DNA from: an uncultured Latescibacterota bacterium
Lineage (GTDB): Bacteria > Latescibacterota > UBA2968
Direction of reading: 5' to 3'
Length of the DNA: 64,000 bases
Assembly: GCA_951812755.1 (NCBI GenBank)
Contig: OX638329.1
Location: 5,278,522 to 5,342,521, forward strand
The notes under the pieces were generated by a model that saw nothing but the letters and a program-made list of their open reading frames with translations, was not told where the DNA came from and did no database searches. The translations under genes and the position numbers were made by a program. Positions within the stretch are counted from its first letter, which is position 1, and each line of letters opens with the position of its first letter. This document shows positions 1-64,000 of this stretch, one piece after another.

Positions 1-288
1 AATAACCGCCCAATTCCGTTCCTGTGTGATGGCACCACCGCCGAGAGAAACGATCACACTGCCCATCTTCGATGCCTCGATAACCGCCTGGTGTTCCAAC
101 TGGCGAAATGCGGTTTCACCACCTTCCTCAAAAATTTCCGGAATTGTTTTTCCAGCAGCATCGACCACCAATTCATCTGTATCGACAAAGGTCCGCTTCA
201 ACCATCCGGCCAAAATGCGCCCAACTCTGGTTTTCCCAGTTGCCATAAAACCGGTGAGGAATATGGGTTTATCAGGTAGATCAAACAC
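1..288 (-). CDS. aroK: Shikimate kinase, 5' part only
   Basis: Would phosphorylate shikimate at the 3-OH in the cytoplasmic shikimate pathway. The 96 visible codons include the P-loop LTGFMATGKT near residues 11-20, the shikimate-binding DTDELV, the FRxxE segment (FRQLE) and the SLGGGA loop, all in the order expected for AroK. The GTG start at 288 is chosen because GGAAGAA lies 5 nt upstream. It begins 22 nt after argS, so it is the last visible gene of the aromatic supra-operon. The gene runs off the window edge, so a fusion to aroB cannot be excluded. Confidence 0.85.
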   Translation of the reverse strand, partial: MFDLPDKPIFLTGFMATGKTRVGRILAGWLKRTFVDTDELVVDAAGKTIPEIFEEGGETAFRQLEHQAVIEASKMGSVIVSLGGGAITQERNWAVI

Positions 289-310
289 AGTGTTCTTCCA
301 CGATACAGTA

Positions 311-2017
311 TCACATCTGTTCTGGCGCTTTCATCCCCAACAAACTCAGGCCCGATGCCAGCACTGTCTTAATCGCATAAACCAGTGCAACGCGGGCAGT
401 TGTCAAATCCGCTTGTTCAGAAATAACCTGATGGGCATTGTAAAATCGATTGGCGACCGTACACAATTCAATCATAAGCGTTGTCACCACAGAGGGTTCG
501 TATTCATCCGCAGCCTTTTGAATCTGCCCTGGAAATCGCGCAAGACATTTGACCACTTCAATAGCTTCTGGCTCATTTAACAACGCAAAATCAACATCCC
601 GCGGCGGCAAAATGCCGTCATAACGTCGCAACACACTGCAATATCGCGCGTGGGTATATTGCAGATATGGACCGGTTTCGCCGTTGAAATTTAGAATCTC
701 GTCCCAATCAAACACAATATCGCGCGTCCGTTTAGAATCCAGATCTGCAAAAATAATCGCACCAATGCCCACATCTCGTGCAATCTGCTCGCCATTTGGC
801 AAATCGGGATTTTTATCGGCAATAATTTTCCGCGTCAATTCAATCGCGCGATTCAGCACATCTTCCAAAAAAACCACATTGCCCCTGCGCGTTGAGGCTC
901 CACTGCCATCTTTGAATCGCAACCGCCCAAATTGCACATGAGCGCATTTTTCTCGCCAGTCATATTCCATCAATTCCAACACCTGAAACAACTGGCGAAA
1001 ATACAAAGATTGCGCCACATCCACCACATAGAGCAATTTTTCAAAGCGATATGTTTCCCACCGATACTCCAGCGCGGCCAAATCGCGCGTACCGTACAAT
1101 GTCGCATCGTCGCTTCGCAATGCGATCAAAGGCGGCATATCCCATTTTTCCAAATCCACAATAGTCGCGCCTTCACTCTCGGTCAGCAACCCCTTTGCCC
1201 GTAATCGATCCAGAGTCCCGGGCATCTTATTTTGATAAAAACTCTCTCCAGCAATCGACTCAAACCCAATGTCCAGCATATCGTAAACGCGATCAAACTC
1301 CTTAAAACTCACATCCACACACACCTGCCACATCCGTACGGCTTCTTCATCGCCGTCTTCGAGGCGGCGAAACCAATCGCGGGCTTCTTGTTCGAGTTTG
1401 GGGTTGTCCTCAATCTCTTCGTTAATGCGAACATAGAGTTCCAGCAACTTCTGAATGGTAATATCCGCCGTCAATTCGCCTTCACCCCAGTAATTCCACG
1501 CCAGAATCAATTTCGCAAACTGAGACCCCCAATCGCCCAGATGGTTCACCCCAACCACTTCGTAGCCCAATGCCCGATAAATATTTCGCAGGGCATTGCC
1601 AATAACCGTTGACCGTAGATGGTGAATGCCAAATGGTTTGGCAATATTGGGATGCGAAAAATCGATCACAATCGTCTTCCCAACACCCTGGTCTCCGCGC
1701 CCGTAATCCGCACCATGGTGGAGAATCGCAGAGAGTGTCTCCCCGACCAAATTGGCCTTTGGAACAAAAAAATTGAGATAAGGACCTGCTGGACGCACCT
1801 CGTCTATGAGGTCTCCCATAGCAATTTGTGCACATAGCTCTTCAGCAATCAAATGGGGTGCTTTGCGAAAAATTTTAGATAGAGCAAAACACGGCAAAGC
1901 GTAATCGCCCATCTCGGGCTTTGGCGGCGTTTCGATCAGCGCCCTCACATCGCCACAAGACATCTCGGTCGCTTTTGACACCTGCAATACAATTTCATCG
2001 ACAAAAGGATTTACCAT
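311..2017 (-). CDS. argS: Arginyl-tRNA synthetase
   Basis: Charges tRNA-Arg in the cytoplasm. The 568-residue length is normal for class I ArgS. Visible features are an N-terminal Add1-like region, the HIGH-type segment FSHPNIAKPFGIHHLRST, GDWGSQFAKLI, and a C-terminal DALR anticodon-binding region ending in the typical LSLLGMKAPEQM. The KMSK position is non-canonical (STRRG), which is common in ArgS. The ATG at 2017 is preceded by GGAGAGGTG. Its presence downstream of aromatic biosynthesis genes suggests read-through from the supra-operon, but the 130-nt repeat-bearing gap before it could also hold its own promoter. Confidence 0.96.
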   Translation of the reverse strand: MVNPFVDEIVLQVSKATEMSCGDVRALIETPPKPEMGDYALPCFALSKIFRKAPHLIAEELCAQIAMGDLIDEVRPAGPYLNFFVPKANLVGETLSAILHHGADYGRGDQGVGKTIVIDFSHPNIAKPFGIHHLRSTVIGNALRNIYRALGYEVVGVNHLGDWGSQFAKLILAWNYWGEGELTADITIQKLLELYVRINEEIEDNPKLEQEARDWFRRLEDGDEEAVRMWQVCVDVSFKEFDRVYDMLDIGFESIAGESFYQNKMPGTLDRLRAKGLLTESEGATIVDLEKWDMPPLIALRSDDATLYGTRDLAALEYRWETYRFEKLLYVVDVAQSLYFRQLFQVLELMEYDWREKCAHVQFGRLRFKDGSGASTRRGNVVFLEDVLNRAIELTRKIIADKNPDLPNGEQIARDVGIGAIIFADLDSKRTRDIVFDWDEILNFNGETGPYLQYTHARYCSVLRRYDGILPPRDVDFALLNEPEAIEVVKCLARFPGQIQKAADEYEPSVVTTLMIELCTVANRFYNAHQVISEQADLTTARVALVYAIKTVLASGLSLLGMKAPEQM

Positions 2018-2035
2018 AAAATATCACCTCTCCCT

Positions 2036-2141
2036 CGGCCCCTCTCCTACAAGGAAAGGGGGGAGTTGAACTAAGTGTTACAATCCATCAACCGATCACA
2101 GTTCCCCCTTCCTCTCAGGAAGGGGGTCAGGGGGTAGGTAC
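2036..2141. repeat. Palindromic intergenic repeat, two copies
   Basis: The gap between argS and its upstream neighbour holds two G/C-rich palindromes. The clearer one (2104-2126) is a perfect 10-bp stem CCCCCTTCCT/AGGAAGGGGG with a 3-nt loop, followed by a tail reading GTCAGGGGGTAGGT. A related element with the same tail lies at 7309-7344, and a weaker version lies at 2041-2068. It looks like a dispersed REP-like family. Termination is unlikely because no T-tract follows on the minus strand. Confidence 0.75.
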
Positions 2142-2145
2142 CTCC

Positions 2146-2610
2146 CTATTTCAAAATATCCAAATCCAAAATTTTCTGCACATCGGCCTTCACCTGCGCG
2201 GGCACGCGAAACCGATAGCTTTTTCGTTGAGAAACAAGTTCCAAATCGCGCTCTGTGCGCCATACATATCTCGAAAAACGCTGCCAGGGCATGTAGCGCA
2301 TGCCCATCAGCAATCCGCGCTCACTCATAGTTACGCGAATAGTAGCATACGCAATATAAAAAAATTCGAGAGAAAGCAAAAAACCGAACAATTGCGGCAC
2401 GAGTCCCACGCCATCTGAGATCGCAGCTCCCCGAAACAGCACAATGCCCCCTGTCACAATCAAAAGCACATCCCATCGCTTCTGCAAAAAAACCACCACA
2501 GGCTCTTGCGTATTGGACACATGACGCCGCAACCGCCAATAGGCCACAATAGACGCGCCCAATAAAATAGGAGCGAGAATCAACACGATTTGTATGAGTG
2601 TCAAAGACAT
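2146..2610 (-). CDS. Small membrane protein, DUF5673-like
   Basis: A 154-residue protein with a hydrophobic N-terminal segment (residues 4-20), two further hydrophobic segments (about 48-60 and 68-86), and a soluble C-terminal part with the pattern ERGLLMGMRYMPWQRFSRYVW. That pattern resembles the DUF5673/PH-like tail of other small membrane proteins; the assignment is by eye. The ATG at 2610 lies 1 nt after the ubiE stop, so it is probably translationally coupled to ubiE. Function unknown. The protein from 63225 has a similar layout. Confidence 0.7.
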   Translation of the reverse strand: MSLTLIQIVLILAPILLGASIVAYWRLRRHVSNTQEPVVVFLQKRWDVLLIVTGGIVLFRGAAISDGVGLVPQLFGFLLSLEFFYIAYATIRVTMSERGLLMGMRYMPWQRFSRYVWRTERDLELVSQRKSYRFRVPAQVKADVQKILDLDILK

Positions 2611-2611
2611 A

Positions 2612-3379
2612 TTACGATTTCGACGCCAGATAAATAGTTGCAATCCCAAAGCTCAACCGAACCACCTGCATATCGACAAATCCCGCATCGGACAACCGCC
2701 GACAAAAATCGGCACCTTCGGGAAAACGCATCACAGATTCGTACAAATAGCGGTAGGCATTCGGATCGCGGGAGACCATGTGTCCAATACGAGGCAAAAT
2801 ACGCTGAAAATAAAAATTGTAAAGGCCGCGAAACACAGGGGTTCGCGGCCTCGAAAACTCCAGCACAGCCACGCGCCCATCCACCTTGAGCACGCGACAC
2901 ATCTCGCTCAGGGCCATTTCCAATTCAGCCACATTGCGAATGCCAAATCCGATTGTCACACCATCAAATGTCCCCTCACCAAAGGGAAGACACTCCCCAT
3001 CGCCACACAGAAACGCGACCGGATTTGCTCGCGATGCATTTTTTTTTTCGCCCTCGCGCAACATCGGCACTGAAGGATCGACACCGATCACCTGAATATC
3101 GCCAGCGCGCTTGCCGCATTCAAATCCCAAATCGCCCGTGCCCGTAGCCAGATCCAAAATTCGCCAATTCGGCCCGGGTTGTAATTGATCAACAGTCTTT
3201 TTTCGCCACAAAATATCAATGCCCAGACTCAACAGGTGGTTGAGCAAATCGTATCTGCGGGCAATCCCGTCAAACATCTGCCGCACAAAAGCGCGCTTAG
3301 CTTCTGGTTTGAGCAACACATCGTGCGCGATATCCGCTTTTCCCGCGCGTTGTGGGCTATGCCTATGTTCACATTTCAT
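2612..3379 (-). CDS. ubiE: Quinone-biosynthesis C-methyltransferase UbiE/MenG
   Basis: SAM-dependent methyltransferase of the last C-methylation in menaquinone or ubiquinone synthesis. About 255 residues with the UbiE signatures VRQMFDGIARRYDLLNHLLSLG, LDLATGTGDLGF (SAM motif I), a D-x-S post-I segment, FGIRNV and VLEFSRP. The ATG at 3379 fits the family N-terminus better than an upstream start that would overlap aroE. No strong ribosome-binding site is seen. Chorismate from the surrounding genes is the quinone ring precursor, which makes the location sensible. Confidence 0.93.
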   Translation of the reverse strand: MKCEHRHSPQRAGKADIAHDVLLKPEAKRAFVRQMFDGIARRYDLLNHLLSLGIDILWRKKTVDQLQPGPNWRILDLATGTGDLGFECGKRAGDIQVIGVDPSVPMLREGEKKNASRANPVAFLCGDGECLPFGEGTFDGVTIGFGIRNVAELEMALSEMCRVLKVDGRVAVLEFSRPRTPVFRGLYNFYFQRILPRIGHMVSRDPNAYRYLYESVMRFPEGADFCRRLSDAGFVDMQVVRLSFGIATIYLASKS

Positions 3380-3422
3380 CAGCGTCGAAGCTCGCAATGG
3401 TTTTGGGCGGCGGGGACAATTT

Positions 3423-4301
3423 TTAATTCTTAATTGAATTACCCACCCGTTTGACAACGACATTTTTCATCACATCAGTCGGTGGCTCAACACCCGTCCA
3501 GATAGCAAAAGATCGCGCCCCTTGAAAGACCAGCATATCCAGTCCCCCAAAAGCCGGCGCACCAACCGATTGAAACGCGCGCATCAACTGCGTTTTCAGC
3601 GGATTGAACACCGTATCGTAGAGCACCAAATCCGGATGGACAGCGCGCACATCGGCAAGGGGCGAAGTATTGACCTCGGGATACATCCCCAGCGAAGTGG
3701 TATTCACGACCACACCCGCATCGGCAAACGCCCGGCATTGTGTATCGGCATCCGGCGCGCCCACATCCATTTTTGTACCCGTTATTTTTTCCATATCCAC
3801 TGCCAGAGCCTCCGCGCGCTTGATCGTGCGATTCAAAATCGTCACCCGCTGCACACTCTTTTGCGTCCCCAGCGCATACGTCACAGCGCGGGCCGCCCCA
3901 CCGGCACCGAGCACCACACAATGCGCGGGAAATGTCTCAATCCTCGCAATATCGCGCAATGCCGTCAAGACACCATAGACATCCGTATTGTATCCAACCA
4001 GTTCATCGTCTTCGCGCGAAATAGTATTAACCGCACCCACAGCCAGTGCTTCTTCTGATATGCGATCCATGTATTCCATCACCGCCAGCTTGTGTGGAAT
4101 AGTCACATTTAATCCGCGAATATTCAATCCGCGCAACCCCTTCATCGCCTCGCCCACGCGGTCGGGCAACACGTGAAAAGCCACATAACAATAATCCACA
4201 TCTAATGCGGCGATTGCGGCATTGTGCATATCGGGAGAAAACGAATGAGCCACCGGGTCACCAATAACGCCCAGCACCTGACTTGTCGCGCGAATATTCA
4301 T
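3423..4301 (-). CDS. aroE: Shikimate dehydrogenase
   Basis: NADPH-dependent reduction of 3-dehydroshikimate to shikimate. The 292 residues show the N-terminal shikimate-binding motif VIGDPVAHSFSPDMHNAA, the catalytic Lys in NVTIPHKLAV, GAVNTI, and the Rossmann loop LGAGGAARAV. The ATG at 4301 overlaps the stop of the preceding small gene as TGATG, so translation is probably coupled. A typical, intact AroE. Confidence 0.97.
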   Translation of the reverse strand: MNIRATSQVLGVIGDPVAHSFSPDMHNAAIAALDVDYCYVAFHVLPDRVGEAMKGLRGLNIRGLNVTIPHKLAVMEYMDRISEEALAVGAVNTISREDDELVGYNTDVYGVLTALRDIARIETFPAHCVVLGAGGAARAVTYALGTQKSVQRVTILNRTIKRAEALAVDMEKITGTKMDVGAPDADTQCRAFADAGVVVNTTSLGMYPEVNTSPLADVRAVHPDLVLYDTVFNPLKTQLMRAFQSVGAPAFGGLDMLVFQGARSFAIWTGVEPPTDVMKNVVVKRVGNSIKN

Positions 4302-4456
4302 CAAGACCTTCGATTGCTATCCAGCAAATCATTTACAAACTCATCGGCAATATCAAAACTTTCCTTCCACGAGCAGTTGTATGTATAGCGTATAAACACC
4401 ACACCGCCCAGAATTATCAAAATCGCAAATAGCGCGAGTTTAAAAAGTATTTTCAT
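4301..4456 (-). CDS. 51-aa single-pass membrane peptide
   Basis: The peptide begins MKILFKLALFAILIILGG, one strong transmembrane segment, and ends in a short charged tail with WKESFDIADEFVNDLL. Its ATG overlaps the stop of the truncated EPSP-synthase gene by ATGA, and its stop overlaps the aroE ATG by TGATG. This tight double coupling is the main evidence that it is translated. No family recognised. Confidence 0.6.
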   Translation of the reverse strand: MKILFKLALFAILIILGGVVFIRYTYNCSWKESFDIADEFVNDLLDSNRRS

Positions 4457-5112
4457 ATTTTCACCTCTTTTGGTTGAACAATGGTCGATAAACACGTGAA
4501 TAACTCGGCAAAATCTCGGCACATATCACCCGTATTAGACACCCGAGTTTCTCCCTCGGCTACCAATCCTGCCAGTGCAAAGGTCAATCCCGTGCGGGCA
4601 TCGCCGCCGGCATCGACCTCTGTTCCCTGAAGGCGCACAGGCCCCTGCACCACCAGGCCATCGGGCATTTCGCCTACCTTAGCCCCCATTTGACGCAAAT
4701 TTTGAATCACCAGTGACAGGCGGTCGATCTCCCCCTGTCGCAAGCCCTCTCCATCTCGAATAACCGTTTCGCCCGCGGCCTGCGTACCCAGCACAGCGAG
4801 AAAAGGCACTTCAGAAATAAATAAATCGGTCTGCTCGCCCCCTATGCGCGTGCGCCGCAATTCAGACCCCTGGACTTTAACCGTACGCGTCACTTTTGCC
4901 TTTGATCGCATCACCTGAATGTCCAATTGTGCATTCAACCGCCGCAATAAATCCAATGCGCGTCGGGTCTTCCAATCGTCTCCCACGCAGTGAAGAGTCA
5001 AATCCGACTGCGATAACATCGCCGCAACACCGAGCAAATACAGCGTGGTCTCGGCATCCCCCGGTACATCGCATTTCCCAATAAGCCCACGCGCTTCTTT
5101 TACCTCATACAT
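4453..5112 (-). CDS. Half-length EPSP-synthase-like protein (one domain only)
   Basis: A 219-residue protein matching only the C-terminal half of 3-phosphoshikimate 1-carboxyvinyltransferase (about 430 residues). Compared from memory with E. coli AroA: the DVPGDAETTLYLLGVAA start corresponds to VEGDASSASYF; GEIDRLS corresponds to KETDRLF and keeps Glu and Arg; GGDARTGL corresponds to YNDHRMAM but loses His; ISEVP replaces the catalytic-Asp region IPDAA; and the C-terminal Lys of AKTFPDYF is Arg. The ATG at 5112 follows GAGGGG. It lies between tyrA and aroE, where tyrA-aroA fusions occur in other bacteria. Either a decayed enzyme, a split subunit or a regulatory homologue. Confidence 0.75.
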   Translation of the reverse strand: MYEVKEARGLIGKCDVPGDAETTLYLLGVAAMLSQSDLTLHCVGDDWKTRRALDLLRRLNAQLDIQVMRSKAKVTRTVKVQGSELRRTRIGGEQTDLFISEVPFLAVLGTQAAGETVIRDGEGLRQGEIDRLSLVIQNLRQMGAKVGEMPDGLVVQGPVRLQGTEVDAGGDARTGLTFALAGLVAEGETRVSNTGDMCRDFAELFTCLSTIVQPKEVKI

Positions 5113-5122
5113 ACTTACCCCT

Positions 5123-6232
5123 CTAACGCAACCGCACTTGATAACCCGCATCTCGCAAAATATCGACAGACCGCCCGGCTTCCTCCTGCTGCCCAAACCC
5201 CATCCGAATCGTCCCCCCTTCGCCTTCGCGCACCTTCAGTACTTCAATATCTTCAATATTGATCCCCTCGGCAGATAGACGCGATGCAACATCGGCAATA
5301 ATACCGGGTTTGTCTTCTGCCACCAGCAAAATTTCATGAAGCGGGTGCAAAAACCCCTTGGAATCTCTGGGAATCTCCCCGCGAATGCGGTTGGCATAGT
5401 CAAAATCATCAGATAGTGCTTCTCGATCTACCTTCTCTCGTATTGCCGCAAGCGCGTCGAGATACGCATCGATCATCTCTCGAATAGGACCGGCATTGGT
5501 CTGACAAATATCCCGCCACATCGCAAATGGACTGGAGGCAATGCGCGTCAAATCGCGGAACCCGCCCGCTGCCATTTGCAGAGGGAGACCATCGGCCTCA
5601 TTGAGCCTGCCCACCAATCCCACGAGAGTGGTAGCCATCATCTGTGGCAAATGACTCACCGTTGCCGCGACCCGATCATGGGTCTCGGCCTCCATGCGCA
5701 TAGAACGCGCACCAATGCACTGCACCAGTGCTGCAAGCGCATCCACAATTTGACCGGGAACACCGCTTGCAGGCGTAAGCACATAAAGCGCGTTTTCAAA
5801 TAAAAAGGGATCGGCTGCACCCACGCCGCTATTTTCCGATCCCGCCATAGGATGCCCACCCACAAAATGGACCTCGTCACGCGCGACCCGCTCTGCACAT
5901 GCGACAATCGCGCCCTTGGTGCTACCCACATCTGTAATAATACAACCCGGCGAGGCCGCTTGCATGACCGCGGGTAACTGCTCCAGAATACGCACAATGG
6001 GCGAACATAAAAATACCAGATCTGACCGCTTTACGCCATTGTCCATCGCATCGTATTCATAGCCACTGTCAATCACACCGAGCGCACGGGCCTCTCGCAG
6101 GGTCTCAGCGCGGCTAATACCAATAATCTCGCGCCCAATACCCAATCGCTTAAACGCCAACCCCAGCGACCCACCAATCAACCCCACACCCACAATGGCA
6201 ATCGCGGCATCTCTAAATGGAGGATCGTTCAT
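5123..6232 (-). CDS. tyrA: Prephenate/arogenate dehydrogenase with ACT domain
   Basis: Oxidative decarboxylation on the route to tyrosine. The 369 residues hold an N-terminal Rossmann domain (IVGVGLIGGSLGLAF, residues about 12-26), the family motifs DVGSTKG, GGHPMAGSE and HLPQMMA, and a C-terminal ACT domain starting near residue 300 (LVAEDKPGIIADVASRL), which probably binds tyrosine for feedback control. The ATG at 6232 is chosen to match the family start. It follows aroF by 26 nt and precedes the half-EPSP-synthase gene by 10 nt. Confidence 0.94.
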   Translation of the reverse strand: MNDPPFRDAAIAIVGVGLIGGSLGLAFKRLGIGREIIGISRAETLREARALGVIDSGYEYDAMDNGVKRSDLVFLCSPIVRILEQLPAVMQAASPGCIITDVGSTKGAIVACAERVARDEVHFVGGHPMAGSENSGVGAADPFLFENALYVLTPASGVPGQIVDALAALVQCIGARSMRMEAETHDRVAATVSHLPQMMATTLVGLVGRLNEADGLPLQMAAGGFRDLTRIASSPFAMWRDICQTNAGPIREMIDAYLDALAAIREKVDREALSDDFDYANRIRGEIPRDSKGFLHPLHEILLVAEDKPGIIADVASRLSAEGINIEDIEVLKVREGEGGTIRMGFGQQEEAGRSVDILRDAGYQVRLR

Positions 6233-6258
6233 ACAAATAACCTGTACTACATAAAGTA

Positions 6259-7284
6259 CTAAACCAGACCTGCCAATTCCTTCACAAAAACTTCCGTATC
6301 TTCCCACCCCAGGCACGGGTCAGTAATCGACTTCCCAAATATCCCCTCTTCGGGTTTTTGCGCGCCCTCCTCCAGATAACTCTCCACCATCAACCCGCGC
6401 ACCACATTGTGAAGCAGCGCGGAATGGCGGCGGCTGCGCATCACCTCAAGACCAATGCGCGGCTGTTCGGAGAACGTTTTATCTGAATTGTTGTGATTGG
6501 TATCCACAATAATCGTCGGATTGCTCAACTTCCGCGCCACGTATTGCTCGGCAACATGCACCAAATCCTCATAGTGATAATTGGGGATGCTTCGCCCATT
6601 ATACGACATCCCGCGCAACACCGCATGCGTCAGCGGATTGCCCGACGTACTGACTTCCCAACCGTTGTGAAAAAATACATGTGGCATTTGTGCGGCATAA
6701 ACGGCATTGAACATCACATCCAAATCCCCACCCGTTGGATTTTTCATACCTGCAGGCACATCGACACCGCTAATGGTCAGACGATGGTTCTGATTTTCAA
6801 CAGACCGCGCGCCCACGGCAATATAACTCAGCAAATCCTCCACATAAGGCAAATTCGAAGGATAGAGCATCTCATCGGCAGCCGTCAAATGCGCCTCGCG
6901 AAAAGCGCGAATTTGCATCTGCCGAATGGTCTTAATCCCAACAACCATATCGGGCATACCTTCGGGATCGGGCTGATGGGCCATGCCCTTATACCCTTCG
7001 CCAGTCGTGCGCGGCTTATTGGTATAAATCCTCGGCACGAGCACCAATTTGTCCATCACCTGCTCTTGAAGCCGCGCCAGGCGATTCACATATTCACACA
7101 CCGCATCGACATCGTGCGCCGAGCAAGGACCAATAATCAACAAAAACTTATCGCTCTTGCGCTCAAAAATAGCCCGAATCTCGGCATCGCGTTCATCCTT
7201 CTTAGCCTTCAAATCATCGGGCAGAGGCAAAACATCCTGGATTTCTTCTGCACTGGGAATGGGCTGAATCCGCTTGAAACTCAT
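6259..7284 (-). CDS. aroF: DAHP synthase, class I (AroF/G/H type)
   Basis: Condenses phosphoenolpyruvate and erythrose 4-phosphate, the first step of the shikimate pathway. The 341 residues contain LLIIGPCSAHD, RIYTNKPRTTGEGYKG, KNPTGGDLD, and the metal/substrate segment IVDTNHNNSDK, all typical of class I-alpha enzymes. The ATG at 7284 has AAGGAAA upstream. Feedback specificity (Phe, Tyr or Trp) cannot be told from the sequence by eye. The gene overlaps nothing and follows the chorismate mutase by 13 nt. Confidence 0.96.
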   Translation of the reverse strand: MSFKRIQPIPSAEEIQDVLPLPDDLKAKKDERDAEIRAIFERKSDKFLLIIGPCSAHDVDAVCEYVNRLARLQEQVMDKLVLVPRIYTNKPRTTGEGYKGMAHQPDPEGMPDMVVGIKTIRQMQIRAFREAHLTAADEMLYPSNLPYVEDLLSYIAVGARSVENQNHRLTISGVDVPAGMKNPTGGDLDVMFNAVYAAQMPHVFFHNGWEVSTSGNPLTHAVLRGMSYNGRSIPNYHYEDLVHVAEQYVARKLSNPTIIVDTNHNNSDKTFSEQPRIGLEVMRSRRHSALLHNVVRGLMVESYLEEGAQKPEEGIFGKSITDPCLGWEDTEVFVKELAGLV

Positions 7285-7297
7285 GATAAATATTTCC

Positions 7298-7621
7298 TTA
7301 GATTGTCTCCCCATTCCTATCAGGAAGGGGGCTGGGGGGTAGGTCATCTTTCTCTGCGTGATCTTCTTCCAACCGCAGAGACTCATCGATAATCTGTCTA
7401 AAAATGCGTTGCGCTGCTTCGTGACTCAAAGGACCGCCATTCAATTCGCGAATGCGGTTGAGAATCAGGGTTTCTCGTTCGGGGGCATGCAGGGGCAAAT
7501 CCTCGGCATGCTTAATTTTTCCCACAGACAGCGCATACCGGGCACGCTCATTGAGCAACTCGAGAATCTGATCATCTAAGGCATCAATTTTCTCGCGCCA
7601 GAAATCCAGATCCCTCTCCAT
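7298..7621 (-). CDS. Chorismate mutase, AroQ class
   Basis: Converts chorismate to prephenate. It is a 107-residue all-helical AroQ-type domain: LDFWREKIDALDDQILELLN, then RYALSVGKIK, then PERE and a final helix FRQIIDESLRLEE. Catalytic-type residues (Arg in ERARYA, Lys in VGKIK, Glu/Gln near the C-terminus) are at the expected positions. The last 15 or so residues (DDLPPSPLPDRNG) are encoded by the dispersed palindromic repeat at 7309-7344 and are not part of the fold. Spacing to trpA is 3 nt. Confidence 0.9.
   Translation of the reverse strand: MERDLDFWREKIDALDDQILELLNERARYALSVGKIKHAEDLPLHAPERETLILNRIRELNGGPLSHEAAQRIFRQIIDESLRLEEDHAEKDDLPPSPLPDRNGETI
7309..7344. repeat. Palindromic repeat inside the 3' end of chorismate mutase
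   Basis: Same family as 2104-2141: an interrupted stem around CCATTCCT and AGGAAGGGGG followed by CTGGGGGGTAGGT. Here it supplies the last codons of the chorismate mutase gene, so its insertion extended the reading frame. Confidence 0.7.
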
Positions 7622-7624
7622 AAC

Positions 7625-8428
7625 CTACACACCTTCTCTCAAAGGGCCGATCAAAGACCCGACAAAAGCACCGACCTTTGAAACCAGATCGACATCGTTT
7701 TGGTATTCCCCCACACGACGTACAATCGCGCTACCAACCACAACCGCATCGGCATATCGCGCAATTTCGGATACATGCTCAGGCGTTGAAATACCAAATC
7801 CAACGGCAATCGGCATATCTGTGTACTGGCATATCGCAGACACCTTACTTTGAATTTCATCCGCCAGAGAATCGCGCTCTCCCGTCACCCCGGTGCGCGA
7901 CACATAATAGACAAAACCCCTTGTATGCGACGCAATCAGCCCCATCCGATCATCGCGCGTGGTAGGCGTCATAAGAAAAATCGTATCCAGCCCGTGCTCA
8001 TCCATCTGCGCTTTGTAATCGCCGCCCTCTTCCGGAGGCAAATCCAGCATCAGCACGCCATCTACCCCCACATCTGCGGCGCGTTTTACAAAGCACGCCA
8101 CACCGTAGCGATGAATCGGATTATAATACGTAAACAGCACAATGGGGATTTCGGTCTCAACCCGCAACTCTGCAACCATAGACAACACGCCCTCGAGCGT
8201 TGCACCTGCGGCCAAAGCGCGTTGTGACGCCTCCTGAATTACGGGGCCATCCGCCAGAGGATCGGAAAAGGGAACACCCAATTCCAGGACATCCACACCT
8301 CGCCGGTCCAATTCCAACACCACCTGATGCGTGGTATTTAAGTCTGGATCGCCCGCCGTAATATATGCGACGAACCCGGTCCTGCCCGCTTTTCTCAAAT
8401 CTTCAAACCGCCGTCCTATCCGCGTCAT
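7625..8428 (-). CDS. trpA: Tryptophan synthase alpha chain
   Basis: Cleaves indole-3-glycerol phosphate to indole within the TrpAB complex. The 267 residues include the catalytic Glu/Asp context [40 protein letters not shown] and VGFGIS. The ATG at 8428 overlaps the trpB stop as ATGA, the usual coupling for these two subunits. Confidence 0.98.
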
Positions 8429-9630
8429 CTCACTCCTTCCATAAACCGCGCCGCCTGTTGCACATCTTTGTCCCCGCGTCCCGACAAATTGACAACCACA
8501 ATCTGCTCTCGACTCATCTCTGGAGCCAACTTGCAAACATGGGCAATAGCGTGTGAACTCTCCAAAGCGGGAATAATCCCTTCGGTATGACTGAGCAGCT
8601 CAAAAGCACTGAGTGCTTCCTCATCCGTTGCATACGTATAAGTCGTGCGCGCCATATCTCGCAAATAACAATGCTCTGGCCCCACACCCGAATAATCGAG
8701 ACCCGCCGATACCGAATGCGTCAACGCGATTTGCCCATCATCATCTTGCAACACATAAATGCGCGCACCGTGCAAAACCCCCAAATCGCCACCATTAAAC
8801 CGTGCAGCGTGCTCGCCAGACTCAATACCGTGACCGCCAGCCTCCACACCGATCATCTGCACATCGGCATCATCCAAAAATGCGTGAAACAACCCGATAG
8901 AATTGCTTCCCCCGCCCACACAGGCGACGAGCACATCGGGCAATCGGCCCTCTCTCTCCAAAATTTGAGCACGAGTTTCAACGCCAATAACCCGCTGAAA
9001 ATCCCGTACGATCATCGGATACGGATGCGGTCCCAAAACCGAACCAAAGATGTAAAACGTATCCTCCACATTGGTCACCCAGTCGCGGATGGCCTCATTA
9101 ATCGCATCTTTCAGCGTTTTGCTACCCGAATGGACGCCCGTAACTTTCGCTCCCAAGAGCCGCATGCGAAACACATTGAGCGCTTGCCGTTCCATATCTT
9201 CAACACCCATGTAAATCTCGCATTTGAGACCGAACATCGCCGCTACAGTTGCCGTTGCCACGCCGTGTTGCCCGGCACCTGTCTCGGCAATAATCCGCGT
9301 TTTACCCATCCGGTTGGCGAGCAAAATCTGCCCCATGGCATGATTGATTTTATGCGCCCCCGTATGGGCGAGGTCTTCGCGCTTGAGATAAATTTTAGGC
9401 CCGCCGAGTTCTTCTGTCAACCGCTCGGCAAAATAAAGCGGCGTGGGCCGCCCGACATACTCGCACAAGTATCGATCCAGTTCAGCCCAAAATTCCGGAT
9501 CGCGCTTTGCCTCCCGATAGGCTGCCTCCAGGTCTTCCAAGAGTGCCATAAGCGTTTCGGGCACATACTGCCCACCATAAGGCCCAAAATGCCCGCGCGC
9601 ATCGGGTAAATCACTCGCGTTTACAGCCAT
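8425..9630 (-). CDS. trpB: Tryptophan synthase beta chain
   Basis: PLP-dependent joining of indole and serine. The 401 residues show [11 protein letters not shown], the PLP lysine in [13 protein letters not shown], the catalytic-loop [10 protein letters not shown], and the phosphate-binding GGGSNSIG. The ATG at 9630 follows AAGGGGAT. Start and length match TrpB1-type enzymes that work with TrpA. Confidence 0.98.
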
Positions 9631-9643
9631 ATTGTATATCCCC

Positions 9644-10621
9644 TTAAACATCCCCAACTACCCGATCGTAAAATGCCAAATACTGCTCGCGGTCATCACC
9701 ATCGAGCAATTCCATTGCCTCGCGGGGATGCTGGTTGTGCTGGCCGGTGATGTTATAGGGCACCAGAGGTCCCCACGTCATTTCGCTGCGCAACCTGACA
9801 AAATGCTCTTCCAGCAACTTATAGACGGGACGAATTTTAAACTTGGGATTCCGCAAAAAACCGAGCAACAATTCCATGGGACAATTGCCAGCACCGCGCC
9901 CCAATCCATCCACTGTGGCATCGACCCGATTAGCCCCTAAAATAATGGCCTCAATAGTATTGGCAAATGCCAGTTGCTGATTATTGTGCGCGTGAATACC
10001 CACCTCTTTGCCCGAGCCTTTGGTCGCTTCCATGTATTTTCGCACGAGCATATCAACCTGCTCGCGGTACAGAGCACCAAAACTATCCACAACGCAAATC
10101 GTACCCACAGGGGTTTGAATCAAAACTTCTAATGCCTGATCAATCTCGACATCTTGCACAGTCGAAATCGCCATAATATTACAACTCGTTTCATACCCCT
10201 TCTCATGAGCATCGAGCAACATTTCGACCGTCTCGGGAATCTGCTCAACATAACACGCCACGCGCACCATATCGACCACACTCTCGCTGGCTGGCAAAAT
10301 ATCTTGAGCCCAATCGCTCTTGCCCGCATCGGCCATAATTGCGAGTTTCATCCCCGTCGCTTCTGGGTCGTGATCCCCGGTAATTTTGCGAATATCCTCT
10401 TCATCGCTGTGGCGGAACGCACCAAAATCTCCTTTGGGGAACATCTCCTTGGAGTTTCGATACCCAATCTCCATATAGTCAACGCCCGCCGCGACACATG
10501 TTTCATACACGGCTTTCACAAAATCATCATCAAAATGATGGTCATTCATCAAACCGCCATCGCGGATCGTACAATCGAGTACTTTGAGTTCCGGACGGTA
10601 GGTAATCCAGGGTGCTTTCAT
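9644..10621 (-). CDS. HMGL-like aldolase family protein
   Basis: A 325-residue TIM-barrel protein of the HMG-CoA lyase / 4-hydroxy-2-oxovalerate aldolase superfamily. The N-terminal metal motif reads [16 protein letters not shown], and the distal metal-binding segment reads [15 protein letters not shown], followed by [17 protein letters not shown]. The substrate is not known, and this lineage of the family is usually left as an uncharacterised aldolase. It sits between tyrS and trpB, 13 nt before trpB, so it is co-transcribed with aromatic genes. The ATG at 10621 follows AAAGGA. Confidence 0.8.
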
Positions 10622-10648
10622 AAAAAAATCCTTTCTTGATAAGCGAAA

Positions 10649-10725
10649 CGCAACCACCGATGAACACAGATGAACACGGATTGTTATTATTCTTCCGAAT
10701 CTGCGTTTATGCGTGTTCTTATGTG
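10649..10725. repeat. Imperfect inverted repeat (ATCTGCG family)
   Basis: Between tyrS and the aldolase gene lies an imperfect inverted repeat of about 31 bp per arm. The left arm starts AACCACCGATGAACACAGAT and the right arm ends with its near complement GTTCTTATGTGGTT. It belongs to the family built of GATGAACACA/ATCTGCG words that also appears at 19454-19490, 30745-30780 and 35312-35347. No coding function is seen. Confidence 0.7.
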
Positions 10726-10761
10726 GTTCCAAATGATTTTAGAAATTAAAGGCAGTCTCAA

Positions 10762-12024
10762 TCACACCGACCACCTCACCAAAAAGTAGCGGCGTTTACC
10801 GCGGCGCATCACCAGATATTTTCCAGCCAGTCTTTCAGAAGGCTCTAAGATATGGGCCATATCTGTACACCGTTGCCCATTGATATAAATCGCACCAGTC
10901 CCGATATCTTCGCGGGCTTGTCGCCTGGACGATGAAATCCGCGCATCCACGAGCAAATCGATCAAACCCACTTCATCGGCACCATTGAGCGCGTAAGACG
11001 GCACATCGCTAAACCCTTCTGCGATCTCCTGCTCATTTAAATCCTGCAAATTGCCGTAAAACAGTGCCTCGGAAATATGCACGGCGCGTGCTCTTGCATC
11101 TGCACCGTGGATAAATGTCGTCACCTCTTCGGCCAGCACGCGCTGTGCCTCGCGCTTCTCGGGCCGCGCCTCCACTTCCCGTTCCAATGCCTCTATGCGT
11201 TCACGGCTCAAAAAAGTGAACAACTTTAAAAATTTCACCACATCGCGATCTGCTGCATTCACCCAAAACTGATAAAATTGATAAGGCGATGTCTTCTCGG
11301 GATCGAGCCATAATGTTCCCGTCTCGGTCTTCCCAAACTTTGTCCCATCCGACTTTTCCAGCAACGGGAAAGTCAACCCATACACAGTCTTATTGAGCAT
11401 GCGCCGACACAATTCTATGCCCGCCGTAATATTGCCCCACTGATCGCTGCCCCCGACCTGAAGCTCACAACCATACTCCCGGTTCAACTCCATAAAATCA
11501 TACGCCTGCAAAACCATATAACTAAATTCAGTAAAAGAAATCCCGGTTGAAAGACGCGACGACACCGACTCTTTGCCCAGCATATACCCCATTGAAAAAT
11601 GTTTGCCCACATCGCGCAAAAATTCAATCGTACGCAACTCTGAAAGCCAGGTATGATTGCTCACCATCAGCGCCGAATTGTGTACAGCCTCAAAGTCCAG
11701 ATACTTTTCCAATTGCACGCGCTGGCTCTCGGTATATGCCTGCACCACCTCCAGTGAATTCAACTGGCGCTCTTCTGCTTTCCCGCTCGGATCGCCGATC
11801 AATCCCGTACCACCGCCCACGAGAGCAATGGGCTTGTGTCCCGCATCTTGAAAGCGACGCAAGCCCATAATAGGAACCAGACTGCCCGCATGCAGACTAT
11901 CGGCTGTGGGATCAAATCCGCAATACAATGTCATCTGCCCCTCTGCCAAACGCCTGCGGAGCTTATCTTCATCTGTCATCTGAAAAATATAGCCACGAAA
12001 TGCCAAATCGTCTAATACATCCAC
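10762..12024 (-). CDS. tyrS: Tyrosyl-tRNA synthetase
   Basis: Charges tRNA-Tyr. The 420 residues contain the class I HIGH-type motif (DPTADSLHAGSLVPI), GGGTGLIGDPSGK, the tyrosine site YMVLQAYDF and VGGSDQWGNI, a KMSKS-type loop KFGKTETG and a C-terminal S4 RNA-binding domain (residues about 350-420). The start is GTG at 12024, with GGAGAT upstream; an ATG 4 nt further in is out of frame. Placing tyrS in the operon ties tyrosine charging to the same leader that carries Tyr codons. Confidence 0.96.
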   Translation of the reverse strand: MDVLDDLAFRGYIFQMTDEDKLRRRLAEGQMTLYCGFDPTADSLHAGSLVPIMGLRRFQDAGHKPIALVGGGTGLIGDPSGKAEERQLNSLEVVQAYTESQRVQLEKYLDFEAVHNSALMVSNHTWLSELRTIEFLRDVGKHFSMGYMLGKESVSSRLSTGISFTEFSYMVLQAYDFMELNREYGCELQVGGSDQWGNITAGIELCRRMLNKTVYGLTFPLLEKSDGTKFGKTETGTLWLDPEKTSPYQFYQFWVNAADRDVVKFLKLFTFLSRERIEALEREVEARPEKREAQRVLAEEVTTFIHGADARARAVHISEALFYGNLQDLNEQEIAEGFSDVPSYALNGADEVGLIDLLVDARISSSRRQAREDIGTGAIYINGQRCTDMAHILEPSERLAGKYLVMRRGKRRYFLVRWSV

Positions 12025-12045
12025 GTTTTTATCTCCATATTCACA

Positions 12046-12654
12046 TCACGCCTTTACGCGCGCCAAAAAATCTCTCACTTTTTTGTGATCCTTCTTCCCC
12101 GGCTCGGCTTCTACGCCACTACTCGCATCCACCGCATAGGGACCAACTCGCTCAATCGCCTCCCGAATATTATCCGGATTTAGCCCACCGGCAAGAATAA
12201 TGCGCCCATACCCTTTTGCCTCCACCGCCTTTGTCCAGTCAAATGTCTCCCCCGTACCGCCGTAAAAACCCGCTCTCTCTGTATCCAATAAGAAGGTATT
12301 GACCAGATATGATCGCATAATCTGCACATCAAAATCACATCCCACGCGAAGCGCGCGAATCACAGGAACCGCATGCCCCAGACATGCTTCGGGAGGTTCA
12401 TCCCCGTGCAATTGAATCGCCCGCAACCCCGCCAACTTCACGGCAATATCAATCTCCCGCTCCGACGCATTCACGAACACCCCGACGGGCGTCACAAACG
12501 GCGGTAAATCAAAAACAATTTCTCCGGCTTTCTCGGGCGCGATATAGCGAAGACTCTTCTCGTAAAAATTAAACCCCAGAGCATCAGCGCCATTATCAAT
12601 CGCACACAACGCATCATCCCGATTTGTAATCCCGCAAATTTTAGCTCGTACCAT
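12046..12654 (-). CDS. trpF: Phosphoribosylanthranilate isomerase
   Basis: Amadori rearrangement in tryptophan synthesis. The 202 residues start MVRAKICGITNRDDA with the catalytic Cys (KICGIT), then GADALGFNFY, VGVFVN, LHGDEP, LLDTE and LAGGLNPDN. The ATG at 12654 lies inside the end of trpC (14-nt overlap, different frame), consistent with coupled translation. Confidence 0.96.
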   Translation of the reverse strand: MVRAKICGITNRDDALCAIDNGADALGFNFYEKSLRYIAPEKAGEIVFDLPPFVTPVGVFVNASEREIDIAVKLAGLRAIQLHGDEPPEACLGHAVPVIRALRVGCDFDVQIMRSYLVNTFLLDTERAGFYGGTGETFDWTKAVEAKGYGRIILAGGLNPDNIREAIERVGPYAVDASSGVEAEPGKKDHKKVRDFLARVKA

Positions 12655-13435
12655 GCCCAATCAACTCCTGCAACTTGGCGGCAATATCCGGTTCGCGCAT
12701 CAAACTCTCGCCCACCAGCACCGCATCTGCACCCGCATCTCGAAGTGCGACAACATCCTCGCGCGTATAAATACCACTCTCACTCACCGTCAACACGTCA
12801 TCGGGAATGTGATCGATCAACCCATAAGTCGCATCCAGAGACGTATCAAAAGTTTTCAAATTTCGATTATTAATCCCAACAATCTCCGCACCCGCATCGA
12901 GCGCGACCATCAGTTCTTCTCTCTCATGCACCTCCACCAGCGCATCCAGACCCAGCGCACGGCTCGTCGCTATAAATGAGGACAATTCTTCGGGCGTTAA
13001 AATCGACACAATCAACAACACAGCCGAAGCCCCAATCGCGCGCGCCTCGTAAATCTGATAGGGATCAATCGTGAAATCCTTTCGCAAAACGGGCCGATCA
13101 ACAACTATTGAAATCTGAGTTAAATAATCCACCGAACCCTGAAAAAATTTCTCATCCGTCAATACCGAAAGCGCCGAAGCCCCATTTTTCACATAAATTT
13201 TCGCAATACCCACCGCGTCAAAATCCCCGCGAATCACGCCCTTAGACGGCGATGCCTTTTTCACCTCGGCGATCACCGCAATATCATCCCCATCTACCAG
13301 CCCATCAAAAAACGAAGGCGGTTCCAGCGCTTCTTCCGCCAACTGCGCCATTTCCTCAAATGGCGTCTGCGCCATACACCTGGCGAGAAACTCGCGTTTA
13401 TACGCCACAATCTTGTCGAGAATACTGCTGGCCAT
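12641..13435 (-). CDS. trpC: Indole-3-glycerol phosphate synthase
   Basis: Ring closure of CdRP to indole-3-glycerol phosphate. The 264 residues show IAEVKKASPSKG (catalytic Lys and Glu context), SVLTDEKFFQGS, PVLRKDFTIDPYQ, GINNRNLKTF and SESGI. Length and order are standard. It lies 24 nt downstream of the oxidoreductase gene that separates it from trpD. Confidence 0.97.
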   Translation of the reverse strand: MASSILDKIVAYKREFLARCMAQTPFEEMAQLAEEALEPPSFFDGLVDGDDIAVIAEVKKASPSKGVIRGDFDAVGIAKIYVKNGASALSVLTDEKFFQGSVDYLTQISIVVDRPVLRKDFTIDPYQIYEARAIGASAVLLIVSILTPEELSSFIATSRALGLDALVEVHEREELMVALDAGAEIVGINNRNLKTFDTSLDATYGLIDHIPDDVLTVSESGIYTREDVVALRDAGADAVLVGESLMREPDIAAKLQELIGHGTS

Positions 13436-13459
13436 AAAATCCCACCATCCTCAGATAGA

Positions 13460-14524
13460 CTAAAACCACGACCGCGGGTCGGGAACAGACACCCATCCAT
13501 TTTCGCGCACTGCCTGCAACCCCGCAATACCGGGCAGTGTCATATCCAGTGCCTGCATCAAATCTATCGGCGGTGGCGAGCCATTCACAATAGCCCGCAC
13601 AAAATCCAAAACAATGAGCATACTCGTTTTGCCATGCCCTGCGCCGAGCGCGTCCGAAAACTGGAATAACTCGGGATGGTGACATTCTTCTCGCGTCACT
13701 TGCGCCTTATCGCCCAGAGAATAATAACACACCGTTCGGGCTTCGCGAAATCGCCCCGTCTCTAAAGAACCCTCATCGCCATAAAAGCTCAAGAAATGAC
13801 TCATCCCGTGCACATTCTGAAACGAATTGGTCAACCTGAACACCGCACCTTCTTCGGTTCGGAACAAAGCCGTCTGCACCCAATCTGCTTCATATCCTTC
13901 TAAAAATTCATCTCGCCCCGAAGCCGAAACAGCCATGACCTCAACCAAACGGTCACCCGTCATATTCAAATACGGCGACGTCCCATGTGTCGGATAAAGA
14001 AGGGGTTGCAGACTATTCCGCCAGGTGAGCCGCCCATCGGGATGTCGCCTCAACGCTTTTAGGCCGTGAATATACTCGGCCTCGGCATAGTAAATACGCC
14101 CCAGTTTCCGCGCTTCATAAAGCGACCTGGCACGCACCACACTGGGTTCATAAACCCAATTCTCCGCCATCATATAAATGCGGTCACTTTTTGAAACGAC
14201 CTCGACCAATGCCTTTGCTTCATCCATAGTCAGCGCAGCGGGCACAGCACACAAAACGTGCTTACCGGCCCGAATCGCGCGAATCACATGTTCTGCATGA
14301 AGCGGCGCGGGAGTAAAAACAGCCACCGCGTCAATTCGCTCATCAGCGACCAAATCATCAAAAGCCGCATAACAAGCATCGACACCTAACTGCTCTTTTG
14401 CCTCGTCCAGTTTCTCCTGCTGAATATCACAAACAGCGACCAAATCAGTCTCGGCATACGCATCAAACACCCGCGCCCAGGACATGCCAAATCGCAAACC
14501 CGCAACACCTACCGAAAGACCCAT
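13460..14524 (-). CDS. Gfo/Idh/MocA-family oxidoreductase lacking the EKP motif
   Basis: A 354-residue protein with an N-terminal Rossmann fold (VGVAGLRFGMSWARVF, residues 5-20), AVCDIQQEKL, and the family's C-terminal alpha/beta domain. The family normally has an EKP motif after GKHVLC that supplies a catalytic lysine; here it reads GKHVLCAVPAALT, so Glu and Lys are gone. NAD(P) binding is likely but classical dehydrogenase chemistry is doubtful. It is embedded between trpD and trpC with 23-24 nt spacers. The substrate is unknown. Confidence 0.8.
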   Translation of the reverse strand: MGLSVGVAGLRFGMSWARVFDAYAETDLVAVCDIQQEKLDEAKEQLGVDACYAAFDDLVADERIDAVAVFTPAPLHAEHVIRAIRAGKHVLCAVPAALTMDEAKALVEVVSKSDRIYMMAENWVYEPSVVRARSLYEARKLGRIYYAEAEYIHGLKALRRHPDGRLTWRNSLQPLLYPTHGTSPYLNMTGDRLVEVMAVSASGRDEFLEGYEADWVQTALFRTEEGAVFRLTNSFQNVHGMSHFLSFYGDEGSLETGRFREARTVCYYSLGDKAQVTREECHHPELFQFSDALGAGHGKTSMLIVLDFVRAIVNGSPPPIDLMQALDMTLPGIAGLQAVRENGWVSVPDPRSWF

Positions 14525-14547
14525 TTTACCTCACTCCATCTCGAAAA

Positions 14548-15561
14548 TCATTCCTGGCTCGCTTCTTTCAACCCTTCCAACTTCTCCAACGCCTTGCCCG
14601 AATCAATCACTTCAGCCGCGACCTGCACACCTTCGTTCAAATCACGCGCCTTATCTCCCGCTACAATTGCCGCCGCCGCATTCAACAGCACAATATCGCG
14701 CCGAGGACCTTCTTCACCATTCAGAATCGACCGCGTAATCTCTGCATTATAATCGGCATCCCCGCCTTTTAGCGCGTCGGCTGTGGCTTGCGCCAGCCCA
14801 AAGTCCCCAGGTGATACTTCATACGTCGAAACCGATCCAGCCTTCAATTCGCTCACCCTCGTCGGACCTGTCAGCGTCATCTCATCCAAACCATCCGAGC
14901 CGTGAACGACAAACGCGTGCTCCGATCCCAGAGTCGCCAAAACACCCGCGAGTGTCTCGGTCAATGCCGCGCTGTACACGCCGACCACCTGCCGCTTTGC
15001 GCCCGCCGGATTGCTCAGTGGCCCCAGCGCATTGAAAATTGTCCGCGCACCAATTTCCCGACGCGGCCCAATCGCATATTTCATCGCCCCGTGCAATGAA
15101 ATAGCAAATAAAAACCCGATACCCACATCGTCCAAACACCTGCTCACCGTCTCGGGCGATGCTTCAATATTCACACCCAATGCACCCAGCACATCCGCGC
15201 TACCGCTTTGACTCGTCGCCGCGCGATTGCCGTGTTTGGCCACACACAAACCCGCCCCAGCCGCGACAAATGCCGCCGTTGTCGAAATATTAAACGTGCC
15301 CGAATGATCGCCCCCCGTGCCACAAGTATCGACAATCACATCGTGCTTTGTCACAATAGGCGTCGCCTTCTCCCGCATCACAGACGCCGCTCCAGCAATC
15401 TCATCAACACTCTCGCCCTTCATGCGCAACGCAATCAAAAACGCGCCGATCTGCGCATCCGTCGCCTCGCCCGACATAATCTGATTCATCGCATCCGTCA
15501 TCTCACCTCGGCGCAAATCTTTGCCTTCGATCACTTTTGCAATCGCCTCTTGTATATTCAT
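14548..15561 (-). CDS. trpD: Anthranilate phosphoribosyltransferase
   Basis: Transfers phosphoribose from PRPP to anthranilate. The 337 residues contain [18 protein letters not shown] (PRPP/Mg binding), [22 protein letters not shown] and LGPLSNPA. Two ATGs are possible (15567 and 15561). The second is preferred because GAGGAG then sits 6 nt upstream instead of touching the start. It ends 23 nt before the oxidoreductase gene. Confidence 0.97.
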
Positions 15562-15611
15562 ACTCATCTCCTCACACAGTCAAATTCACTGTATCGCAAA
15601 TTCCAATGACA

Positions 15612-16250
15612 TTATCCAGCAAACAACCTCTGCAACCAACTGACAAACGCTCCCGCAATTGCCGTATCAGGCTTTAAAACTTGTGCTGTAATTGATTGCC
15701 CTAATGGTTTGCCGGGTTCATCTTGCCAGGCCAAATACGTATGAACCACCGCTTTTGATTGATGCACATCTTTGAAGGTGGCAAATGATTTTTCTTTCGC
15801 TTTCATCACACAGTGCTCTGCAAATACAATCGCATCATCAGGTGCAAGTTGCCGACAAAAATCCTCTAACATACCCGGATCAACGTTATTTGGCATCATC
15901 CAAAAACCAAGACGCGGCATATCTTCAATGGCTTCGACAATTGTTCCGTCAAGTTCCGGTGCATCCGGCAAATTATGATAATTTGATAGTTTACCCCGGA
16001 TACTCTGCCAGCGACCTTTGAGGTTGGTATCCGCGTCTATTACAACGCCGATAATTTCCATTTCAGGCCGTTGAATTAAAGCACTTAAGCGACTCAGTAA
16101 AATAGTATCAGATTCGCAAACATAGACACCAAATGTTTCCGGAACCTCATGTTTTTTACAAAGTGCCCAAATAACGTGGCAATCATCTTTTCCTTCTACC
16201 AGTAAGACTTTTGCGCCTTCGTGCTTATAATTGGGATTCGCCGTATTCAT
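15612..16250 (-). CDS. TOPRIM-like DUF3226 protein
   Basis: A 212-residue protein with the TOPRIM-type acidic motifs KVLLVEGKDDCHV (residues 14-26) and GVVIDADTN (about 68-76). That is the pattern of DUF3226/DUF4435 proteins, which act as nuclease-like partners of ABC-type ATPases. It starts at the last base of the ATPase stop (TGATG), so the two are a coupled pair. Both are read within the trp operon but have no link to tryptophan chemistry. Inferred role: effector half of an ATPase/TOPRIM defence-like module. Confidence 0.75.
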   Translation of the reverse strand: MNTANPNYKHEGAKVLLVEGKDDCHVIWALCKKHEVPETFGVYVCESDTILLSRLSALIQRPEMEIIGVVIDADTNLKGRWQSIRGKLSNYHNLPDAPELDGTIVEAIEDMPRLGFWMMPNNVDPGMLEDFCRQLAPDDAIVFAEHCVMKAKEKSFATFKDVHQSKAVVHTYLAWQDEPGKPLGQSITAQVLKPDTAIAGAFVSWLQRLFAG

Positions 16251-17383
16251 CAGCGAACCTCGACGTCTGCGATAATAGCGTCTTGCAACACATTGAGATC
16301 GTAATAAGTTGCTTTGACACGTTCCCCTTTGATGTCTAAGCGGAAAAAGGTGCCCTCATCCAGGTGTTCTCTCCAAGCGACCTCAAACCCCCGGATACAA
16401 TCCCAACTATGCGTGGTCGCAAAAACCTGAACATTTAACTTTTTCGCCAGACGAAATACTATATCCCAAACTTTTGGATGAATTGTATAGTGCAAACCAT
16501 TTTCCAATTCATCAATCACCAAAATACCATCTCTCGCATTTACTAAAGAAAGGAGAATCTCAAATAAACGCAGGATACCATCGCCGAAAACTTGCAGAGA
16601 TAGCGGTTCTGAAACGTCACTGTGTTGAACCATAGGAATCCGAACCGTTGAACGCTGGTCTTCTTCTGCATCGACAAAAGAAAGTCTTTTTATTTTTGGC
16701 TCAATCAATTGCATTCCTGTAATGACCTCTGGTTCTAAACTCGTAAGCCCTGTTTTGTCCCAAAGAGATGCCAAGTCATTTGAATCTGTTGATTGGGCAA
16801 ATACAACTTGTATGGGATAACGACTATGATCGGACAAATGTGACAGTCTCATTAGATCGTTTAAACTTTTATCCAGATTAACAAGTCTGCGTGCTTGCCC
16901 CGCTTGTTCTAAAACGAGATACTTATCATAAAAAGAAATATCGTCAGGTGATATTTCTATATCCAGGGTCGTGAGGGGTTGAAAACCCCCTTTCGAGTTC
17001 GGCACCCTTCGAGCAATACCTTCTTCTGCCTGCACATAAATAGCTACGGTAAGATGGAAATGTTCTTCTTCTGACTTGCCAACCCGAATCCCCTCACTAT
17101 TCATTTCAGGCAATTTATGTCCATGAAACAAATGTCTGAGAACTTGCCCTGAAACAGTTTCATCAAAATGAGGCCGTTCCTTTGGAGACCAGTATTCCTT
17201 TCTCGAAAATATGAGATCGACAAATACACCGGGATCGGCATTGCTCGCATATAAGCGTATTGCCTCAAGCAACGCGCTCTTACCCGAACCATTTTTCCCT
17301 GCAATGAGATTTACCTGTCCCAATTTGGGAAGTTCGAGATGCTTAAACAGTCTAAAATTGTTGACATAGAAAGTTTTGAGCAT
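16250..17383 (-). CDS. AAA/ABC-type ATPase, OLD-like partner of TOPRIM protein
   Basis: A 377-residue ATPase of the SMC/RecF-like AAA_15/AAA_21 group. It begins LKTFYVNNFRLFKHLELP, has Walker A GKNGSGKS (about residues 30-37), a signature-like LQVFGDGILRLFE, Walker B ILVIDELENGLH and a switch His in FATTHSW. AGGAGGG sits 8 nt before the ATG at 17383. It is inserted between trpG and trpD. Base composition looks more A/T-rich than its trp neighbours, which suggests acquisition. The OLD/PARIS-type two-gene layout is the closest known analogy. Confidence 0.8.
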   Translation of the reverse strand: MLKTFYVNNFRLFKHLELPKLGQVNLIAGKNGSGKSALLEAIRLYASNADPGVFVDLIFSRKEYWSPKERPHFDETVSGQVLRHLFHGHKLPEMNSEGIRVGKSEEEHFHLTVAIYVQAEEGIARRVPNSKGGFQPLTTLDIEISPDDISFYDKYLVLEQAGQARRLVNLDKSLNDLMRLSHLSDHSRYPIQVVFAQSTDSNDLASLWDKTGLTSLEPEVITGMQLIEPKIKRLSFVDAEEDQRSTVRIPMVQHSDVSEPLSLQVFGDGILRLFEILLSLVNARDGILVIDELENGLHYTIHPKVWDIVFRLAKKLNVQVFATTHSWDCIRGFEVAWREHLDEGTFFRLDIKGERVKATYYDLNVLQDAIIADVEVR

Positions 17384-17398
17384 GGTTTCGCCCTCCTC

Positions 17399-17962
17399 TC
17401 ACGTATCGAGAAAATTTTGCAGCAAATTCTTACCCTCATCCGTCAAAATCGATTCGGGATGAAACTGCACGCCATCTACCGCCATATCTCGATGGCGCAA
17501 CCCCATAATCACGCCATCATCGGTCTCAGCCGTAATCTCCAGACAATCGGGAAGGCTGTCTCTCTCCACTATCAAAGAGTGGTAGCGCGTGGCAATAAAC
17601 GGATCGGGTAGCCCCTCAAAAATAGACTGCCCTCTATGATGAATCTCCGACACCTTCCCGTGCATAATTGTCGGCGCGCCCACAATTTTTCCACCAAATG
17701 CCTGCCCGATGGACTGATGCCCCAGACAAACCCCTAAAATCGGAATTTTCCCCGCAAAATGCTGTACCAAAGCCACGGAAATCCCCGCTTCATTTGGTGT
17801 GCATGGCCCCGGAGAAATGACGATCTTATCGGGCGCGATATCCGCAATCTCTTCAAGTGAAATTTGATCATTGCGATACACTACCAACTCTGCACCCAAT
17901 TCGCCGAGATACTGAACGAGATTGTAAGTAAAAGAATCGTAATTATCAATGATGAGAATCAC
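17399..17962 (-). CDS. trpG: Anthranilate synthase, glutamine amidotransferase subunit
   Basis: Supplies ammonia to TrpE; it may also serve PabA function. The 187 residues include [31 protein letters not shown], the nucleophile Cys in [11 protein letters not shown], and the C-terminal His/Glu in VQFHPESI. The start is GTG at 17962, overlapping the trpE stop as GTGA. Confidence 0.97.
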
Positions 17963-19434
17963 AACAACTCTCCTCCTTCAGCCATTTCTACCGCCCGAAA
18001 CAGTGCCCGCGCTTTGTTCACAGTCTCCTGATATTCGTATCCTGGCTCTGAATCAAACACCACGCCACCCCCTGCCTGCACATACGCTTTGCCATCCTTA
18101 ATCACCAGCGTGCGAATGGCAATACACGTATCCATATTGCCCGCAAAATCAATATAACCCACCGCACCGGCATAAGGCCCGCGCCGCGTTGGCTCCATCT
18201 CGTCGATAATCTCCATCGCCCGAATTTTTGGCGCGCCCGACACCGTGCCAGCCGGATAACAGGCAAAAAGCGCGTCCAGCGCATCGACACCCTCGTGCAA
18301 TTCGCCGCGCACATTCGAAACGATATGCATCACATGTGAATAGCGTTCAATCGTCATCTGCTCGGTCACGCGCACCGTATCAAACCTGGAGACACGCCCC
18401 ACATCATTGCGCCCCAAATCCACCAGCATAATATGCTCGGCGCATTCTTTTTTATCTGCCAACAAATCCTGTGACAATGCCCTGTCTTCTGCCTCTGTTT
18501 TGCCGCGCCATCGCGTACCCGCAATAGGCCTCACCTGCACCACCCCATCCTCTACCCTGACGAGCAACTCGGGCGACGCGCCCACGAGTTGATGGTCTAT
18601 CAAATCGACGTGAAACATATAAGGCGACGGATTCACTGTCCGCAACGCCCGATAAATATCCAGCGCATCCACCGTCACATCCATTGCAAAACGCTGCGAA
18701 GGCACCACCTGAAAAATATCACCCGCCACGATGTATTCCCTGCAACGCGCCACCACATCCATATACGCTTCTTTGCTCGTATTTGAAGTCACCTCGCACG
18801 AACTCGCTCCCGGCTTTAGGGACACATCCACCGGTTGCGCCAGTGCCTCAATCAGTGCGTCGATCCGCTTGACTGCATCCGCGTAATTCGCTTCCAGATC
18901 GCCATCTGTATGCACATTGGCCATCACATGCACTTTGTGTGTCACGTTGTCAAACGCCAGCACCGAATCGTAAAATGACAAAAATATATCGTCCAGACCG
19001 AGATCGTCTTCAACCGTCTCGGGAATGCGTTCAATCAAACGCACGGCATCGTAGCTCACATAGCCCACAGCACCGCCCGTAAATCGAGGAAACCCCTCCA
19101 CAGGTTGCGAGTGGTATTTTTTTAACAACCCGCGCAATACCTCAATAGGCTCCCCTTCTAATATTCGCAGCTCACCCGTCGCCGCATGTTCAATGAAAAT
19201 TTTTGTTCCACGCGAACGAAAGACCAAAAATGGATCCGCGCCCAAAAACGAATACCGCCCAATCTGCTCACCGCCCACCACGCTTTCAAACAAAAACGCG
19301 TGCGATGATCTGGCGCGAATTTTCAAATAGGCCGAAACGGGCGTCTCTGTGTCGGCGAGAAGTTCTCTTGAAATGGGAACCAGACCACAGCCTTCGCTCA
19401 ACTTCTTCACAGTTTTGAAATCGGGTTGAATCAC
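17959..19434 (-). CDS. trpE: Anthranilate synthase, large subunit
   Basis: Converts chorismate to anthranilate. The 491 residues include the feedback-site-type [14 protein letters not shown] (LLES-like region), QVVPSQRF, the chorismate-binding [27 protein letters not shown] and [10 protein letters not shown], and YAGAVGY. The GTG start at 19434 has AAGGA upstream. It is the first large gene of the operon, lying about 150 nt beyond the leader terminator. Confidence 0.97.
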
Positions 19435-19453
19435 TGGAAAATCCTTAAGTCAA

Positions 19454-19584
19454 ATCCGCAGATGGACGCAGATGGACGCAGATGAAAATGGACAAAAGCG
19501 GTTTACTGGCAGTGGCGGTGCGAGGAATCCTGTTCATCCTTTCATCCTGAAAATCCTGATCCGCAGATGGACGCGGATGAAAAG
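19454..19584. repeat. Dispersed repeats in the trpE leader
   Basis: Two repeat blocks sit between the attenuator and trpE. One (19454-19490) is GCAGATGGAC in tandem (ATCTGCG family). The other (19526-19584) carries the short words TTCATCCTTTCATCCTGAAA followed by another GCAGATGGAC unit. They lengthen the transcribed leader but show no start or conserved reading frame. Confidence 0.65.
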
Positions 19585-19623
19585 TCAAAAATAAAAAAGG
19601 TCGTGAGCAGTTTGCCCACGACC
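19585..19623 (-). terminator. Intrinsic terminator of the trp-operon attenuator
   Basis: On the minus strand a 10-bp stem (GGTCGTGGGC pairing with GCTCACGACC, one G-U pair, 5-nt loop) is followed directly by TTTTTTATTTTT. It lies 27 nt after the stop of the aromatic leader peptide and 150 nt before trpE, the classical position of a transcription attenuator. A GCCC stretch at 19682-19685 could pair with the GGGC of the terminator's 5' arm as part of an antiterminator; this pairing is only a suggestion. Confidence 0.88.
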
Positions 19624-19650
19624 TCGTACTTTCATTCACTTACATCACAC

Positions 19651-19755
19651 TTAACACGCAGGACAAACCACACTCTTGGACGGGCGGCGATAATAATAAT
19701 ATCGGCCGTCAAATCGACGCCAAAAATACCAGAAGTAGGTCGCAAAAGCGTTCAT
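19651..19755 (-). CDS. Aromatic leader peptide of the trp supra-operon
   Basis: A 34-codon reading frame with AAGGA 10 nt before its ATG. It begins MNAFATYFWYFWRRF and then carries four consecutive Tyr codons (19691-19702) before RRPSKSVVCPAC. In total it has 2 Trp, 6 Tyr and 4 Phe in 34 residues. Position (promoter, peptide, terminator, trpE) and composition match ribosome-stalling attenuation leaders. Unlike the classic trpL it would respond to all three aromatic amino acids, matching the trp/tyr/phe/shikimate content of the operon. Confidence 0.9.
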   Translation of the reverse strand: MNAFATYFWYFWRRFDGRYYYYRRPSKSVVCPAC

Positions 19756-19796
19756 CACATCAAATTCCTTAAACAAGAGTTATATCAGACGCGCCA

Positions 19797-19826
19797 AAGA
19801 TAACAAATTCTAAAACAAATTGTCAA
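19797..19826 (-). promoter_or_regulatory. Sigma-70-type promoter of the aromatic supra-operon
   Basis: TTGACA (19821-19826) and TATCTT (19797-19802), 18 nt apart, read toward the leader peptide. The expected start of transcription near 19790 gives a leader of about 35 nt before the peptide's ATG. It lies just past the lolD-like stop. Confidence 0.8.
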
Positions 19827-19835
19827 GAAGGAAGT

Positions 19836-20606
19836 TCACTCATGACCGTCAATCGTGCCCACCTCAATTTTCAACTCGTCGCGGTCAATAATGCGATCTA
19901 CGCGACCATCGCGCACCCACACCACGCGGTCGGATACCGACAGCATCTTGTGATCGTGCGTCGCTGAAATCACGGTCACGCCCGACTCCTCGTTCATCTG
20001 GCGCAACAACTCAATAATCTCCCGCCCCGTATTCAAATCGAGATTCCCAGTCGGCTCGTCAGCCAGAATAATTGCTGGATCGTTGGCAAAAGCCCGCGCA
20101 ACAGCCACGCGCTGCTGCTGACCGCCTGAAAGCTCAAAAGGCTTGTGCATCACGCGCTCGCCCAGACCGACCTGTGTCAACAATTCTACGCCCTTGTCGC
20201 GCGCCTCGTCGCTCGTCAGCCCGGCAAACACCATCGGCAAGGTCACATTCTCAAGCGCTGTCATCACCGGAATCAAATTATAAGATTGAAAAATATAACC
20301 GATCTTCCGGCAGCGCAACCACGCGAGTTCATAAGCGTCGAGTTGGGCGACATCTACATCGTCGATATAAACCTTGCCCTCGGTCGGCTTGTCCAATCCA
20401 CCTACCATATTAAACAAAGTACTCTTTCCCGAACCAGAAGGTCCCATGATGGACAGGTATTCGCCCTGCGTCACCTCCAGATCCACACCTTTGAGTGCGT
20501 GAATCTGCTCCTCGCCCATTATGTACACCTTCTTCACATCTTGTGTGCGTACAACAGTTGCTTCTTCGGCCTCGGCATTTGTTTCTGTTTTTTCTTCGGC
20601 AGCCAT
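19836..20606 (-). CDS. LolD/MacB-type ABC transporter ATPase
   Basis: A 256-residue nucleotide-binding protein with Walker [10 protein letters not shown], the Q-loop IFQSYNL, LSGGQQQRVAVARA and Walker [13 protein letters not shown], all of the LolD/MacB/FtsE class. It has an acidic 30-residue N-terminal extension (AEEKTETNAEAEEAT). GAGGT precedes the ATG at 20606. The gene follows its permease by 20 nt, so they form one exporter or mechanotransmission unit at the inner membrane. The substrate is unknown. Confidence 0.92.
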   Translation of the reverse strand: MAAEEKTETNAEAEEATVVRTQDVKKVYIMGEEQIHALKGVDLEVTQGEYLSIMGPSGSGKSTLFNMVGGLDKPTEGKVYIDDVDVAQLDAYELAWLRCRKIGYIFQSYNLIPVMTALENVTLPMVFAGLTSDEARDKGVELLTQVGLGERVMHKPFELSGGQQQRVAVARAFANDPAIILADEPTGNLDLNTGREIIELLRQMNEESGVTVISATHDHKMLSVSDRVVWVRDGRVDRIIDRDELKIEVGTIDGHE

Positions 20607-20626
20607 AAAACACCTCACAATCAGAT

Positions 20627-21298
20627 TTAAACTTCCAAAGACATCGCATCAACCGGCTCCATCTTGGCAGCGCGATAGGCCGGTAAAATACCACCAATCA
20701 GCGACAAAAAAGAGCCAATGACAATAGCTTTAACACCATCTTGAAGGATTTGAATCATGGGAAGATGATCGAAAATCACCGTACCAAAACTCGACATATT
20801 GAGCAATGCAGTCAGCAAAAACCCAATGATCACGCCAATAACCGTGCCCGCTGCCCCCATAAACGTCGATTCGAGAATAAACAGCTTAATAATAAATCCG
20901 TCCAAGGCGCCCATACATTTCATAGTGCCAATCTCGCGGAACCGCTCCGTAACAGACATCAGCATAGCATTGGCAATACCCACCAAACACACGAGCAGCG
21001 ACAACACCACCAGCCAGGCATCTTTTGACCGTTGCTGGATTGCGGCGGCACTATCGGGATCAATTTCAAGGCCCTTTTGTTGCAAGATCAAATTGATCTT
21101 GGGATCGCCGGCATCCATCAAACCGTCAATAATGGCATTACCCGCCCAAATCGACATCAAAAAAGCGATAGCAAGCACAATACCACTCACCGTAATCAAA
21201 GACCGGCCAAATCGAATCTTAACGCTATTAAAACTGATCTCTACCGCTTTGGAAAGCGGTAGAGATATCTGGGTATTGAGTTCGTGCTGCTGTGCCAT
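20627..21298 (-). CDS. FtsX/MacB-like ABC permease, short form
   Basis: A 223-residue membrane protein with an N-terminal transmembrane helix (SLITVSGIVLAIAFLMSIW), a short external segment, then three C-terminal helices with the FtsX-type RFREIGTMKCMGA coupling segment and a typical end PAYRAAKMEPVDAMSLEV. The external domain is only about 50 residues, much shorter than in MacB (about 200). GGAGG precedes the ATG at 21298. It is first in a two-gene operon with the LolD-like ATPase. Confidence 0.9.
   Translation of the reverse strand: MAQQHELNTQISLPLSKAVEISFNSVKIRFGRSLITVSGIVLAIAFLMSIWAGNAIIDGLMDAGDPKINLILQQKGLEIDPDSAAAIQQRSKDAWLVVLSLLVCLVGIANAMLMSVTERFREIGTMKCMGALDGFIIKLFILESTFMGAAGTVIGVIIGFLLTALLNMSSFGTVIFDHLPMIQILQDGVKAIVIGSFLSLIGGILPAYRAAKMEPVDAMSLEV
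21239..21264. repeat. Perfect 12-bp inverted repeat inside the permease gene
   Basis: CTCTACCGCTTT and AAAGCGGTAGAG form perfect arms separated by 2 nt, about 35 nt into the permease coding sequence. In mRNA it would be a strong hairpin just after the start codon. Confidence 0.8.
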
Positions 21299-21340
21299 AA
21301 ACGCCTCCAGTTCCAAAAGAAATTGCACAAAACAATGCTC

Positions 21341-21369
21341 AACATAAAAGCCTATTGCCCCTCTGTCAA
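21341..21369 (-). promoter_or_regulatory. Sigma-70-type promoter of the ABC permease/ATPase operon
   Basis: TTGACA (21364-21369) and TATGTT (21341-21346) with a 17-nt spacer, about 45 nt upstream of the permease ATG. Confidence 0.7.
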
Positions 21370-21384
21370 GCCAAAATACCAGAC

Positions 21385-22104
21385 TTATTTATTATCGGCG
21401 TTGGTCTTTTTTCGCAAAAAATAGAATGTCAACAATTGCTTCATAAATAAATAGTACTCAGTCCAGTTCAATTTGCTGCTACTATATTGCCGGTTGCGAA
21501 ACACAAAGGGCACCTCTATAAAAGACTTATAATACCCTTTGACCAGAATCTCCAGCAAAATTTTATACCCCGGCGAAGTCAATGCCATGTCTTTAATAAC
21601 GCGTCGATGCAAAAAGAAATAGCCCGCCAGTGGGTCTTGCACGCCGGTTAATTGCCTGGCGAGAAATACCCCCAATTGAGAAATAAACCTGCGGTACCAT
21701 GCCCATTTTTCGACGTGACTCTCCGAATCAAACCGGCTACCAATAGCCAGATCGTGATCCCGCAACCCGTAAATGAGCTGAGGCAAAACAATGGGATCGT
21801 GGCTCAAGTCGGCATCAATCACCCCTAAAAGATCCCGCTCTGCCCGCTCAAAACCGGCCATCACAGCACTGCCCAATCCCAATTTCCCGGCGCGGTGAAC
21901 CACCTGCACCGGATAGTGCTCCACGAGTGATTCGGCCACCTCTCCCGTGCCATCGGGCGAATTGTCATCAACCACGATCAATTCGAGATCGATGTCGGGA
22001 TAGTCTTTCAGAACGTCGAATATTTCTTCGGCCAATAAAGAAATATTCTCGCGCTCGTTATAGGTGGGTGTAATCAGAGAAATGCGGAGTATATTATCAG
22101 ACAT
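21385..22104 (-). CDS. Family 2 glycosyltransferase, polyprenol-phosphate mannose synthase-like
   Basis: A 239-residue cytoplasmic GT2 enzyme similar to DPM1. It has SLITPTYNERENI, the nucleotide-binding VVDDNSPDGTGE, the DxD-type VIDADLSHDP, GSRF and the C-terminal VPFVFRNRQYSSSKL. It would transfer a sugar from a nucleotide donor to a polyprenyl phosphate. The ATG at 22104 overlaps the preceding gene by 8 nt. It lacks the C-terminal membrane domain seen in some homologues. Confidence 0.9.
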   Translation of the reverse strand: MSDNILRISLITPTYNERENISLLAEEIFDVLKDYPDIDLELIVVDDNSPDGTGEVAESLVEHYPVQVVHRAGKLGLGSAVMAGFERAERDLLGVIDADLSHDPIVLPQLIYGLRDHDLAIGSRFDSESHVEKWAWYRRFISQLGVFLARQLTGVQDPLAGYFFLHRRVIKDMALTSPGYKILLEILVKGYYKSFIEVPFVFRNRQYSSSKLNWTEYYLFMKQLLTFYFLRKKTNADNK

Positions 22105-22993
22105 AGGTATTAACAATTTTGTGAAAGACGCCCTTTAATTGCCTCAAATTATGCTCAAAAGAGGCAGGTACAATATCACATAATGTTCTGGCAAGTGCGG
22201 TTGTCAACCCGGCTCGCAACGGGCGCTGTGCAAGTTGCCCAAACTCTGCAGATGTTATGGAAGACACCAGCGAAAAGTCAAGACCCATCACCGCACAAAT
22301 CCGTTCGACCATTTCAAAGCGCGTCAAAAAATCCGCCCCGCCAAAATGCACCACACCGCGGAAGTCAGTGCCGCACAGTTTAAAAATAAATGCGGCGAGT
22401 TCATCGACAAAAGTCGGATTTGCCCACTCGTCTATCACCACGCGAATCGCCTCGCGCCCTGCCAGCGATGAAATGGCCCAGGTCACAAAATTGGGTCGAC
22501 AAGACGGGTGAAAACCGTACAATACCGCCGTTCGCACCACAATGCCGGGGCAAAGTGCATTCAGCAGAATAACTTCGCTTTCTAACTTGGTCTGCCCATA
22601 CACATTCACCGGATGTGCTTCATCGCCCTCGGCATAACGCCCTTTCTCTCCATCAAACACATAATTGGTCGATAAGTTCACCAGGCCGCATCCAACCCGT
22701 TCACACGCTTGAACCAAATTGCGCGTTCCATCGACGTGTATCGCACGCGCAAGCGCGGGATTGCGCTCGCATCCATCAACGCTTGTCATAGCTGCCGAAT
22801 TGATCACCCACCGGGGGCGCACCTGTGCTACCACCTCGTGTACCAAAGTAGGCTGTGTCAAATCTACAACGAGATGACCCTTTTGACCGCTACGCGACGC
22901 GGGTGTCCGCTCCCAATCATCGCAGGATACATCGCAAAGCGCGTGTCCCAAAAAACCCGATGCGCCGACAATGAGCAAACGGTTATTAGCCAT
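22097..22993 (-). CDS. RmlD-like dTDP-4-dehydrorhamnose reductase family protein
   Basis: A 298-residue extended SDR with LLIVGASGFLGHALC, WVINSAAMTSVDGCE, NLSTNYVFDGEKG and catalytic YGQTK. The layout follows RmlD, which reduces dTDP-4-keto-rhamnose, but no other rhamnose genes are nearby, so the sugar is uncertain. The start at 22993 overlaps the upstream lipoprotein gene by 8 nt; its end overlaps the glycosyltransferase, suggesting shared glycan work. Confidence 0.85.
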   Translation of the reverse strand: MANNRLLIVGASGFLGHALCDVSCDDWERTPASRSGQKGHLVVDLTQPTLVHEVVAQVRPRWVINSAAMTSVDGCERNPALARAIHVDGTRNLVQACERVGCGLVNLSTNYVFDGEKGRYAEGDEAHPVNVYGQTKLESEVILLNALCPGIVVRTAVLYGFHPSCRPNFVTWAISSLAGREAIRVVIDEWANPTFVDELAAFIFKLCGTDFRGVVHFGGADFLTRFEMVERICAVMGLDFSLVSSITSAEFGQLAQRPLRAGLTTALARTLCDIVPASFEHNLRQLKGVFHKIVNTYV

Positions 22994-24515
22994 TTGTTTT
23001 CGCTTCCTGCACAAATAATGCCAATGCGCGATTCAGCGCGCCAGCATATCCGATGCGATCTATATTAGGTCCAACCAGAGCCGTCAAAATCGCCTCGGCT
23101 CGATCTCGATAGCGCGGCATTTTCGTATGCACAAAAAGCCGCATAAAAACCTGCGCCGCCACACCATTTCCCGAAGGCAACCACCGATCAATAGCGGGTG
23201 AGTTCGCGACCTCTGCCTCGGGCGTTCGATCTCTCAAAGCGCCCGAAGAATCGGCAAAGGCTGTCATCACCCGATCTGCATGCACCCGCGCAAATAACAA
23301 ATCGGTCTCGCGTTTCTGCACCTCAAACAAATCGAGGGCCGCGCGAATGATTAAAACCTGATCCAGCAAAAAATGGGGCGTATTTAAAGATCGCGCGTGG
23401 GCAAACAGGCTATCTTCCTGTACAAATCGCGTCTTAACCTCTTCAAAAATTCGCCGCCCAGCATTTAAAAAACGCGTCTCTCGAGTTTCGAGAAACGCCG
23501 CACACAAACCCGAAACTGCCAGTGCATTCCAGCCCGAATAAATCTCTGCATCCCGCAATATATTTCCCGCCTGATCTCGAAAACCCGTCAGCCCGGCTCC
23601 CAATAGAACATCTCCAGATAAGGCAAACTGTTCGAGTACTGCATCAGCCAGATCGCGGGACAAATTTACCTGTGCAAATGCCCGCAGTAATTGGGCATTG
23701 ACCGCCATGTGTTTTTCCGCATCAATCACAGGCCCGCGATGCGTTAATACCCCCAATACATAAACGCCGTCCGTATCGCGCCGTGCGCTGTGTGCAAAAT
23801 TGATCAAAGGCGAATCAATACCCGCTTCTGCAAGCGCGAGCAGACCTTCGGGACCTGGATCAAAACCGCTTTTTACCACCGATTTCAAACTATCGCGCAC
23901 GCGGTGCAAAAGCGCTGCGCTCGGATTGATACGAGGGCGCGGATCCTTCTTTTTTTCGCGTTCTGCTCGCCGCTTCAACTCTGCCCGCTGCACCTCCAGC
24001 CTGACGAGCCTATCGGGATTGTCGTACAAAATTTGCACCCACCGCAATAGATCTATCATATCATCGGGATCGAGATAGGTGCTACCCGTAATCCATTGTC
24101 CATCGGGTGTCAAAAAAGAGAGAGAGGGAACCCCGCCCAGACCAAAACGCTCAAACAAATCGGGCCGTTGATCAGCATCAACCCATATCGGCAGGGTGTA
24201 ACGTGCAATTGCCCGCGCAATTTCTGAATCTTCAAAACACCGCGCTACCAGATCGCGACACCAAACCGATCGCTGCGTGTACAAAAACAACAAAATGGGG
24301 CGCTCGGTAATTCGGGCGGAATCTCTTTGGCTCCATGTACGCCAGTTTATTTTTCCGCCACCCAACGCCATTACATCTAATTCAGTCGTCTTATCTCCCC
24401 CACCACATGCAAAAAACCCAAACACGAGCGCGATCCAGATATTTTGCCACAAAACGACCCGCAAGAGACCAATATCACACAAATTTTTAAAAAAAAAACA
24501 TGGAACTCGCTGCAT
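22986..24515 (-). CDS. DUF255/YyaL-like thioredoxin-fold lipoprotein
   Basis: About 509 residues. The N-terminus ends in a lipobox-like segment (VFGFFACGGG), suggesting membrane anchoring. Next comes a thioredoxin-like domain where the usual CHWC of DUF255 proteins is WCRDLVARC, so the CxxC redox pair is absent. The rest is an alpha-helical (six-hairpin-like) region with SGWNALAVSGLCAAF. Two starts are possible (24554 and 24515), neither with a clear ribosome-binding site. Function of the family is poorly known. Confidence 0.8.
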   Translation of the reverse strand: MQRVPCFFFKNLCDIGLLRVVLWQNIWIALVFGFFACGGGDKTTELDVMALGGGKINWRTWSQRDSARITERPILLFLYTQRSVWCRDLVARCFEDSEIARAIARYTLPIWVDADQRPDLFERFGLGGVPSLSFLTPDGQWITGSTYLDPDDMIDLLRWVQILYDNPDRLVRLEVQRAELKRRAEREKKKDPRPRINPSAALLHRVRDSLKSVVKSGFDPGPEGLLALAEAGIDSPLINFAHSARRDTDGVYVLGVLTHRGPVIDAEKHMAVNAQLLRAFAQVNLSRDLADAVLEQFALSGDVLLGAGLTGFRDQAGNILRDAEIYSGWNALAVSGLCAAFLETRETRFLNAGRRIFEEVKTRFVQEDSLFAHARSLNTPHFLLDQVLIIRAALDLFEVQKRETDLLFARVHADRVMTAFADSSGALRDRTPEAEVANSPAIDRWLPSGNGVAAQVFMRLFVHTKMPRYRDRAEAILTALVGPNIDRIGYAGALNRALALFVQEAKTNG

Positions 24516-24602
24516 GGGAAAACGTCTAAACCGAACAAAAAAGGCTTGACACATGGGAAGGATTTGTTGAAGTTCTAAAATACTGTAGAAACAGGGAAAA
24601 GA

Positions 24603-24866
24603 CTATTGAGGCATGAATTTGTTTAGCGGGATGGCCTCGTCGATCAACATAATGGGAATCGCGTCCTGAATGGGATATAAAAAGATGCGATCTTCGCGCA
24701 CCAGGCCCCCATCAATCGGCAGTTCAACTTTTTGTCCGCCTCGGTTTTTAACCTCGCCTTTTGCAATCGCGCTGTTGATGGTGTCAATCAGCGGTTGATC
24801 AGCTAATTTCACGGGCGTTTTGTTCTCTGGACAAGCCAAAATATCGAGTAAATTCCGGTCAATCAC
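24603..24866 (-). CDS. Trm112-like protein
   Basis: An 87-residue protein starting MIDRNLLDILACPENKTPV and ending in the typical IPIMLIDEAIPL. Trm112/YcaR-type proteins activate methyltransferases in eukaryotes and archaea; the bacterial role is unclear. The Zn-binding CPxC is reduced to CPEN here, so metal binding is unlikely. The GTG at 24866 is chosen over an upstream ATG because AAAGGAAAG lies 3 nt before it and the family starts at this point. Confidence 0.85.
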   Translation of the reverse strand: MIDRNLLDILACPENKTPVKLADQPLIDTINSAIAKGEVKNRGGQKVELPIDGGLVREDRIFLYPIQDAIPIMLIDEAIPLNKFMPQ

Positions 24867-24985
24867 GTTCTTTCCTTTCATCAATTAAAAATTCGTGATC
24901 TGAAAATAGGCAACACGCGAGCCTCAAACAAGCGGTTTTTTATTTTTTTTCACCATTAATCAGGGAAATTTGTCTATCGCATCAC

Positions 24986-25064
24986 CGCTAAAGCGCTGTT
25001 TTTTGTATCTGTAAAATCCCGTCGGCTACTTTGTCCGATATCCGAAGATGTGCCTGCTTTAGCG
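24986..25064 (+). ncRNA. Candidate structured leader RNA before the PorV-like gene
   Basis: In the 305-nt gap between divergent genes, CGCTAAAGC (24986-24994) can pair with GCTTTAGCG (25056-25064), enclosing about 60 nt that include a small TCGG/CCGA hairpin. A rho-independent terminator follows at 25083-25126, ahead of the PorV-like gene. This could be a regulatory 5' leader or a free-standing small RNA. No known riboswitch class was recognised. Confidence 0.35.
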
Positions 25065-25082
25065 CGCGATGTTAGAATGCCC

Positions 25083-25126
25083 CCCGGTTGGCGGCGCGTT
25101 CACACGCGCTCACGGCCGGGTTTTTT
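25083..25126 (+). terminator. Rho-independent terminator upstream of the PorV-like gene
   Basis: A two-part hairpin on the plus strand: CCCGG/CCGGG at the base and GCGCGT-TCAC-ACGCGC at the tip, followed by six T. It ends 45 nt before the ATG of the PorV-like gene, so it must end some plus-strand transcript that begins inside the intergenic region. Confidence 0.75.
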
Positions 25127-25171
25127 CATGTTTTGCAGGCTTTCCGGCTAATTCTATAAAGGAGAATTTCA

Positions 25172-26236
25172 ATGAAATACCGTTTTCTCGCCCTGTTCGC
25201 ACTTGGTATTGGCCTGCTCAGCACCCCAGCTTATGCAACGCCAGAAAGCCATGCTGCAGCCACTTTTTTATTGTTCGCACCATCGGCTCGCGCGGCGGGC
25301 ATGGGCAATGCTTATGTCGCTATTGCCGATGACGCCAATGCTACGTACTACAACCCCGCCGCACTGGCTTCGTTACAAATTCACAGTCTCAGCACCACCC
25401 TGTACAAACCCGTTCCCCGACTGGCTGGCGACATCTTTTCGTCATTCGGCGCTTATACACACCCCTTTAGTGGCATTGGCAATCTGGGATATAGCCTCAT
25501 TTATAGTTCTTTAGGCGAACAACAACGCACCGATGAGGAGGGAAATCTTTTAGGTACATTTAAAAGCTACGGCATGGCCCTGGGTGTATCTTATGGCACG
25601 CATCTCTTCAAAAATCTGGCCCTGGGCATCACAGCTAAGTTCATCCATGAAAACCTCTCCGACGTAGGCGCGGGTGTTGAGCAAGGCAAAGGTACAGCGA
25701 CTTCTTTTGCCGGAGACATAGGTCTCATGTGGGCAGCTACAGATCGGCTTAGCTTCGGTAGCGTGTTGCGCAATGTTGGCCCAAACATGACTTTTATCGA
25801 TGCCGACCAGGCAGATCCACTGCCGCAAAATTTCGTTTTTGGCATTGCATACAAAGTGCTCAAAAACGAATCGTCTTCCCTGATGCTCACCACAGATGTT
25901 TACAAACCCCTCGCCTCTGATAATTTCTTCTCCTTTATTTCGGGCTGGAGCGACGACACCTTTGGCTGGAAGCCCAATCCGGGCGGCAATGGTTTTACGG
26001 AATTTGACGATATGGATTACCGCGTAGGTGCCGAATGGATGTACCATCTTTCTGAAGATTCGGCTTTTGCTCTGCGCAGTGGCTATTCCTATGACAAGGA
26101 TGGCAAACGCAACTTTCCCACCTTTGGGCTGGGCTTGAAATACAACTGGGCAAATTTCGATATCTCGTATTTTGTACCGACGGAAGACACGCCTGCCAGC
26201 AATACATTCCGCTTCACGGGTGGATTTATATTTTAA
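25172..26236 (+). CDS. PorV/PorQ-family outer-membrane protein
   Basis: A 354-residue beta-barrel protein with a clear signal peptide (MKYRFLALFALGIGLLSTPAYA), followed by the family hallmark FLLFAPSARAAGMGNAYVAIADDANATYYNPA. PorV shuttles cargo in type IX secretion of Bacteroidetes; homologues outside that phylum are less well defined. It ends in an aromatic residue (GGFIF) as outer-membrane barrels do. AAAGGAG precedes the ATG. It heads a block of secreted proteins, one of which has a type IX-like C-terminal domain. Confidence 0.9.
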   Translation: MKYRFLALFALGIGLLSTPAYATPESHAAATFLLFAPSARAAGMGNAYVAIADDANATYYNPAALASLQIHSLSTTLYKPVPRLAGDIFSSFGAYTHPFSGIGNLGYSLIYSSLGEQQRTDEEGNLLGTFKSYGMALGVSYGTHLFKNLALGITAKFIHENLSDVGAGVEQGKGTATSFAGDIGLMWAATDRLSFGSVLRNVGPNMTFIDADQADPLPQNFVFGIAYKVLKNESSSLMLTTDVYKPLASDNFFSFISGWSDDTFGWKPNPGGNGFTEFDDMDYRVGAEWMYHLSEDSAFALRSGYSYDKDGKRNFPTFGLGLKYNWANFDISYFVPTEDTPASNTFRFTGGFIF

Positions 26237-26282
26237 CCACCAGGTTCAGAAACTGACTTCCCTAACTATCAGTTGAAATACA

Positions 26283-27623
26283 ATGTTAATTCTCTTGAAA
26301 TACAATACTAAACCTCGTTTCCTCGCGCTCGGGACCGTCAGTTTGCTGAGTTTCATGCTCTTGATTTCGTCTATTTTTGCTCAAAATAGTAGTCCCCCTT
26401 CTTCGGACTTTAATGGCAATGGTGTTGTCGATTTCCCCGATTTTTTGCTCTTTGTCAGCGCATTCGGATCTCAAGCCGGTCAAGAGCGGTACGATGCAAA
26501 ATACGATCTGGATGGCAATGGCGAGATTGCGTTTGACGATTTTCTGCTATTTGTAGATAGCTTTGGACCGCCACAGCCACCACCACCCAGCGACCCACGC
26601 CTGGCGCGGATTGAACTACCTGAAGGGTTCCACATCCGCGTGTATGCCGAAGGGGTAACTGGCGCTCGCTCAATGAGCCTCAGCCCAGACGGCACCCTAT
26701 TTGTCGGCACCCGTCCCAGCGGTCGCGTGTACGCACTGCGCGACGAAGACGGCGACCACAAGGCAGAGCGGGTCATCATCCTCGCCCGCGGCCTGAACAA
26801 CCCCAACGGTGTCGCCTTCAAAGATGGCGACCTGTACATAGCCGAAATCAGCCGCATCCTGCGCTATCGCAACATCGAAGCACAACTCGACAATCCGCCA
26901 CAGCCGGAGATCGTCAACAACGCTTTCCCCACAAATCGATCACACGGCTGGAAATTTATCCGCTTTGGTCCCGACGGTTTGCTATACGTACCTGTCGGCG
27001 CGCCGTGCAACATCTGCGCTCGCGGCGATCCGTACGCGTCAATAGGAAGATTGGACGCCAATGGCACCTTCAGTATCATAGCGCGAGGCATTCGCAACAC
27101 CGTCGGCTTCGATTGGCACCCGGAAACGGGCCAACTGTGGTTCACTGACAATGGAAGAGACAGGATGGGCGACGATGTGCCCCCGGACGAACTGAACAGA
27201 GTAACCGCCGATGGACAGCACTTCGGCTATCCCTATTGCCATGGCACCAACATCGCTGATCCTGTATTCGGCAATCAGCGCAACTGCGACGAATTTGTCG
27301 CGCCGGTCCAGAATCTCGGGCCGCACGTAGCGGCTCTGGGGATGCGTTTCTATACCGGCGACATGTTTCCGGAGGATTACCGAAATCAGATCTTCATCGC
27401 CGAACACGGATCCTGGAATCGCAGCAGCAAGATCGGCTACCGCGTCACTCTGGTGCGTCTAAACGACAACAAAGCGATCAGCTACGAGCCATTCGCAAAA
27501 GGCTGGCTACAGGGAGAATCAAACTGGGGTAGGCCAGTCGATGTACTCGTCATGCCCGATGGTTCCCTGCTGGTATCGGACGACCAGGCCGGCCTGATCT
27601 ACCGCATCAGCTATTCTCACTGA
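26283..27623 (+). CDS. Secreted PQQ-type sugar dehydrogenase with N-terminal EF-hand pair
   Basis: A 446-residue exported protein. Signal peptide to about residue 34, then two dockerin-like EF-hand loops (DFNGNGVVDFPDFLLFVSAFG and DLDGNGEIAFDDFLLF, residues 41-95). Next comes a six-bladed propeller of the glucose/sorbosone dehydrogenase type (LPEGFHIRVYAEGV, LNNPNGVAF, WFTDNGRDRMGDD, FIAEHGSWNR). It would oxidise a sugar or polyol in the periplasm or outside. The EF-hand module is shared with proteins from 35147 and 38923. Confidence 0.85.
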   Translation: MLILLKYNTKPRFLALGTVSLLSFMLLISSIFAQNSSPPSSDFNGNGVVDFPDFLLFVSAFGSQAGQERYDAKYDLDGNGEIAFDDFLLFVDSFGPPQPPPPSDPRLARIELPEGFHIRVYAEGVTGARSMSLSPDGTLFVGTRPSGRVYALRDEDGDHKAERVIILARGLNNPNGVAFKDGDLYIAEISRILRYRNIEAQLDNPPQPEIVNNAFPTNRSHGWKFIRFGPDGLLYVPVGAPCNICARGDPYASIGRLDANGTFSIIARGIRNTVGFDWHPETGQLWFTDNGRDRMGDDVPPDELNRVTADGQHFGYPYCHGTNIADPVFGNQRNCDEFVAPVQNLGPHVAALGMRFYTGDMFPEDYRNQIFIAEHGSWNRSSKIGYRVTLVRLNDNKAISYEPFAKGWLQGESNWGRPVDVLVMPDGSLLVSDDQAGLIYRISYSH

Positions 27624-27632
27624 TCTCGCATT

Positions 27633-30600
27633 ATGAAACCGAACATACGCTTGATGAACTATATGCACAAATCGCGTAGGGGCAGGTTTCAAACCTGCCC
27701 CTACATAATCATTTGCCCCTACATCTACGCTATCCTCCTGTGTCTTGTAGCCCTTTTTGTACAGTCTATTATGGCTGCCGACACCTATCGTGTCTTAGCC
27801 GTGCGCGTCTCTTTCCCTCCCGAAGACCCCGACAACGAAACTACCAGTGGAAACGGCACATTCAATCTCAATACAATCGAAAGTCCCGATCGCATCTATC
27901 CCTTTGACGCCCCCCCCCACGACCGCACCTATTTTGAAGCCCACCTGCAGGCACTTTCCAATTATTACCGCGACATATCCCGCGGTCAACTGACCATCGA
28001 ATACGATGTCTATCCACAAGACCTCACCGCGAGTTACGTCCTCGACACACCCTTGATCGAATACGGCAATGGACGCACGAGGCGCGAAATAAATGAGCGC
28101 GTCACGCGGCTCTTTCGGGATGGCATTCGCGCCGCAGATGGCATTGATGGCGCAAATATAGATTTCTCAAAATACCGTGCCTTTGCAGTATTTCACGCGG
28201 GTCTCGGCGGAGAAGCAGGCCAAAAACTCAACGACATACCCTCGGCCTTTATTTTTGAACGCGACCTCACCGAACTCGCCGACGGCGCGATTTCCGTCAA
28301 CAACGGTACTTTTCAGGTCACATCGGGCATGCTATTGCCCGAAGCCATCAGCACAAATGGCCGGGGCGGTCTCAATGGCACGCTCGCCCGGTTTTTTGCC
28401 TCGCAACTCGGCTTGCCCGGTCTTTCGGACTTTGAAAACGACCTGCCCGCAATTGGCGACTGGAGTTTGATGGATACGGGCGCCAACAATCAAATCGATG
28501 CCGCACGCCTGGGTCTTCAACCCCTCAGAAATGATCCCGGATCCACCAGCACAAATTTGATCGGATTTTTGCCGAGTCGCATGATCGCCTGGTCGCGCAT
28601 GCAACTCGGCTGGCTCGAACCACTCGTGATCACCCACAACGACACCGTAGAAATCGCCAGTATCGCGTCCGATCTTCCACAGGCTATTCGCGTGCCCATC
28701 AGCGCCACCGAATATTTTTTAATCGAAAACCGCTACTCGCGCCTCAATATTGAAAATCGCATTCCGCAAATCGAATTTTCCATCCCTCATAATGTCTGGC
28801 TTTCAACAGACGATTACGATGCGTTCATACCCGGCTCGGGCATTCTCATCTACCACATTGACGACGCCGTCATTCGGGCCAGTGACGCAGAAAAACACAT
28901 CAATAGCCATCCCGATTACAAAATTGCACCTGCCCAATATCGCCGCGGCATTGCCCTCGAAGAAGCCGATGGCCTGCAAGACATCGGCAATGTATCGGCC
29001 AGCCGCATCATTCAAGCTGGTATCATCTCATTAAGCAGTATTGAAGGCGCGCCAGAAGACGCCTTTTACGTGGGCAACAACACCGTATTTGGACCCGATA
29101 CCTCGCCAAATACTCGCAGCAATTTGGGCTATGAAAGCGGCATCACCATCGAAATACTCAGTCCTCCCGGCGAAGTAATGGCAGTTGCTATCCGTTTTGC
29201 CAATCGGATAGATAACTGGCCGATTACAGACTTGGGTCCCACGCGAGTAGCACCTCGCGTCATCGACCTCGATGGAGATGGAAGCAAAGAAATACTTCAT
29301 AGTTCTGGCGCGTGGAAAATCGCGGGCACACCGCACGGCACGGACGAGGTGTTTCCCACAACCCCTGCAATTGGCGATCTGAAAGAACCTGGATTCATCT
29401 ACCATCGCGGAGAAACAACCCGCACGCACTGGCGTCCCGGTGGTACAATCCACAAAACCGTCGATATTAATCCTCCTCCATTTTTCTCTACAACACCCGT
29501 CATTGCACCCTTTCCCACAACGTATATCGATATCTGGGGATGGAGTGATGGGAAAATCGAATGGGGTAATTTTCTATCTGAAATCGCGGGCAGCATCACC
29601 CTGAACGACGGCATCCAATCACTCTCTGTGGGCAATATCGACAGCGATTCGGACAATGAACTCATCGCCATCACCAGCAGCGCTCAAATCTACCTCATTC
29701 ACGACACCAACCAATCCACGCCACTCGCCACATTCGCTTCCCCCATCATCGGCGGACCGGCAATAGGTGACTTCGACCGCGATGGCGATGACGACATTGC
29801 TGTCGTCACAACAGATGGCATCCTCTCCATCCTCGACGCCAACGGCCTCGCCTTTGCGAGCGATCCCGTGCCAGGCGGCGCGCATTCACCCCCTGTTGTC
29901 GCCGACCTCGACCAGGATGGATTTGTCGAGGTCCTCTTTGGCGGCAACGGCAGACTCTATCTCTATCGCTTCAACGCTATCTTGCAAACCGAAGGCGCGC
30001 TCGCCTTCCCCATAAAAGACAACGCCGGCCCCATAGAAGCACCGCCCATTCTCGCCGACATCAATAACGACGCGTCTCCCGATATTTTTATAGGTACACG
30101 CGGCGGCCTCCTCTACGGCTTGACCGCTGAGGGACATTCCCTACCGGGCTTTCCCCTGTTACTCCCTGGCCCCATTCTCTCATCGCCACTTATCGACGAC
30201 CTTGACAACGACGGCACCATGGAACTCATTGTCTATACCGCCGACGGTAGCGCGCAACTCTTCCATATGGAAACAATTGACCCATCTTATACCGGCAACA
30301 AAATTATCTGGGGACAACTCGGCGGCGGACCGGGCAACGCGGGCAAATTGCTCCAACAACCCGACGAAATCGCAATCCCTATAGAAACATCGCTTTTACC
30401 CGCGGAGCGGGCATACCTTTACCCCAACCCGGTCCGCAATGGCGACAGAGCGCGCATCCGCTTTTTTTTATTAGAACCCGCCGACATCAGTATGACCATT
30501 TACAATCCCCTCGGTGAAAGAGTCGCCGATCTTACACACAACAATCCCATGCCCAACACCGACAACGAAATCGCGTGGGATGTAACCGATTATGCCAGCG

Positions 30601-30680
30601 GCCTCTATATTTGTCGCCTGCAAGCCAGCAACAGCACGCGCACAGAGGTGCGATTTATCAAAGCTGCAATAATAAAGTAA
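27633..30680 (+). CDS. M6-like pseudo-metalloprotease with FG-GAP repeats and sorting domain
   Basis: A protein of about 1015 residues: signal peptide ending SIMA, an immune-inhibitor-A (M6)-like domain (RVLAVRVSFP, YYRDISRGQLTIEYDV, GDWSLMDTG), FG-GAP/VCBS-like repeats (GDFDRDGDDDIAVV, DLDQDGFVEVL), and a C-terminal Ig-like sorting domain from LYPNPVRNGD to YICRLQ. In M6 enzymes the metal site is HExxH before GLPD; here the matching segment is LARFFASQLGLPGL, so the zinc ligands are lost. The start is uncertain: ATGs at 27633, 27654 and 27663 all precede a palindromic repeat that is translated into the N-terminus. Confidence 0.8.
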   Translation: MKPNIRLMNYMHKSRRGRFQTCPYIIICPYIYAILLCLVALFVQSIMAADTYRVLAVRVSFPPEDPDNETTSGNGTFNLNTIESPDRIYPFDAPPHDRTYFEAHLQALSNYYRDISRGQLTIEYDVYPQDLTASYVLDTPLIEYGNGRTRREINERVTRLFRDGIRAADGIDGANIDFSKYRAFAVFHAGLGGEAGQKLNDIPSAFIFERDLTELADGAISVNNGTFQVTSGMLLPEAISTNGRGGLNGTLARFFASQLGLPGLSDFENDLPAIGDWSLMDTGANNQIDAARLGLQPLRNDPGSTSTNLIGFLPSRMIAWSRMQLGWLEPLVITHNDTVEIASIASDLPQAIRVPISATEYFLIENRYSRLNIENRIPQIEFSIPHNVWLSTDDYDAFIPGSGILIYHIDDAVIRASDAEKHINSHPDYKIAPAQYRRGIALEEADGLQDIGNVSASRIIQAGIISLSSIEGAPEDAFYVGNNTVFGPDTSPNTRSNLGYESGITIEILSPPGEVMAVAIRFANRIDNWPITDLGPTRVAPRVIDLDGDGSKEILHSSGAWKIAGTPHGTDEVFPTTPAIGDLKEPGFIYHRGETTRTHWRPGGTIHKTVDINPPPFFSTTPVIAPFPTTYIDIWGWSDGKIEWGNFLSEIAGSITLNDGIQSLSVGNIDSDSDNELIAITSSAQIYLIHDTNQSTPLATFASPIIGGPAIGDFDRDGDDDIAVVTTDGILSILDANGLAFASDPVPGGAHSPPVVADLDQDGFVEVLFGGNGRLYLYRFNAILQTEGALAFPIKDNAGPIEAPPILADINNDASPDIFIGTRGGLLYGLTAEGHSLPGFPLLLPGPILSSPLIDDLDNDGTMELIVYTADGSAQLFHMETIDPSYTGNKIIWGQLGGGPGNAGKLLQQPDEIAIPIETSLLPAERAYLYPNPVRNGDRARIRFFLLEPADISMTIYNPLGERVADLTHNNPMPNTDNEIAWDVTDYASGLYICRLQASNSTRTEVRFIKAAIIK
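27676..27704. repeat. 29-bp palindromic repeat within a signal-peptide coding region
   Basis: GTAGGGGCAGGTTT and AAACCTGCCCCTAC are perfect 14-bp arms around one base. A related copy with GGGCGGGTT/AACCCGCCC arms lies at 35219-35247. Both lie near the 5' ends of genes for exported proteins. Confidence 0.85.
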
Positions 30681-30744
30681 GAAGTGAGAAGACCACCCAA
30701 CACCACTCCAAAGTCGGGTGCATTTTCACACTTCACAGCTCCTC

Positions 30745-30780
30745 TTTTTTATCTGCGTTCATCTGCGTCATCTGCGGATC
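30745..30780. repeat. ATCTGCG-family repeat upstream of a secreted-protein gene
   Basis: Tandem ATCTGCG words (ATCTGCGTTCATCTGCGTCA and on) end 5 nt before the ATG of the gluzincin/barrel protein. Same family as 10649-10725, 19454-19490 and 35312-35347. Confidence 0.7.
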
Positions 30781-30785
30781 ACACT

Positions 30786-33700
30786 ATGTCTCACAAATTC
30801 ACACAAATAATTCTCATCCTCCTGATCCTGAGTACACAGGCTCTCGCGCAATTTGACGCCAATCATCCCGAACTGACATGGCGCGTCATTGAAACCGAAC
30901 ACTTCAAAGTCTATTACCATCAGGGGCTGGAAAAATTGGCTCCGCGTGCTGCCCAAATCGCCGAAGACGCGTACAACCCGATCGCGTCCTTTTACAATTT
31001 TGAACCCAATAGCAAAGTCCGCATCATTCTCAAAGACACCGAAGATTATGCCAATGGCGCGGCGTATTATTACCACAACACCATCGAAATCTGGGTCTCC
31101 AATCTCGATTTTGCACTGCGCGGTAGTACAGATTGGCTCCCAAACGTGATAACGCACGAATTGACGCACATCATCTCGCTCCAGATCGCCCGCAAATCCT
31201 CGCGGCGCATCCCCGCCATCTTCGTCAACTACCTGCAATATCAGGGCGAAGGCAAACGCGACGACATCCTCGCAGGCTATCCCAATGTCCTGGCCGCTTA
31301 CGCCATTCCCGCCACCATCATCCCGCCCTGGTTTGCCGAAGGCACGGCGCAATACATGGCACCGGGCGCACAACACGACCACTGGGACTCGCACCGCGAT
31401 ATGGTCTTGCGCCAGGCCACGCGCAATGGGAGCTTGCTCACCCGCTCCGAAATGTCCGTCTTTGGCGCCAAAACAGGTCTCGGATTTGAAAAAGTGTACG
31501 ACCACGGTTATTCACTCACTCTCTTTATAGTCGATACCTTTGGACGCGACAAACTCCCCGAATTATATCGGCAGATGAAAATCTGGTGGCGCACGGATTT
31601 TGGCGGCGCAATCCGCGCAACCCTGGGCATCTCTGCAAGCGAATTGCACACGCGCTGGGTCGCATCGCTCAAAAAACGCTATGCGGATCAAATCGCACAG
31701 ATCGAAACCAGTCCCGCACAGGGCGACCTCATTCGCGAAGACGGCTACCTCAATCTACACCCCCGCTGGTCGCCCGACGGAACAAAACTCGCCTACCTCT
31801 CCAATAAAGGGCGCGATTATGGGCGCACGAGTTTGATGGTCTATACCCTCGCCGACAGCAGCGTGGAACTCGCCGCCCCCAGCGCAGTCACGGCCTTTGA
31901 CTGGTCAACCGATGGATCGCAATTCCTCTACGCGCGCCACAGCCAGCCCAACAAATATGGCGGGCGACAATGGGACCTCTACACCATAGATCCCCAAGCC
32001 TCGAAATCGAGCTTGTTTCAAAATGTCAAAACCGCCATTGGTCTCGCGCGTGCCACCTTCCCTGGCGAAACGCGCCTCAGCACTGGCTCGCGCGGCATTC
32101 ACCCGGCCTATTCGCCAGACGGAACGGAAATTGCATTTATCAAAAACGGCGGGGGCAGCACCAACCTCTGCATCCTCGACATCGCGGCAGACACCATTCG
32201 CTACCTCACATCCTTCGACGACGGTTCACAGGTCGCCACTCCGCGCTGGTCGCCCGATGGCTCACAAATCGCATTCTCGCTCTACCGAAGCGGCACCTCG
32301 CGAGACATCGCCACCATTCCCGCAACAGGTGGCGACTACACAGTGCGCGTTGCCTCCCGCGCAACCGACCGCGACCCATGTTGGACACCCGATGGGTCAT
32401 CCCTCGTATTTGCCTCTGACCACGACGGTATCTTCAACCTCTATCGCGTCAATCTATCCAACGGCGCAATAGACCGCCTCACCCGCGTGTACGGCGGCGC
32501 ATTTCAACCCCATGTGCATCCAGATGGCAACCGCATCGCCTATAGCCACTACGGCAAAAACGCCTACGAAATTCGCGTTATCTCTCAGCCATTAAATGAG
32601 TCCGTAGAGACCAATATCTTTCGAGTCGAACCCTTCGCCCCCGCACCGCCCAAACCCGCAATAGCGAGCCGTCCATACAAAAATGAATTTGCAACCACCA
32701 CCATACTTCCGCGTCTGGCAATTGACAGCGGCAAACTCAAACTCGGTGCCATAGCGGGATCCGACGACGTCTTGCGAAAACAAACCTTTTTTATCAGTGG
32801 CCTGCTTGCCCACGATCTGGATATGGATTTATACGCACTTTACGAATACCGCAAAAAACGCCCCACCTTTTTTTTGGAAGCCTACCGTTTATCGCGCCAC
32901 GTTGAAGAAGATGTAATCAGCCGCGACGAAGACTTTCGCATCTACAACCGCACCTTCGCACTCACGGGCATTGAAATAGGTGGTAAATACACCCTTAGAC
33001 GCGGCGGTATTATCGACGCTCGCCTCGTGTACAATCGCACGGGCGCAGTTCTGGATCAGGCGCGATTCAACGGCCTCAATCGCGATATTGTAGCCGCCAC
33101 AACCCTCAACGGATTTGACCTCGCCCTCACCTATCGCCTCAATGCCATCGGTCGATCCCGCGACTCGGAAATCAATCCCCGATCCGGACGCCGTCTCGCG
33201 CTGCGGTACGACCGGTATTTCAACTGGTTCATCAGCGGCTTTGAGGAAAATACCTCGCTGATTGTCGAAACCTATGACCGCTATTTCTACAACCAACTCT
33301 ACCTCGACTGGAACGAATTTATCCCGGTCGCTCCCGGCCGTAGTGCCCTGAGCTTCCGCTTTTTTGGCGGCGTGATCGACAGCGAAGTTGACGACACCTT
33401 TGACTTCTTTCTCGGCGGCTTGCCCGGCATGAAAGGATATACGTTTTACAGCCTGGAAGGTCGCCGCGCCCTGATGTTGCGGTCGGCTTATCGTTTTCCC
33501 TTATGGTCGCGCATCGATCGACAAACCGGTCCAATCTACTCCGATCAAGTCTATGGCGCATTCTTCGCCGGGATCGCCCGCGCCTGGGATGGTACGCCCG
33601 ACGACGCGATACTCAAACGCGGTTGGAAACGCGAACTGGGCGCGCAATTGCGCTACGACGCCACCTCGTTTTATCTTTTTCCCACACGCGCCAGCCTCGA

Positions 33701-33827
33701 CATAGCCTACGGCTTCGACCATGTGCCTTTGCAACGGGCTGGCGATCCACTTGAACGAAGTGGCTTAAAAGTATATTTTACATTGTTATTTGGATTTGTT
33801 ACGGATGTTGGGAAGGACAACTTTTAG
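30786..33827 (+). CDS. Gluzincin metalloprotease / TolB-like propeller / outer-membrane barrel protein
   Basis: A 1013-residue secreted protein. Signal peptide MSHKFTQIILILLILSTQALA; a zincin domain with VITHELTHIIS and a downstream WFAEGTAQYM Glu, the gluzincin pattern; a WD40/TolB-like beta-propeller with repeated PRWSPDGxxIAF blades (residues about 330-640); and a C-terminal region that looks like an outer-membrane beta-barrel (alternating aromatic strands; GGLPGMKGYTFYSLEGRRA resembles BamA/surface-antigen barrels). The ATG at 30786 is chosen by the signal peptide; the frame remains open upstream through a repeat. Confidence 0.85.
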   Translation: MSHKFTQIILILLILSTQALAQFDANHPELTWRVIETEHFKVYYHQGLEKLAPRAAQIAEDAYNPIASFYNFEPNSKVRIILKDTEDYANGAAYYYHNTIEIWVSNLDFALRGSTDWLPNVITHELTHIISLQIARKSSRRIPAIFVNYLQYQGEGKRDDILAGYPNVLAAYAIPATIIPPWFAEGTAQYMAPGAQHDHWDSHRDMVLRQATRNGSLLTRSEMSVFGAKTGLGFEKVYDHGYSLTLFIVDTFGRDKLPELYRQMKIWWRTDFGGAIRATLGISASELHTRWVASLKKRYADQIAQIETSPAQGDLIREDGYLNLHPRWSPDGTKLAYLSNKGRDYGRTSLMVYTLADSSVELAAPSAVTAFDWSTDGSQFLYARHSQPNKYGGRQWDLYTIDPQASKSSLFQNVKTAIGLARATFPGETRLSTGSRGIHPAYSPDGTEIAFIKNGGGSTNLCILDIAADTIRYLTSFDDGSQVATPRWSPDGSQIAFSLYRSGTSRDIATIPATGGDYTVRVASRATDRDPCWTPDGSSLVFASDHDGIFNLYRVNLSNGAIDRLTRVYGGAFQPHVHPDGNRIAYSHYGKNAYEIRVISQPLNESVETNIFRVEPFAPAPPKPAIASRPYKNEFATTTILPRLAIDSGKLKLGAIAGSDDVLRKQTFFISGLLAHDLDMDLYALYEYRKKRPTFFLEAYRLSRHVEEDVISRDEDFRIYNRTFALTGIEIGGKYTLRRGGIIDARLVYNRTGAVLDQARFNGLNRDIVAATTLNGFDLALTYRLNAIGRSRDSEINPRSGRRLALRYDRYFNWFISGFEENTSLIVETYDRYFYNQLYLDWNEFIPVAPGRSALSFRFFGGVIDSEVDDTFDFFLGGLPGMKGYTFYSLEGRRALMLRSAYRFPLWSRIDRQTGPIYSDQVYGAFFAGIARAWDGTPDDAILKRGWKRELGAQLRYDATSFYLFPTRASLDIAYGFDHVPLQRAGDPLERSGLKVYFTLLFGFVTDVGKDNF

Positions 33828-33843
33828 CCAAAGGAATTTCCCC

Positions 33844-34515
33844 ATGCGAACATTCACACTCTGCACGCTTGTTTTCGCGCTGATGTGCGGGCAGGCCACC
33901 GCGGAAAAATCGCCTAAAACAGCCTTTTTTCTTTCACTACTTGTACCGGGTCTGGGTGAATTATATGCCGGAGCCAAAATACGCGCAGTCGGATTTATGG
34001 GCGCAGAAGCCCTCACCTGGACCGCTTATGTTTCATGGCGGGGCAAAGGCAATGACATTAAGGAAGAATTTCGGGCGTATGCCGATCAGCATTGGCGGGA
34101 AACGCAGTACACCGCCTGGCGGGAATGGAACAAAACTCAGATCGAGCCGTATCACGAAACCCACGCTCTGCCCTCCAAAAGCGGCGACACGCAGCAGTAT
34201 TACGAACTCATTGGCAAATACCATCAGTTTGTCTATGGCTGGGACGATGTAACGGCTGACTTTTCCACCGATAACAAGAACGTGCCATCGCCACGCAGGC
34301 TGGACTATGAAACCCGTCGCAACGACAGCAACAAATACCTCAAACGCGCGTCTGTTGTCACAGGCCTGGCAGTGCTCAACCACATTGCCAGTGCCATACA
34401 CGCCTCGGCCTATACGCGCACGCTCCAAAAACAGACCGAGCCGAGCTTGTGGATCGACATCACGCCGGTTGATATCCATGGGCGGTCCATGGTTGAATTG
34501 AAAACGAGATTTTAA
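33844..34515 (+). CDS. DUF5683-like exported/membrane protein, copy 1
   Basis: A 223-residue protein with a signal peptide (MRTFTLCTLVFALMCGQATA) and the segment SPKTAFFLSLLVPGLGELYAG that marks DUF5683-like proteins of the FCB group, a hydrophobic helix (VGFMGAEALTWTAYVSW), a polar middle and a C-terminal helix near ASVVTGLAVLNHIASAIHA. It lies 16 nt after the barrel protein and 5 nt before its paralogue. Role unknown, probably envelope-related. Confidence 0.75.
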   Translation: MRTFTLCTLVFALMCGQATAEKSPKTAFFLSLLVPGLGELYAGAKIRAVGFMGAEALTWTAYVSWRGKGNDIKEEFRAYADQHWRETQYTAWREWNKTQIEPYHETHALPSKSGDTQQYYELIGKYHQFVYGWDDVTADFSTDNKNVPSPRRLDYETRRNDSNKYLKRASVVTGLAVLNHIASAIHASAYTRTLQKQTEPSLWIDITPVDIHGRSMVELKTRF

Positions 34516-34520
34516 GCATC

Positions 34521-35144
34521 ATGAAAACACCATCCCAAATCCTGATCGTCTGTGCCTGTTTGCTCGCGCCATCTGCCGCATTCGCACAAGAAGCGAAATC
34601 ACCCAAAAAAGCCGCTTTTTTATCGATCCTCTTACCCGGTCTGGGCGAGCGGTATGCGGGCGGGCGAAAATCCGCGAAATTTTTCCTCTTCACCGAAGGC
34701 ATGTTCTGGACGGGAGTATTTGCATTTCAAAAACTCAACACCACGCGAGAAAACACCTTTCGCGCTTATGCCGCGGCACGCGCCGGAGCAACCCCCGTCA
34801 AAAAACCCAACTCCCATTACGACCGCCTATCCAGTTACAACAGTATCTACGACTACAATGCCCGACTGCTATATGTCGAAGGCACATCGGGCAACCCACT
34901 GCCAGAAACACCCGAAAACTTTTGGGAGTGGGACTTCCCAGCTTCCCGCGAACACTTTCGAGAACTGCGAAGCAAAGCCACCTGGGCGCGCACACGCGGC
35001 TTTCTCTTTGTGGGCGCACTCATCTTCAACCGCTTTGCCAGCGCGTTAAATGCCGCCAACATCGCCGCCAAAACCCGCTCCGTTGCAACTGTCTCCCCCA
35101 ATACCTCTGGAGATTTGCAGGTGCGACTCTCAGTCCGGTTTTGA
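34521..35144 (+). CDS. DUF5683-like exported/membrane protein, copy 2
   Basis: A 207-residue paralogue of the preceding gene: signal peptide to AAFAQ, then SPKKAAFLSILLPGLGERYAGG, helix FFLFTEGMFWTGVFAF and C-terminal helix FLFVGALIFNRFASALNAA. Both proteins end in a short basic strand (KTRF and SVRF). The tandem arrangement points to gene duplication. Function unknown. Confidence 0.75.
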   Translation: MKTPSQILIVCACLLAPSAAFAQEAKSPKKAAFLSILLPGLGERYAGGRKSAKFFLFTEGMFWTGVFAFQKLNTTRENTFRAYAAARAGATPVKKPNSHYDRLSSYNSIYDYNARLLYVEGTSGNPLPETPENFWEWDFPASREHFRELRSKATWARTRGFLFVGALIFNRFASALNAANIAAKTRSVATVSPNTSGDLQVRLSVRF

Positions 35145-35146
35145 CA

Positions 35147-36793
35147 ATGCCTCTGTCAACAAACGCCCAGACGCGATCTGCCCTTCAATACTACCAACAC
35201 CTGCACGCACGCAATACGAGCGGGCGGGTTAGGAAACCCGCCCCTACATATTGGGGCGGCTGGACAGTCGAGGCCTTTTCCCTCGCACGTTGTCAGCGAC
35301 ACCTGTACTGCATTTATCTGTGTTTATCTGTGTTCATCTGTGGTTGCTTTTCCGCTTATGCCCAACCCATCCCCCAAAGCGGAACCCACCTGATTCCACA
35401 TCAAACCACACCCTATCGCCCCGCAACCAAAATCTCCATCTCCACGCCATTCCGCGTTGGCGATACACTCACGCTACCCGCATACAGTTTTCAGCTCGTT
35501 GGCGGCGGAAAATACCACACCACAACAACCTGTCGCTATGTGGGCGACCACTGTTACATTTTTGTAGAAGATGACATGTGGAACACCCCGCGCATAACAC
35601 AAACAGGCATTGAATCCCTTGCTCTTGCGTTTGATAAATCCACCGCACGCCATCCCGACCGCGGCATTTACGAGACAGTCACCAACCTCTTTGGCGATCC
35701 TCCGGATGTCGATGCCGATCCCCGCATACTCATCCTCGTACTCGATGTGCTCGACAGTCCAATCACGGGCATCACATTTGTCGGTTATATCGATACCGAC
35801 AACGAATCCCCACCCATCTCGCGCGAAATTATTTATATCGACGCCCGTCCCCTCGACATCAACACCAACCTCGCACGAGCCACACTCGCCCACGAATTTC
35901 AGCACCTGATCCACTGGAAAGCCGATCCCGACGAAGCCAAATGGCTCGACGAAGGGTGCTCGGAATACGCCGAACTCGCCTGTGGATACAAAGATACGAC
36001 AGCAGCCGCGACCGAAAATTTTCTCTCACTCGCGGCCAATACAGACCTCACCCATTGGGAAGATCAGTTTTTTGACTTTGACCAGGCATATCTCTACATG
36101 ACGTATTTCGCACAGCGCTATGGCGACAGCGCACTCCGCCAACTCGTCGCAGATCCAGACAGCAGCATAGCGAGCATCGACAATCTTCTTCAATCGCTCA
36201 ACGCGCCCGAACGCTTCGATCACCTCTTTGGGCAATGGGCTGCTGCCATGTACCTCGACGGCGCAGGTGACCTCGGCTATCGCGCCATTGACCTGCCCCC
36301 GGTAAAGCGCGAAATCCTCACCATCCCGACCAATAATCTCACGCGACGCGCCACGCGCTGGGGCATAGACTATCTCGCGCTGGGCGAAACACCCGGCCTC
36401 GCCTTCACACTTCAATCCACAGGTGACAACGATCTCCTCGTCACACTCATCGCCGAAGGAGATACCCCCTTTGCCGCACCGATTCCCATTTCAGCCACAC
36501 AGAGCAAACGCATACACACATCGGGCAATATTGCCAGCCTCGCCATCACCTCCACATCTGGCACAGCAATCGGTTACACCCTCTCCGTATCTGAACTCGC
36601 ACCTGGCCCTGCAGCATCAGACTTTGATGGCGACGGGGAAATCGGCTTCTCTGACTTCCTCGCCTTTGTCTCGGGCTTTGGCAAAACCGCAGGCGACGTT
36701 GGCTTCGACCCTACCTTTGACCTCGACGGCGACCTGGGTGTTACCTTCTCTGACTTTCTCATCTTTGTCCAGAACTTCGGCGCAGACTTTTAA
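35147..36793 (+). CDS. Secreted HExxH metalloprotease (M30-like) with C-terminal EF-hand pair
   Basis: A protein of up to 548 residues. The catalytic motif is ATLAHEFQHLIHW followed by WLDEGCSEYAE, a gluzincin arrangement like hyicolysin (M30). The C-terminus carries two dockerin-like loops (DFDGDGEIGFSDFLAFVSGFG and DLDGDLGVTFSDFLIFVQNFG). The signal-peptide core CIYLCLSVFICGCFSAYA is encoded by the ATCTGTG repeat at 35312-35347. The start at 35147, 2 nt after the previous gene, gives an unusually long 50-residue n-region; a non-ATG start nearer the core is possible. Confidence 0.8.
   Translation: MPLSTNAQTRSALQYYQHLHARNTSGRVRKPAPTYWGGWTVEAFSLARCQRHLYCIYLCLSVFICGCFSAYAQPIPQSGTHLIPHQTTPYRPATKISISTPFRVGDTLTLPAYSFQLVGGGKYHTTTTCRYVGDHCYIFVEDDMWNTPRITQTGIESLALAFDKSTARHPDRGIYETVTNLFGDPPDVDADPRILILVLDVLDSPITGITFVGYIDTDNESPPISREIIYIDARPLDINTNLARATLAHEFQHLIHWKADPDEAKWLDEGCSEYAELACGYKDTTAAATENFLSLAANTDLTHWEDQFFDFDQAYLYMTYFAQRYGDSALRQLVADPDSSIASIDNLLQSLNAPERFDHLFGQWAAAMYLDGAGDLGYRAIDLPPVKREILTIPTNNLTRRATRWGIDYLALGETPGLAFTLQSTGDNDLLVTLIAEGDTPFAAPIPISATQSKRIHTSGNIASLAITSTSGTAIGYTLSVSELAPGPAASDFDGDGEIGFSDFLAFVSGFGKTAGDVGFDPTFDLDGDLGVTFSDFLIFVQNFGADF
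35219..35247. repeat. Palindromic GTAGGGGC-type repeat, second copy
   Basis: GGGCGGGTT and AACCCGCCC arms around a short loop, ending in CCTAC, related to 27676-27704. It is translated as part of the N-terminal extension of the M30-like protease if translation starts at 35147. Confidence 0.75.
35312..35347. repeat. ATCTGTG repeat encoding a signal-peptide core
   Basis: TTTATCTGTG-TTTATCTGTG-TTCATCTGTGG in tandem. Read in the protease frame it encodes IYLCLSVFICG, a hydrophobic stretch that ends just before an AYA cleavage site. Confidence 0.75.
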
Positions 36794-36817
36794 CATAAAA
36801 AAACGAAAGGGACTCCC

Positions 36818-38410
36818 ATGCCAATCACTACCCTCATTCACTCAGGCAAAATCATTGACGGCACCGGCAACCCCTATTTCTACGGCGACATCGCTCTTGA
36901 GAACGGCAAAATCTCCGCCATCGAACCGCCGGGATCTATCCCCCGCGATAACATCGGCGAAATCGTCGATGCGGCCAGTCACATCGTCTGCCCCGGCTTC
37001 ATAGACATCCAGAGCCACTCCATCGTCCCACTGATGCGCGACGGCCGATGCCTCTCCAAAATCACCCAGGGCATCACGACCGAAATCATGGGTGAAGCAT
37101 GGACCCCCGCACCTGTAGGCGGCTCCAATAACCTCTCGCGATCTCTCCCCAAAAACTGGCGGGAACGCGCGCGGAACTGGCACCGCTTCGGCAACTGGCT
37201 CGACGCCATGATCGAAGCCGGCGTCTCGCCCAACGTCGGCTCTTTCCTGGGCGCGGGCACCCTGCGCGCGCACGCAATGGGCATGCGGATGGGTGAGCCA
37301 ACCCCCGAAGAAATGAAAACCATGCACCGCATCATGGCTGAATCCATGGAAGACGGCGCCTTTGGTCCCTCCTATGCCCTCATTTACCCGCCGGACACAT
37401 ATACCAGCACGGATGAAATCGTCGAAATCTGCAAAACAGCGGCGCGGTACGGCGGCATCTACATCACCCACATCCGGTCCGAGGCCGACAAACTTCTCGA
37501 GGCTCTGGACGAAGCCATTGAAATCGGACAGCGCGCCAACATCCCGGTCGAAATCTACCACCTCAAAGCCGTCGCCGAGCGCAACTACCCCAAAATACAC
37601 CGGGTCATCGAGCGCATAAATCAGGTACGCGCCGAGGGCCTCGACATCACAGCCGACATGTATCCCTACCCCGCAAGCGGCACCGGCCTATCCACTGTCC
37701 TGCCCACCTGGGTAGCTGCAGACGGCAAATTCTTCGACAACCTGCGCGATCCCGACATTCGCGCGAAAATCGTCTCCGAAGTCAGAAACCGCCACGGCGA
37801 AATTCCCCGTCGCCCCGACCAAATCGCTCCAGTCGCATTCAAAAAACCCGAAAACCAGCAATACATCGGCAAACGTCTCTCTGAAATTGCCGAGATGCGC
37901 GACCAGGACTGGATAGAAGCCACCATCGACCTCCTGCTATCGGAAAACCAGCGCATCTTCACCATCTACCACACCATGTCCGAAGACAATGTCCGCCTCC
38001 AGCTCCAGCTCCCCTGGATCAAAGTCTCCACAGACGCGGGCGGTGTCGATCCAGAATGGGCGGCTGCCGAGGGACCGCTCCACCCCCGGTCGTACGGAAC
38101 CTATCCCCGTGTCCTCGGCCACTATGTCCGCGACGAAAAGCTCATGCCACTCGAAGAAGCCATCCTCAAAATGACTTCCTCAGTCGCCAATCGCCTCTCA
38201 CTGTGGGACCGCGGGCGTCTCCAGCCCGGCTGCTGGGCAGATGTCGTCGTCTTTGACCCCGACACCATCGCCGACCGCTCGACATTCGACGATACCCACC
38301 AGCTCTCTATCGGCATCCGAGACGTCTTAGTCAACGGCGTCCGCGTCCTCAAAAACAGCGAACACACAGGCGCGACTCCAGGAATGTTCGTCAAAGGTCC
38401 GGGGGCGTAA
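36818..38410 (+). CDS. N-acyl-D-amino-acid deacylase / D-aminoacylase family amidohydrolase
   Basis: A 530-residue amidohydrolase-superfamily enzyme: N-terminal beta domain (LIHSGKIIDGTGNPYFYGDIALENGKI), GFIDIQSHS in place of the usual DxHxH (the first metal-His position is Gln-Ser-His), TEIMGEAW, YITHIRSEAD, EIYHLKA and SVANRLSLWDRG. D-aminoacylases hydrolyse N-acyl-D-amino acids; specificity here is inferred from the family only. No signal peptide, so cytoplasmic. GAAAGGG precedes the ATG. Last gene of the plus-strand block before the IS remnant. Confidence 0.88.
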   Translation: MPITTLIHSGKIIDGTGNPYFYGDIALENGKISAIEPPGSIPRDNIGEIVDAASHIVCPGFIDIQSHSIVPLMRDGRCLSKITQGITTEIMGEAWTPAPVGGSNNLSRSLPKNWRERARNWHRFGNWLDAMIEAGVSPNVGSFLGAGTLRAHAMGMRMGEPTPEEMKTMHRIMAESMEDGAFGPSYALIYPPDTYTSTDEIVEICKTAARYGGIYITHIRSEADKLLEALDEAIEIGQRANIPVEIYHLKAVAERNYPKIHRVIERINQVRAEGLDITADMYPYPASGTGLSTVLPTWVAADGKFFDNLRDPDIRAKIVSEVRNRHGEIPRRPDQIAPVAFKKPENQQYIGKRLSEIAEMRDQDWIEATIDLLLSENQRIFTIYHTMSEDNVRLQLQLPWIKVSTDAGGVDPEWAAAEGPLHPRSYGTYPRVLGHYVRDEKLMPLEEAILKMTSSVANRLSLWDRGRLQPGCWADVVVFDPDTIADRSTFDDTHQLSIGIRDVLVNGVRVLKNSEHTGATPGMFVKGPGA

Positions 38411-38456
38411 GCGAGTGGAGTTACCCCGCTTCGATGGAGAGTTTAGGGCTTGTGTA

Positions 38457-38739
38457 TCAAGCCTGTGATAGATGCAGTTTTTCATAAGCCATCGGCGCAT
38501 AGTAGGCAATGGAAGAATGCCTGCGATGCGGATTATACCACCCTTCAATATATGAGAAGATAGCCAATCGCGCTTCATGGTTGCGTATGGAAGCAGCGAC
38601 GATTGATCAACTCACACTCGAGGGTAGCGAAGAAGCTCTCGCATAGTGCGTTGTCATAGCAGTCGCCAGCAGACCCCATAGAGGGACGCACGCCAGCCTC
38701 TGGGCAGAATTCCTTCATTCGAACATAGAGATTCCACAT
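38457..38739 (-). pseudogene. IS3-family transposase OrfB, C-terminal remnant
   Basis: Translated on the minus strand the segment gives EAGVRPSMGSAGDCYDNALC and ESFFATLECEL, then after a frameshift near 38585 continues NHEARLAIFSYIEGWYNPHR and RHSSIAYYAPMAYEKLHLSQ before a stop at 38457-38459. These are the DDE-domain end and C-terminus of IS3-type (rve) transposases, with the catalytic Glu in CESFFA. The 5' two thirds and OrfA are missing, so it is inactive. Confidence 0.88.
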
Positions 38740-38921
38740 GTTGGAAGCCAGCTATAGTCCTGTTCCTATGGTTCGTTTGCCTTCCCGGCGTCGCAACTGG
38801 ACTGGCCCTGCATAACGGGGTAACTTCACTGGAAATTGTGGTCAATGGCGAGGCCATGTATTCGCTCGGGCTTGAAGTGGCTGCACATATTTATGTTTCA
38901 TCATTGGGGGAAGATGATTGA
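38740..38921 (+). pseudogene. Possible gene remnant between IS3 fragment and next gene
   Basis: A plus-strand frame without a good start reads AIVLFLWFVCLPGVATGLAL, then HNGVTSLEIVVNGEAMYSLG and on to VSSLGEDD, ending in TGA 1 nt before the ATG at 38923. The signal-peptide-like start and close join to the next gene suggest the 3' end of a truncated gene, perhaps cut by the IS. Alternatively it is chance. No family recognised. Confidence 0.3.
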
Positions 38922-38922
38922 T

Positions 38923-40542
38923 ATGGGGAGACTGGCTGTTTTGCTGGCGATTATTTTATTCGCGGGTAGATCCGCGCATGCACAATTTCCGCCCATTTTT
39001 GCACCCGGAACTGAATTGCACGATATTTACTGTCGCGCATGTGCCCATTTTTTTCCAGAGGTTCTGCCCGCTGATAGCGAGTTTCGGTTGGATAGAGCTA
39101 TTTGTGGAACATCGGCAATAAGGGGATTAACCGCAAATTGGGATCGATTACCTCCCGCTGCAAAGGAGGCATTTGCTTTTCTCCAGCAGCGTCCCATTTT
39201 GAGTCATTCAATTCTGTCTTCGGGAGGGCATTTTAAAATTCACTACAATACCACGGGGACGCACGCCGTTGCTCCAACTGATACAGACGCCAATGGCGTG
39301 CCGGATTATGTCGATGAAGCCTCGCGCGTTTTTGAGGCGGTTTGGGATTTGGAGATCAATCAATTGGGATACAATTCTCCACCATCCGATGGCGATGGGG
39401 TTTACGACATTTATATCAAGAATCTCGCCCTTCAGTCGGCTTATGGTTTTACATATCCGATTGCATATCCGGAATCGACGACGCCGAGTTATATTGAAAT
39501 TGACAATAATTATACGGAGAATATTTACCCTATAAATTCACGTGGATTCAACGGATTGCGTGTGACGGCTGCACACGAGTTTTTTCACGCAATTCAATTT
39601 GGATATTATGCCGACTCTGGTACTGCGTGGTGGCAGGAACTCACGGCGACCTGGATGGAGGATGTAGCCTATCCCGAAGTGAATGATTTTTATCAGTATA
39701 TGAGTTGCCCGAGCAATTTTTCGTGTTTTCTCGACGATCCCGAAGCTTCATTGGACGAATTTTCTAGCCTTCGTTATCGTCCTTTTGGTGCTTCGATTTT
39801 TGCCCATCACGTCGAACAGGTTTACGGAGCGGATGTGATCAAAGGTGTTTGGGAGTTGCTTAAAAGACGCGATCCGAGCAAATATAATTTGTCGCTTATT
39901 GATGACGGGATGCCTCTGGACGGATTTGCCCAGGTGATGCCGCGGTTTGCCGCGTGGAATTATTTAACTGATTTGCGTGCTCGCGCCGGGTATTATGTTG
40001 AGGCGCGCGATTTGCCCTCGATAAAGCATGCCAATATATCCCTCGGCACAGGTGGTTCTTTTGAAGGATCTGAAACGGTTGATCATTTGGGGACGACATA
40101 TTTGCGCGTAGATACTTCAAATATCTTTGGTGGGCTTCGGGGGACATTTGCACTGGACGACCGCGGGCAGTGGAAGTTGCTGGTTATGCTGATTTCTTCA
40201 CTTGGTGTTGAGCTATTGTACCCGCGCGGGACAACGGTGGTGATTCCAAGAGCCAATCGTTTTGACGAGGTTGTATTTATTGTGATGGAAACATCGCTTT
40301 CAGGCGATAGGCGGCGTGTGAATTACACGTTGTCAACAGGCGGAAGTATGGCGACGGATCTCGTATGCGATGTCGATGGGGATGGACGCGTTGCATTTTC
40401 CGATTTTCTGCGCTTTGGGAATGGCTTTAAGCTTTTGCACACGGATGATAATTACGATCCAAAATTGGATTTCAATGGAGATGGACCTGTTGATTTTCGT
40501 GATTTTCTTATTTTTGTTTCCCATTTTGGCGAATCGCGTTAA
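38923..40542 (+). CDS. Secreted HExxH metalloprotease (MXAN_6640-like) with C-terminal EF-hand pair
   Basis: A 539-residue protein with signal peptide MGRLAVLLAIILFAGRSAHA, a zincin core VTAAHEFFHAIQFGYY followed by WWQELTATWMED (gluzincin Glu), a Ca-rich segment DTDANGVPDYVDEA typical of MXAN_6640-type putative metalloproteases, and two C-terminal EF-hand loops (DVDGDGRVAFSDFLRF and DFNGDGPVDFRDFLIFVSHFG). An ATG 9 nt upstream (38914) is equally possible. Codon use looks less C-rich at third positions than in the 27-38 kb block, hinting at a different origin. Confidence 0.82.
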   Translation: MGRLAVLLAIILFAGRSAHAQFPPIFAPGTELHDIYCRACAHFFPEVLPADSEFRLDRAICGTSAIRGLTANWDRLPPAAKEAFAFLQQRPILSHSILSSGGHFKIHYNTTGTHAVAPTDTDANGVPDYVDEASRVFEAVWDLEINQLGYNSPPSDGDGVYDIYIKNLALQSAYGFTYPIAYPESTTPSYIEIDNNYTENIYPINSRGFNGLRVTAAHEFFHAIQFGYYADSGTAWWQELTATWMEDVAYPEVNDFYQYMSCPSNFSCFLDDPEASLDEFSSLRYRPFGASIFAHHVEQVYGADVIKGVWELLKRRDPSKYNLSLIDDGMPLDGFAQVMPRFAAWNYLTDLRARAGYYVEARDLPSIKHANISLGTGGSFEGSETVDHLGTTYLRVDTSNIFGGLRGTFALDDRGQWKLLVMLISSLGVELLYPRGTTVVIPRANRFDEVVFIVMETSLSGDRRRVNYTLSTGGSMATDLVCDVDGDGRVAFSDFLRFGNGFKLLHTDDNYDPKLDFNGDGPVDFRDFLIFVSHFGESR

Positions 40543-40554
40543 ACGGGATTGAAG

Positions 40555-40689
40555 TTAGCCCCATCTATCCGATGGGAAAGGTTTGGACTTGTTCTTTTTC
40601 AATTCTTTCACTACACGCTGCAACGCCTTCGCGTTCCTAATCATTGTATCCGTTTCCCAGATTTCTCCAGGATTCTGTTCGCCAGACAT
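40555..40689 (-). CDS. 44-aa hypothetical protein
   Basis: A short frame beginning MSGEQNPGEIWETDTMIRNA with a basic helix (LQRVVKELKKNKS) and a stop at 40555. A possible promoter (TTGATA at 40751-40756, TATCTT at 40729-40734, 16-nt spacer) lies 40 nt upstream on the same strand. It converges on the metalloprotease gene. The composition looks coding, but no family is recognised and the ribosome-binding site is weak. Confidence 0.35.
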   Translation of the reverse strand: MSGEQNPGEIWETDTMIRNAKALQRVVKELKKNKSKPFPSDRWG

Positions 40690-40728
40690 TAAAGTGTCTT
40701 CAGTATTCGTGGGATAGTAGAAATAATG

Positions 40729-40756
40729 AAGATATATTGAGAATCGAATTTATCAA
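40729..40756 (-). promoter_or_regulatory. Possible promoter of the 44-aa gene
   Basis: TTGATA and TATCTT with 16 nt between, read leftward. TATCTT is the same -10 word used at 19797 and 56125. Confidence 0.35.
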
Positions 40757-40800
40757 GCTCGATTTTGCATATCACTCATGTAGCGGCAATGTGATGAGAG

Positions 40801-40834
40801 AAAGCCCGTCGATCGGTAATGATCAACGGGCTTT
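40801..40834. terminator. Bidirectional terminator hairpin after the RES toxin
   Basis: AAAGCCCGT and ACGGGCTTT form a 9-bp outer stem with an inner GATC/GATC pair. On the minus strand it is followed by a T/C-rich tract, about 105 nt downstream of the RES-domain toxin stop, and would end that operon. Confidence 0.7.
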
Positions 40835-40939
40835 GTACTGTACTCAAAAATATCTGACTCCACTTGACCCGGCGGCTTGGCAGGGTGCCGCGCACTTGAC
40901 CTAATTGAGTTTCACCCTCCTCCATCATGTACGCCAGGC

Positions 40940-41530
40940 TTATGGTATTGTCAACGTGATGCCATAGTCGTTCAGAGCGGCCCAAAGATCGGCGTGTCGA
41001 GTCAATGGCCTGACAGCCAGCGTATCCAATTTATCGAACGCCCGATCAAAAATGGCGCAGCACCAATGCCCCGTAAATCGTGAGTGATACAGAAAACCAT
41101 CGGCTTGTGTGTTAGCATGGACGTCCTCGGACAATGAACGGCCTTCGTGGTGGTTCGAGTCGTGGACAACATCCGGGGGAGCACCAATCCGGATCGGTCC
41201 ATCCCCTCGGAGGTCCACAAGATTCAAGTCCTGCTGAGATTGGAACGACACGACCAGCCTATAAGTAATGCCCGACCGTGGGATTACGCGACGCTGACGG
41301 CGTGTCAAGCGGTTACGCACCACAACCTCCCATAAGCAGCACGGCACAGTTTCAGCTCCGTACAGCACGGTATAGTTCCCGGCCGGATCGCTGAATCGGC
41401 TCGGCGCAGGAATGGCATTAAGCGGTGTGGCGGCGTGGCGTTGGTTAATTACACGGAACATCCACGCAATCCGGAACGTGCGAATCTGTGCTTCAATACG
41501 CCCTATAAGATCGACATAGCTGGCCATCAT
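40940..41530 (-). CDS. RES-domain toxin
   Basis: A 196-residue protein with the RES-domain residues: Arg in PSRFSDPAGNYTVLYGAE, Glu in CLWEVVVRNR and Ser in GFLYHSRFTG. RES toxins degrade NAD+ and stop growth. The ATG at 41530 overlaps the antitoxin stop as ATGA, giving the usual antitoxin-first order. The domain is full length and the residues are intact, so the toxin is probably active. Confidence 0.92.
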   Translation of the reverse strand: MMASYVDLIGRIEAQIRTFRIAWMFRVINQRHAATPLNAIPAPSRFSDPAGNYTVLYGAETVPCCLWEVVVRNRLTRRQRRVIPRSGITYRLVVSFQSQQDLNLVDLRGDGPIRIGAPPDVVHDSNHHEGRSLSEDVHANTQADGFLYHSRFTGHWCCAIFDRAFDKLDTLAVRPLTRHADLWAALNDYGITLTIP

Positions 41531-41970
41531 CCAAAGTCACCCTGGAGGTATCCTTTAGCGGCAGCCTCAACACGGGCGACTTCTCCTTTGTGAAGAAGGG
41601 CAAGCGGTTCTGCTCCATCGAGCGCGTCGTTTGGTGCTGTAAGCCAATACCACATTTCATAGGCGTCGTCGAATAGCTGGGTAATACGATCAAGCTTTTT
41701 GATAGGCTGTCCGTGTTTGTCGAATTGTCCAGCGGGAAAGACATAATCGTGCTTGGCATTTTCCCATCCAACTATATGCCCTTTCTTCAGCCAGTCGTGA
41801 ACAACCTGGTGGTGATTGAGGCCAGCGAGGGCGGCAATTTGCGTGGAAGTTAGCAGGTCCTCCATCTCTTCCATCTCTTGGGTATTTACCTCGATCAATT
41901 CGTTTGCCTGTTGCTCATCAATTAGACATGGTTTGGCACCTTCAATAGTTTCTATATTTTCCGTATTCAT
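41527..41970 (-). CDS. Xre/MbcA/ParS-type antitoxin of the RES toxin
   Basis: A 147-residue protein with a helix-turn-helix-like N-terminal part (TSTQIAALAGLNHHQVVHDW) and the C-terminal toxin-binding domain ending PNDALDGAEPLALLHKGEVA, typical of DUF2384 antitoxins. GGAGGA precedes the ATG at 41970. Likely neutralises the RES protein and represses its own promoter at 42024-42051. Confidence 0.9.
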   Translation of the reverse strand: MNTENIETIEGAKPCLIDEQQANELIEVNTQEMEEMEDLLTSTQIAALAGLNHHQVVHDWLKKGHIVGWENAKHDYVFPAGQFDKHGQPIKKLDRITQLFDDAYEMWYWLTAPNDALDGAEPLALLHKGEVARVEAAAKGYLQGDFG

Positions 41971-42023
41971 TTTCGATCCTCCGGTGCTTGAGCACTTATT
42001 CGACAACTTCCCGGCGCCTGAAA

Positions 42024-42051
42024 AATATAGCCCCTTTTGGATGTCTGTCAA
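42024..42051 (-). promoter_or_regulatory. Promoter of the RES/Xre operon
   Basis: TTGACA (42046-42051) and TATATT (42024-42029), 16 nt apart, about 55 nt before the antitoxin ATG. Confidence 0.75.
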
Positions 42052-42252
42052 CACTTGACGCGCAGCATGGGCTGATTCACTCTTCGCCTTCGGGTGACAA
42101 AACTGGCGACACCATACGGGCCGAGATGCACGAAAATATCAAAATGCACAAAGACATAATCTGCTCGTATTTTGTCTGTGTGACCTTGCTTTTTGCAAAT
42201 CCCGTCTTATTTTCCCAAAATCTCAAACAAGCCTGTGAATGTGGAGGAAAGC

Positions 42253-42296
42253 AAAAAGTCAGACGCTATTTTCATAGCTCTGGCTTTTTTGTCTTT
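42253..42296 (+). terminator. Strong terminator hairpin between divergent genes
   Basis: AAAAAGTCAGA pairs with TCTGGCTTTTT (one G-U), a C bulge follows, then GCTAT-TTTC-ATAGC, and the plus strand continues with T-rich sequence. It lies in a 412-nt stretch with no convincing gene (41971-42382). A plus-strand frame starting at 42126 (MHENIKMHKDIICSYFVCVT) runs through the hairpin and looks like a decayed signal-peptide fragment at best. Confidence 0.7.
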
Positions 42297-42382
42297 TAAT
42301 TCGTGCCTTTCGGTACTATCATTATATAGCCCTTATTCTTTTGGACAATACCTGCCACTTAAACCCTTGCGAGAGACGACTA

Positions 42383-43534
42383 ATGGCCAGAACAAAAAAT
42401 ACAGATCTGTTGCAGCGTGATTTCATCGACATGCTCAAGGCGACGGGTAGTTTAAAGAATAAGGCAATAGAACATGCCCTCCAATCAACACCAAGACATC
42501 TGTTTGTCGATCGAATCCATGCATTGGGAAAACAGAAAGGCTTAATTGAGGTCGATCCGAAATGCCCTACCTCGGACCAATTAGAGAGAATTTATTCCGA
42601 CGAAGCTTTGCTCAGCCACCTCAATCCACCAAGCTCGACATCGCAGCCTTCTCTCGTCGTTCACATGCTGGACGTTCTATCTGTTCGCGCAGGCCATCGC
42701 ATATTTGAAATTGGCGCAGGCACCGGATGGAACGCCGCTCTATTGGCACATCTCGCAGGTCCCAACGGACATGTTGTGACAATGGATATCCAACCCGATG
42801 TTACTCGCAGAGCACGCCGTCACTTGAAGCGACAGGGCACAAAAAATGTTAGTGTAATAACGGGTGATGCATCAAAAGGCTATGCAAAAGAAGCACCTTT
42901 TGATCGGCTGATCACCACGGTTACGTGCCCAACCCTATTCCCCGCCTGGTGGGAGCAACTGGCACCCAAAGGCATAATGGTATTGACGTTGAATGACTTC
43001 CCGGGTGAGAGCCAGTGCCTCATGTTGAAATTACAAAAGCGAAAAGATCATCTCAGCGGGAAAGTAATATCTCTTCCCGGATTTATGCTATTCACAGGCA
43101 GACACGGAATGACTCTTCAGTGGGATCAGGCTCGGAAATTGGTCGAGAAATTTGCTGGAAAACGGCCAGCCGCCAAAGAGCGCGCTTCCTGGGCGGATAT
43201 TCTGGACGGAAGGGGAAGCTGGATTTTACGGAGGGATCTGGCGTTCTTTGCTCAACTTCAGGGATTAACCGTAATACCTATGCAGAATGCTTTCGTACTC
43301 ACCACCCACAATAGATCGAGTATCTGTATCATACGCGAAAAGCACATAACCGCATACGGAGGGAGTGAGTGTTTCGACAAACTCAAAGAAGCACAAACAA
43401 AATGGCTTCGTTCAGGTTCGCCATCCCGTCAGGACTACTGTGTAGAAGTATGGCCGAATACTGTAAAGCACCATCGCCCAAATAGCTGGGAACTACGCCA
43501 CGAAGACGTAACGTTTATTTTTAGCCTAAAATGA
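42383..43534 (+). CDS. Protein-L-isoaspartate methyltransferase-like protein with C-terminal extension
   Basis: A 383-residue protein. The first 220 residues follow PCMT: ATPRHLFVDR-like STPRHLFVDR, SQPSLVVHMLDVL, SAM motif FEIGAGTGWNAALLAHL, VTMDIQPDV and APFDRLITTV. The remaining 160 residues are not PCMT and are unrecognised. Long PCMT variants can repair isoaspartate or act in peptide modification; no precursor peptide is obvious nearby. The ATG at 42383 matches the family start. Confidence 0.8.
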   Translation: MARTKNTDLLQRDFIDMLKATGSLKNKAIEHALQSTPRHLFVDRIHALGKQKGLIEVDPKCPTSDQLERIYSDEALLSHLNPPSSTSQPSLVVHMLDVLSVRAGHRIFEIGAGTGWNAALLAHLAGPNGHVVTMDIQPDVTRRARRHLKRQGTKNVSVITGDASKGYAKEAPFDRLITTVTCPTLFPAWWEQLAPKGIMVLTLNDFPGESQCLMLKLQKRKDHLSGKVISLPGFMLFTGRHGMTLQWDQARKLVEKFAGKRPAAKERASWADILDGRGSWILRRDLAFFAQLQGLTVIPMQNAFVLTTHNRSSICIIREKHITAYGGSECFDKLKEAQTKWLRSGSPSRQDYCVEVWPNTVKHHRPNSWELRHEDVTFIFSLK

Positions 43535-43553
43535 CGCGGACGCAGACAGACCA

Positions 43554-44501
43554 CTATGTGATCACACCGCGTTTGCGAAGCATATCATCCACCTCATCAT
43601 CGCCCGTCAATTTGTCGGCAAAGTTGAACTCCGATCCCGCATTGAGCAGTAACTCGATCACCCCAGCGTAATCGGCATCTGGCGCAGGATGATTTGTCAG
43701 AAAGTACATCGTTGAACCAAGTGCTGTACCACCATAGTCATTTTTTAGCGTAACAGAAGCTCCAAAATCCAGCAGCATCTCGACCGTATCTCTTCGACCG
43801 CGTTGTGATGCCAGCATTAACGCTGTATTATTCGCCCCACCCTTTGCGTCTATATCCACGCCGCATTTAAGAAGACACTCCACCACCTCGGTATATCCAT
43901 ACTTGCAAGCGCACCAGAACGCCTCTTCCAACTCCTTGCTGGATGTACCTTCCTCATCAACGAATTTCTCGACCAGTTCAAGCTCTCCCAAACCAGCGGC
44001 AATTTCGACATTCGCGATCTTTGCACCGCATTCAAGAAGAGCCTGAACCGACTCGGGATACTCAAAACTAAGTGCAAGCCTCAAAGGTTCATCATCTCCC
44101 TTTATCCCACCTACCCTGGCACCCGCATTGACGAATACTCTCACAAGCTCAGCGGCGACACCCGATTTATGCGGATGAAAACTGGTCACCAGTGAAACAA
44201 GAGGCGTGGTACCCGATCCCCCATCCAAGAACGTAGCATCTATCTCTGCACCGGCATCGATAAGTACATTTGCTACATCAACCGCATTAACCGGTGTCCT
44301 CTGCCGTTCATCTTCCACGCCATTTGCCGCCACGTAGTGAATCAACATCGCCCTATGCGCTCTGGATGATCGCATGCGAATCAGATCTGGCTCTCTCTCA
44401 AGTAGCGATTTAAGCGATCCAATATTACCGGAAATCACGGCATCAACTGCTTCTTCGAATCTCTCGATCTTTGAGGCACGTAGAGCATTTTCTTTAGCCA
44501 T
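43554..44501 (-). CDS. Ankyrin-repeat protein
   Basis: A 315-residue protein with several ankyrin units, best seen as NTALMLASQRGRRDTVEMLLDFGA, EAFWCACKYGYTEVVECLL and DVANVLIDAGAEIDATFLDGG. No signal peptide or enzymatic domain, so a cytoplasmic protein-binding scaffold is likely. It converges with the methyltransferase gene (20-nt gap). Confidence 0.88.
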   Translation of the reverse strand: MAKENALRASKIERFEEAVDAVISGNIGSLKSLLEREPDLIRMRSSRAHRAMLIHYVAANGVEDERQRTPVNAVDVANVLIDAGAEIDATFLDGGSGTTPLVSLVTSFHPHKSGVAAELVRVFVNAGARVGGIKGDDEPLRLALSFEYPESVQALLECGAKIANVEIAAGLGELELVEKFVDEEGTSSKELEEAFWCACKYGYTEVVECLLKCGVDIDAKGGANNTALMLASQRGRRDTVEMLLDFGASVTLKNDYGGTALGSTMYFLTNHPAPDADYAGVIELLLNAGSEFNFADKLTGDDEVDDMLRKRGVIT

Positions 44502-44598
44502 CTTTATTCATTCCTTAACGGTTAGAATTGCAAAAACTGTCGAGGTTTGCGATATTAGTCAATACGCTGTGCAAAAAACCTTATAGTGTGGGCAACTT

Positions 44599-44760
44599 AT
44601 GAAAAAAATTCAAATGGAAATTTTAGAAAAAATACATCGTGAAGGATATAAAAAATACCCAGTGACAGAAGGTGAATTTGACGTCTGGGAAACAGAACAA
44701 ATTTGGGGTGATCAATTTATAAAGGGAACTCAAAATGAAATTCGACCGCATAACATTTGA
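44599..44760 (+). CDS. 53-aa hypothetical protein upstream of a DUF433 antitoxin
   Basis: A frame starting MKKIQMEILEKIHREGYKKY with an acidic middle (TEGEFDVWETEQIWGD). Its 3' end overlaps the DUF433 start by 26 nt in another frame. It is charged, A/T-rich and could be a small member of the toxin-antitoxin operon. No family recognised. Confidence 0.4.
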   Translation: MKKIQMEILEKIHREGYKKYPVTEGEFDVWETEQIWGDQFIKGTQNEIRPHNI

Positions 44761-44968
44761 TCCCAAAATGATGGGGGGACGTGCGTGTATCCGCGGCATG
44801 CGCGTAACGGTTTCTCTTTTGATCAATTTGGTTGCAAATCGGATGTCAACAGAAGAGATTCTTGCAGCTTATCCTTATCTCGAAGCTGAAGATATTCAAC
44901 AAGCACTTCAATATGCTGCATGGCTCACTGAAGAATCTATCCATCCACTCGAACATGCGGCACCATGA
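44735..44968 (+). CDS. DUF433 antitoxin
   Basis: A 77-residue DUF433 protein with the hallmark FDPKMMGGRACIRGMRVTV and the helix ADI-type segment EAEDIQQALQYAAW. DUF433 proteins are VapB45-like antitoxins for DUF5615 PIN-like toxins. AAAGGGA precedes the ATG, and the stop overlaps the toxin start as ATGA. The partner toxin is interrupted. Confidence 0.88.
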   Translation: MKFDRITFDPKMMGGRACIRGMRVTVSLLINLVANRMSTEEILAAYPYLEAEDIQQALQYAAWLTEESIHPLEHAAP

Positions 44969-45517
44969 AATTTCTTGCCGACATGGGTATATCTCCTCAT
45001 ACTATTTCTTTTCTCCAAACACAGGGATATGACGCGATTCACCTGCTTGACCAACACCTTGAGCAACTTCCAGATATTGAAATTTTTGAAAAATCGCGTT
45101 ATGAATCTCGCATCATTCTGACGCATGATTTAGACTTTGCCGATATTCTTGCTGCTACTCAGGTTATCCTTCCCAGTGTGATCATCTTCCGTCTCAGAAG
45201 CTGTTTTAAAATTAATACCTGATGTTACGCATGTCAGGCGTTTTGTCATGCTGAGCGTAGCCGAAGCATCTTTTCCACCTAAGTTGGTAAGAGATTCTTC
45301 GACTCCGCTGCGCTCCGCTCAGAATGACAGGGCAATAGCGCATCGCCGAGAAGGGGCAAAATGAGTTTTAAAACAGTCTCTCAGAAATATGACACCACAA
45401 AATGTGAATCTATATCTTCTAACGATTCTCAAACAGCATCAAAATGATTTAAGGCAAGGTACTGTTATCAGTGTTACAGAAGGACAAATCCGCAAGCGTC
45501 AACTACCAATTCCTTGA
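44965..45517 (+). pseudogene. DUF5615 PIN-like toxin gene split by a short mobile element
   Basis: The intact N-terminal part (MKFLADMGISPHTISFLQTQ, acidic ILTHDLDFADIL) runs to FRLRS and then enters inserted DNA and stops at 45222. The missing C-terminus resumes after the insertion as LRNMTPQNVNLYLLTILKQ and on to RKRQLPIP, stop at 45515-45517. Removing the insert together with one TCTCAGAA copy (187 bp) restores a 121-residue frame, the usual DUF5615 length. The toxin is therefore disrupted by a recent, precisely dated event. Confidence 0.88.
45200..45378. mobile_element. Short inverted-repeat (MITE-like) element inside the toxin gene
   Basis: A 179-bp insert flanked by 8-bp direct repeats TCTCAGAA (45192-45199 and 45379-45386). 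Its ends are inverted repeats CTGTTTTAAAA (45201-45211) and TTTTAAAACAG (45366-45376). The core (GTCATGCTGAGCG ... CGCTCAGAATGACAG) is shared with the element at 47547-47701. It has no transposase, so it was mobilised in trans. Confidence 0.85.
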
Positions 45518-45544
45518 TCTTATCTGACCAAAACGTTTACCTGT

Positions 45545-46219
45545 TCACACCCCCTCATCCCTCACCACTTCTCCATCGAGCAAATGCACAATGCGTTTGC
45601 TATACCCTGCCCACTTCTCCGAATGCGTCACCTGCACAATGGTTGTCCCTTCCCTGTGTAACTTAGTGAACAAATCCATCACATGTTCACCCTGAGTCGA
45701 ATTTAAGTTCCCCGTAGGTTCATCAGCCAGAATCACGCGCGGTTTAATCACAACGGCTCGCGCAACACCCACGCGTTGTTGTTCGCCACCGGACAATTGG
45801 TGGGGAAACAAATCCTTCTTTTCCACCAGATCAAACTCATCCAGCATCGCATTCACCATCTCCTCGCGTTCATCGCCCTTCACCTTCTTGTATAACAAAG
45901 GCGTCTCAATATTGCCGTACACAGTCAACTCATCAATCAAATGATAGCTCTGAAACACAAAGCCGATATTGTTCTTGTGACAATCTGACCGCTCGCGCTC
46001 GCGCATCTTATGCACGGCATCGCCATCAAACAAATATTCCCCTCTATTCGACGAATCCAGCATACCCATAATATGCAACAACGTAGATTTGCCCGAACCA
46101 GAAGGCCCCATAATGGATACAAACTCCCCAGACGCAATCTCCAGATCAATACCCTGCAACACAACCGTCCGAATAAAACGCGACGAATACCACTTTTGAA
46201 TACCCGACATCTTAATCAT
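45545..46219 (-). CDS. LolD/MacB-type ABC ATPase without adjacent permease
   Basis: A 224-residue nucleotide-binding protein: Walker [54 protein letters not shown] and switch [15 protein letters not shown] precedes the ATG at 46219. No permease gene follows, as the next locus is the convergent toxin pseudogene; the LolD-like ATPase at 19836 is only distantly similar. A near-perfect sigma-54 promoter lies upstream, so expression is likely tied to an enhancer-binding regulator. Confidence 0.9.
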
Positions 46220-46278
46220 CTCGAACCTCCTTTATACGCTAACTCTGAACGACGGATCAAATTGTAACTCCTATCCTA

Positions 46279-46294
46279 TGCAATATCCGTGCCA
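46279..46294 (-). promoter_or_regulatory. Sigma-54 promoter of the ABC ATPase gene
   Basis: On the minus strand TGGCACG-GATA-TTGCA matches the -24/-12 consensus TGGCACG-N4-TTGCW exactly. It lies 60 nt before the ATG, leaving room for a short 5' leader. Confidence 0.85.
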
Positions 46295-46356
46295 AAGTAC
46301 ATATTTTATTATTTTTCAGCATGTTATCACAAAACGACTAAATTTCACAATGCCAC

Positions 46357-46378
46357 AAGTGTCCGAAAATGAACACTT
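46357..46378. promoter_or_regulatory. Inverted-repeat enhancer site for the sigma-54 promoter
   Basis: AAGTGT and ACACTT arms (nearly AAGTGTCC/GAACACTT) separated by 10 nt, about 65 nt upstream of the -24 element. Position and dyad symmetry fit an enhancer-binding-protein site. Confidence 0.55.
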
Positions 46379-46392
46379 ACACCTAAAATTCA

Positions 46393-47289
46393 CTATACCT
46401 TCACCCTCAACGCACCCGGAACAACCTCAATCTTTGCGGGAATCTCACACATAGGTTCGCCATCGGCAAAAATCCACAAGGGATCATCGGACTCAATCCG
46501 CAAAGTTCTCGTCTGCACAATATGCACAGCAGAATGACCAACATGTGCGCCGGAATACGCGCTCAAAAACATCCGCAAAACCGTCCAGCGCGAAACATCT
46601 GCCACAATGCACACATCCAGAACCCCATCATCAACAATAGCATCAGGTGCAATTTTGATCCCGCTCCCATAAAAAGGCGCGTTTGCCGTTGCCGCCAGCA
46701 AAACACGCCCTTCAAAAACGCCAAAATCTCCCCGCAGACGCACAAAAGGAGATCGATATCCAAATAGCGTTTGCAAAACTGTCAGCCCATAAGACACCGT
46801 TCCCCCCACCTCCAAAGCCCGTGTGAGAAAACCCATCCCCTGATTCCGCATCCTTTGCGCCACCGCAGTATCGAAACCCAAAGTCGCAACAGTCGCAAAA
46901 AATCGGTCGCCCGCTTTCCCCAGATCAATCGCGCGATCCACCCCATGCACCAGCGTATTGACCACATCCTTCACATCTCTGGACAACCCCAATGCCCGAG
47001 CCAGATCATTCCCCCGGCCACAGGGCACAACCCCCAAAACCGCATCTGAATTTGCGAGACCATTGACCACCTCATGCACTGTCCCATCCCCCCCACACGC
47101 AGCAACCTGTCGCACGCCCCGCGCCAACACTTCCCGCGCTATCCGCTCGCAATCGCCCGGCGCCTCCGACACCATCAAATCGGCATCTACACCGCGCTCG
47201 CGCAACAAATCCGTAACCCGCTCACTTATGCGCCTTGCACGGCCACGTCCCGAAACGGGATTCGCAATAATTGTCCAGTAATTTGACAT
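46393..47289 (-). CDS. Diacylglycerol/lipid kinase family protein (YegS/DgkB-like)
   Basis: A 298-residue protein with the DAGK catalytic pattern: IIANPVSGRGRARR, the glycine-rich CGGDGTVHEVVNGL, GVVPCGRGNDLARALG, and a C-terminal beta-sandwich ending in WIFADGEPM. It would phosphorylate a diacylglycerol, sphingoid or similar lipid at the membrane surface. A GTG 12 nt upstream is an alternative start. Its place close to the ether-lipid genes is suggestive but not proof of a shared pathway. Confidence 0.9.
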   Translation of the reverse strand: MSNYWTIIANPVSGRGRARRISERVTDLLRERGVDADLMVSEAPGDCERIAREVLARGVRQVAACGGDGTVHEVVNGLANSDAVLGVVPCGRGNDLARALGLSRDVKDVVNTLVHGVDRAIDLGKAGDRFFATVATLGFDTAVAQRMRNQGMGFLTRALEVGGTVSYGLTVLQTLFGYRSPFVRLRGDFGVFEGRVLLAATANAPFYGSGIKIAPDAIVDDGVLDVCIVADVSRWTVLRMFLSAYSGAHVGHSAVHIVQTRTLRIESDDPLWIFADGEPMCEIPAKIEVVPGALRVKV

Positions 47290-47385
47290 AAAGCTAATCA
47301 CTCAAAAAGAAAACTCATCTCCTGATGAGATGAGTAGGATCGAGAAACGATCTTGTGCCCTTGATGTAGGAACAAATCTATCGAG

Positions 47386-47505
47386 CTTAGGGGGTGACTT
47401 AGGGGGTAACTTGGGTGGTAACTTGGGTGGTAACTTCCCCGGCAACTTCCCCGGCAACTTCCCCGGCAACTTCCCCGGCAACTTCCCCGGCAACTTCCCC
47501 GGTAA
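47386..47505. repeat. 12-bp minisatellite, ten units
   Basis: Ten exact-length 12-bp units in three variants: CTTAGGGGGTGA/CTTAGGGGGTAA (2), CTTGGGTGGTAA (2), and CTTCCCCGGCAA (5) with a final CTTCCCCGGTAA. Because the unit is a multiple of 3, frames stay open on both strands (GNFP on plus, LPGK on minus). There is no start signal or flanking domain, so I do not call a gene. The 450-nt gap 47290-47740 holds only this array and the next element. Confidence 0.92.
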
Positions 47506-47546
47506 TTTGAACTCAAGCGTCGTACCTTCGCCTTCTTGAATAAGAA

Positions 47547-47701
47547 CTGATGTTACGCAGGTCTGGGGTTTGTGTCATGCTGAGCGGAGTGAAACGGAGC
47601 CGAAGCATCTGTTCCACCTGCGTTGGTCGTAGATTTTTCGACTCCGCTGCGCTCCGCTCAAAATGACAGGCGTATGATATTGTACCTATGCGTAACGTCA
47701 G
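47547..47701. mobile_element. 155-bp MITE-like element with target duplication
   Basis: Ends are CTGATGTTACGCA and TGCGTAACGTCAG, inverted repeats with one mismatch. It is flanked by 7-bp direct repeats ATAAGAA (47540-47546 and 47702-47708). The core shares GTCATGCTGAGCG and CGCTCAAAATGACAGG words with the element at 45200-45378. No coding capacity. Confidence 0.85.
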
Positions 47702-47740
47702 ATAAGAATTTCAAGGTCAGAAGACGTCACGTTCTCTCCA

Positions 47741-48796
47741 TTAAATCCCGAACCTTTGCTTCAATCTTTGAATGCGATTAAAAGATTCGCAAATGCGATC
47801 TTCTCCCACAACGCCATCTGCTACCGCCTGTACAATAGCATTTTTCACATCGTAAACCTGCCCAATATTGTATTTCCCAATCTGATTTGCGAGCAAAATC
47901 ATATCAACACCTGATTTTATCGCTTCAACAACCGCCTCAGTCAACCCATACGCCTCGACAATCGCCCCCATCTGCATATCGTCAGAAATGACGACCCCAT
48001 CAAAACCCATCTCATATCTGAGGAGCTTCGTCATGATATCATGCGACAAAGTCGCTGGTCTTCCGCTTTTATCGAGCTTCCGATTGACAATATGCGCGGT
48101 AATAATCGGATCTTCATAACCCTTCTGGATAAATTTTTGATACGGCAAAAGCTCTTTCGTATGTCGGTATGTCTCTGTGACATCGGTAACACCCAGATGC
48201 GTATCGCCCGCCGCGCTTCCGTGTCCGGGAAAGTGTTTTAGCGTCGGTATCACCTGCCGTTCTCGATGCGCCTTAACAAACGCACTGGCATGCGCTACCA
48301 CAGTCCTCGGCACGTCGCTAAATGACCGTTCTATCGCGCCAATAGCCGGACTTTTGGGATCTATATTCACATCGACAACCGGAGCAAAATTCCAGTTAAT
48401 CCCCACATCCTTCAATTCGCGCGCAAGAGCGTCTGCCACTTTTTTTGTTCTACCCAGAGACTTCCTGCCGAGTGCTTGAGCAGACGGCACAGAGACAGTA
48501 AAACCATACTTATTCTTAAGCCGATTGACATACCCGCCCTCTGCGTCAACCGCGATAAAATAGGGAGCTATGTCCTGAAGTGCTGAGGTCAATGCGCGAA
48601 GTTGCTGCGGAGACGTAATATTCCGCACCACCTCACCTTTACTCGGCAGATCATAATCAAAAAGCACAACCCCACCGGGTTGAATATCCCGCAGTATCGC
48701 AGCGATATCCCCATCTAAAACATCGCCTCGAAAACCGATCATCAACATCTGCCCCACTGCTTCCTCTATGGAAGTTCCAAGATCATCGGGCGTCAC
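47741..48796 (-). CDS. Glycoside hydrolase family 3 (NagZ-like beta-hexosaminidase)
   Basis: A 351-residue single-domain GH3 protein: GQMLMIGFRG, FIAVDAEGGYVNRL, the catalytic-loop KHFPGHGSAAGDTHLGV (His/Asp pair of NagZ-type enzymes) and the nucleophile region VVISDDMQMGAI. It probably cleaves N-acetylglucosaminides, for example in peptidoglycan recycling. The GTG start at 48796 is chosen because GGAGGA lies 6 nt upstream and the frame overlaps the SDR stop as GTGA. No signal peptide, so cytoplasmic. Confidence 0.9.
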   Translation of the reverse strand: MTPDDLGTSIEEAVGQMLMIGFRGDVLDGDIAAILRDIQPGGVVLFDYDLPSKGEVVRNITSPQQLRALTSALQDIAPYFIAVDAEGGYVNRLKNKYGFTVSVPSAQALGRKSLGRTKKVADALARELKDVGINWNFAPVVDVNIDPKSPAIGAIERSFSDVPRTVVAHASAFVKAHRERQVIPTLKHFPGHGSAAGDTHLGVTDVTETYRHTKELLPYQKFIQKGYEDPIITAHIVNRKLDKSGRPATLSHDIMTKLLRYEMGFDGVVISDDMQMGAIVEAYGLTEAVVEAIKSGVDMILLANQIGKYNIGQVYDVKNAIVQAVADGVVGEDRICESFNRIQRLKQRFGI

Positions 48797-49605
48797 GCCA
48801 CATCCTCCAAACCCTGATCCCTCATCTTCCTCCTCACCAGCCACTCGATAATTTTGGGATGAATCAATTGAAGATAGGGCAATGCGCGGTGATGCCAGGG
48901 AAGCACCAATTCGCGCTTCTGTTTTCGCATCGCTTTCAAAATTGCTTTGCAACAATATTGAAGAGACATCGCCTCTTTGTTGTGCCGCTGTGAGGAATCG
49001 CCCAGTGCTTCACCATCCTTTCCAAAAGCGTGCTGTCTCAAATTTGTCCCTTGAAGCCAGTGCGGCAAAACCGTCAAAACATGCACCTCCTCCACTTCCA
49101 GACGCAGAGCATTTAGAAAACCCAGCACTGCGTGCTTTGACGCGCCATATCCCGTGTGCAAAGGCACGCCAAATTTGCTCTGCAAAGATGCAATGGCCAC
49201 AATCATACCCTTCGAAACTTTCAAATGTGACAATGCCGCATGCACGCAATAAACCAGACCGAGATAATTGGTCTCCATCAGCTTGCGAAACACCTCCAAA
49301 TCTTCCACCTCATCAAACCGCGCCCACATACTGATCCCGGCATTGGCAATCAAATAATCTATACGACCATAAGCAGCAATCGTCGCCTCAACCAATTGCT
49401 CGCAATCTTCGACCCGTGTAACATCCCCCACCACTGTCACCACCTGCGCGCCCAACCGCCGACACTGCTCAGCCGTCTCACCGAGCTTATCCTCTCGCCG
49501 TGCAAACAATATTAGATGTGCGCCTTGCTTTGCCAGTTCCGGAGCCAGTGCAGCCCCAAGCCCCGAAGACGCGCCTGTAATAATTGCCACTTTATTGCGA
49601 AACAT
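48793..49605 (-). CDS. Short-chain dehydrogenase, DHRS7B-like (possible acyl/alkyl-DHAP reductase)
   Basis: A 270-residue classical SDR: TGASSGLGAALAPELAKQGA, NAGISMWARF, METNYLGLVYC, the Ser in IVAIASLQSKFG and catalytic YGASK. The METNYxG-(V)...IVAIxSxQxK...YxASKHA pattern and a C-terminal LPYLQLIHPKIIEWLVRRKM tail resemble DHRS7B/PexRAP, the reductase of acyl- and alkyl-DHAP in ether-lipid synthesis. That identity is inference, supported by the FAR, acyltransferase and alkyl-DHAP-synthase genes on the same strand upstream. AAAGG precedes the ATG at 49605. Confidence 0.75.
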   Translation of the reverse strand: MFRNKVAIITGASSGLGAALAPELAKQGAHLILFARREDKLGETAEQCRRLGAQVVTVVGDVTRVEDCEQLVEATIAAYGRIDYLIANAGISMWARFDEVEDLEVFRKLMETNYLGLVYCVHAALSHLKVSKGMIVAIASLQSKFGVPLHTGYGASKHAVLGFLNALRLEVEEVHVLTVLPHWLQGTNLRQHAFGKDGEALGDSSQRHNKEAMSLQYCCKAILKAMRKQKRELVLPWHHRALPYLQLIHPKIIEWLVRRKMRDQGLEDVA

Positions 49606-49683
49606 CGCGCCTTTCAAAAATTAAAAATTCACTTTGCCTGATTGATTCCGTTATCTCTGTATTTTGCTCAAAATTTGCACACC

Positions 49684-50019
49684 TCAGTATATCTCAAGAC
49701 AACTGGTTTCTTCATCATAGATAAAGTCACCGATTCTATTCCGGTGGTTAAGCAACAGATTTAGCACGTACCAGTTGGGCTTGTTGCCGCACCTGAGCCA
49801 GATGACCTTAGGCGGATGACCGTAGATCGTACTGAACTCATGGAAATCCGCATCTTTGCTAACGAGGGTAAAGCCCTGATCCCTGGCATAGTTCCAGATA
49901 ACCCGATCATCGGCCTGTTCTAAACCAACGAGCCTTACTTGAGTTGAATGCGGATAGGCGGCTGCTTTCAGTTTATTCAGCAACCGCAACGACAGGTTTT
50001 GATCCAGTAGTAGTTTCAA
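49684..50019 (-). CDS. DUF5615 PIN-like toxin
   Basis: A 111-residue protein beginning MKLLLDQNLSLRLLNKL with the second acidic motif LVSKDADFHEF, the DUF5615 (Mut7-C/PIN-like) pattern of VapC45-type RNases. The start is a TTG at 50019 that overlaps the antitoxin stop (TTGA). Full length, so probably functional, unlike the relative at 44965. Confidence 0.88.
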   Translation of the reverse strand: MKLLLDQNLSLRLLNKLKAAAYPHSTQVRLVGLEQADDRVIWNYARDQGFTLVSKDADFHEFSTIYGHPPKVIWLRCGNKPNWYVLNLLLNHRNRIGDFIYDEETSCLEIY

Positions 50020-50240
50020 GACAGTGCAACCAGATGGCGTTCTCGATCAGCGGCGAAAGCCAGGCAAGCTCGGATGTCCTCTTGGGTTAATTCCGGATAG
50101 TCCTCCATAATTTCCGTTTCGCTCATGCCGGAAGCTAGCCAGCCCAGCACATCATAAACCGTGATTCGCATGTTGCGGATGCAAGGCTTTCCACCGCGTT
50201 TACCCGGTGTGATAGTGATGCGATTCCGATAATCTTCCAT
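50016..50240 (-). CDS. DUF433 antitoxin
   Basis: A 74-residue DUF433 protein: ITITPGKRGGKPCIRNMRITVYDVLGWLASG and LTQEDIRACLAFAAD. Forms an antitoxin-toxin pair with the overlapping DUF5615 gene. Only distantly similar to the DUF433 protein at 44735, so the two pairs are separate acquisitions rather than a recent duplication. Confidence 0.88.
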   Translation of the reverse strand: MEDYRNRITITPGKRGGKPCIRNMRITVYDVLGWLASGMSETEIMEDYPELTQEDIRACLAFAADRERHLVALS

Positions 50241-50304
50241 GTCATTTGCTCCTTTCAGTTAGGCGATATTGCGATCATTTTTTGACACCTCAATGGGACT
50301 CTAT

Positions 50305-52146
50305 TCATTGCTCCTCCGCAAACGCCCCATTGCCAATGGCAAAAATATTATTGGGATCCATAGCCTTTTTCATTTGCCGCAACACCGCAATGCTATTTTC
50401 GCTTTGAATCTGCGGCAAAAATCCACTGCGGAGCTTGCCCACGCCGTGATGGTGCGACAAAGACCCGCCGTGGTCTAAAATCTCCTGCCGCAACTGGCGC
50501 TCAATAGCGTGATAAACACCAACCGCATCCTCAAGTCCCTGAGCACAAAAACCCATTGTAAAATAAATGCACACGCCCGTGTGATAGGTCTGCGTCACGC
50601 GATAGGCCAGAAAGGGTTTGCCCGGCACGCCGTATTCTTCACACAAAACAAATAGCTTCTTTTCCACCGCACCAATAACATCGTGAATATTAGTCCACGG
50701 CACAGAAGTTTCAAATGTCTCGCCCAAAATGTGAAACTGAGTAAAAAAATCGCGAATATACGCAATACCAAACGTCAACATATACCCCCGCTCGCCTCTG
50801 TGCGCCCCGCCCGAAATACCGCCGTATTTCTTCGCCAAACGGAAAATCGTCTTTGACTGCTGCCGCACCTCGTCTTTTGTGCCCTCCATCACAATCGTAC
50901 ACGCCACCAACTGCTTCGGGTCAAACCCCTTGACCTTAAACAAAAAAAGTTGCAGAATATCCTGCTGGAGCTTCTTAAACCCTTTCGCCTCGGGCTTCAG
51001 CGCCTGCCCAAGATGAAATTCAGTATTATTCACCAACCGAATACTCGCCGGAACTTGCCCCGTTTGCCGAAGTGCCTTTAAGTAACTCACACCCCGTTCA
51101 AATGACGGAAATACCAGCGAACCAAACGCCTGTGCCTCGGGCTGTTTGTGGATCTTTATCGTCGCCCGGGTAATAATCCCCAAATTGCCCTCACTCCCAA
51201 ACAAAAACGACCTGGGTTGCACACCCGTCGAATTGCGCGGCGTCGCATGGCGCGTCTCCACCTCCCCGGTTGGCGTCACCAGCGTGGCCTCCATCACAAT
51301 ATCCTCAATATTGCCATACCGATTCTTTTTCATACCGCTGGCATTGGTCGCAATCCATCCCCCCAGAGTTGAAAACTCCAGACTATCTGGATCGTGTCCC
51401 GACGTGTACCCCCGTTCATTCAGCGCAATCTCCAATTGCTTGCCCGAAATACCCGCCTGTACACACGCTTGAAAATTCTCTTCATCCACCTGCACAATGC
51501 GATCCATGCGACGCATATCCACCGACGCGACCATTCGCGTCTCTGAAGTCGGAATTGCGAGCGCACCGCTCACATTCGTCCCGCCGCCATAGGGCACCAG
51601 CGCCACATTGTGATCATTTGCAAGCTGAATAATAGCCTGAATATCCTCGTCTTCCTCAGGGAACAACACCACATCCACCAGGCGTTCAGGAGGTCGATGG
51701 TACAAAATTTGATACACCTCATCCACACTCAACTGCCCGTGGCTATGCACCAGACGCTCTATATCCTCCTGAGAAACCCCATCTTCATTGAGCACCTCGC
51801 GCACCGTCCTCAAAAATTCATTATTTGCCACGGGCGCGGGCAAATCGCGATGCTCGACCTCTTGCCCCATATCTTCGCGCCTGATCGGTACATCGAGCAC
51901 CTCTTCGACAAACGGCAAAAAATACGGCATTCGATAGCCACATAGCTGATACCGCGTTCCCGTCATCTGCACAGTCCTGTCATCGTCAAACTCAAACCGC
52001 GTATCCTCATACCCCCACTTGTGAGCAAACCGCTCGCCTTCTGCTGCTCCATCAGAAAAACGGCCTTTACTGGCAAAAACGCGACGCCCTCTAACGAACA
52101 AAAATACCAGCACCAGTAAAAGTGCGACAACCATCAGTTCATTCAT
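50305..52146 (-). CDS. Alkyl-dihydroxyacetonephosphate synthase-like FAD enzyme
   Basis: A 613-residue VAO/PCMH flavoprotein with an N-terminal membrane helix (MVVALLLVLVFLFV). Motifs: FAD-binding PYGGGTNVSGAL, GWIATNASGMKKNRYGNIED, FGSEGNLGIIT, and the C-terminal SHHHGVGKLRSGF, the His-triplet hallmark of alkyl-DHAP synthase (AGPS). A preceding YTSGHDPDSLEFSTLGGW is also AGPS-like. AGPS swaps the acyl chain of acyl-DHAP for a fatty alcohol, creating the ether bond. GAGGT precedes the ATG at 52146. D-lactate-dehydrogenase-like oxidases are relatives, but the HHHGVG motif favours AGPS. Confidence 0.88.
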   Translation of the reverse strand: MNELMVVALLLVLVFLFVRGRRVFASKGRFSDGAAEGERFAHKWGYEDTRFEFDDDRTVQMTGTRYQLCGYRMPYFLPFVEEVLDVPIRREDMGQEVEHRDLPAPVANNEFLRTVREVLNEDGVSQEDIERLVHSHGQLSVDEVYQILYHRPPERLVDVVLFPEEDEDIQAIIQLANDHNVALVPYGGGTNVSGALAIPTSETRMVASVDMRRMDRIVQVDEENFQACVQAGISGKQLEIALNERGYTSGHDPDSLEFSTLGGWIATNASGMKKNRYGNIEDIVMEATLVTPTGEVETRHATPRNSTGVQPRSFLFGSEGNLGIITRATIKIHKQPEAQAFGSLVFPSFERGVSYLKALRQTGQVPASIRLVNNTEFHLGQALKPEAKGFKKLQQDILQLFLFKVKGFDPKQLVACTIVMEGTKDEVRQQSKTIFRLAKKYGGISGGAHRGERGYMLTFGIAYIRDFFTQFHILGETFETSVPWTNIHDVIGAVEKKLFVLCEEYGVPGKPFLAYRVTQTYHTGVCIYFTMGFCAQGLEDAVGVYHAIERQLRQEILDHGGSLSHHHGVGKLRSGFLPQIQSENSIAVLRQMKKAMDPNNIFAIGNGAFAEEQ

Positions 52147-52165
52147 TACATACCTCACAAAGTGC

Positions 52166-52189
52166 GAATAGACGAATAGACGAATAGAC
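52166..52189. repeat. 8-bp tandem repeat, three units
   Basis: GAATAGAC three times in a row, just upstream of the AGPS-like ATG. Confidence 0.9.
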
Positions 52190-52253
52190 GAACCCCGCCC
52201 AATCACCCAAAACCTCTGGATTGCGGCTAACACCATGCCGCAATGACGGCTTT

Positions 52254-52301
52254 GTTGATTCGTTGATTCGTTGATTCGTTGATTCGTTGATTCGTTGATT
52301 C
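52254..52301. repeat. 8-bp tandem repeat, six units, reaching the acyltransferase stop
   Basis: GTTGATTC six times without change; the last unit overlaps the stop codon of the acyltransferase gene. Slippage here would not alter the protein before the stop. Confidence 0.92.
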
Positions 52302-54240
52302 ACGACTCTTCCGGATTCAACAACGTCGCAATATGCACCGCTTGAAACAGCGCGGCAGCCTCGGACTGAATCCGCAGAGACCGTCTTTTGGGCAGTAAGG
52401 TCGTCTCCCCCAGCATCGGCGGCGAAACCCACACATCGACCTGCCCCGGATTGATATTGATATTGCCCTTGGGACACTTGGGCCACAGCGCGTGAAGGCC
52501 GCGGTACGCAATCGGCACAATCACCACATCCTGGGGCAATTGTGCAAATACCCCGTGTTGAAGCGGAAATTGCTGAACTGCAAAAGCCGCCGTCGTCGCC
52601 ATGGGATAAATAACGCCCGGTCGCTCTGTCAATGCCTGTGCTACGCGCTGTGTCGTATGGCCCGCAGCACGGGAACGCTCGAGCATCACATACCCATCGA
52701 CATTTTCCAGAATCTGATCAAAAACCTCAGACGTCATCCCGAACTGCGTGATCTGTTTCGACCCAATTTTAATACCCGAGCGCGCCAGCCCAGTACGCGC
52801 CAGAATCACACAAGGTTCGGGTCTTTTCCATCCCATCGCATTCATAAATTCTCGAGACTGCAAAACTTTGTACAAAACGGGATGATCAAACAAACTCTGA
52901 TGCGTTGGCAAAAAAATAAGACGCCGATCTTCCGCATCGGCTCCCAAATCTCGTACAACAGCTTCAAAATGGGGATCGATATAAACATCAACGCGAATAT
53001 CAAAAATATCCAGCGTGCGACGTCCCCAATCGAGCCAGGTGCGCCATCCGGCTTCGCGGCGACGGATGGGATCGGCTTCTTTTTCTAACAATTTCTTTTT
53101 TTGACGTCCTATCTTGAGCGAAGTCCCCATCCACCGGGCAAAACGCATTCCCCGCTGCAACTTTGAAAATTGCCCCCGACGTCCGACATCGGGATATTCC
53201 AAAAATCGTCCCCGCACCTCATCTGCGAGCAAAGCGGGAATTTCCATACGCGAAACACTTTGTCCAACACGATCGATTTGCGCGTTCACATCGCATACCA
53301 GCTTAACCGATAAATCAATCATATCCCGCGTCAAATAACTATACTCCTGCCCATACCAATACAGCTGGGGGCGCAGCCTGGTGGGATCCTCCTGATGCGC
53401 GTGCAAAAATTCAATCAACAGTGCCTTGATGTGCAACACATCATCATCTATTCCATCCAGACCCACATCGTCGCGCAACCGCGCCAAAGCCACCTCCGCA
53501 TCTACAATAACCTTCCACACCGACACACCAAACCAGCCAAAATTTGTCAAATAATTATACCGCGTTGACAGCAACCCCCCCGCAGCGATCAAATTGAGCG
53601 TGCGCTGTGCCACATCTTGCAGCAAATCGCGCAAAGATCCCTCAATCCGCTCGCCATCTCGTTCACAACTGTACTCCTCGGCCCAGTGCGCGTCCTCATC
53701 CGCCTCCACATTGTCAAGAGCCTCTGCAACAGCGCGGGCGTGCGACATTGGCACCTGTGTAATATGCACCTGAGCCAGCGCCTCTTCCACGGCTTCGGGC
53801 GCGTGTAACTCCGCCTGTGCCAGAGCCTTCAAATACAGAGACTGATACAACTTCAAAAAATCTTTCGCATCCCCGCGCCCGCGCTCGACAAATTGTCGCC
53901 TGAGTTGCAAATAAATTCGACTGCCCGTGTGATATTGAGGAAGCAACTCGGAAAAAGGACGATACGCCTCGTCCAAACGCTCATTGCGAACCTCGGGCAG
54001 GCCCTGAAAAATCGCATCCACAAGCTGAGCGCGAAATTGCAGTGCCTCCATATCCATCGCCCCACTCTTACTTTTGGGCCAGATCAGCACTTCTGGATCG
54101 AACTCGTCAAAATAGCCATCGTGACGCACGGCTTCGAGCATAAGCTGAACCGATTGGTCATAAATAGCCAACATCTGCTCCAAATCGTCGAGCAGTGTTT
54201 CGTGCAATGGGCGAGTATCCGATTTATTGCGTGAGGTCAT
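52300..54240 (-). CDS. DHAP/glycerol-3-phosphate acyltransferase-like protein (GNPAT/PlsB type)
   Basis: A 646-residue protein. The C-terminal 300 residues carry a PlsC-type acyltransferase domain: HQSLFDHPVLY (HX4D), the substrate motif region IKIGSKQITQFG, LERSRAAGHTTQ and IYPMAT/VIVPIAYRG. The first 330 residues are helical and unrecognised. The ATG at 54240 lacks a clear ribosome-binding site. Position between a fatty acyl-CoA reductase and an AGPS-like gene makes DHAP O-acyltransferase the best guess; glycerol-3-phosphate acyltransferase is the alternative. Confidence 0.82.
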   Translation of the reverse strand: MTSRNKSDTRPLHETLLDDLEQMLAIYDQSVQLMLEAVRHDGYFDEFDPEVLIWPKSKSGAMDMEALQFRAQLVDAIFQGLPEVRNERLDEAYRPFSELLPQYHTGSRIYLQLRRQFVERGRGDAKDFLKLYQSLYLKALAQAELHAPEAVEEALAQVHITQVPMSHARAVAEALDNVEADEDAHWAEEYSCERDGERIEGSLRDLLQDVAQRTLNLIAAGGLLSTRYNYLTNFGWFGVSVWKVIVDAEVALARLRDDVGLDGIDDDVLHIKALLIEFLHAHQEDPTRLRPQLYWYGQEYSYLTRDMIDLSVKLVCDVNAQIDRVGQSVSRMEIPALLADEVRGRFLEYPDVGRRGQFSKLQRGMRFARWMGTSLKIGRQKKKLLEKEADPIRRREAGWRTWLDWGRRTLDIFDIRVDVYIDPHFEAVVRDLGADAEDRRLIFLPTHQSLFDHPVLYKVLQSREFMNAMGWKRPEPCVILARTGLARSGIKIGSKQITQFGMTSEVFDQILENVDGYVMLERSRAAGHTTQRVAQALTERPGVIYPMATTAAFAVQQFPLQHGVFAQLPQDVVIVPIAYRGLHALWPKCPKGNININPGQVDVWVSPPMLGETTLLPKRRSLRIQSEAAALFQAVHIATLLNPEES

Positions 54241-54351
54241 AATAAGCGGTAAGAAGTGAGACGTGAGACGTAAGAGGCCACCCAGTTCCCAGCACCCTTT
54301 GCGTCTTTGTGTCTTTGTGTGAGAAAACCGGCACAAAAAAATTCAACATCT

Positions 54352-55956
54352 TCAAACACCTGTCTTTAGCACATGGCGTTGCAAACCGGGAATATGAATA
54401 TCTTTTACGTAAACGGGCCAATCTATGCGCGAAACATCACAATTAAAAATTTCTTTATCTTCTGCATCCATGCTGTCAAATAGCCGATTCATATTGTCAT
54501 TTTGAAACACACAATCCAGAGAAATATAAGAGCCGTAAATATCGGTAAGCGCTAGCGTATTTTCCAGCGTCGCATTCAAAATCGACAAATGGCGTTTTTG
54601 CTTTGAAACATTGCCTATCGGCACCCAATCCAGTGCCCACTGCAAAATTTTAAGTGGCAATAGATACTTATAGCGCAACTTTCGACGAAATTGTGACAGC
54701 GTCGGATAGGTCCACGGTGTCACCGCAATGGGTTTGCCGTCGCGATCGCGCATTGGATTGTTCACAAAATACTCGTACACATGCTGGACGACCTCACCCA
54801 CTGTCACCGGATTCTTTGCACTTGTTGTCACATGATAAACTTTCAAATCGGCATTTGCGCGGATAGAAGGTAAAACGCCGATAATCACATTGATAATAAT
54901 ATCCACTGGAATAACGTCTAAAACCGCTTCTGGACGCGCTGGAAAATCCGTCAAACGCCCTTTGCCGTAGTGTACAATAAGTGGGTCGGCCACTTTTAGT
55001 CCCTCCAGCCATCCCGGTTCTGGATCGGACAAACTGCTCTCAATAATAGAAGGGCGCACGATCACGGTTGGCAAATCGCCCCGGGTCTTGGCAACCATCT
55101 GCTCGCCCATGGCTTTGGTAAAAGAATAACTGTCGTGCCAGCCCAACTCTCGCCCGCGCTTTATGCCGCGCGCAACCATTCGTTCCCGCACCCAGCGCTG
55201 GCGCAAAGCCTCCAACTGATGTTCCCGCCGATGCGCTGTAACGCGCTTGCCACGATCCTGTCGGTCGAGCAACCGCGTAAATTCCGCAAATCGCTCGGGG
55301 CTTCGCGACGACGCCTCTACTTCGAGGCTGTACGCCAGAATATCTTCAATCTCCGAATCCAGACTATAATCGGGCGCGCGACCATTTCCCATCTGTTGTG
55401 CCACCGTTTGGTCGGGCACGGGCGCGTCTTCAGAAATGACCCTCTTTTGCCTTCCATTGACATAAGCCGTTGAAACATGCACGAGTACAGCATCTCGACA
55501 CGCTTTGGCAAATTCGACAACGCGCCTGGCCCCAAGCGTATTTTGCGCCAGAGCCATATCCAGTGGCGCGTCAAAAACCACATTGGCCGCGCTGTTTATC
55601 ACAATATCGACTTCACGGGTCAACCGCGTATATGTCTCGGCGTCCATGCCGAGGTGATCTTGTGTCAAATCGCTCGGCACGGCAATGACTTTTTCGAGCA
55701 TCACAGCATCAAAACGATCCCCGAGTTCCGCACGCAATCGCGCAAAGGCACTGGATTGCAAAATCTCTCTTTGCAGTCGGTCTTCAGCACTAATGGGCTT
55801 GCCCCCTCCCCGCCTTTGAGGTCGCACCATGAGATAAATGCGCCCAACATCTGGCGCATGGCAAAGGATTTTTCCCACCAATCCCTTGGCCAGAAAACCA
55901 GTTGCACCCGTCACAAAAAGAACCTTGTGGTTCAAAAATGGAATAACAACACTCAT
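54352..55956 (-). CDS. Fatty acyl-CoA reductase (FAR, male-sterility/NAD_binding_4 type)
   Basis: A 534-residue protein with the extended-SDR start LFVTGATGFLAKGLVGKILC, the FAR segments IYLMVRP, VDIVINSAANVVFDAPLDMA, HVSTAYVNG, catalytic YSFTKAMGE, VRPSIIESS and a C-terminal FAR_C-like domain (about 400-534). FARs reduce acyl-CoA to fatty alcohol with NADPH, supplying the alkyl donor for ether lipids or waxes. It is the first gene of a minus-strand operon with promoter 56025-56053. The 110-nt gap after it holds another dispersed repeat (GTCTTTGTGTCTTTGTGTG). Confidence 0.92.
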   Translation of the reverse strand: MSVVIPFLNHKVLFVTGATGFLAKGLVGKILCHAPDVGRIYLMVRPQRRGGGKPISAEDRLQREILQSSAFARLRAELGDRFDAVMLEKVIAVPSDLTQDHLGMDAETYTRLTREVDIVINSAANVVFDAPLDMALAQNTLGARRVVEFAKACRDAVLVHVSTAYVNGRQKRVISEDAPVPDQTVAQQMGNGRAPDYSLDSEIEDILAYSLEVEASSRSPERFAEFTRLLDRQDRGKRVTAHRREHQLEALRQRWVRERMVARGIKRGRELGWHDSYSFTKAMGEQMVAKTRGDLPTVIVRPSIIESSLSDPEPGWLEGLKVADPLIVHYGKGRLTDFPARPEAVLDVIPVDIIINVIIGVLPSIRANADLKVYHVTTSAKNPVTVGEVVQHVYEYFVNNPMRDRDGKPIAVTPWTYPTLSQFRRKLRYKYLLPLKILQWALDWVPIGNVSKQKRHLSILNATLENTLALTDIYGSYISLDCVFQNDNMNRLFDSMDAEDKEIFNCDVSRIDWPVYVKDIHIPGLQRHVLKTGV

Positions 55957-56024
55957 AAAAAAACCCCGGCATCCAAAAAATTAAAACGCAACAGCGCGAA
56001 AAAGTACCTCCTCAAAGTGCCCTA

Positions 56025-56053
56025 ATTAAAGACGTACATTGGACTTGTGTCAA
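56025..56053 (-). promoter_or_regulatory. Promoter of the FAR/ether-lipid operon
   Basis: TTGACA (56048-56053) and TTTAAT (56025-56030) with a 17-nt spacer, read leftward, about 70 nt before the FAR ATG. Confidence 0.75.
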
Positions 56054-56101
56054 CCCCTTTCTCGGGCAGTTCACAAGCGCAAATCCTTATCAAAAATGAG
56101 G

Positions 56102-56130
56102 TTGACAAAAAAAAGATCAACTCCTATCTT
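56102..56130 (+). promoter_or_regulatory. Promoter of the ndk-fab operon
   Basis: TTGACA (56102-56107) and TATCTT (56125-56130) with a 17-nt spacer, read rightward, about 45 nt before the ndk ATG. The -10 word is identical to that of the aromatic operon promoter. Confidence 0.78.
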
Positions 56131-56181
56131 GTCCATCTTCACACTGATATAAGTCATATTTCTCCACACGGAATTTTATGC

Positions 56182-56580
56182 ATGGAACGCACCTTGCTCA
56201 TCGTCAAACCCGACGCTGTTGCACAAAATGTAATTGGTGAAATTATTCGCCGTCTCGAAGAAAAAAAATTTCGAATTGTAAACCTGAAAATGGTTCGTCT
56301 CTCGCGCAAACAGGCCGCCGAGTTTTATGCAGTACATCGCCAACGGCCTTTTTACAACGACCTGCTCGAATTTATGACCTCTGGCCCCTGTGTGCCCATG
56401 GCACTCGTTCGACACAACGCCGTCGCATTTTTGCGCGAAGCCATTGGCAGCACCAACCCCGAAGAAGCCGCAGAAGGCACCATTCGCAAAGATTTTGCGA
56501 CCGATATTCAAAACAATGCCGTACACGCCTCAGATTCACTGGAAAACGCGGCCAGAGAAGTGGCTTTCTTTTTCGGATAA
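56182..56580 (+). CDS. ndk: Nucleoside diphosphate kinase
   Basis: Balances nucleoside triphosphate pools through a phospho-histidine intermediate. The 132 residues begin [16 protein letters not shown] and include the active-site His in [11 protein letters not shown] and the Kpn-loop [13 protein letters not shown]. The ATG at 56182 is chosen by family start; the frame stays open upstream but has no similarity. Confidence 0.97.
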
Positions 56581-56587
56581 AGACCTT

Positions 56588-57103
56588 ATGAAAATCGACC
56601 TGAGAGATTTACGGGAAGGCGAAACCGAATTCGCGTTTGAAGAAACGCCAGCCGACCTGCACATTACCGAGGAAGACACCCAATTTGCAGGTGCCATAAA
56701 CACCCGTCTCGTCGTGTACAAATTTGGCGACTCGCTCTCTGCCAAAGGGCAAACCAACTGTCTGGTGCGCCCCGAATGTGCGCGGTGTCTGGAACCCATT
56801 GAATTTCCCATCGCAGTCTCATACACATTCGTCTTTCAAAAAGGTCGTCCCGACCAGATGAATGATGACGATGACGAAATGTTGATCTGGCTCAATGAAG
56901 AACCCGGTGAAATAGACCTGGGCAATGACGTAAAAGATTATATTTTGCTCGAACTACCCATGATTCCAACCTGCGCTGCATTGCCTTCTGGTCCTTGTGA
57001 GCGCTACGAGCAAGACCCCCAGGAATTGCTGGAATACGAGCGTGAAAAGACCCACGACCCGCGCTGGGATGCTCTCCGCGCACTCAAAGAAAACGAACAG
57101 TAA
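56588..57103 (+). CDS. yceD: YceD/DUF177 family protein
   Basis: A 171-residue acidic protein with the CxxC...CxxC-like pattern LVRPECARCLEPIEFPI and the C-terminal DYILLELPMIPTCAA typical of YceD. In bacteria and plants YceD/DUF177 is encoded next to rpmF and is linked to 23S rRNA/ribosome accumulation. It follows ndk by 7 nt and precedes rpmF by 30 nt. Confidence 0.9.
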   Translation: MKIDLRDLREGETEFAFEETPADLHITEEDTQFAGAINTRLVVYKFGDSLSAKGQTNCLVRPECARCLEPIEFPIAVSYTFVFQKGRPDQMNDDDDEMLIWLNEEPGEIDLGNDVKDYILLELPMIPTCAALPSGPCERYEQDPQELLEYEREKTHDPRWDALRALKENEQ

Positions 57104-57133
57104 ACGAAGCAACAATCAAAAAGGAATACAACC

Positions 57134-57316
57134 ATGGCCAACCCCAAACGAAAAAGTTCAAATTCCCGCACTGGCAAACGCCGTGCCAATTGGAAGCTGC
57201 GCCAACCCACCTTTAACGAGTGCCCCAACTGCGGGCAACAAAAAATACCCCATCGGGTCTGTGGAAATTGCGGTTATTACAATGGGCGCGAAGTGGTTGA
57301 AACCGATGGCTTCTAA
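57134..57316 (+). CDS. rpmF: 50S ribosomal protein L32
   Basis: A 60-residue L32: [20 protein letters not shown], then a zinc ribbon [20 protein letters not shown]. It is standard apart from good conservation of all four Cys. In many bacteria the next gene is plsX, which is absent here. Confidence 0.97.
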
Positions 57317-57361
57317 TTTTGGTCTAACGTCGCGCATACTTTGAGGAGCAGAGTAATTATC

Positions 57362-58354
57362 ATGTACCCCCTTACAGCCACCATCACCGGGGTTGGGCAC
57401 TACGTCCCAGAACAAAAGCTGACCAATACCGACCTCGAAAAAATGGTCGATACATCCGACGAGTGGATCACATCTCGCACCGGCATCAGAGAACGCCGCA
57501 TCCTCGACGAGGGATTGGGCACATCTTTTATGGCCCTAAAATCTCTGGAATCCATTCTGCACAACAAAGGCCTCGATGCCAGAGATATCGACCTGATCAT
57601 CGTTGCGACCATCACGCCCGACATGGTATTTCCGTCATCAGCCTGTCTGGTACAGGACCAAATTGGTGCCACAAATGCCTGGGCTTTTGATCTGTCAGCA
57701 GCCTGTAGCGGCTTTTTATATGCACTGATGGTGGGGGGGCAATTCATTGAAACGGGCGCACACAAACGCGTAGTCGTCATTGGAGCCGACAAAATGAGCA
57801 GCATCACAGACTACACCGATCGCGACACCTGTGTGCTCTTTGGCGATGGCGCGGGTGCCGTTTTACTCGAACCCGGCGAACCCGGTTTGGGGCTTAAAGA
57901 CTTTATCCTCTATTCTGATGGCAGCGGCGTAAAATATCTGCGACAACCCGCGGGCGGCAGTCTGCTTCCCGCCTCTCGTGAAACCGTTGAAAAAAAAATG
58001 CACTATATTTATCAAGATGGTCGCGAAGTTTTCAAATTTGCAGTTCCCAAAATGGCCGAAGTTTCCGCTCAAATTCTCGAACGCAACGGCCTTGTCGGCA
58101 AAGACATCGCGCTTTTTGTGCCGCATCAGGCCAACAAACGCATCATTGACGCATGTGTTAAACGCACAGATATACCCGAAGATCGCGTTGTGGTCAATAT
58201 CGACCGCTATGCCAACACCTCGGCTGCTACCATTCCCATTGGACTGTCTGAAGCAGCCGAACAGAGCCGCCTCAATCGCGGTGACAATGTGCTGCTTGCC
58301 AGTGCCGGTGCGGGTTATACCTGGGGCAGCACCCTGCTAACCTGGGCTTATTAG
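57362..58354 (+). CDS. fabH: 3-oxoacyl-ACP synthase III
   Basis: Starts fatty-acid synthesis by condensing acetyl-CoA with malonyl-ACP. The 330 residues carry the catalytic Cys in DLSAACSGFLYAL, the His in FVPHQANKRIID and the Asn in NIDRYANTSAATI. The ATG at 57362 is used; the stop directly abuts fabD. Confidence 0.97.
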   Translation: MYPLTATITGVGHYVPEQKLTNTDLEKMVDTSDEWITSRTGIRERRILDEGLGTSFMALKSLESILHNKGLDARDIDLIIVATITPDMVFPSSACLVQDQIGATNAWAFDLSAACSGFLYALMVGGQFIETGAHKRVVVIGADKMSSITDYTDRDTCVLFGDGAGAVLLEPGEPGLGLKDFILYSDGSGVKYLRQPAGGSLLPASRETVEKKMHYIYQDGREVFKFAVPKMAEVSAQILERNGLVGKDIALFVPHQANKRIIDACVKRTDIPEDRVVVNIDRYANTSAATIPIGLSEAAEQSRLNRGDNVLLASAGAGYTWGSTLLTWAY

Positions 58355-59272
58355 ATGGAAAAAAAAACTTTCCTATTTCCAGGGCAAGGTTCCCAATTTG
58401 TCGGCATGGGATACGACCTGTACAGAAGCGCACCAGAAGCGCACAAAATTTTTGATCTTGCCGACGATGTGCTCGACATAGACATCAAATCATTCTGCTT
58501 CAACGGTCCTGCCGAGTCACTCAAACAAACCGCAGTCACACAACCGGCAATTTTTGCCCACAGCATTGCCGCCCTTGAAATACTCAAAAGCCGGGGACTG
58601 CATCCCGACCTCGTGGCAGGACACAGTGTCGGAGAACTGGCCGCGCTCGTTGCGGCAGGTGTTATGCGCGTCGAAGATGGCTTTCGAGTCGTCAGCGTTC
58701 GCGGACATGCCATGCAAGTCGCGGGAAAAATTCGACCGGGCACCATGGCTGCTGTGCTCGGCCTCAACGACGACGTGATGATTCAGCTTTGCGATGACCT
58801 CAGTTCTTCGGGTCATGTCACAACAGCCAATTTCAATTGCCCGGGGCAAGTGGTCCTATCCGGCGAGGAAAACGCCGTTGACGAAGCACTCGAAAAAGCC
58901 AAAGCACTGGGAGCCAAACGCGCCGTGCTCTTGCCCGTGGGCGGCGCATTTCACTCGGCCTTGATGCAACCAGCCGTAACAGCACTGACCGATATACTCG
59001 ACGATGTGCCATTTACCCGGGCGCAAATTCCCGTGATCCCCAATGTCACGGCTGAACCCACACGCGATCCAGACCTGCTCAAAGACCTGTTGATCGAGCA
59101 AGTTATTTCGCCTGTTCGCTGGACCGAATCCATGCAACGGCTCATAGCAGAAGGCATGACCGAAGCCCTCGAAGTGGGACCAGGCAATGTAATCAAGGGT
59201 CTCATGCGCCGAATTGACCGCAATATTTTAGTCCGTGAAGCCGGTACATTGGAAGCTATTGAACAACTTTAG
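58355..59272 (+). CDS. fabD: Malonyl-CoA:ACP transacylase
   Basis: Loads malonyl onto ACP. The 305 residues show FLFPGQGSQFVGMG, the nucleophile in AGHSVGELAAL, and the catalytic His in GGAFHSALM. No intergenic space to fabH, so translation is probably coupled. Confidence 0.97.
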   Translation: MEKKTFLFPGQGSQFVGMGYDLYRSAPEAHKIFDLADDVLDIDIKSFCFNGPAESLKQTAVTQPAIFAHSIAALEILKSRGLHPDLVAGHSVGELAALVAAGVMRVEDGFRVVSVRGHAMQVAGKIRPGTMAAVLGLNDDVMIQLCDDLSSSGHVTTANFNCPGQVVLSGEENAVDEALEKAKALGAKRAVLLPVGGAFHSALMQPAVTALTDILDDVPFTRAQIPVIPNVTAEPTRDPDLLKDLLIEQVISPVRWTESMQRLIAEGMTEALEVGPGNVIKGLMRRIDRNILVREAGTLEAIEQL

Positions 59273-59294
59273 AGCCTTTAACTGACAATTACTC

Positions 59295-60041
59295 ATGAAC
59301 CGACTTACAGATAAAACAGCTCTCGTAACAGGCGGGTCTCGCGGCATTGGCGAGGCCATTGCCCTGCGCCTTGCGCGCGAAGGGGCCAACGTCGCAGTAT
59401 GTGCCAGCCAAAGCACAGAAGCCGCAGAAGCCGTGGTCGAAAAAATCCGCGCACAAGGCCGAGAGGCAATAGCACGACAAACCGATGTATCCAATGCCGA
59501 ATCAGTTGAAGCCCTTGTCACGACAGTCCTCGACACCTGGGGCAAAATTGATATACTCGTCAACAATGCGGGTATCGCCCGCGACAATTTGCTGATGCGT
59601 ATGAAAGAAGACGAGTGGGATGCTGTCCTTGACGTCAATCTCAAAGGTGCGTACCATTGTATCAAAGCCGTCACCCGGCCCATGATGAGAGCGCGAACCG
59701 GTCGCATTATCAATGTCTCATCGGTCGTGGGTCTCATGGGCAATGCCGGGCAGATCAATTACGCCGCGTCCAAATCGGGCCTTATTGGCCTGACCAAATC
59801 GGTAGCCAGAGAATTAGCCAGCCGCAATATTACGGCCAACGCCATTGCGCCCGGATTTATTCCAACGGATATGACCGCCAAACTCAACCCTAAAATACAA
59901 GAACAATTAATCGCGCAGATTCCACTGGGCAAACTCGGCAGCTCCGAAGATGTCGCCGCTGCCGCAGCCTTTCTCGCCTCTGACGACGCAGCCTATATTA
60001 CCGGACAGGTTCTCGTTGTCGATGGCGGAATGGTGATGTAA
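59295..60041 (+). CDS. fabG: 3-oxoacyl-ACP reductase
   Basis: NADPH-dependent reduction in the elongation cycle. The 248 residues include VTGGSRGIGEAIA, NNAGIARDNLLMRM, INVSSVVGLMGNAGQ and catalytic YAASK, then the FabG-specific end YITGQVLVVDGGMVM. Confidence 0.96.
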   Translation: MNRLTDKTALVTGGSRGIGEAIALRLAREGANVAVCASQSTEAAEAVVEKIRAQGREAIARQTDVSNAESVEALVTTVLDTWGKIDILVNNAGIARDNLLMRMKEDEWDAVLDVNLKGAYHCIKAVTRPMMRARTGRIINVSSVVGLMGNAGQINYAASKSGLIGLTKSVARELASRNITANAIAPGFIPTDMTAKLNPKIQEQLIAQIPLGKLGSSEDVAAAAAFLASDDAAYITGQVLVVDGGMVM

Positions 60042-60075
60042 ATAATCACTACACACTACACACGGAGGGCTTCAC

Positions 60076-60315
60076 ATGACCGATGACATTCAACAAAAAG
60101 TTACAGACCTGATCGTTGACCAACTCGGCGTCGATGCCGATAGCGTCAATGCCGACGCCCATTTTATTGACGATCTGGGCGCAGACTCGCTCGACACAGT
60201 CGAACTGGTCATGGCTTTTGAAGAAGAATTTGACATGGAAATCTCCGACGAAGACGCCGAGAAGCTCGAAACAGTTGGCGATGCCATCGGATACTTAGAC
60301 GAACGTCTGGATTAA
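60076..60315 (+). CDS. acpP: Acyl carrier protein
   Basis: The 79-residue acidic ACP with the phosphopantetheine serine in [26 protein letters not shown] precedes the ATG. Central carrier for the neighbouring fab enzymes. Confidence 0.98.
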
Positions 60316-60372
60316 TTCGGGAACTGGAGGCTGGAGACAGAAACAAATCTCAAGTCTCCAGGAGGTCATTTA

Positions 60373-61623
60373 GTGAACAGACAACGCAGAGTGGTCATCA
60401 CCGGCATGGGCGCACTTGCCCCCAATGGCAATACCACAGAAAGCTATTGGGAAGCATTGTGCAACGGACAAACAGGTGTTGGCCCCATAACAAAATTTGA
60501 CGCCACCGATTTCCGCGTGCAATTTGCTGCCGAAATCAAAAACTTTGATCCAGCGCACTTTGGCATTGACCGTCGAAGCCAGCGGCGCATGGATCTCTTT
60601 ACCCAATATGCCATTGCATCATCTGTTCAGGCCGTAGAAAATGCAGGCCTCGATATCAGTAATGAACAGGCCGAACGCATCGGGGTTGTATTTGGCTCGG
60701 GCATTGGCGGTATCCAAACCTTTGAGGATCAGCACGAAGCCTATCGCAAAGATGGTCCAAGACGCATCAGTCCGCTTTTTGTGCCCATGATGATCCCCGA
60801 TATGTCCGCAGGTCAAGTATCCATTCACCTCGGTGCCAAAGGTCCCAATTATACCACTGTTACAGCTTGCGCTTCGGCAGCCCATGCCATTGGCAACGCA
60901 GCCCGCGAGATTTGGGACGACGAAGCCGATGTCATGATCACAGGGGGGGCAGAAGCCGCCATTACCCCGATGTCAGTCGGTGGATTTGCCTCGGCTCGGA
61001 CGCTTTCAACGCGCAACGACGCCCCAACGCAAGCCAGCCGTCCCTTTGACGCAGACCGAGATGGATTTGTAATTGGCGAAGGTGCTGGCGGGCTTGTCCT
61101 GGAAGAACTCGAACACGCAACACAACGAGGTGCCACTATTTATGCCGAAGTGGTAGGGACCGGTTACACTGGCGATGCCTATCACATTACCGGTATGGCA
61201 CCTGGTGGCGAGGGAGGTGCCCGTGCCATGTGCCGCGCTATGCTACAGGCACAGATCAATCCGGAAGACGTGTCTTACATCAACGCACACGGCACATCAA
61301 CACCCGTAGGCGATCCAGCAGAAACAGCCGCCATCAAATCCGTATTTGGCGACTATGCCAAAAAGCTCGCCGTCAGTTCCACAAAATCCATGACCGGACA
61401 TCTTCTGGGAGCTTCGGGGGCGATTGAAACCATCGCAGCAACCCTGGCGATTTACCACAATGTAATACCGCCTACGATCAACTATGAAACACCCGATCCA
61501 GAATGCGACCTCGATTATGTCCCCAACGAAGCCCGGGAAATACCCGTTGAAATAGCCATCAGCAACTCCTTTGGCTTTGGCGGTCACAACGCAGTCCTCA
61601 TCCTGCGTAAGTTTCGCAATTAA
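60373..61623 (+). CDS. fabF: 3-oxoacyl-ACP synthase II
   Basis: Elongating condensing enzyme. The 416 residues contain catalytic Cys in TVTACASAAHAIG, His in NAHGTSTPVGD, Lys/His in SSTKSMTGHLLGASG and the GFGGHN end. Start is GTG at 60373, preceded by GGAGGT. Confidence 0.97.
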   Translation: MNRQRRVVITGMGALAPNGNTTESYWEALCNGQTGVGPITKFDATDFRVQFAAEIKNFDPAHFGIDRRSQRRMDLFTQYAIASSVQAVENAGLDISNEQAERIGVVFGSGIGGIQTFEDQHEAYRKDGPRRISPLFVPMMIPDMSAGQVSIHLGAKGPNYTTVTACASAAHAIGNAAREIWDDEADVMITGGAEAAITPMSVGGFASARTLSTRNDAPTQASRPFDADRDGFVIGEGAGGLVLEELEHATQRGATIYAEVVGTGYTGDAYHITGMAPGGEGGARAMCRAMLQAQINPEDVSYINAHGTSTPVGDPAETAAIKSVFGDYAKKLAVSSTKSMTGHLLGASGAIETIAATLAIYHNVIPPTINYETPDPECDLDYVPNEAREIPVEIAISNSFGFGGHNAVLILRKFRN

Positions 61624-61634
61624 CGAGACCATAT

Positions 61635-62411
61635 ATGTTACGCGAATTGAGAGGGGGCGGTCTTATCCGACTCGGAACCGTCTTACAAACGATCAGACGC
61701 TGGTCCGCAGGCGTCAGAGTGCGTTCTCAAGAAGAGCTTCAACGCAAACTCGGTTATACCTTTTCCAATACCGCTTTGCTCGAACAAGCCCTTAAACATC
61801 GATCTCATGTTTACGTAACTCAAGAAGGCAGCATTGCTTCCAACGAACGCCTGGAATTTTTGGGCGATGCCGTGCTCGATCTCATTGTGACAGAATATCT
61901 CTACAATCGGTTTAAAAATAAAAGAGAAGGCGAACTCACGCAGATTAAGTCTCTGCTCGTCAGCAAGGTGGTCCTGGCCGAAAAAGGCCGCAAGATCCAG
62001 CTCGGAGAATATCTCTATTTGAGCAAAGAAGAAATCTCATCTGGCGGGCGCCAACGCACCTCGATTATCGGCGATGCTTTTGAAGCGCTCTTAGGTGCGA
62101 TTTACCTCGACGGCGGGCTTGAAGCTGCCCGCTCATTTGTCGAACGCGCAATTCTAACCAATGTTGACGAAATCCTCTCTGATGGTAACTATCTCAACTT
62201 CAAAAGCCTGCTTCTCGAACACACACAGAGTACAGGCAAGGGCCATCCGCGATATCAGCCCATATCCGAAGAAGGCCCAGATCACCGAAAAATTTTCTTT
62301 ATTGAAGTAACCCTCCAGGGCGATCGATTGGGCGAAGGACAGGGGCGCAGCAAAAAAGAAGCCCAACAGATGGCCGCAAAAGACGCGCTCAGACATCTGG
62401 GCCTACACTAA
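61635..62411 (+). CDS. rnc: Ribonuclease III
   Basis: Cleaves double-stranded RNA in rRNA maturation. The 258 residues include the signature NERLEFLGDAVLDLIV, the second metal-binding GDAFEALLGAIYLDGG and a C-terminal dsRNA-binding domain (GEGQGRSKKEAQQMAAKDAL). It has an unusual basic N-terminal extension of about 28 residues (MLRELRGGGLIRLGTVLQTI). The fabF-rnc order is common. Confidence 0.96.
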   Translation: MLRELRGGGLIRLGTVLQTIRRWSAGVRVRSQEELQRKLGYTFSNTALLEQALKHRSHVYVTQEGSIASNERLEFLGDAVLDLIVTEYLYNRFKNKREGELTQIKSLLVSKVVLAEKGRKIQLGEYLYLSKEEISSGGRQRTSIIGDAFEALLGAIYLDGGLEAARSFVERAILTNVDEILSDGNYLNFKSLLLEHTQSTGKGHPRYQPISEEGPDHRKIFFIEVTLQGDRLGEGQGRSKKEAQQMAAKDALRHLGLH

Positions 62412-62413
62412 CC

Positions 62414-63247
62414 GTGACACAATGCGATCCCCCCACATGGCGTTTCCTGAATACCCAACATGGAAACGCCTTTTTTAATATGGCAGTAGATGAAGCCCTC
62501 GTGCGTTCAACAGGTGCTCGGCCTGCATTTCGCGTTTATGGGTGGCAACCGCCCGCAGTCTCCTTTGGATATGCACAGCGCATCAGCCGCGAAGTCGATG
62601 CCCAAAAAGTTCGCGAGCGCGGTATCGACATTGTCCGTCGTCCCACCGGTGGCCGCGCTGTCTTGCACTGGAACGAACTGACTTATAGCGTTGTCTGTCC
62701 TGCCGATAACCCCGTGATGGGAGGCGATATCAACGAAGCCTATCGCAAAATCAGCGAGGGCCTTTTGGCGGGTATTCGCGCGCTCGGTGTTGATGCGACC
62801 TTTGAATCCCGCCGCCAAACACAGCCCTCACCGCGCGGCAAAGAACTCACCTCGCCCTGTTTTACCAGCACAGCACAATACGAAATCACATTCAAAGGTC
62901 GGAAACTCATCGGCAGTGCGCAACAGCGCATCGGCACAATGCTTTTGCAACACGGATCTCTCCTGCTTGGTCCAGAGCACAAACAAATCGCCGAACTGCT
63001 GCCCAGCGACAAACCCGGCCTGAAAAAGCGTTTTGCACGCGAACTCGACCGCCACACCACCTCGCTCTCTGAAGTCCTCGCATCCCCCATCGATTTCGAT
63101 ACGGCGGCCACAGCCATCCGGCAAGGCATTCAAAATACCTTTAACATCCAACTTATTGAAGCCACACTCAGCAAAACCGAAATCGCCGAAACCCAACGCC
63201 TCATCGCCGAGAAATACGCAACGCATGAATGGAACGACAAATATTGA
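62414..63247 (+). CDS. LipM-like octanoyltransferase / lipoate-protein ligase family
   Basis: A 277-residue protein of the LplA/LipB fold: FFNMAVDEALV, PAVSFGYAQR, VRRPTGGRAVLHWNELTYSV and the Cys-bearing SPCFTSTAQYEITFKGRKLIGSA. Length (277) and the Cys before the lysine segment fit LipM, which moves octanoyl from ACP to GcvH, and that would suit an operon with acpP. LplA is the alternative. The GTG start at 62414 is 2 nt after rnc. Confidence 0.85.
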   Translation: MTQCDPPTWRFLNTQHGNAFFNMAVDEALVRSTGARPAFRVYGWQPPAVSFGYAQRISREVDAQKVRERGIDIVRRPTGGRAVLHWNELTYSVVCPADNPVMGGDINEAYRKISEGLLAGIRALGVDATFESRRQTQPSPRGKELTSPCFTSTAQYEITFKGRKLIGSAQQRIGTMLLQHGSLLLGPEHKQIAELLPSDKPGLKKRFARELDRHTTSLSEVLASPIDFDTAATAIRQGIQNTFNIQLIEATLSKTEIAETQRLIAEKYATHEWNDKY

Positions 63248-63656
63248 CTCTTCAAAGATCTGGACCTCACATCCCCTGCGCGAAGAGCCTTTGGCAAAAT
63301 CTTTTTTACTCGTGCTCATCATCCTGAGCGTCGCGCTTATTGTCGGCGTGAGCTTTCAGAGCATCACCTTCGCCTTTCTTTCACTCGTATTGCTCACCGC
63401 GGCGATGTCCCGTTATTTTTTCATAACGCGCTATGCCCTCGACGATCGAGGTTTTACCATTTCACATATCGGTACGCGCAGGCAGTATTTGTGGACAAAT
63501 TTTCGCCGCGCCGCAATCCATCCCGACGGCATCTTCTTAAGTCCTTTTGTCAAACCGCATCGCCTCGACACCTTTCGAGGTCAATTCCTGCGCTCGAAAA
63601 ACCCCACTGAGATCTACCATGTCGTCCAAAAACACATCGATATTGACCCGGCTTAA
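63225..63656 (+). CDS. Small membrane protein with PH-like tail
   Basis: A 143-residue protein overlapping the previous gene by 23 nt. Two hydrophobic helices (FLLVLIILSVALIVGVSF and ITFAFLSLVLLTAAMS, residues about 25-60) are followed by a soluble part with ALDDRGFTISHIGTRRQYLW, similar in style to bacterial PH-like domains and to the protein at 2146. Function unknown. Confidence 0.7.
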   Translation: MNGTTNIDSSKIWTSHPLREEPLAKSFLLVLIILSVALIVGVSFQSITFAFLSLVLLTAAMSRYFFITRYALDDRGFTISHIGTRRQYLWTNFRRAAIHPDGIFLSPFVKPHRLDTFRGQFLRSKNPTEIYHVVQKHIDIDPA

Positions 63657-63972
63657 GAATTATTGCGCCCATGCCTTTGCCGTCTCTCCACCCGAAAGTG
63701 CTATCACTGAAGACGATGAAGTTCTCGCCGAAAAAGCCGCCGCCTTCATCGTGAGACGCAGACTCACAGCACCAGCTATTATGTTACTTGAAACCGGGCG
63801 ACCCTTTAACTATATTGGCAGCCAACTTTTGACTTTTTTATCGCCCTTCGTATCTATCATCTTTTCCTCAACAGCTGAGTTTGATCGCTTTACGCGCTTT
63901 CTGGAAAAGCGAGAAAGCATTCCCTGCCTCATTCGCCACATTGAAGCCCTGGAAAACAAAAACCATGGATAA
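63619..63972 (+). CDS. Hypothetical 117-aa protein
   Basis: Starts MSSKNTSILTRLKNYCAHAF and overlaps the previous gene by 38 nt. It contains EKAAAFIVRRRLTAPAIMLL, an aromatic patch NYIGSQLLTFLSPFVSIIF and FTRFLEKRESIPCLI. Proteins of this type occur in other phyla without an assigned function. Its stop overlaps the next ATG. Confidence 0.65.
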   Translation: MSSKNTSILTRLKNYCAHAFAVSPPESAITEDDEVLAEKAAAFIVRRRLTAPAIMLLETGRPFNYIGSQLLTFLSPFVSIIFSSTAEFDRFTRFLEKRESIPCLIRHIEALENKNHG

Positions 63973-64000
63973 ACTCGATGTCATAATCGCTACCGATTGC
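63965..64000 (+). CDS. Start of an unidentified gene
   Basis: Twelve codons (MDKLDVIIATDC) starting inside the end of the previous gene, cut by the window edge. Too short to assign. Confidence 0.5.
   Translation, partial: MDKLDVIIATDC

Follow-up and report, generated by a model that had tools for sequence, protein, structure and literature searches.

A candidate leader-peptide attenuator with Trp and Tyr codons upstream of an aromatic biosynthesis and tyrS operon in Latescibacterota

The region upstream of trpE in the genome of a Candidatus Latescibacterota bacterium (a metagenome-assembled genome of 6.53 Mb in a single contig, labelled G000 among the genomes compared) very probably constitutes a classic ribosome-mediated transcription attenuator, which is predicted to control an operon for aromatic amino acid biosynthesis that also includes tyrS. 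Judging from the sequence, the charging states of tRNA-Trp and tRNA-Tyr are its likely inputs; that of tRNA-Phe is a possible input and represents the least certain step. For the leader as a whole, the interpretation that fits best is an ancestral Trp leader that gained a proximal Tyr cluster, not a sensor with three equal inputs. Coordinates refer to the window, i.e., the whole 64-kb stretch of DNA that was analyzed.

The leader frame and its surroundings

All elements lie on the minus strand, in the order promoter-like pair, leader frame, antiterminator arm within the final codons, terminator with U-tract, and trpE (Table 1). The promoter-like pair is present as originally predicted, with TTGACA (19826-19821) and TATCTT (19802-19797) separated by a spacer of 18 nt, a match to the consensus at 10/12 positions, and a TG preceding the -10 element. 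It falls between the leader and the upstream ABC transporter genes, which are on the same strand and stop ~80 nt before the leader start. The predicted 34-codon frame with a ribosome-binding site is likewise present in full, including 2 Trp, 6 Tyr (four consecutive), and 4 Phe codons. It could start at the ATG at 19755 or at an in-frame GTG at 19758, of which the GTG has the better spacing (7 nt) to the RBS-like AAGGA, and it stops at 19653-19651. This short ORF, predicted to be translated, precedes the biosynthetic genes to which its regulatory codons correspond. Among 2,095 start/stop combinations of 20 to 60 codons in the window, it is the only one in which 12 or more codons are aromatic and these make up a fraction of at least 0.35, and it alone has at least 2 Trp, 4 Tyr, and 3 Phe codons; a comparable frame arose in 9/5,000 shuffles of the 242-nt region.

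Two further features of the leaders deserve mention in their own right. A start-stop overlap, ATGTGATG (19753-19760, minus strand), lies just before and overlaps the leader ATG, and an ATG or GTG followed by TGATG is kept near the leader start in most members of the genus. Further, every leader is enriched in Arg codons (7 to 21% of residues), which flank the aromatic run; argS closes the cluster in most members of the class, and the leader Arg codons may represent a structural stem or Arg sensing. The stem around the aromatic run, often built of these flanking Arg codons, was no stronger than in synonymous-codon shuffles, and hence we make no claim for an aromatic-run hairpin.

Table 1. Features of the leader region and genes of the downstream operon (window coordinates)
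Feature	Coordinates	Strand	Remarks
Promoter-like pair TTGACA-N18-TATCTT	19797..19826	-	Consensus match only; similar pair 5' of leader in most genus members
Leader peptide ORF MNAFATYFWYFWRRFDGRYYYYRRPSKSVVCPAC	19651..19755	-	Position and aromatic content kept in 14 class genera and 2 outgroup families
Segment 2, antiterminator 5' arm UGGUUUGUCC	19661..19670	-	In leader codons Val-Val-Cys-Pro; pairs with 19617-19608
Predicted intrinsic terminator GAGGUCGUGGGCA-AAC-UGCUCACGACCUU with U-tract; segments 3 and 4	19597..19625	-	Terminator after leader in every aligned lineage
trpE, anthranilate synthase I	17959..19434	-	TIGR00564
trpG	17399..17962	-	GATase, PF00117
trpD	14548..15567	-	PF00591, PF02885
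trpC	12641..13435	-	PF00218
trpF	12046..12660	-	PF00697
tyrS	10762..12024	-	TIGR00234; only TyrRS found in genome
trpB	8425..9657	-	Named by sequence recognition and synteny in relatives
trpA	7625..8536	-	Named by sequence recognition and synteny in relatives
aroQ, chorismate mutase, 107 aa	7298..7621	-	TIGR01807; coordinates from translated frame; in apparent trpA-aroF gap
aroF, DAHP synthase	6259..7386	-	TIGR00034; start codon uncertain; overlaps aroQ as listed
tyrA, prephenate dehydrogenase	5123..6316	-	Follows aroF
aroE, shikimate dehydrogenase	3423..4304	-	TIGR00507

The downstream operon

The genes follow the leader in the order trpE-trpG-(AAA-DUF3226)-trpD-(GFO oxidoreductase)-trpC-trpF-tyrS-(HMGL-like)-trpB-trpA-aroQ-aroF-tyrA-(aroA part)-aroE-ubiE; beyond one more small gene lies argS. 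Neighboring genes overlap or are at most 50 bp apart, save around a 148-bp gap with a small ORF in it; what looks like a 238-bp gap between trpA and aroF encodes the chorismate mutase. We infer that the whole cluster is transcribed as one unit. The contiguity of the trp, tyr, and shikimate genes and the inclusion of tyrS are as first proposed; the length, starting at trpE, is ~17 kb when ubiE is taken as the last gene and ~19 kb if argS is counted, rather than the 20 kb given then. Two TrpRS genes, assigned by open-frame size and rank, are found elsewhere in the genome (C1:4057286 and C1:5010651), and the Trp repressor (PF01371) has no match in it.

The AAA ATPase and DUF3226 pair between trpG and trpD (15612-17383, minus strand) matches the PADLOC candidate defense models PDC-M38A and PDC-M38B; it is also found in G002 and G008 and is absent from G006 and other genera. 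The AroA-like ORF (4453-5196, minus strand; 247 amino acids) covers only positions 219 to 398 of the model, in relatives ~700 bp of additional sequence precedes it, and a full-length AroA (TIGR01356, 419.5 bits) is encoded elsewhere at G000:C1:2311994. This ORF looks like a truncated relic that has been kept in frame.

Terminator and antiterminator across relatives

The leader is conserved in about 20 relatives. At trpE it occurs in nine genera of families f1 to f3 and five of f4 (14 in the class), and also in two outgroup families of the phylum, f7 (G049) and f8 (G054); a scan of ~70 TrpE loci from other phyla under loose criteria recovered no comparable conserved leader. Comparison with relatives had been named beforehand as a test that could overturn the prediction, and the aromatic codons proved to be kept while almost all else in the leader changed. 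Outside the genus, little of the leader peptide is shared except for its aromatic and Arg residues; most members of f1 to f3 also share a Cys-Pro near the end, which is kept because its codons constitute the antiterminator arm.

The terminator hairpin with its T-tract before trpE also stands, with 13 pairs instead of the 10 originally described; it is closed by the loop AAC and followed by TTTTATTTTT. It is by far the best such site in positions 1-19850, where the other sites equal the shuffle expectation in number, and it lies between the leader ORF and the first structural gene, trpE, the start of which is ~160 nt beyond it. Within this spacer, G000 carries a repeat element, GGATGAAAGGATGAACAGGAT (19440-19590), which occurs at 14 places in the genome with at most 2 mismatches, as against none for the reversed control; most relatives in the genus have a terminator-trpE spacing of only ~20 nt, versus the repeat-bearing spacer of G000.

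The original prediction of a leader-peptide attenuator did not describe an antiterminator, and the sequence contains one: in G000, segment 2 pairs with GGGCAAACUG in the terminator 5' arm and loop. The 3' codons of the leader pair with the terminator 5' arm in every lineage, through sequences that differ in four groups, namely, TGCCC/GGGCA in f1 to f3, GCGTCC/GGACGC in f4, ACGTGTGCG/CGCACACGT in G049, and GGAGGGTATGCCC/GGGCATATCCTCC (with one G-U) in G054. The duplex energies of individual lineages relative to shuffles of segment 2 are weak (mean z of -1.3), and therefore we compared cognate with permuted arms. Across 16 genera, the cognate 2:3 pairings average -17.3 versus -12.8 kcal/mol for permuted ones, with a P of 5e-5 that is the limit of 20,000 permutations and is rendered optimistic by the relatedness of the genera. 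In the group means, B, C, and D each nevertheless pair best with the arms of their own group.

The geometry of these elements follows a common pattern. Segment 2 lies close to the stop codon, with its start ~8 to 15 nt ahead of it in most lineages and within ~15 nt in nearly all; the dominant codon (Tyr or Trp) is ~18 to 37 nt upstream of segment 2. When the ribosome was placed at each codon in turn and the RNA beyond it was folded (the mask model), the antiterminator was free with the ribosome on the aromatic codons and did not form with it at the last codons or the stop. The computed structures thus comprise a terminator and a mutually exclusive antiterminator, the 5' arm of which would be covered by a ribosome at the stop and free upon a stall at the regulatory codons. 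Lineages of f4 such as G045, G024, and G040 form the antiterminator only with the ribosome at or just past the Arg/Trp cluster. With no ribosome, a state in which a segment 1:2 hairpin would be expected to hold back antitermination, the antiterminator is near 0 in G000, G008, G045, G024, and others and high in G020, G021, G029, and G049.

From this arrangement, we infer a cycle of stalling, termination, and readthrough in which a ribosome would trail RNA polymerase through the leader frame. With ample charged tRNA-Trp and tRNA-Tyr (possibly also tRNA-Phe), it would reach the stop codon and cover segment 2, whereupon the terminator would form and transcription would end. Were one of these charged tRNAs scarce, the ribosome would stall on the distal Trp cluster (with Phe and Tyr) or on the proximal Tyr run, leaving segment 2 free to pair with segment 3 and allowing the polymerase to continue into trpE.

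Leader codons track the synthetase gene of the operon

The operons of f1 to f3 hold tyrS, and their leaders are Tyr rich (3 to 6 Tyr and 1 to 2 Trp codons), with Trp mostly 45 to 60 nt upstream of segment 2. These tyrS genes are of two types: outside the genus, one is 60 to 73% identical to the tyrS of the window and the other ~30%. The f4 operon, with the composition trpEGDC-trpS-aroQ-tyrA-aroA-aroE-argS, instead has Trp-rich leaders (2 to 4 Trp and 0 to 2 Tyr codons). The Trp and the Tyr shares of the aromatic codons are each without overlap between the nine f1 to f3 genera (G014 being included although its short contig ends before tyrS) and the five trpS-operon genera (P = 0.003 each), a test that is not independent across genera because trpS and tyrS operons diverged only once on the TrpE tree. 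The outgroup leaders of G049 and G054 are Trp dominated and therefore suggest an ancestral Trp leader to which Tyr codons were added.

Leaders at stand-alone synthetase genes provide independent support for this match between codon and synthetase. Stand-alone trpS genes of f2 have Trp leaders and terminators (G015, G016, G017, G018, and G020). Reciprocally, stand-alone tyrS genes of f4 have Tyr leaders in genus g13 (G037, G040, G041, G044, G034, and G025), genus g14 (G026, G030, G039, and G031), and possibly G043, which is less clear, with peptides such as MMQNLRADRHYYYTPFHRQG and MTMHTLHVYRYYYYTLSTRGV and with terminators (loci L182, L194, and L212-L215; L165, L169, L174, and L190). The second TrpRS gene of f1 is preceded by two Trp-rich frames in tandem, each followed by a terminator-like hairpin, as seen at L199 (G000:C1:5010500-5013000), L224, L226, L227, and L228. 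Among the synthetases for the third aromatic amino acid, pheS frames are ~516 to 600 amino acids long in f1 and f2 and mostly 338 to 426 in f3 and f4, which suggests that the class has two PheRS types.

Which amino acids are sensed

We tentatively propose, with somewhat less than even confidence, a trivalent attenuator in which two stall zones, distal Trp and proximal Tyr, would jointly read the charging of Trp, Tyr, and Phe. It would derive from an ancestral Trp leader in lineages where the operon holds tyrS and the sister family holds trpS, with Trp and Tyr leaders and synthetase genes reciprocally split between the aromatic operon and stand-alone loci and with Tyr as a bona fide regulatory codon.

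The inclusion of Phe is the part of this proposal under the greatest strain, and it is quite plausible, if short of probable, that the attenuator responds to Trp and Tyr only, with the Phe codons being fillers and Phe limitation not being sensed. The Phe share of the aromatic codons overlaps between tyrS- and trpS-operon genera without a significant difference (P = 0.19), prephenate dehydratase is encoded outside the operon, a search of relatives for Phe leaders before pheA and pheS returned none, and in most tyrS-type leaders it is Tyr, not Phe, that occupies the 18 to 30 nt before segment 2. Against such a restriction, Phe codons are more densely packed in tyrS-operon leaders than in most leaders of trpS operons, and the aroF, aroQ, and aroE genes of the operon serve Phe as well. 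Of the idea that one leader reads all three aromatic amino acids, the Trp and Tyr parts are supported, and the Phe part is not, by the codon shares or by the genes for Phe synthesis and charging.

The Trp codons can be questioned in turn. If only the proximal Tyr run acted in the present genus, the distal Trp would be a relic of the ancestral Trp leader; in favor of this, the G000 Trp codons are 51 to 60 nt upstream of segment 2, outside the range used by Trp-type leaders, and the mask model gives an antiterminator probability of 0.8 at the last Tyr codon and a partial one (0 to 0.7) at the Trp and early Tyr codons. We consider such a Tyr-only attenuator unlikely: nearly all tyrS-operon genera retain a distal Trp followed by Arg despite changes at other positions, the same model yields high antitermination at Trp too in G008, G014, G019, and G013, and trp genes lead the operon.

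Action in trans by the leader peptide or the released leader RNA, instead of or besides cis attenuation, has a precedent in what is described for peTrpL of Sinorhizobium (PMC7298713), which is all that favors it; it is highly improbable in light of a peptide that is largely rewritten between genera while its aromatic codons and the RNA pairing are kept, the pattern of a cis codon sensor. Finally, that an aromatic-rich frame merely chanced to lie next to the ordinary terminator of the ABC transporter operon that precedes it, as the proximity of those genes on the same strand might suggest, can be practically dismissed given the shuffle frequency, the class-wide conservation, the separate promoter-like pair, and the cognate antiterminator pairing.

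Relationship to known attenuators

At gathering score, no Rfam family matches the region, including the Trp operon leader, and permissive thresholds gave only weak chance matches to unrelated families; no Rfam T-box match was found upstream of trpE. Trp leaders are known before trp operons in Enterobacteria, Corynebacterium, and Streptomyces, and leader attenuators also occur before pheST and before trpS or leuS of Streptomyces, with tyrosine regulation being given as T-box in the same study (PMC1262725). Leader systems beyond Proteobacteria and Actinobacteria were rare as of a 2010 survey (PMC2965389). Supraoperons of trp and aro genes with predicted attenuators, including Vibrio aroA-tyrA, have been reported with the leader codons left undescribed (PMC1173090), and we found no precedent among the open-access papers searched for Tyr as a regulatory leader codon.

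The present system would bring leader-peptide attenuation into a phylum that lacks a laboratory model and make Tyr one of the regulatory codons of a multivalent aromatic leader. It also offers a natural experiment, in which the dominant leader codon shifts with the synthetase gene of the operon and the RNA switch persists, and predicts that one sensor integrates two or three of the amino acids made by a branched pathway.

Among the nearest known systems are trpL attenuators, which share the leader ORF before trpE, the alternative antiterminator and terminator, and the regulatory codons just upstream of segment 2; unlike these, the present leader also has a proximal Tyr run and Phe codons, its operon has tyrS, aroF, aroQ, tyrA, and aroE, and it lacks an Rfam match. 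The leader of ilvGMEDA is multivalent, with Ile, Val, and Leu codons, and similarly gathers into a single leader the codons for several amino acid products of a branched pathway; the present system differs in being aromatic and in having a tRNA synthetase gene in the operon. The ilvGMEDA operon is named among attenuated operons (PMC1183508). As a large trp/aro/tyrA cluster, the operon resembles the supraoperons mentioned above, some of which have predicted attenuators (PMC1173090). Like the leaders of pheST and of Streptomyces trpS and leuS (PMC1262725), it appears to place a synthetase gene under a leader with cognate codons, but here the gene is tyrS and Tyr is the regulatory codon.
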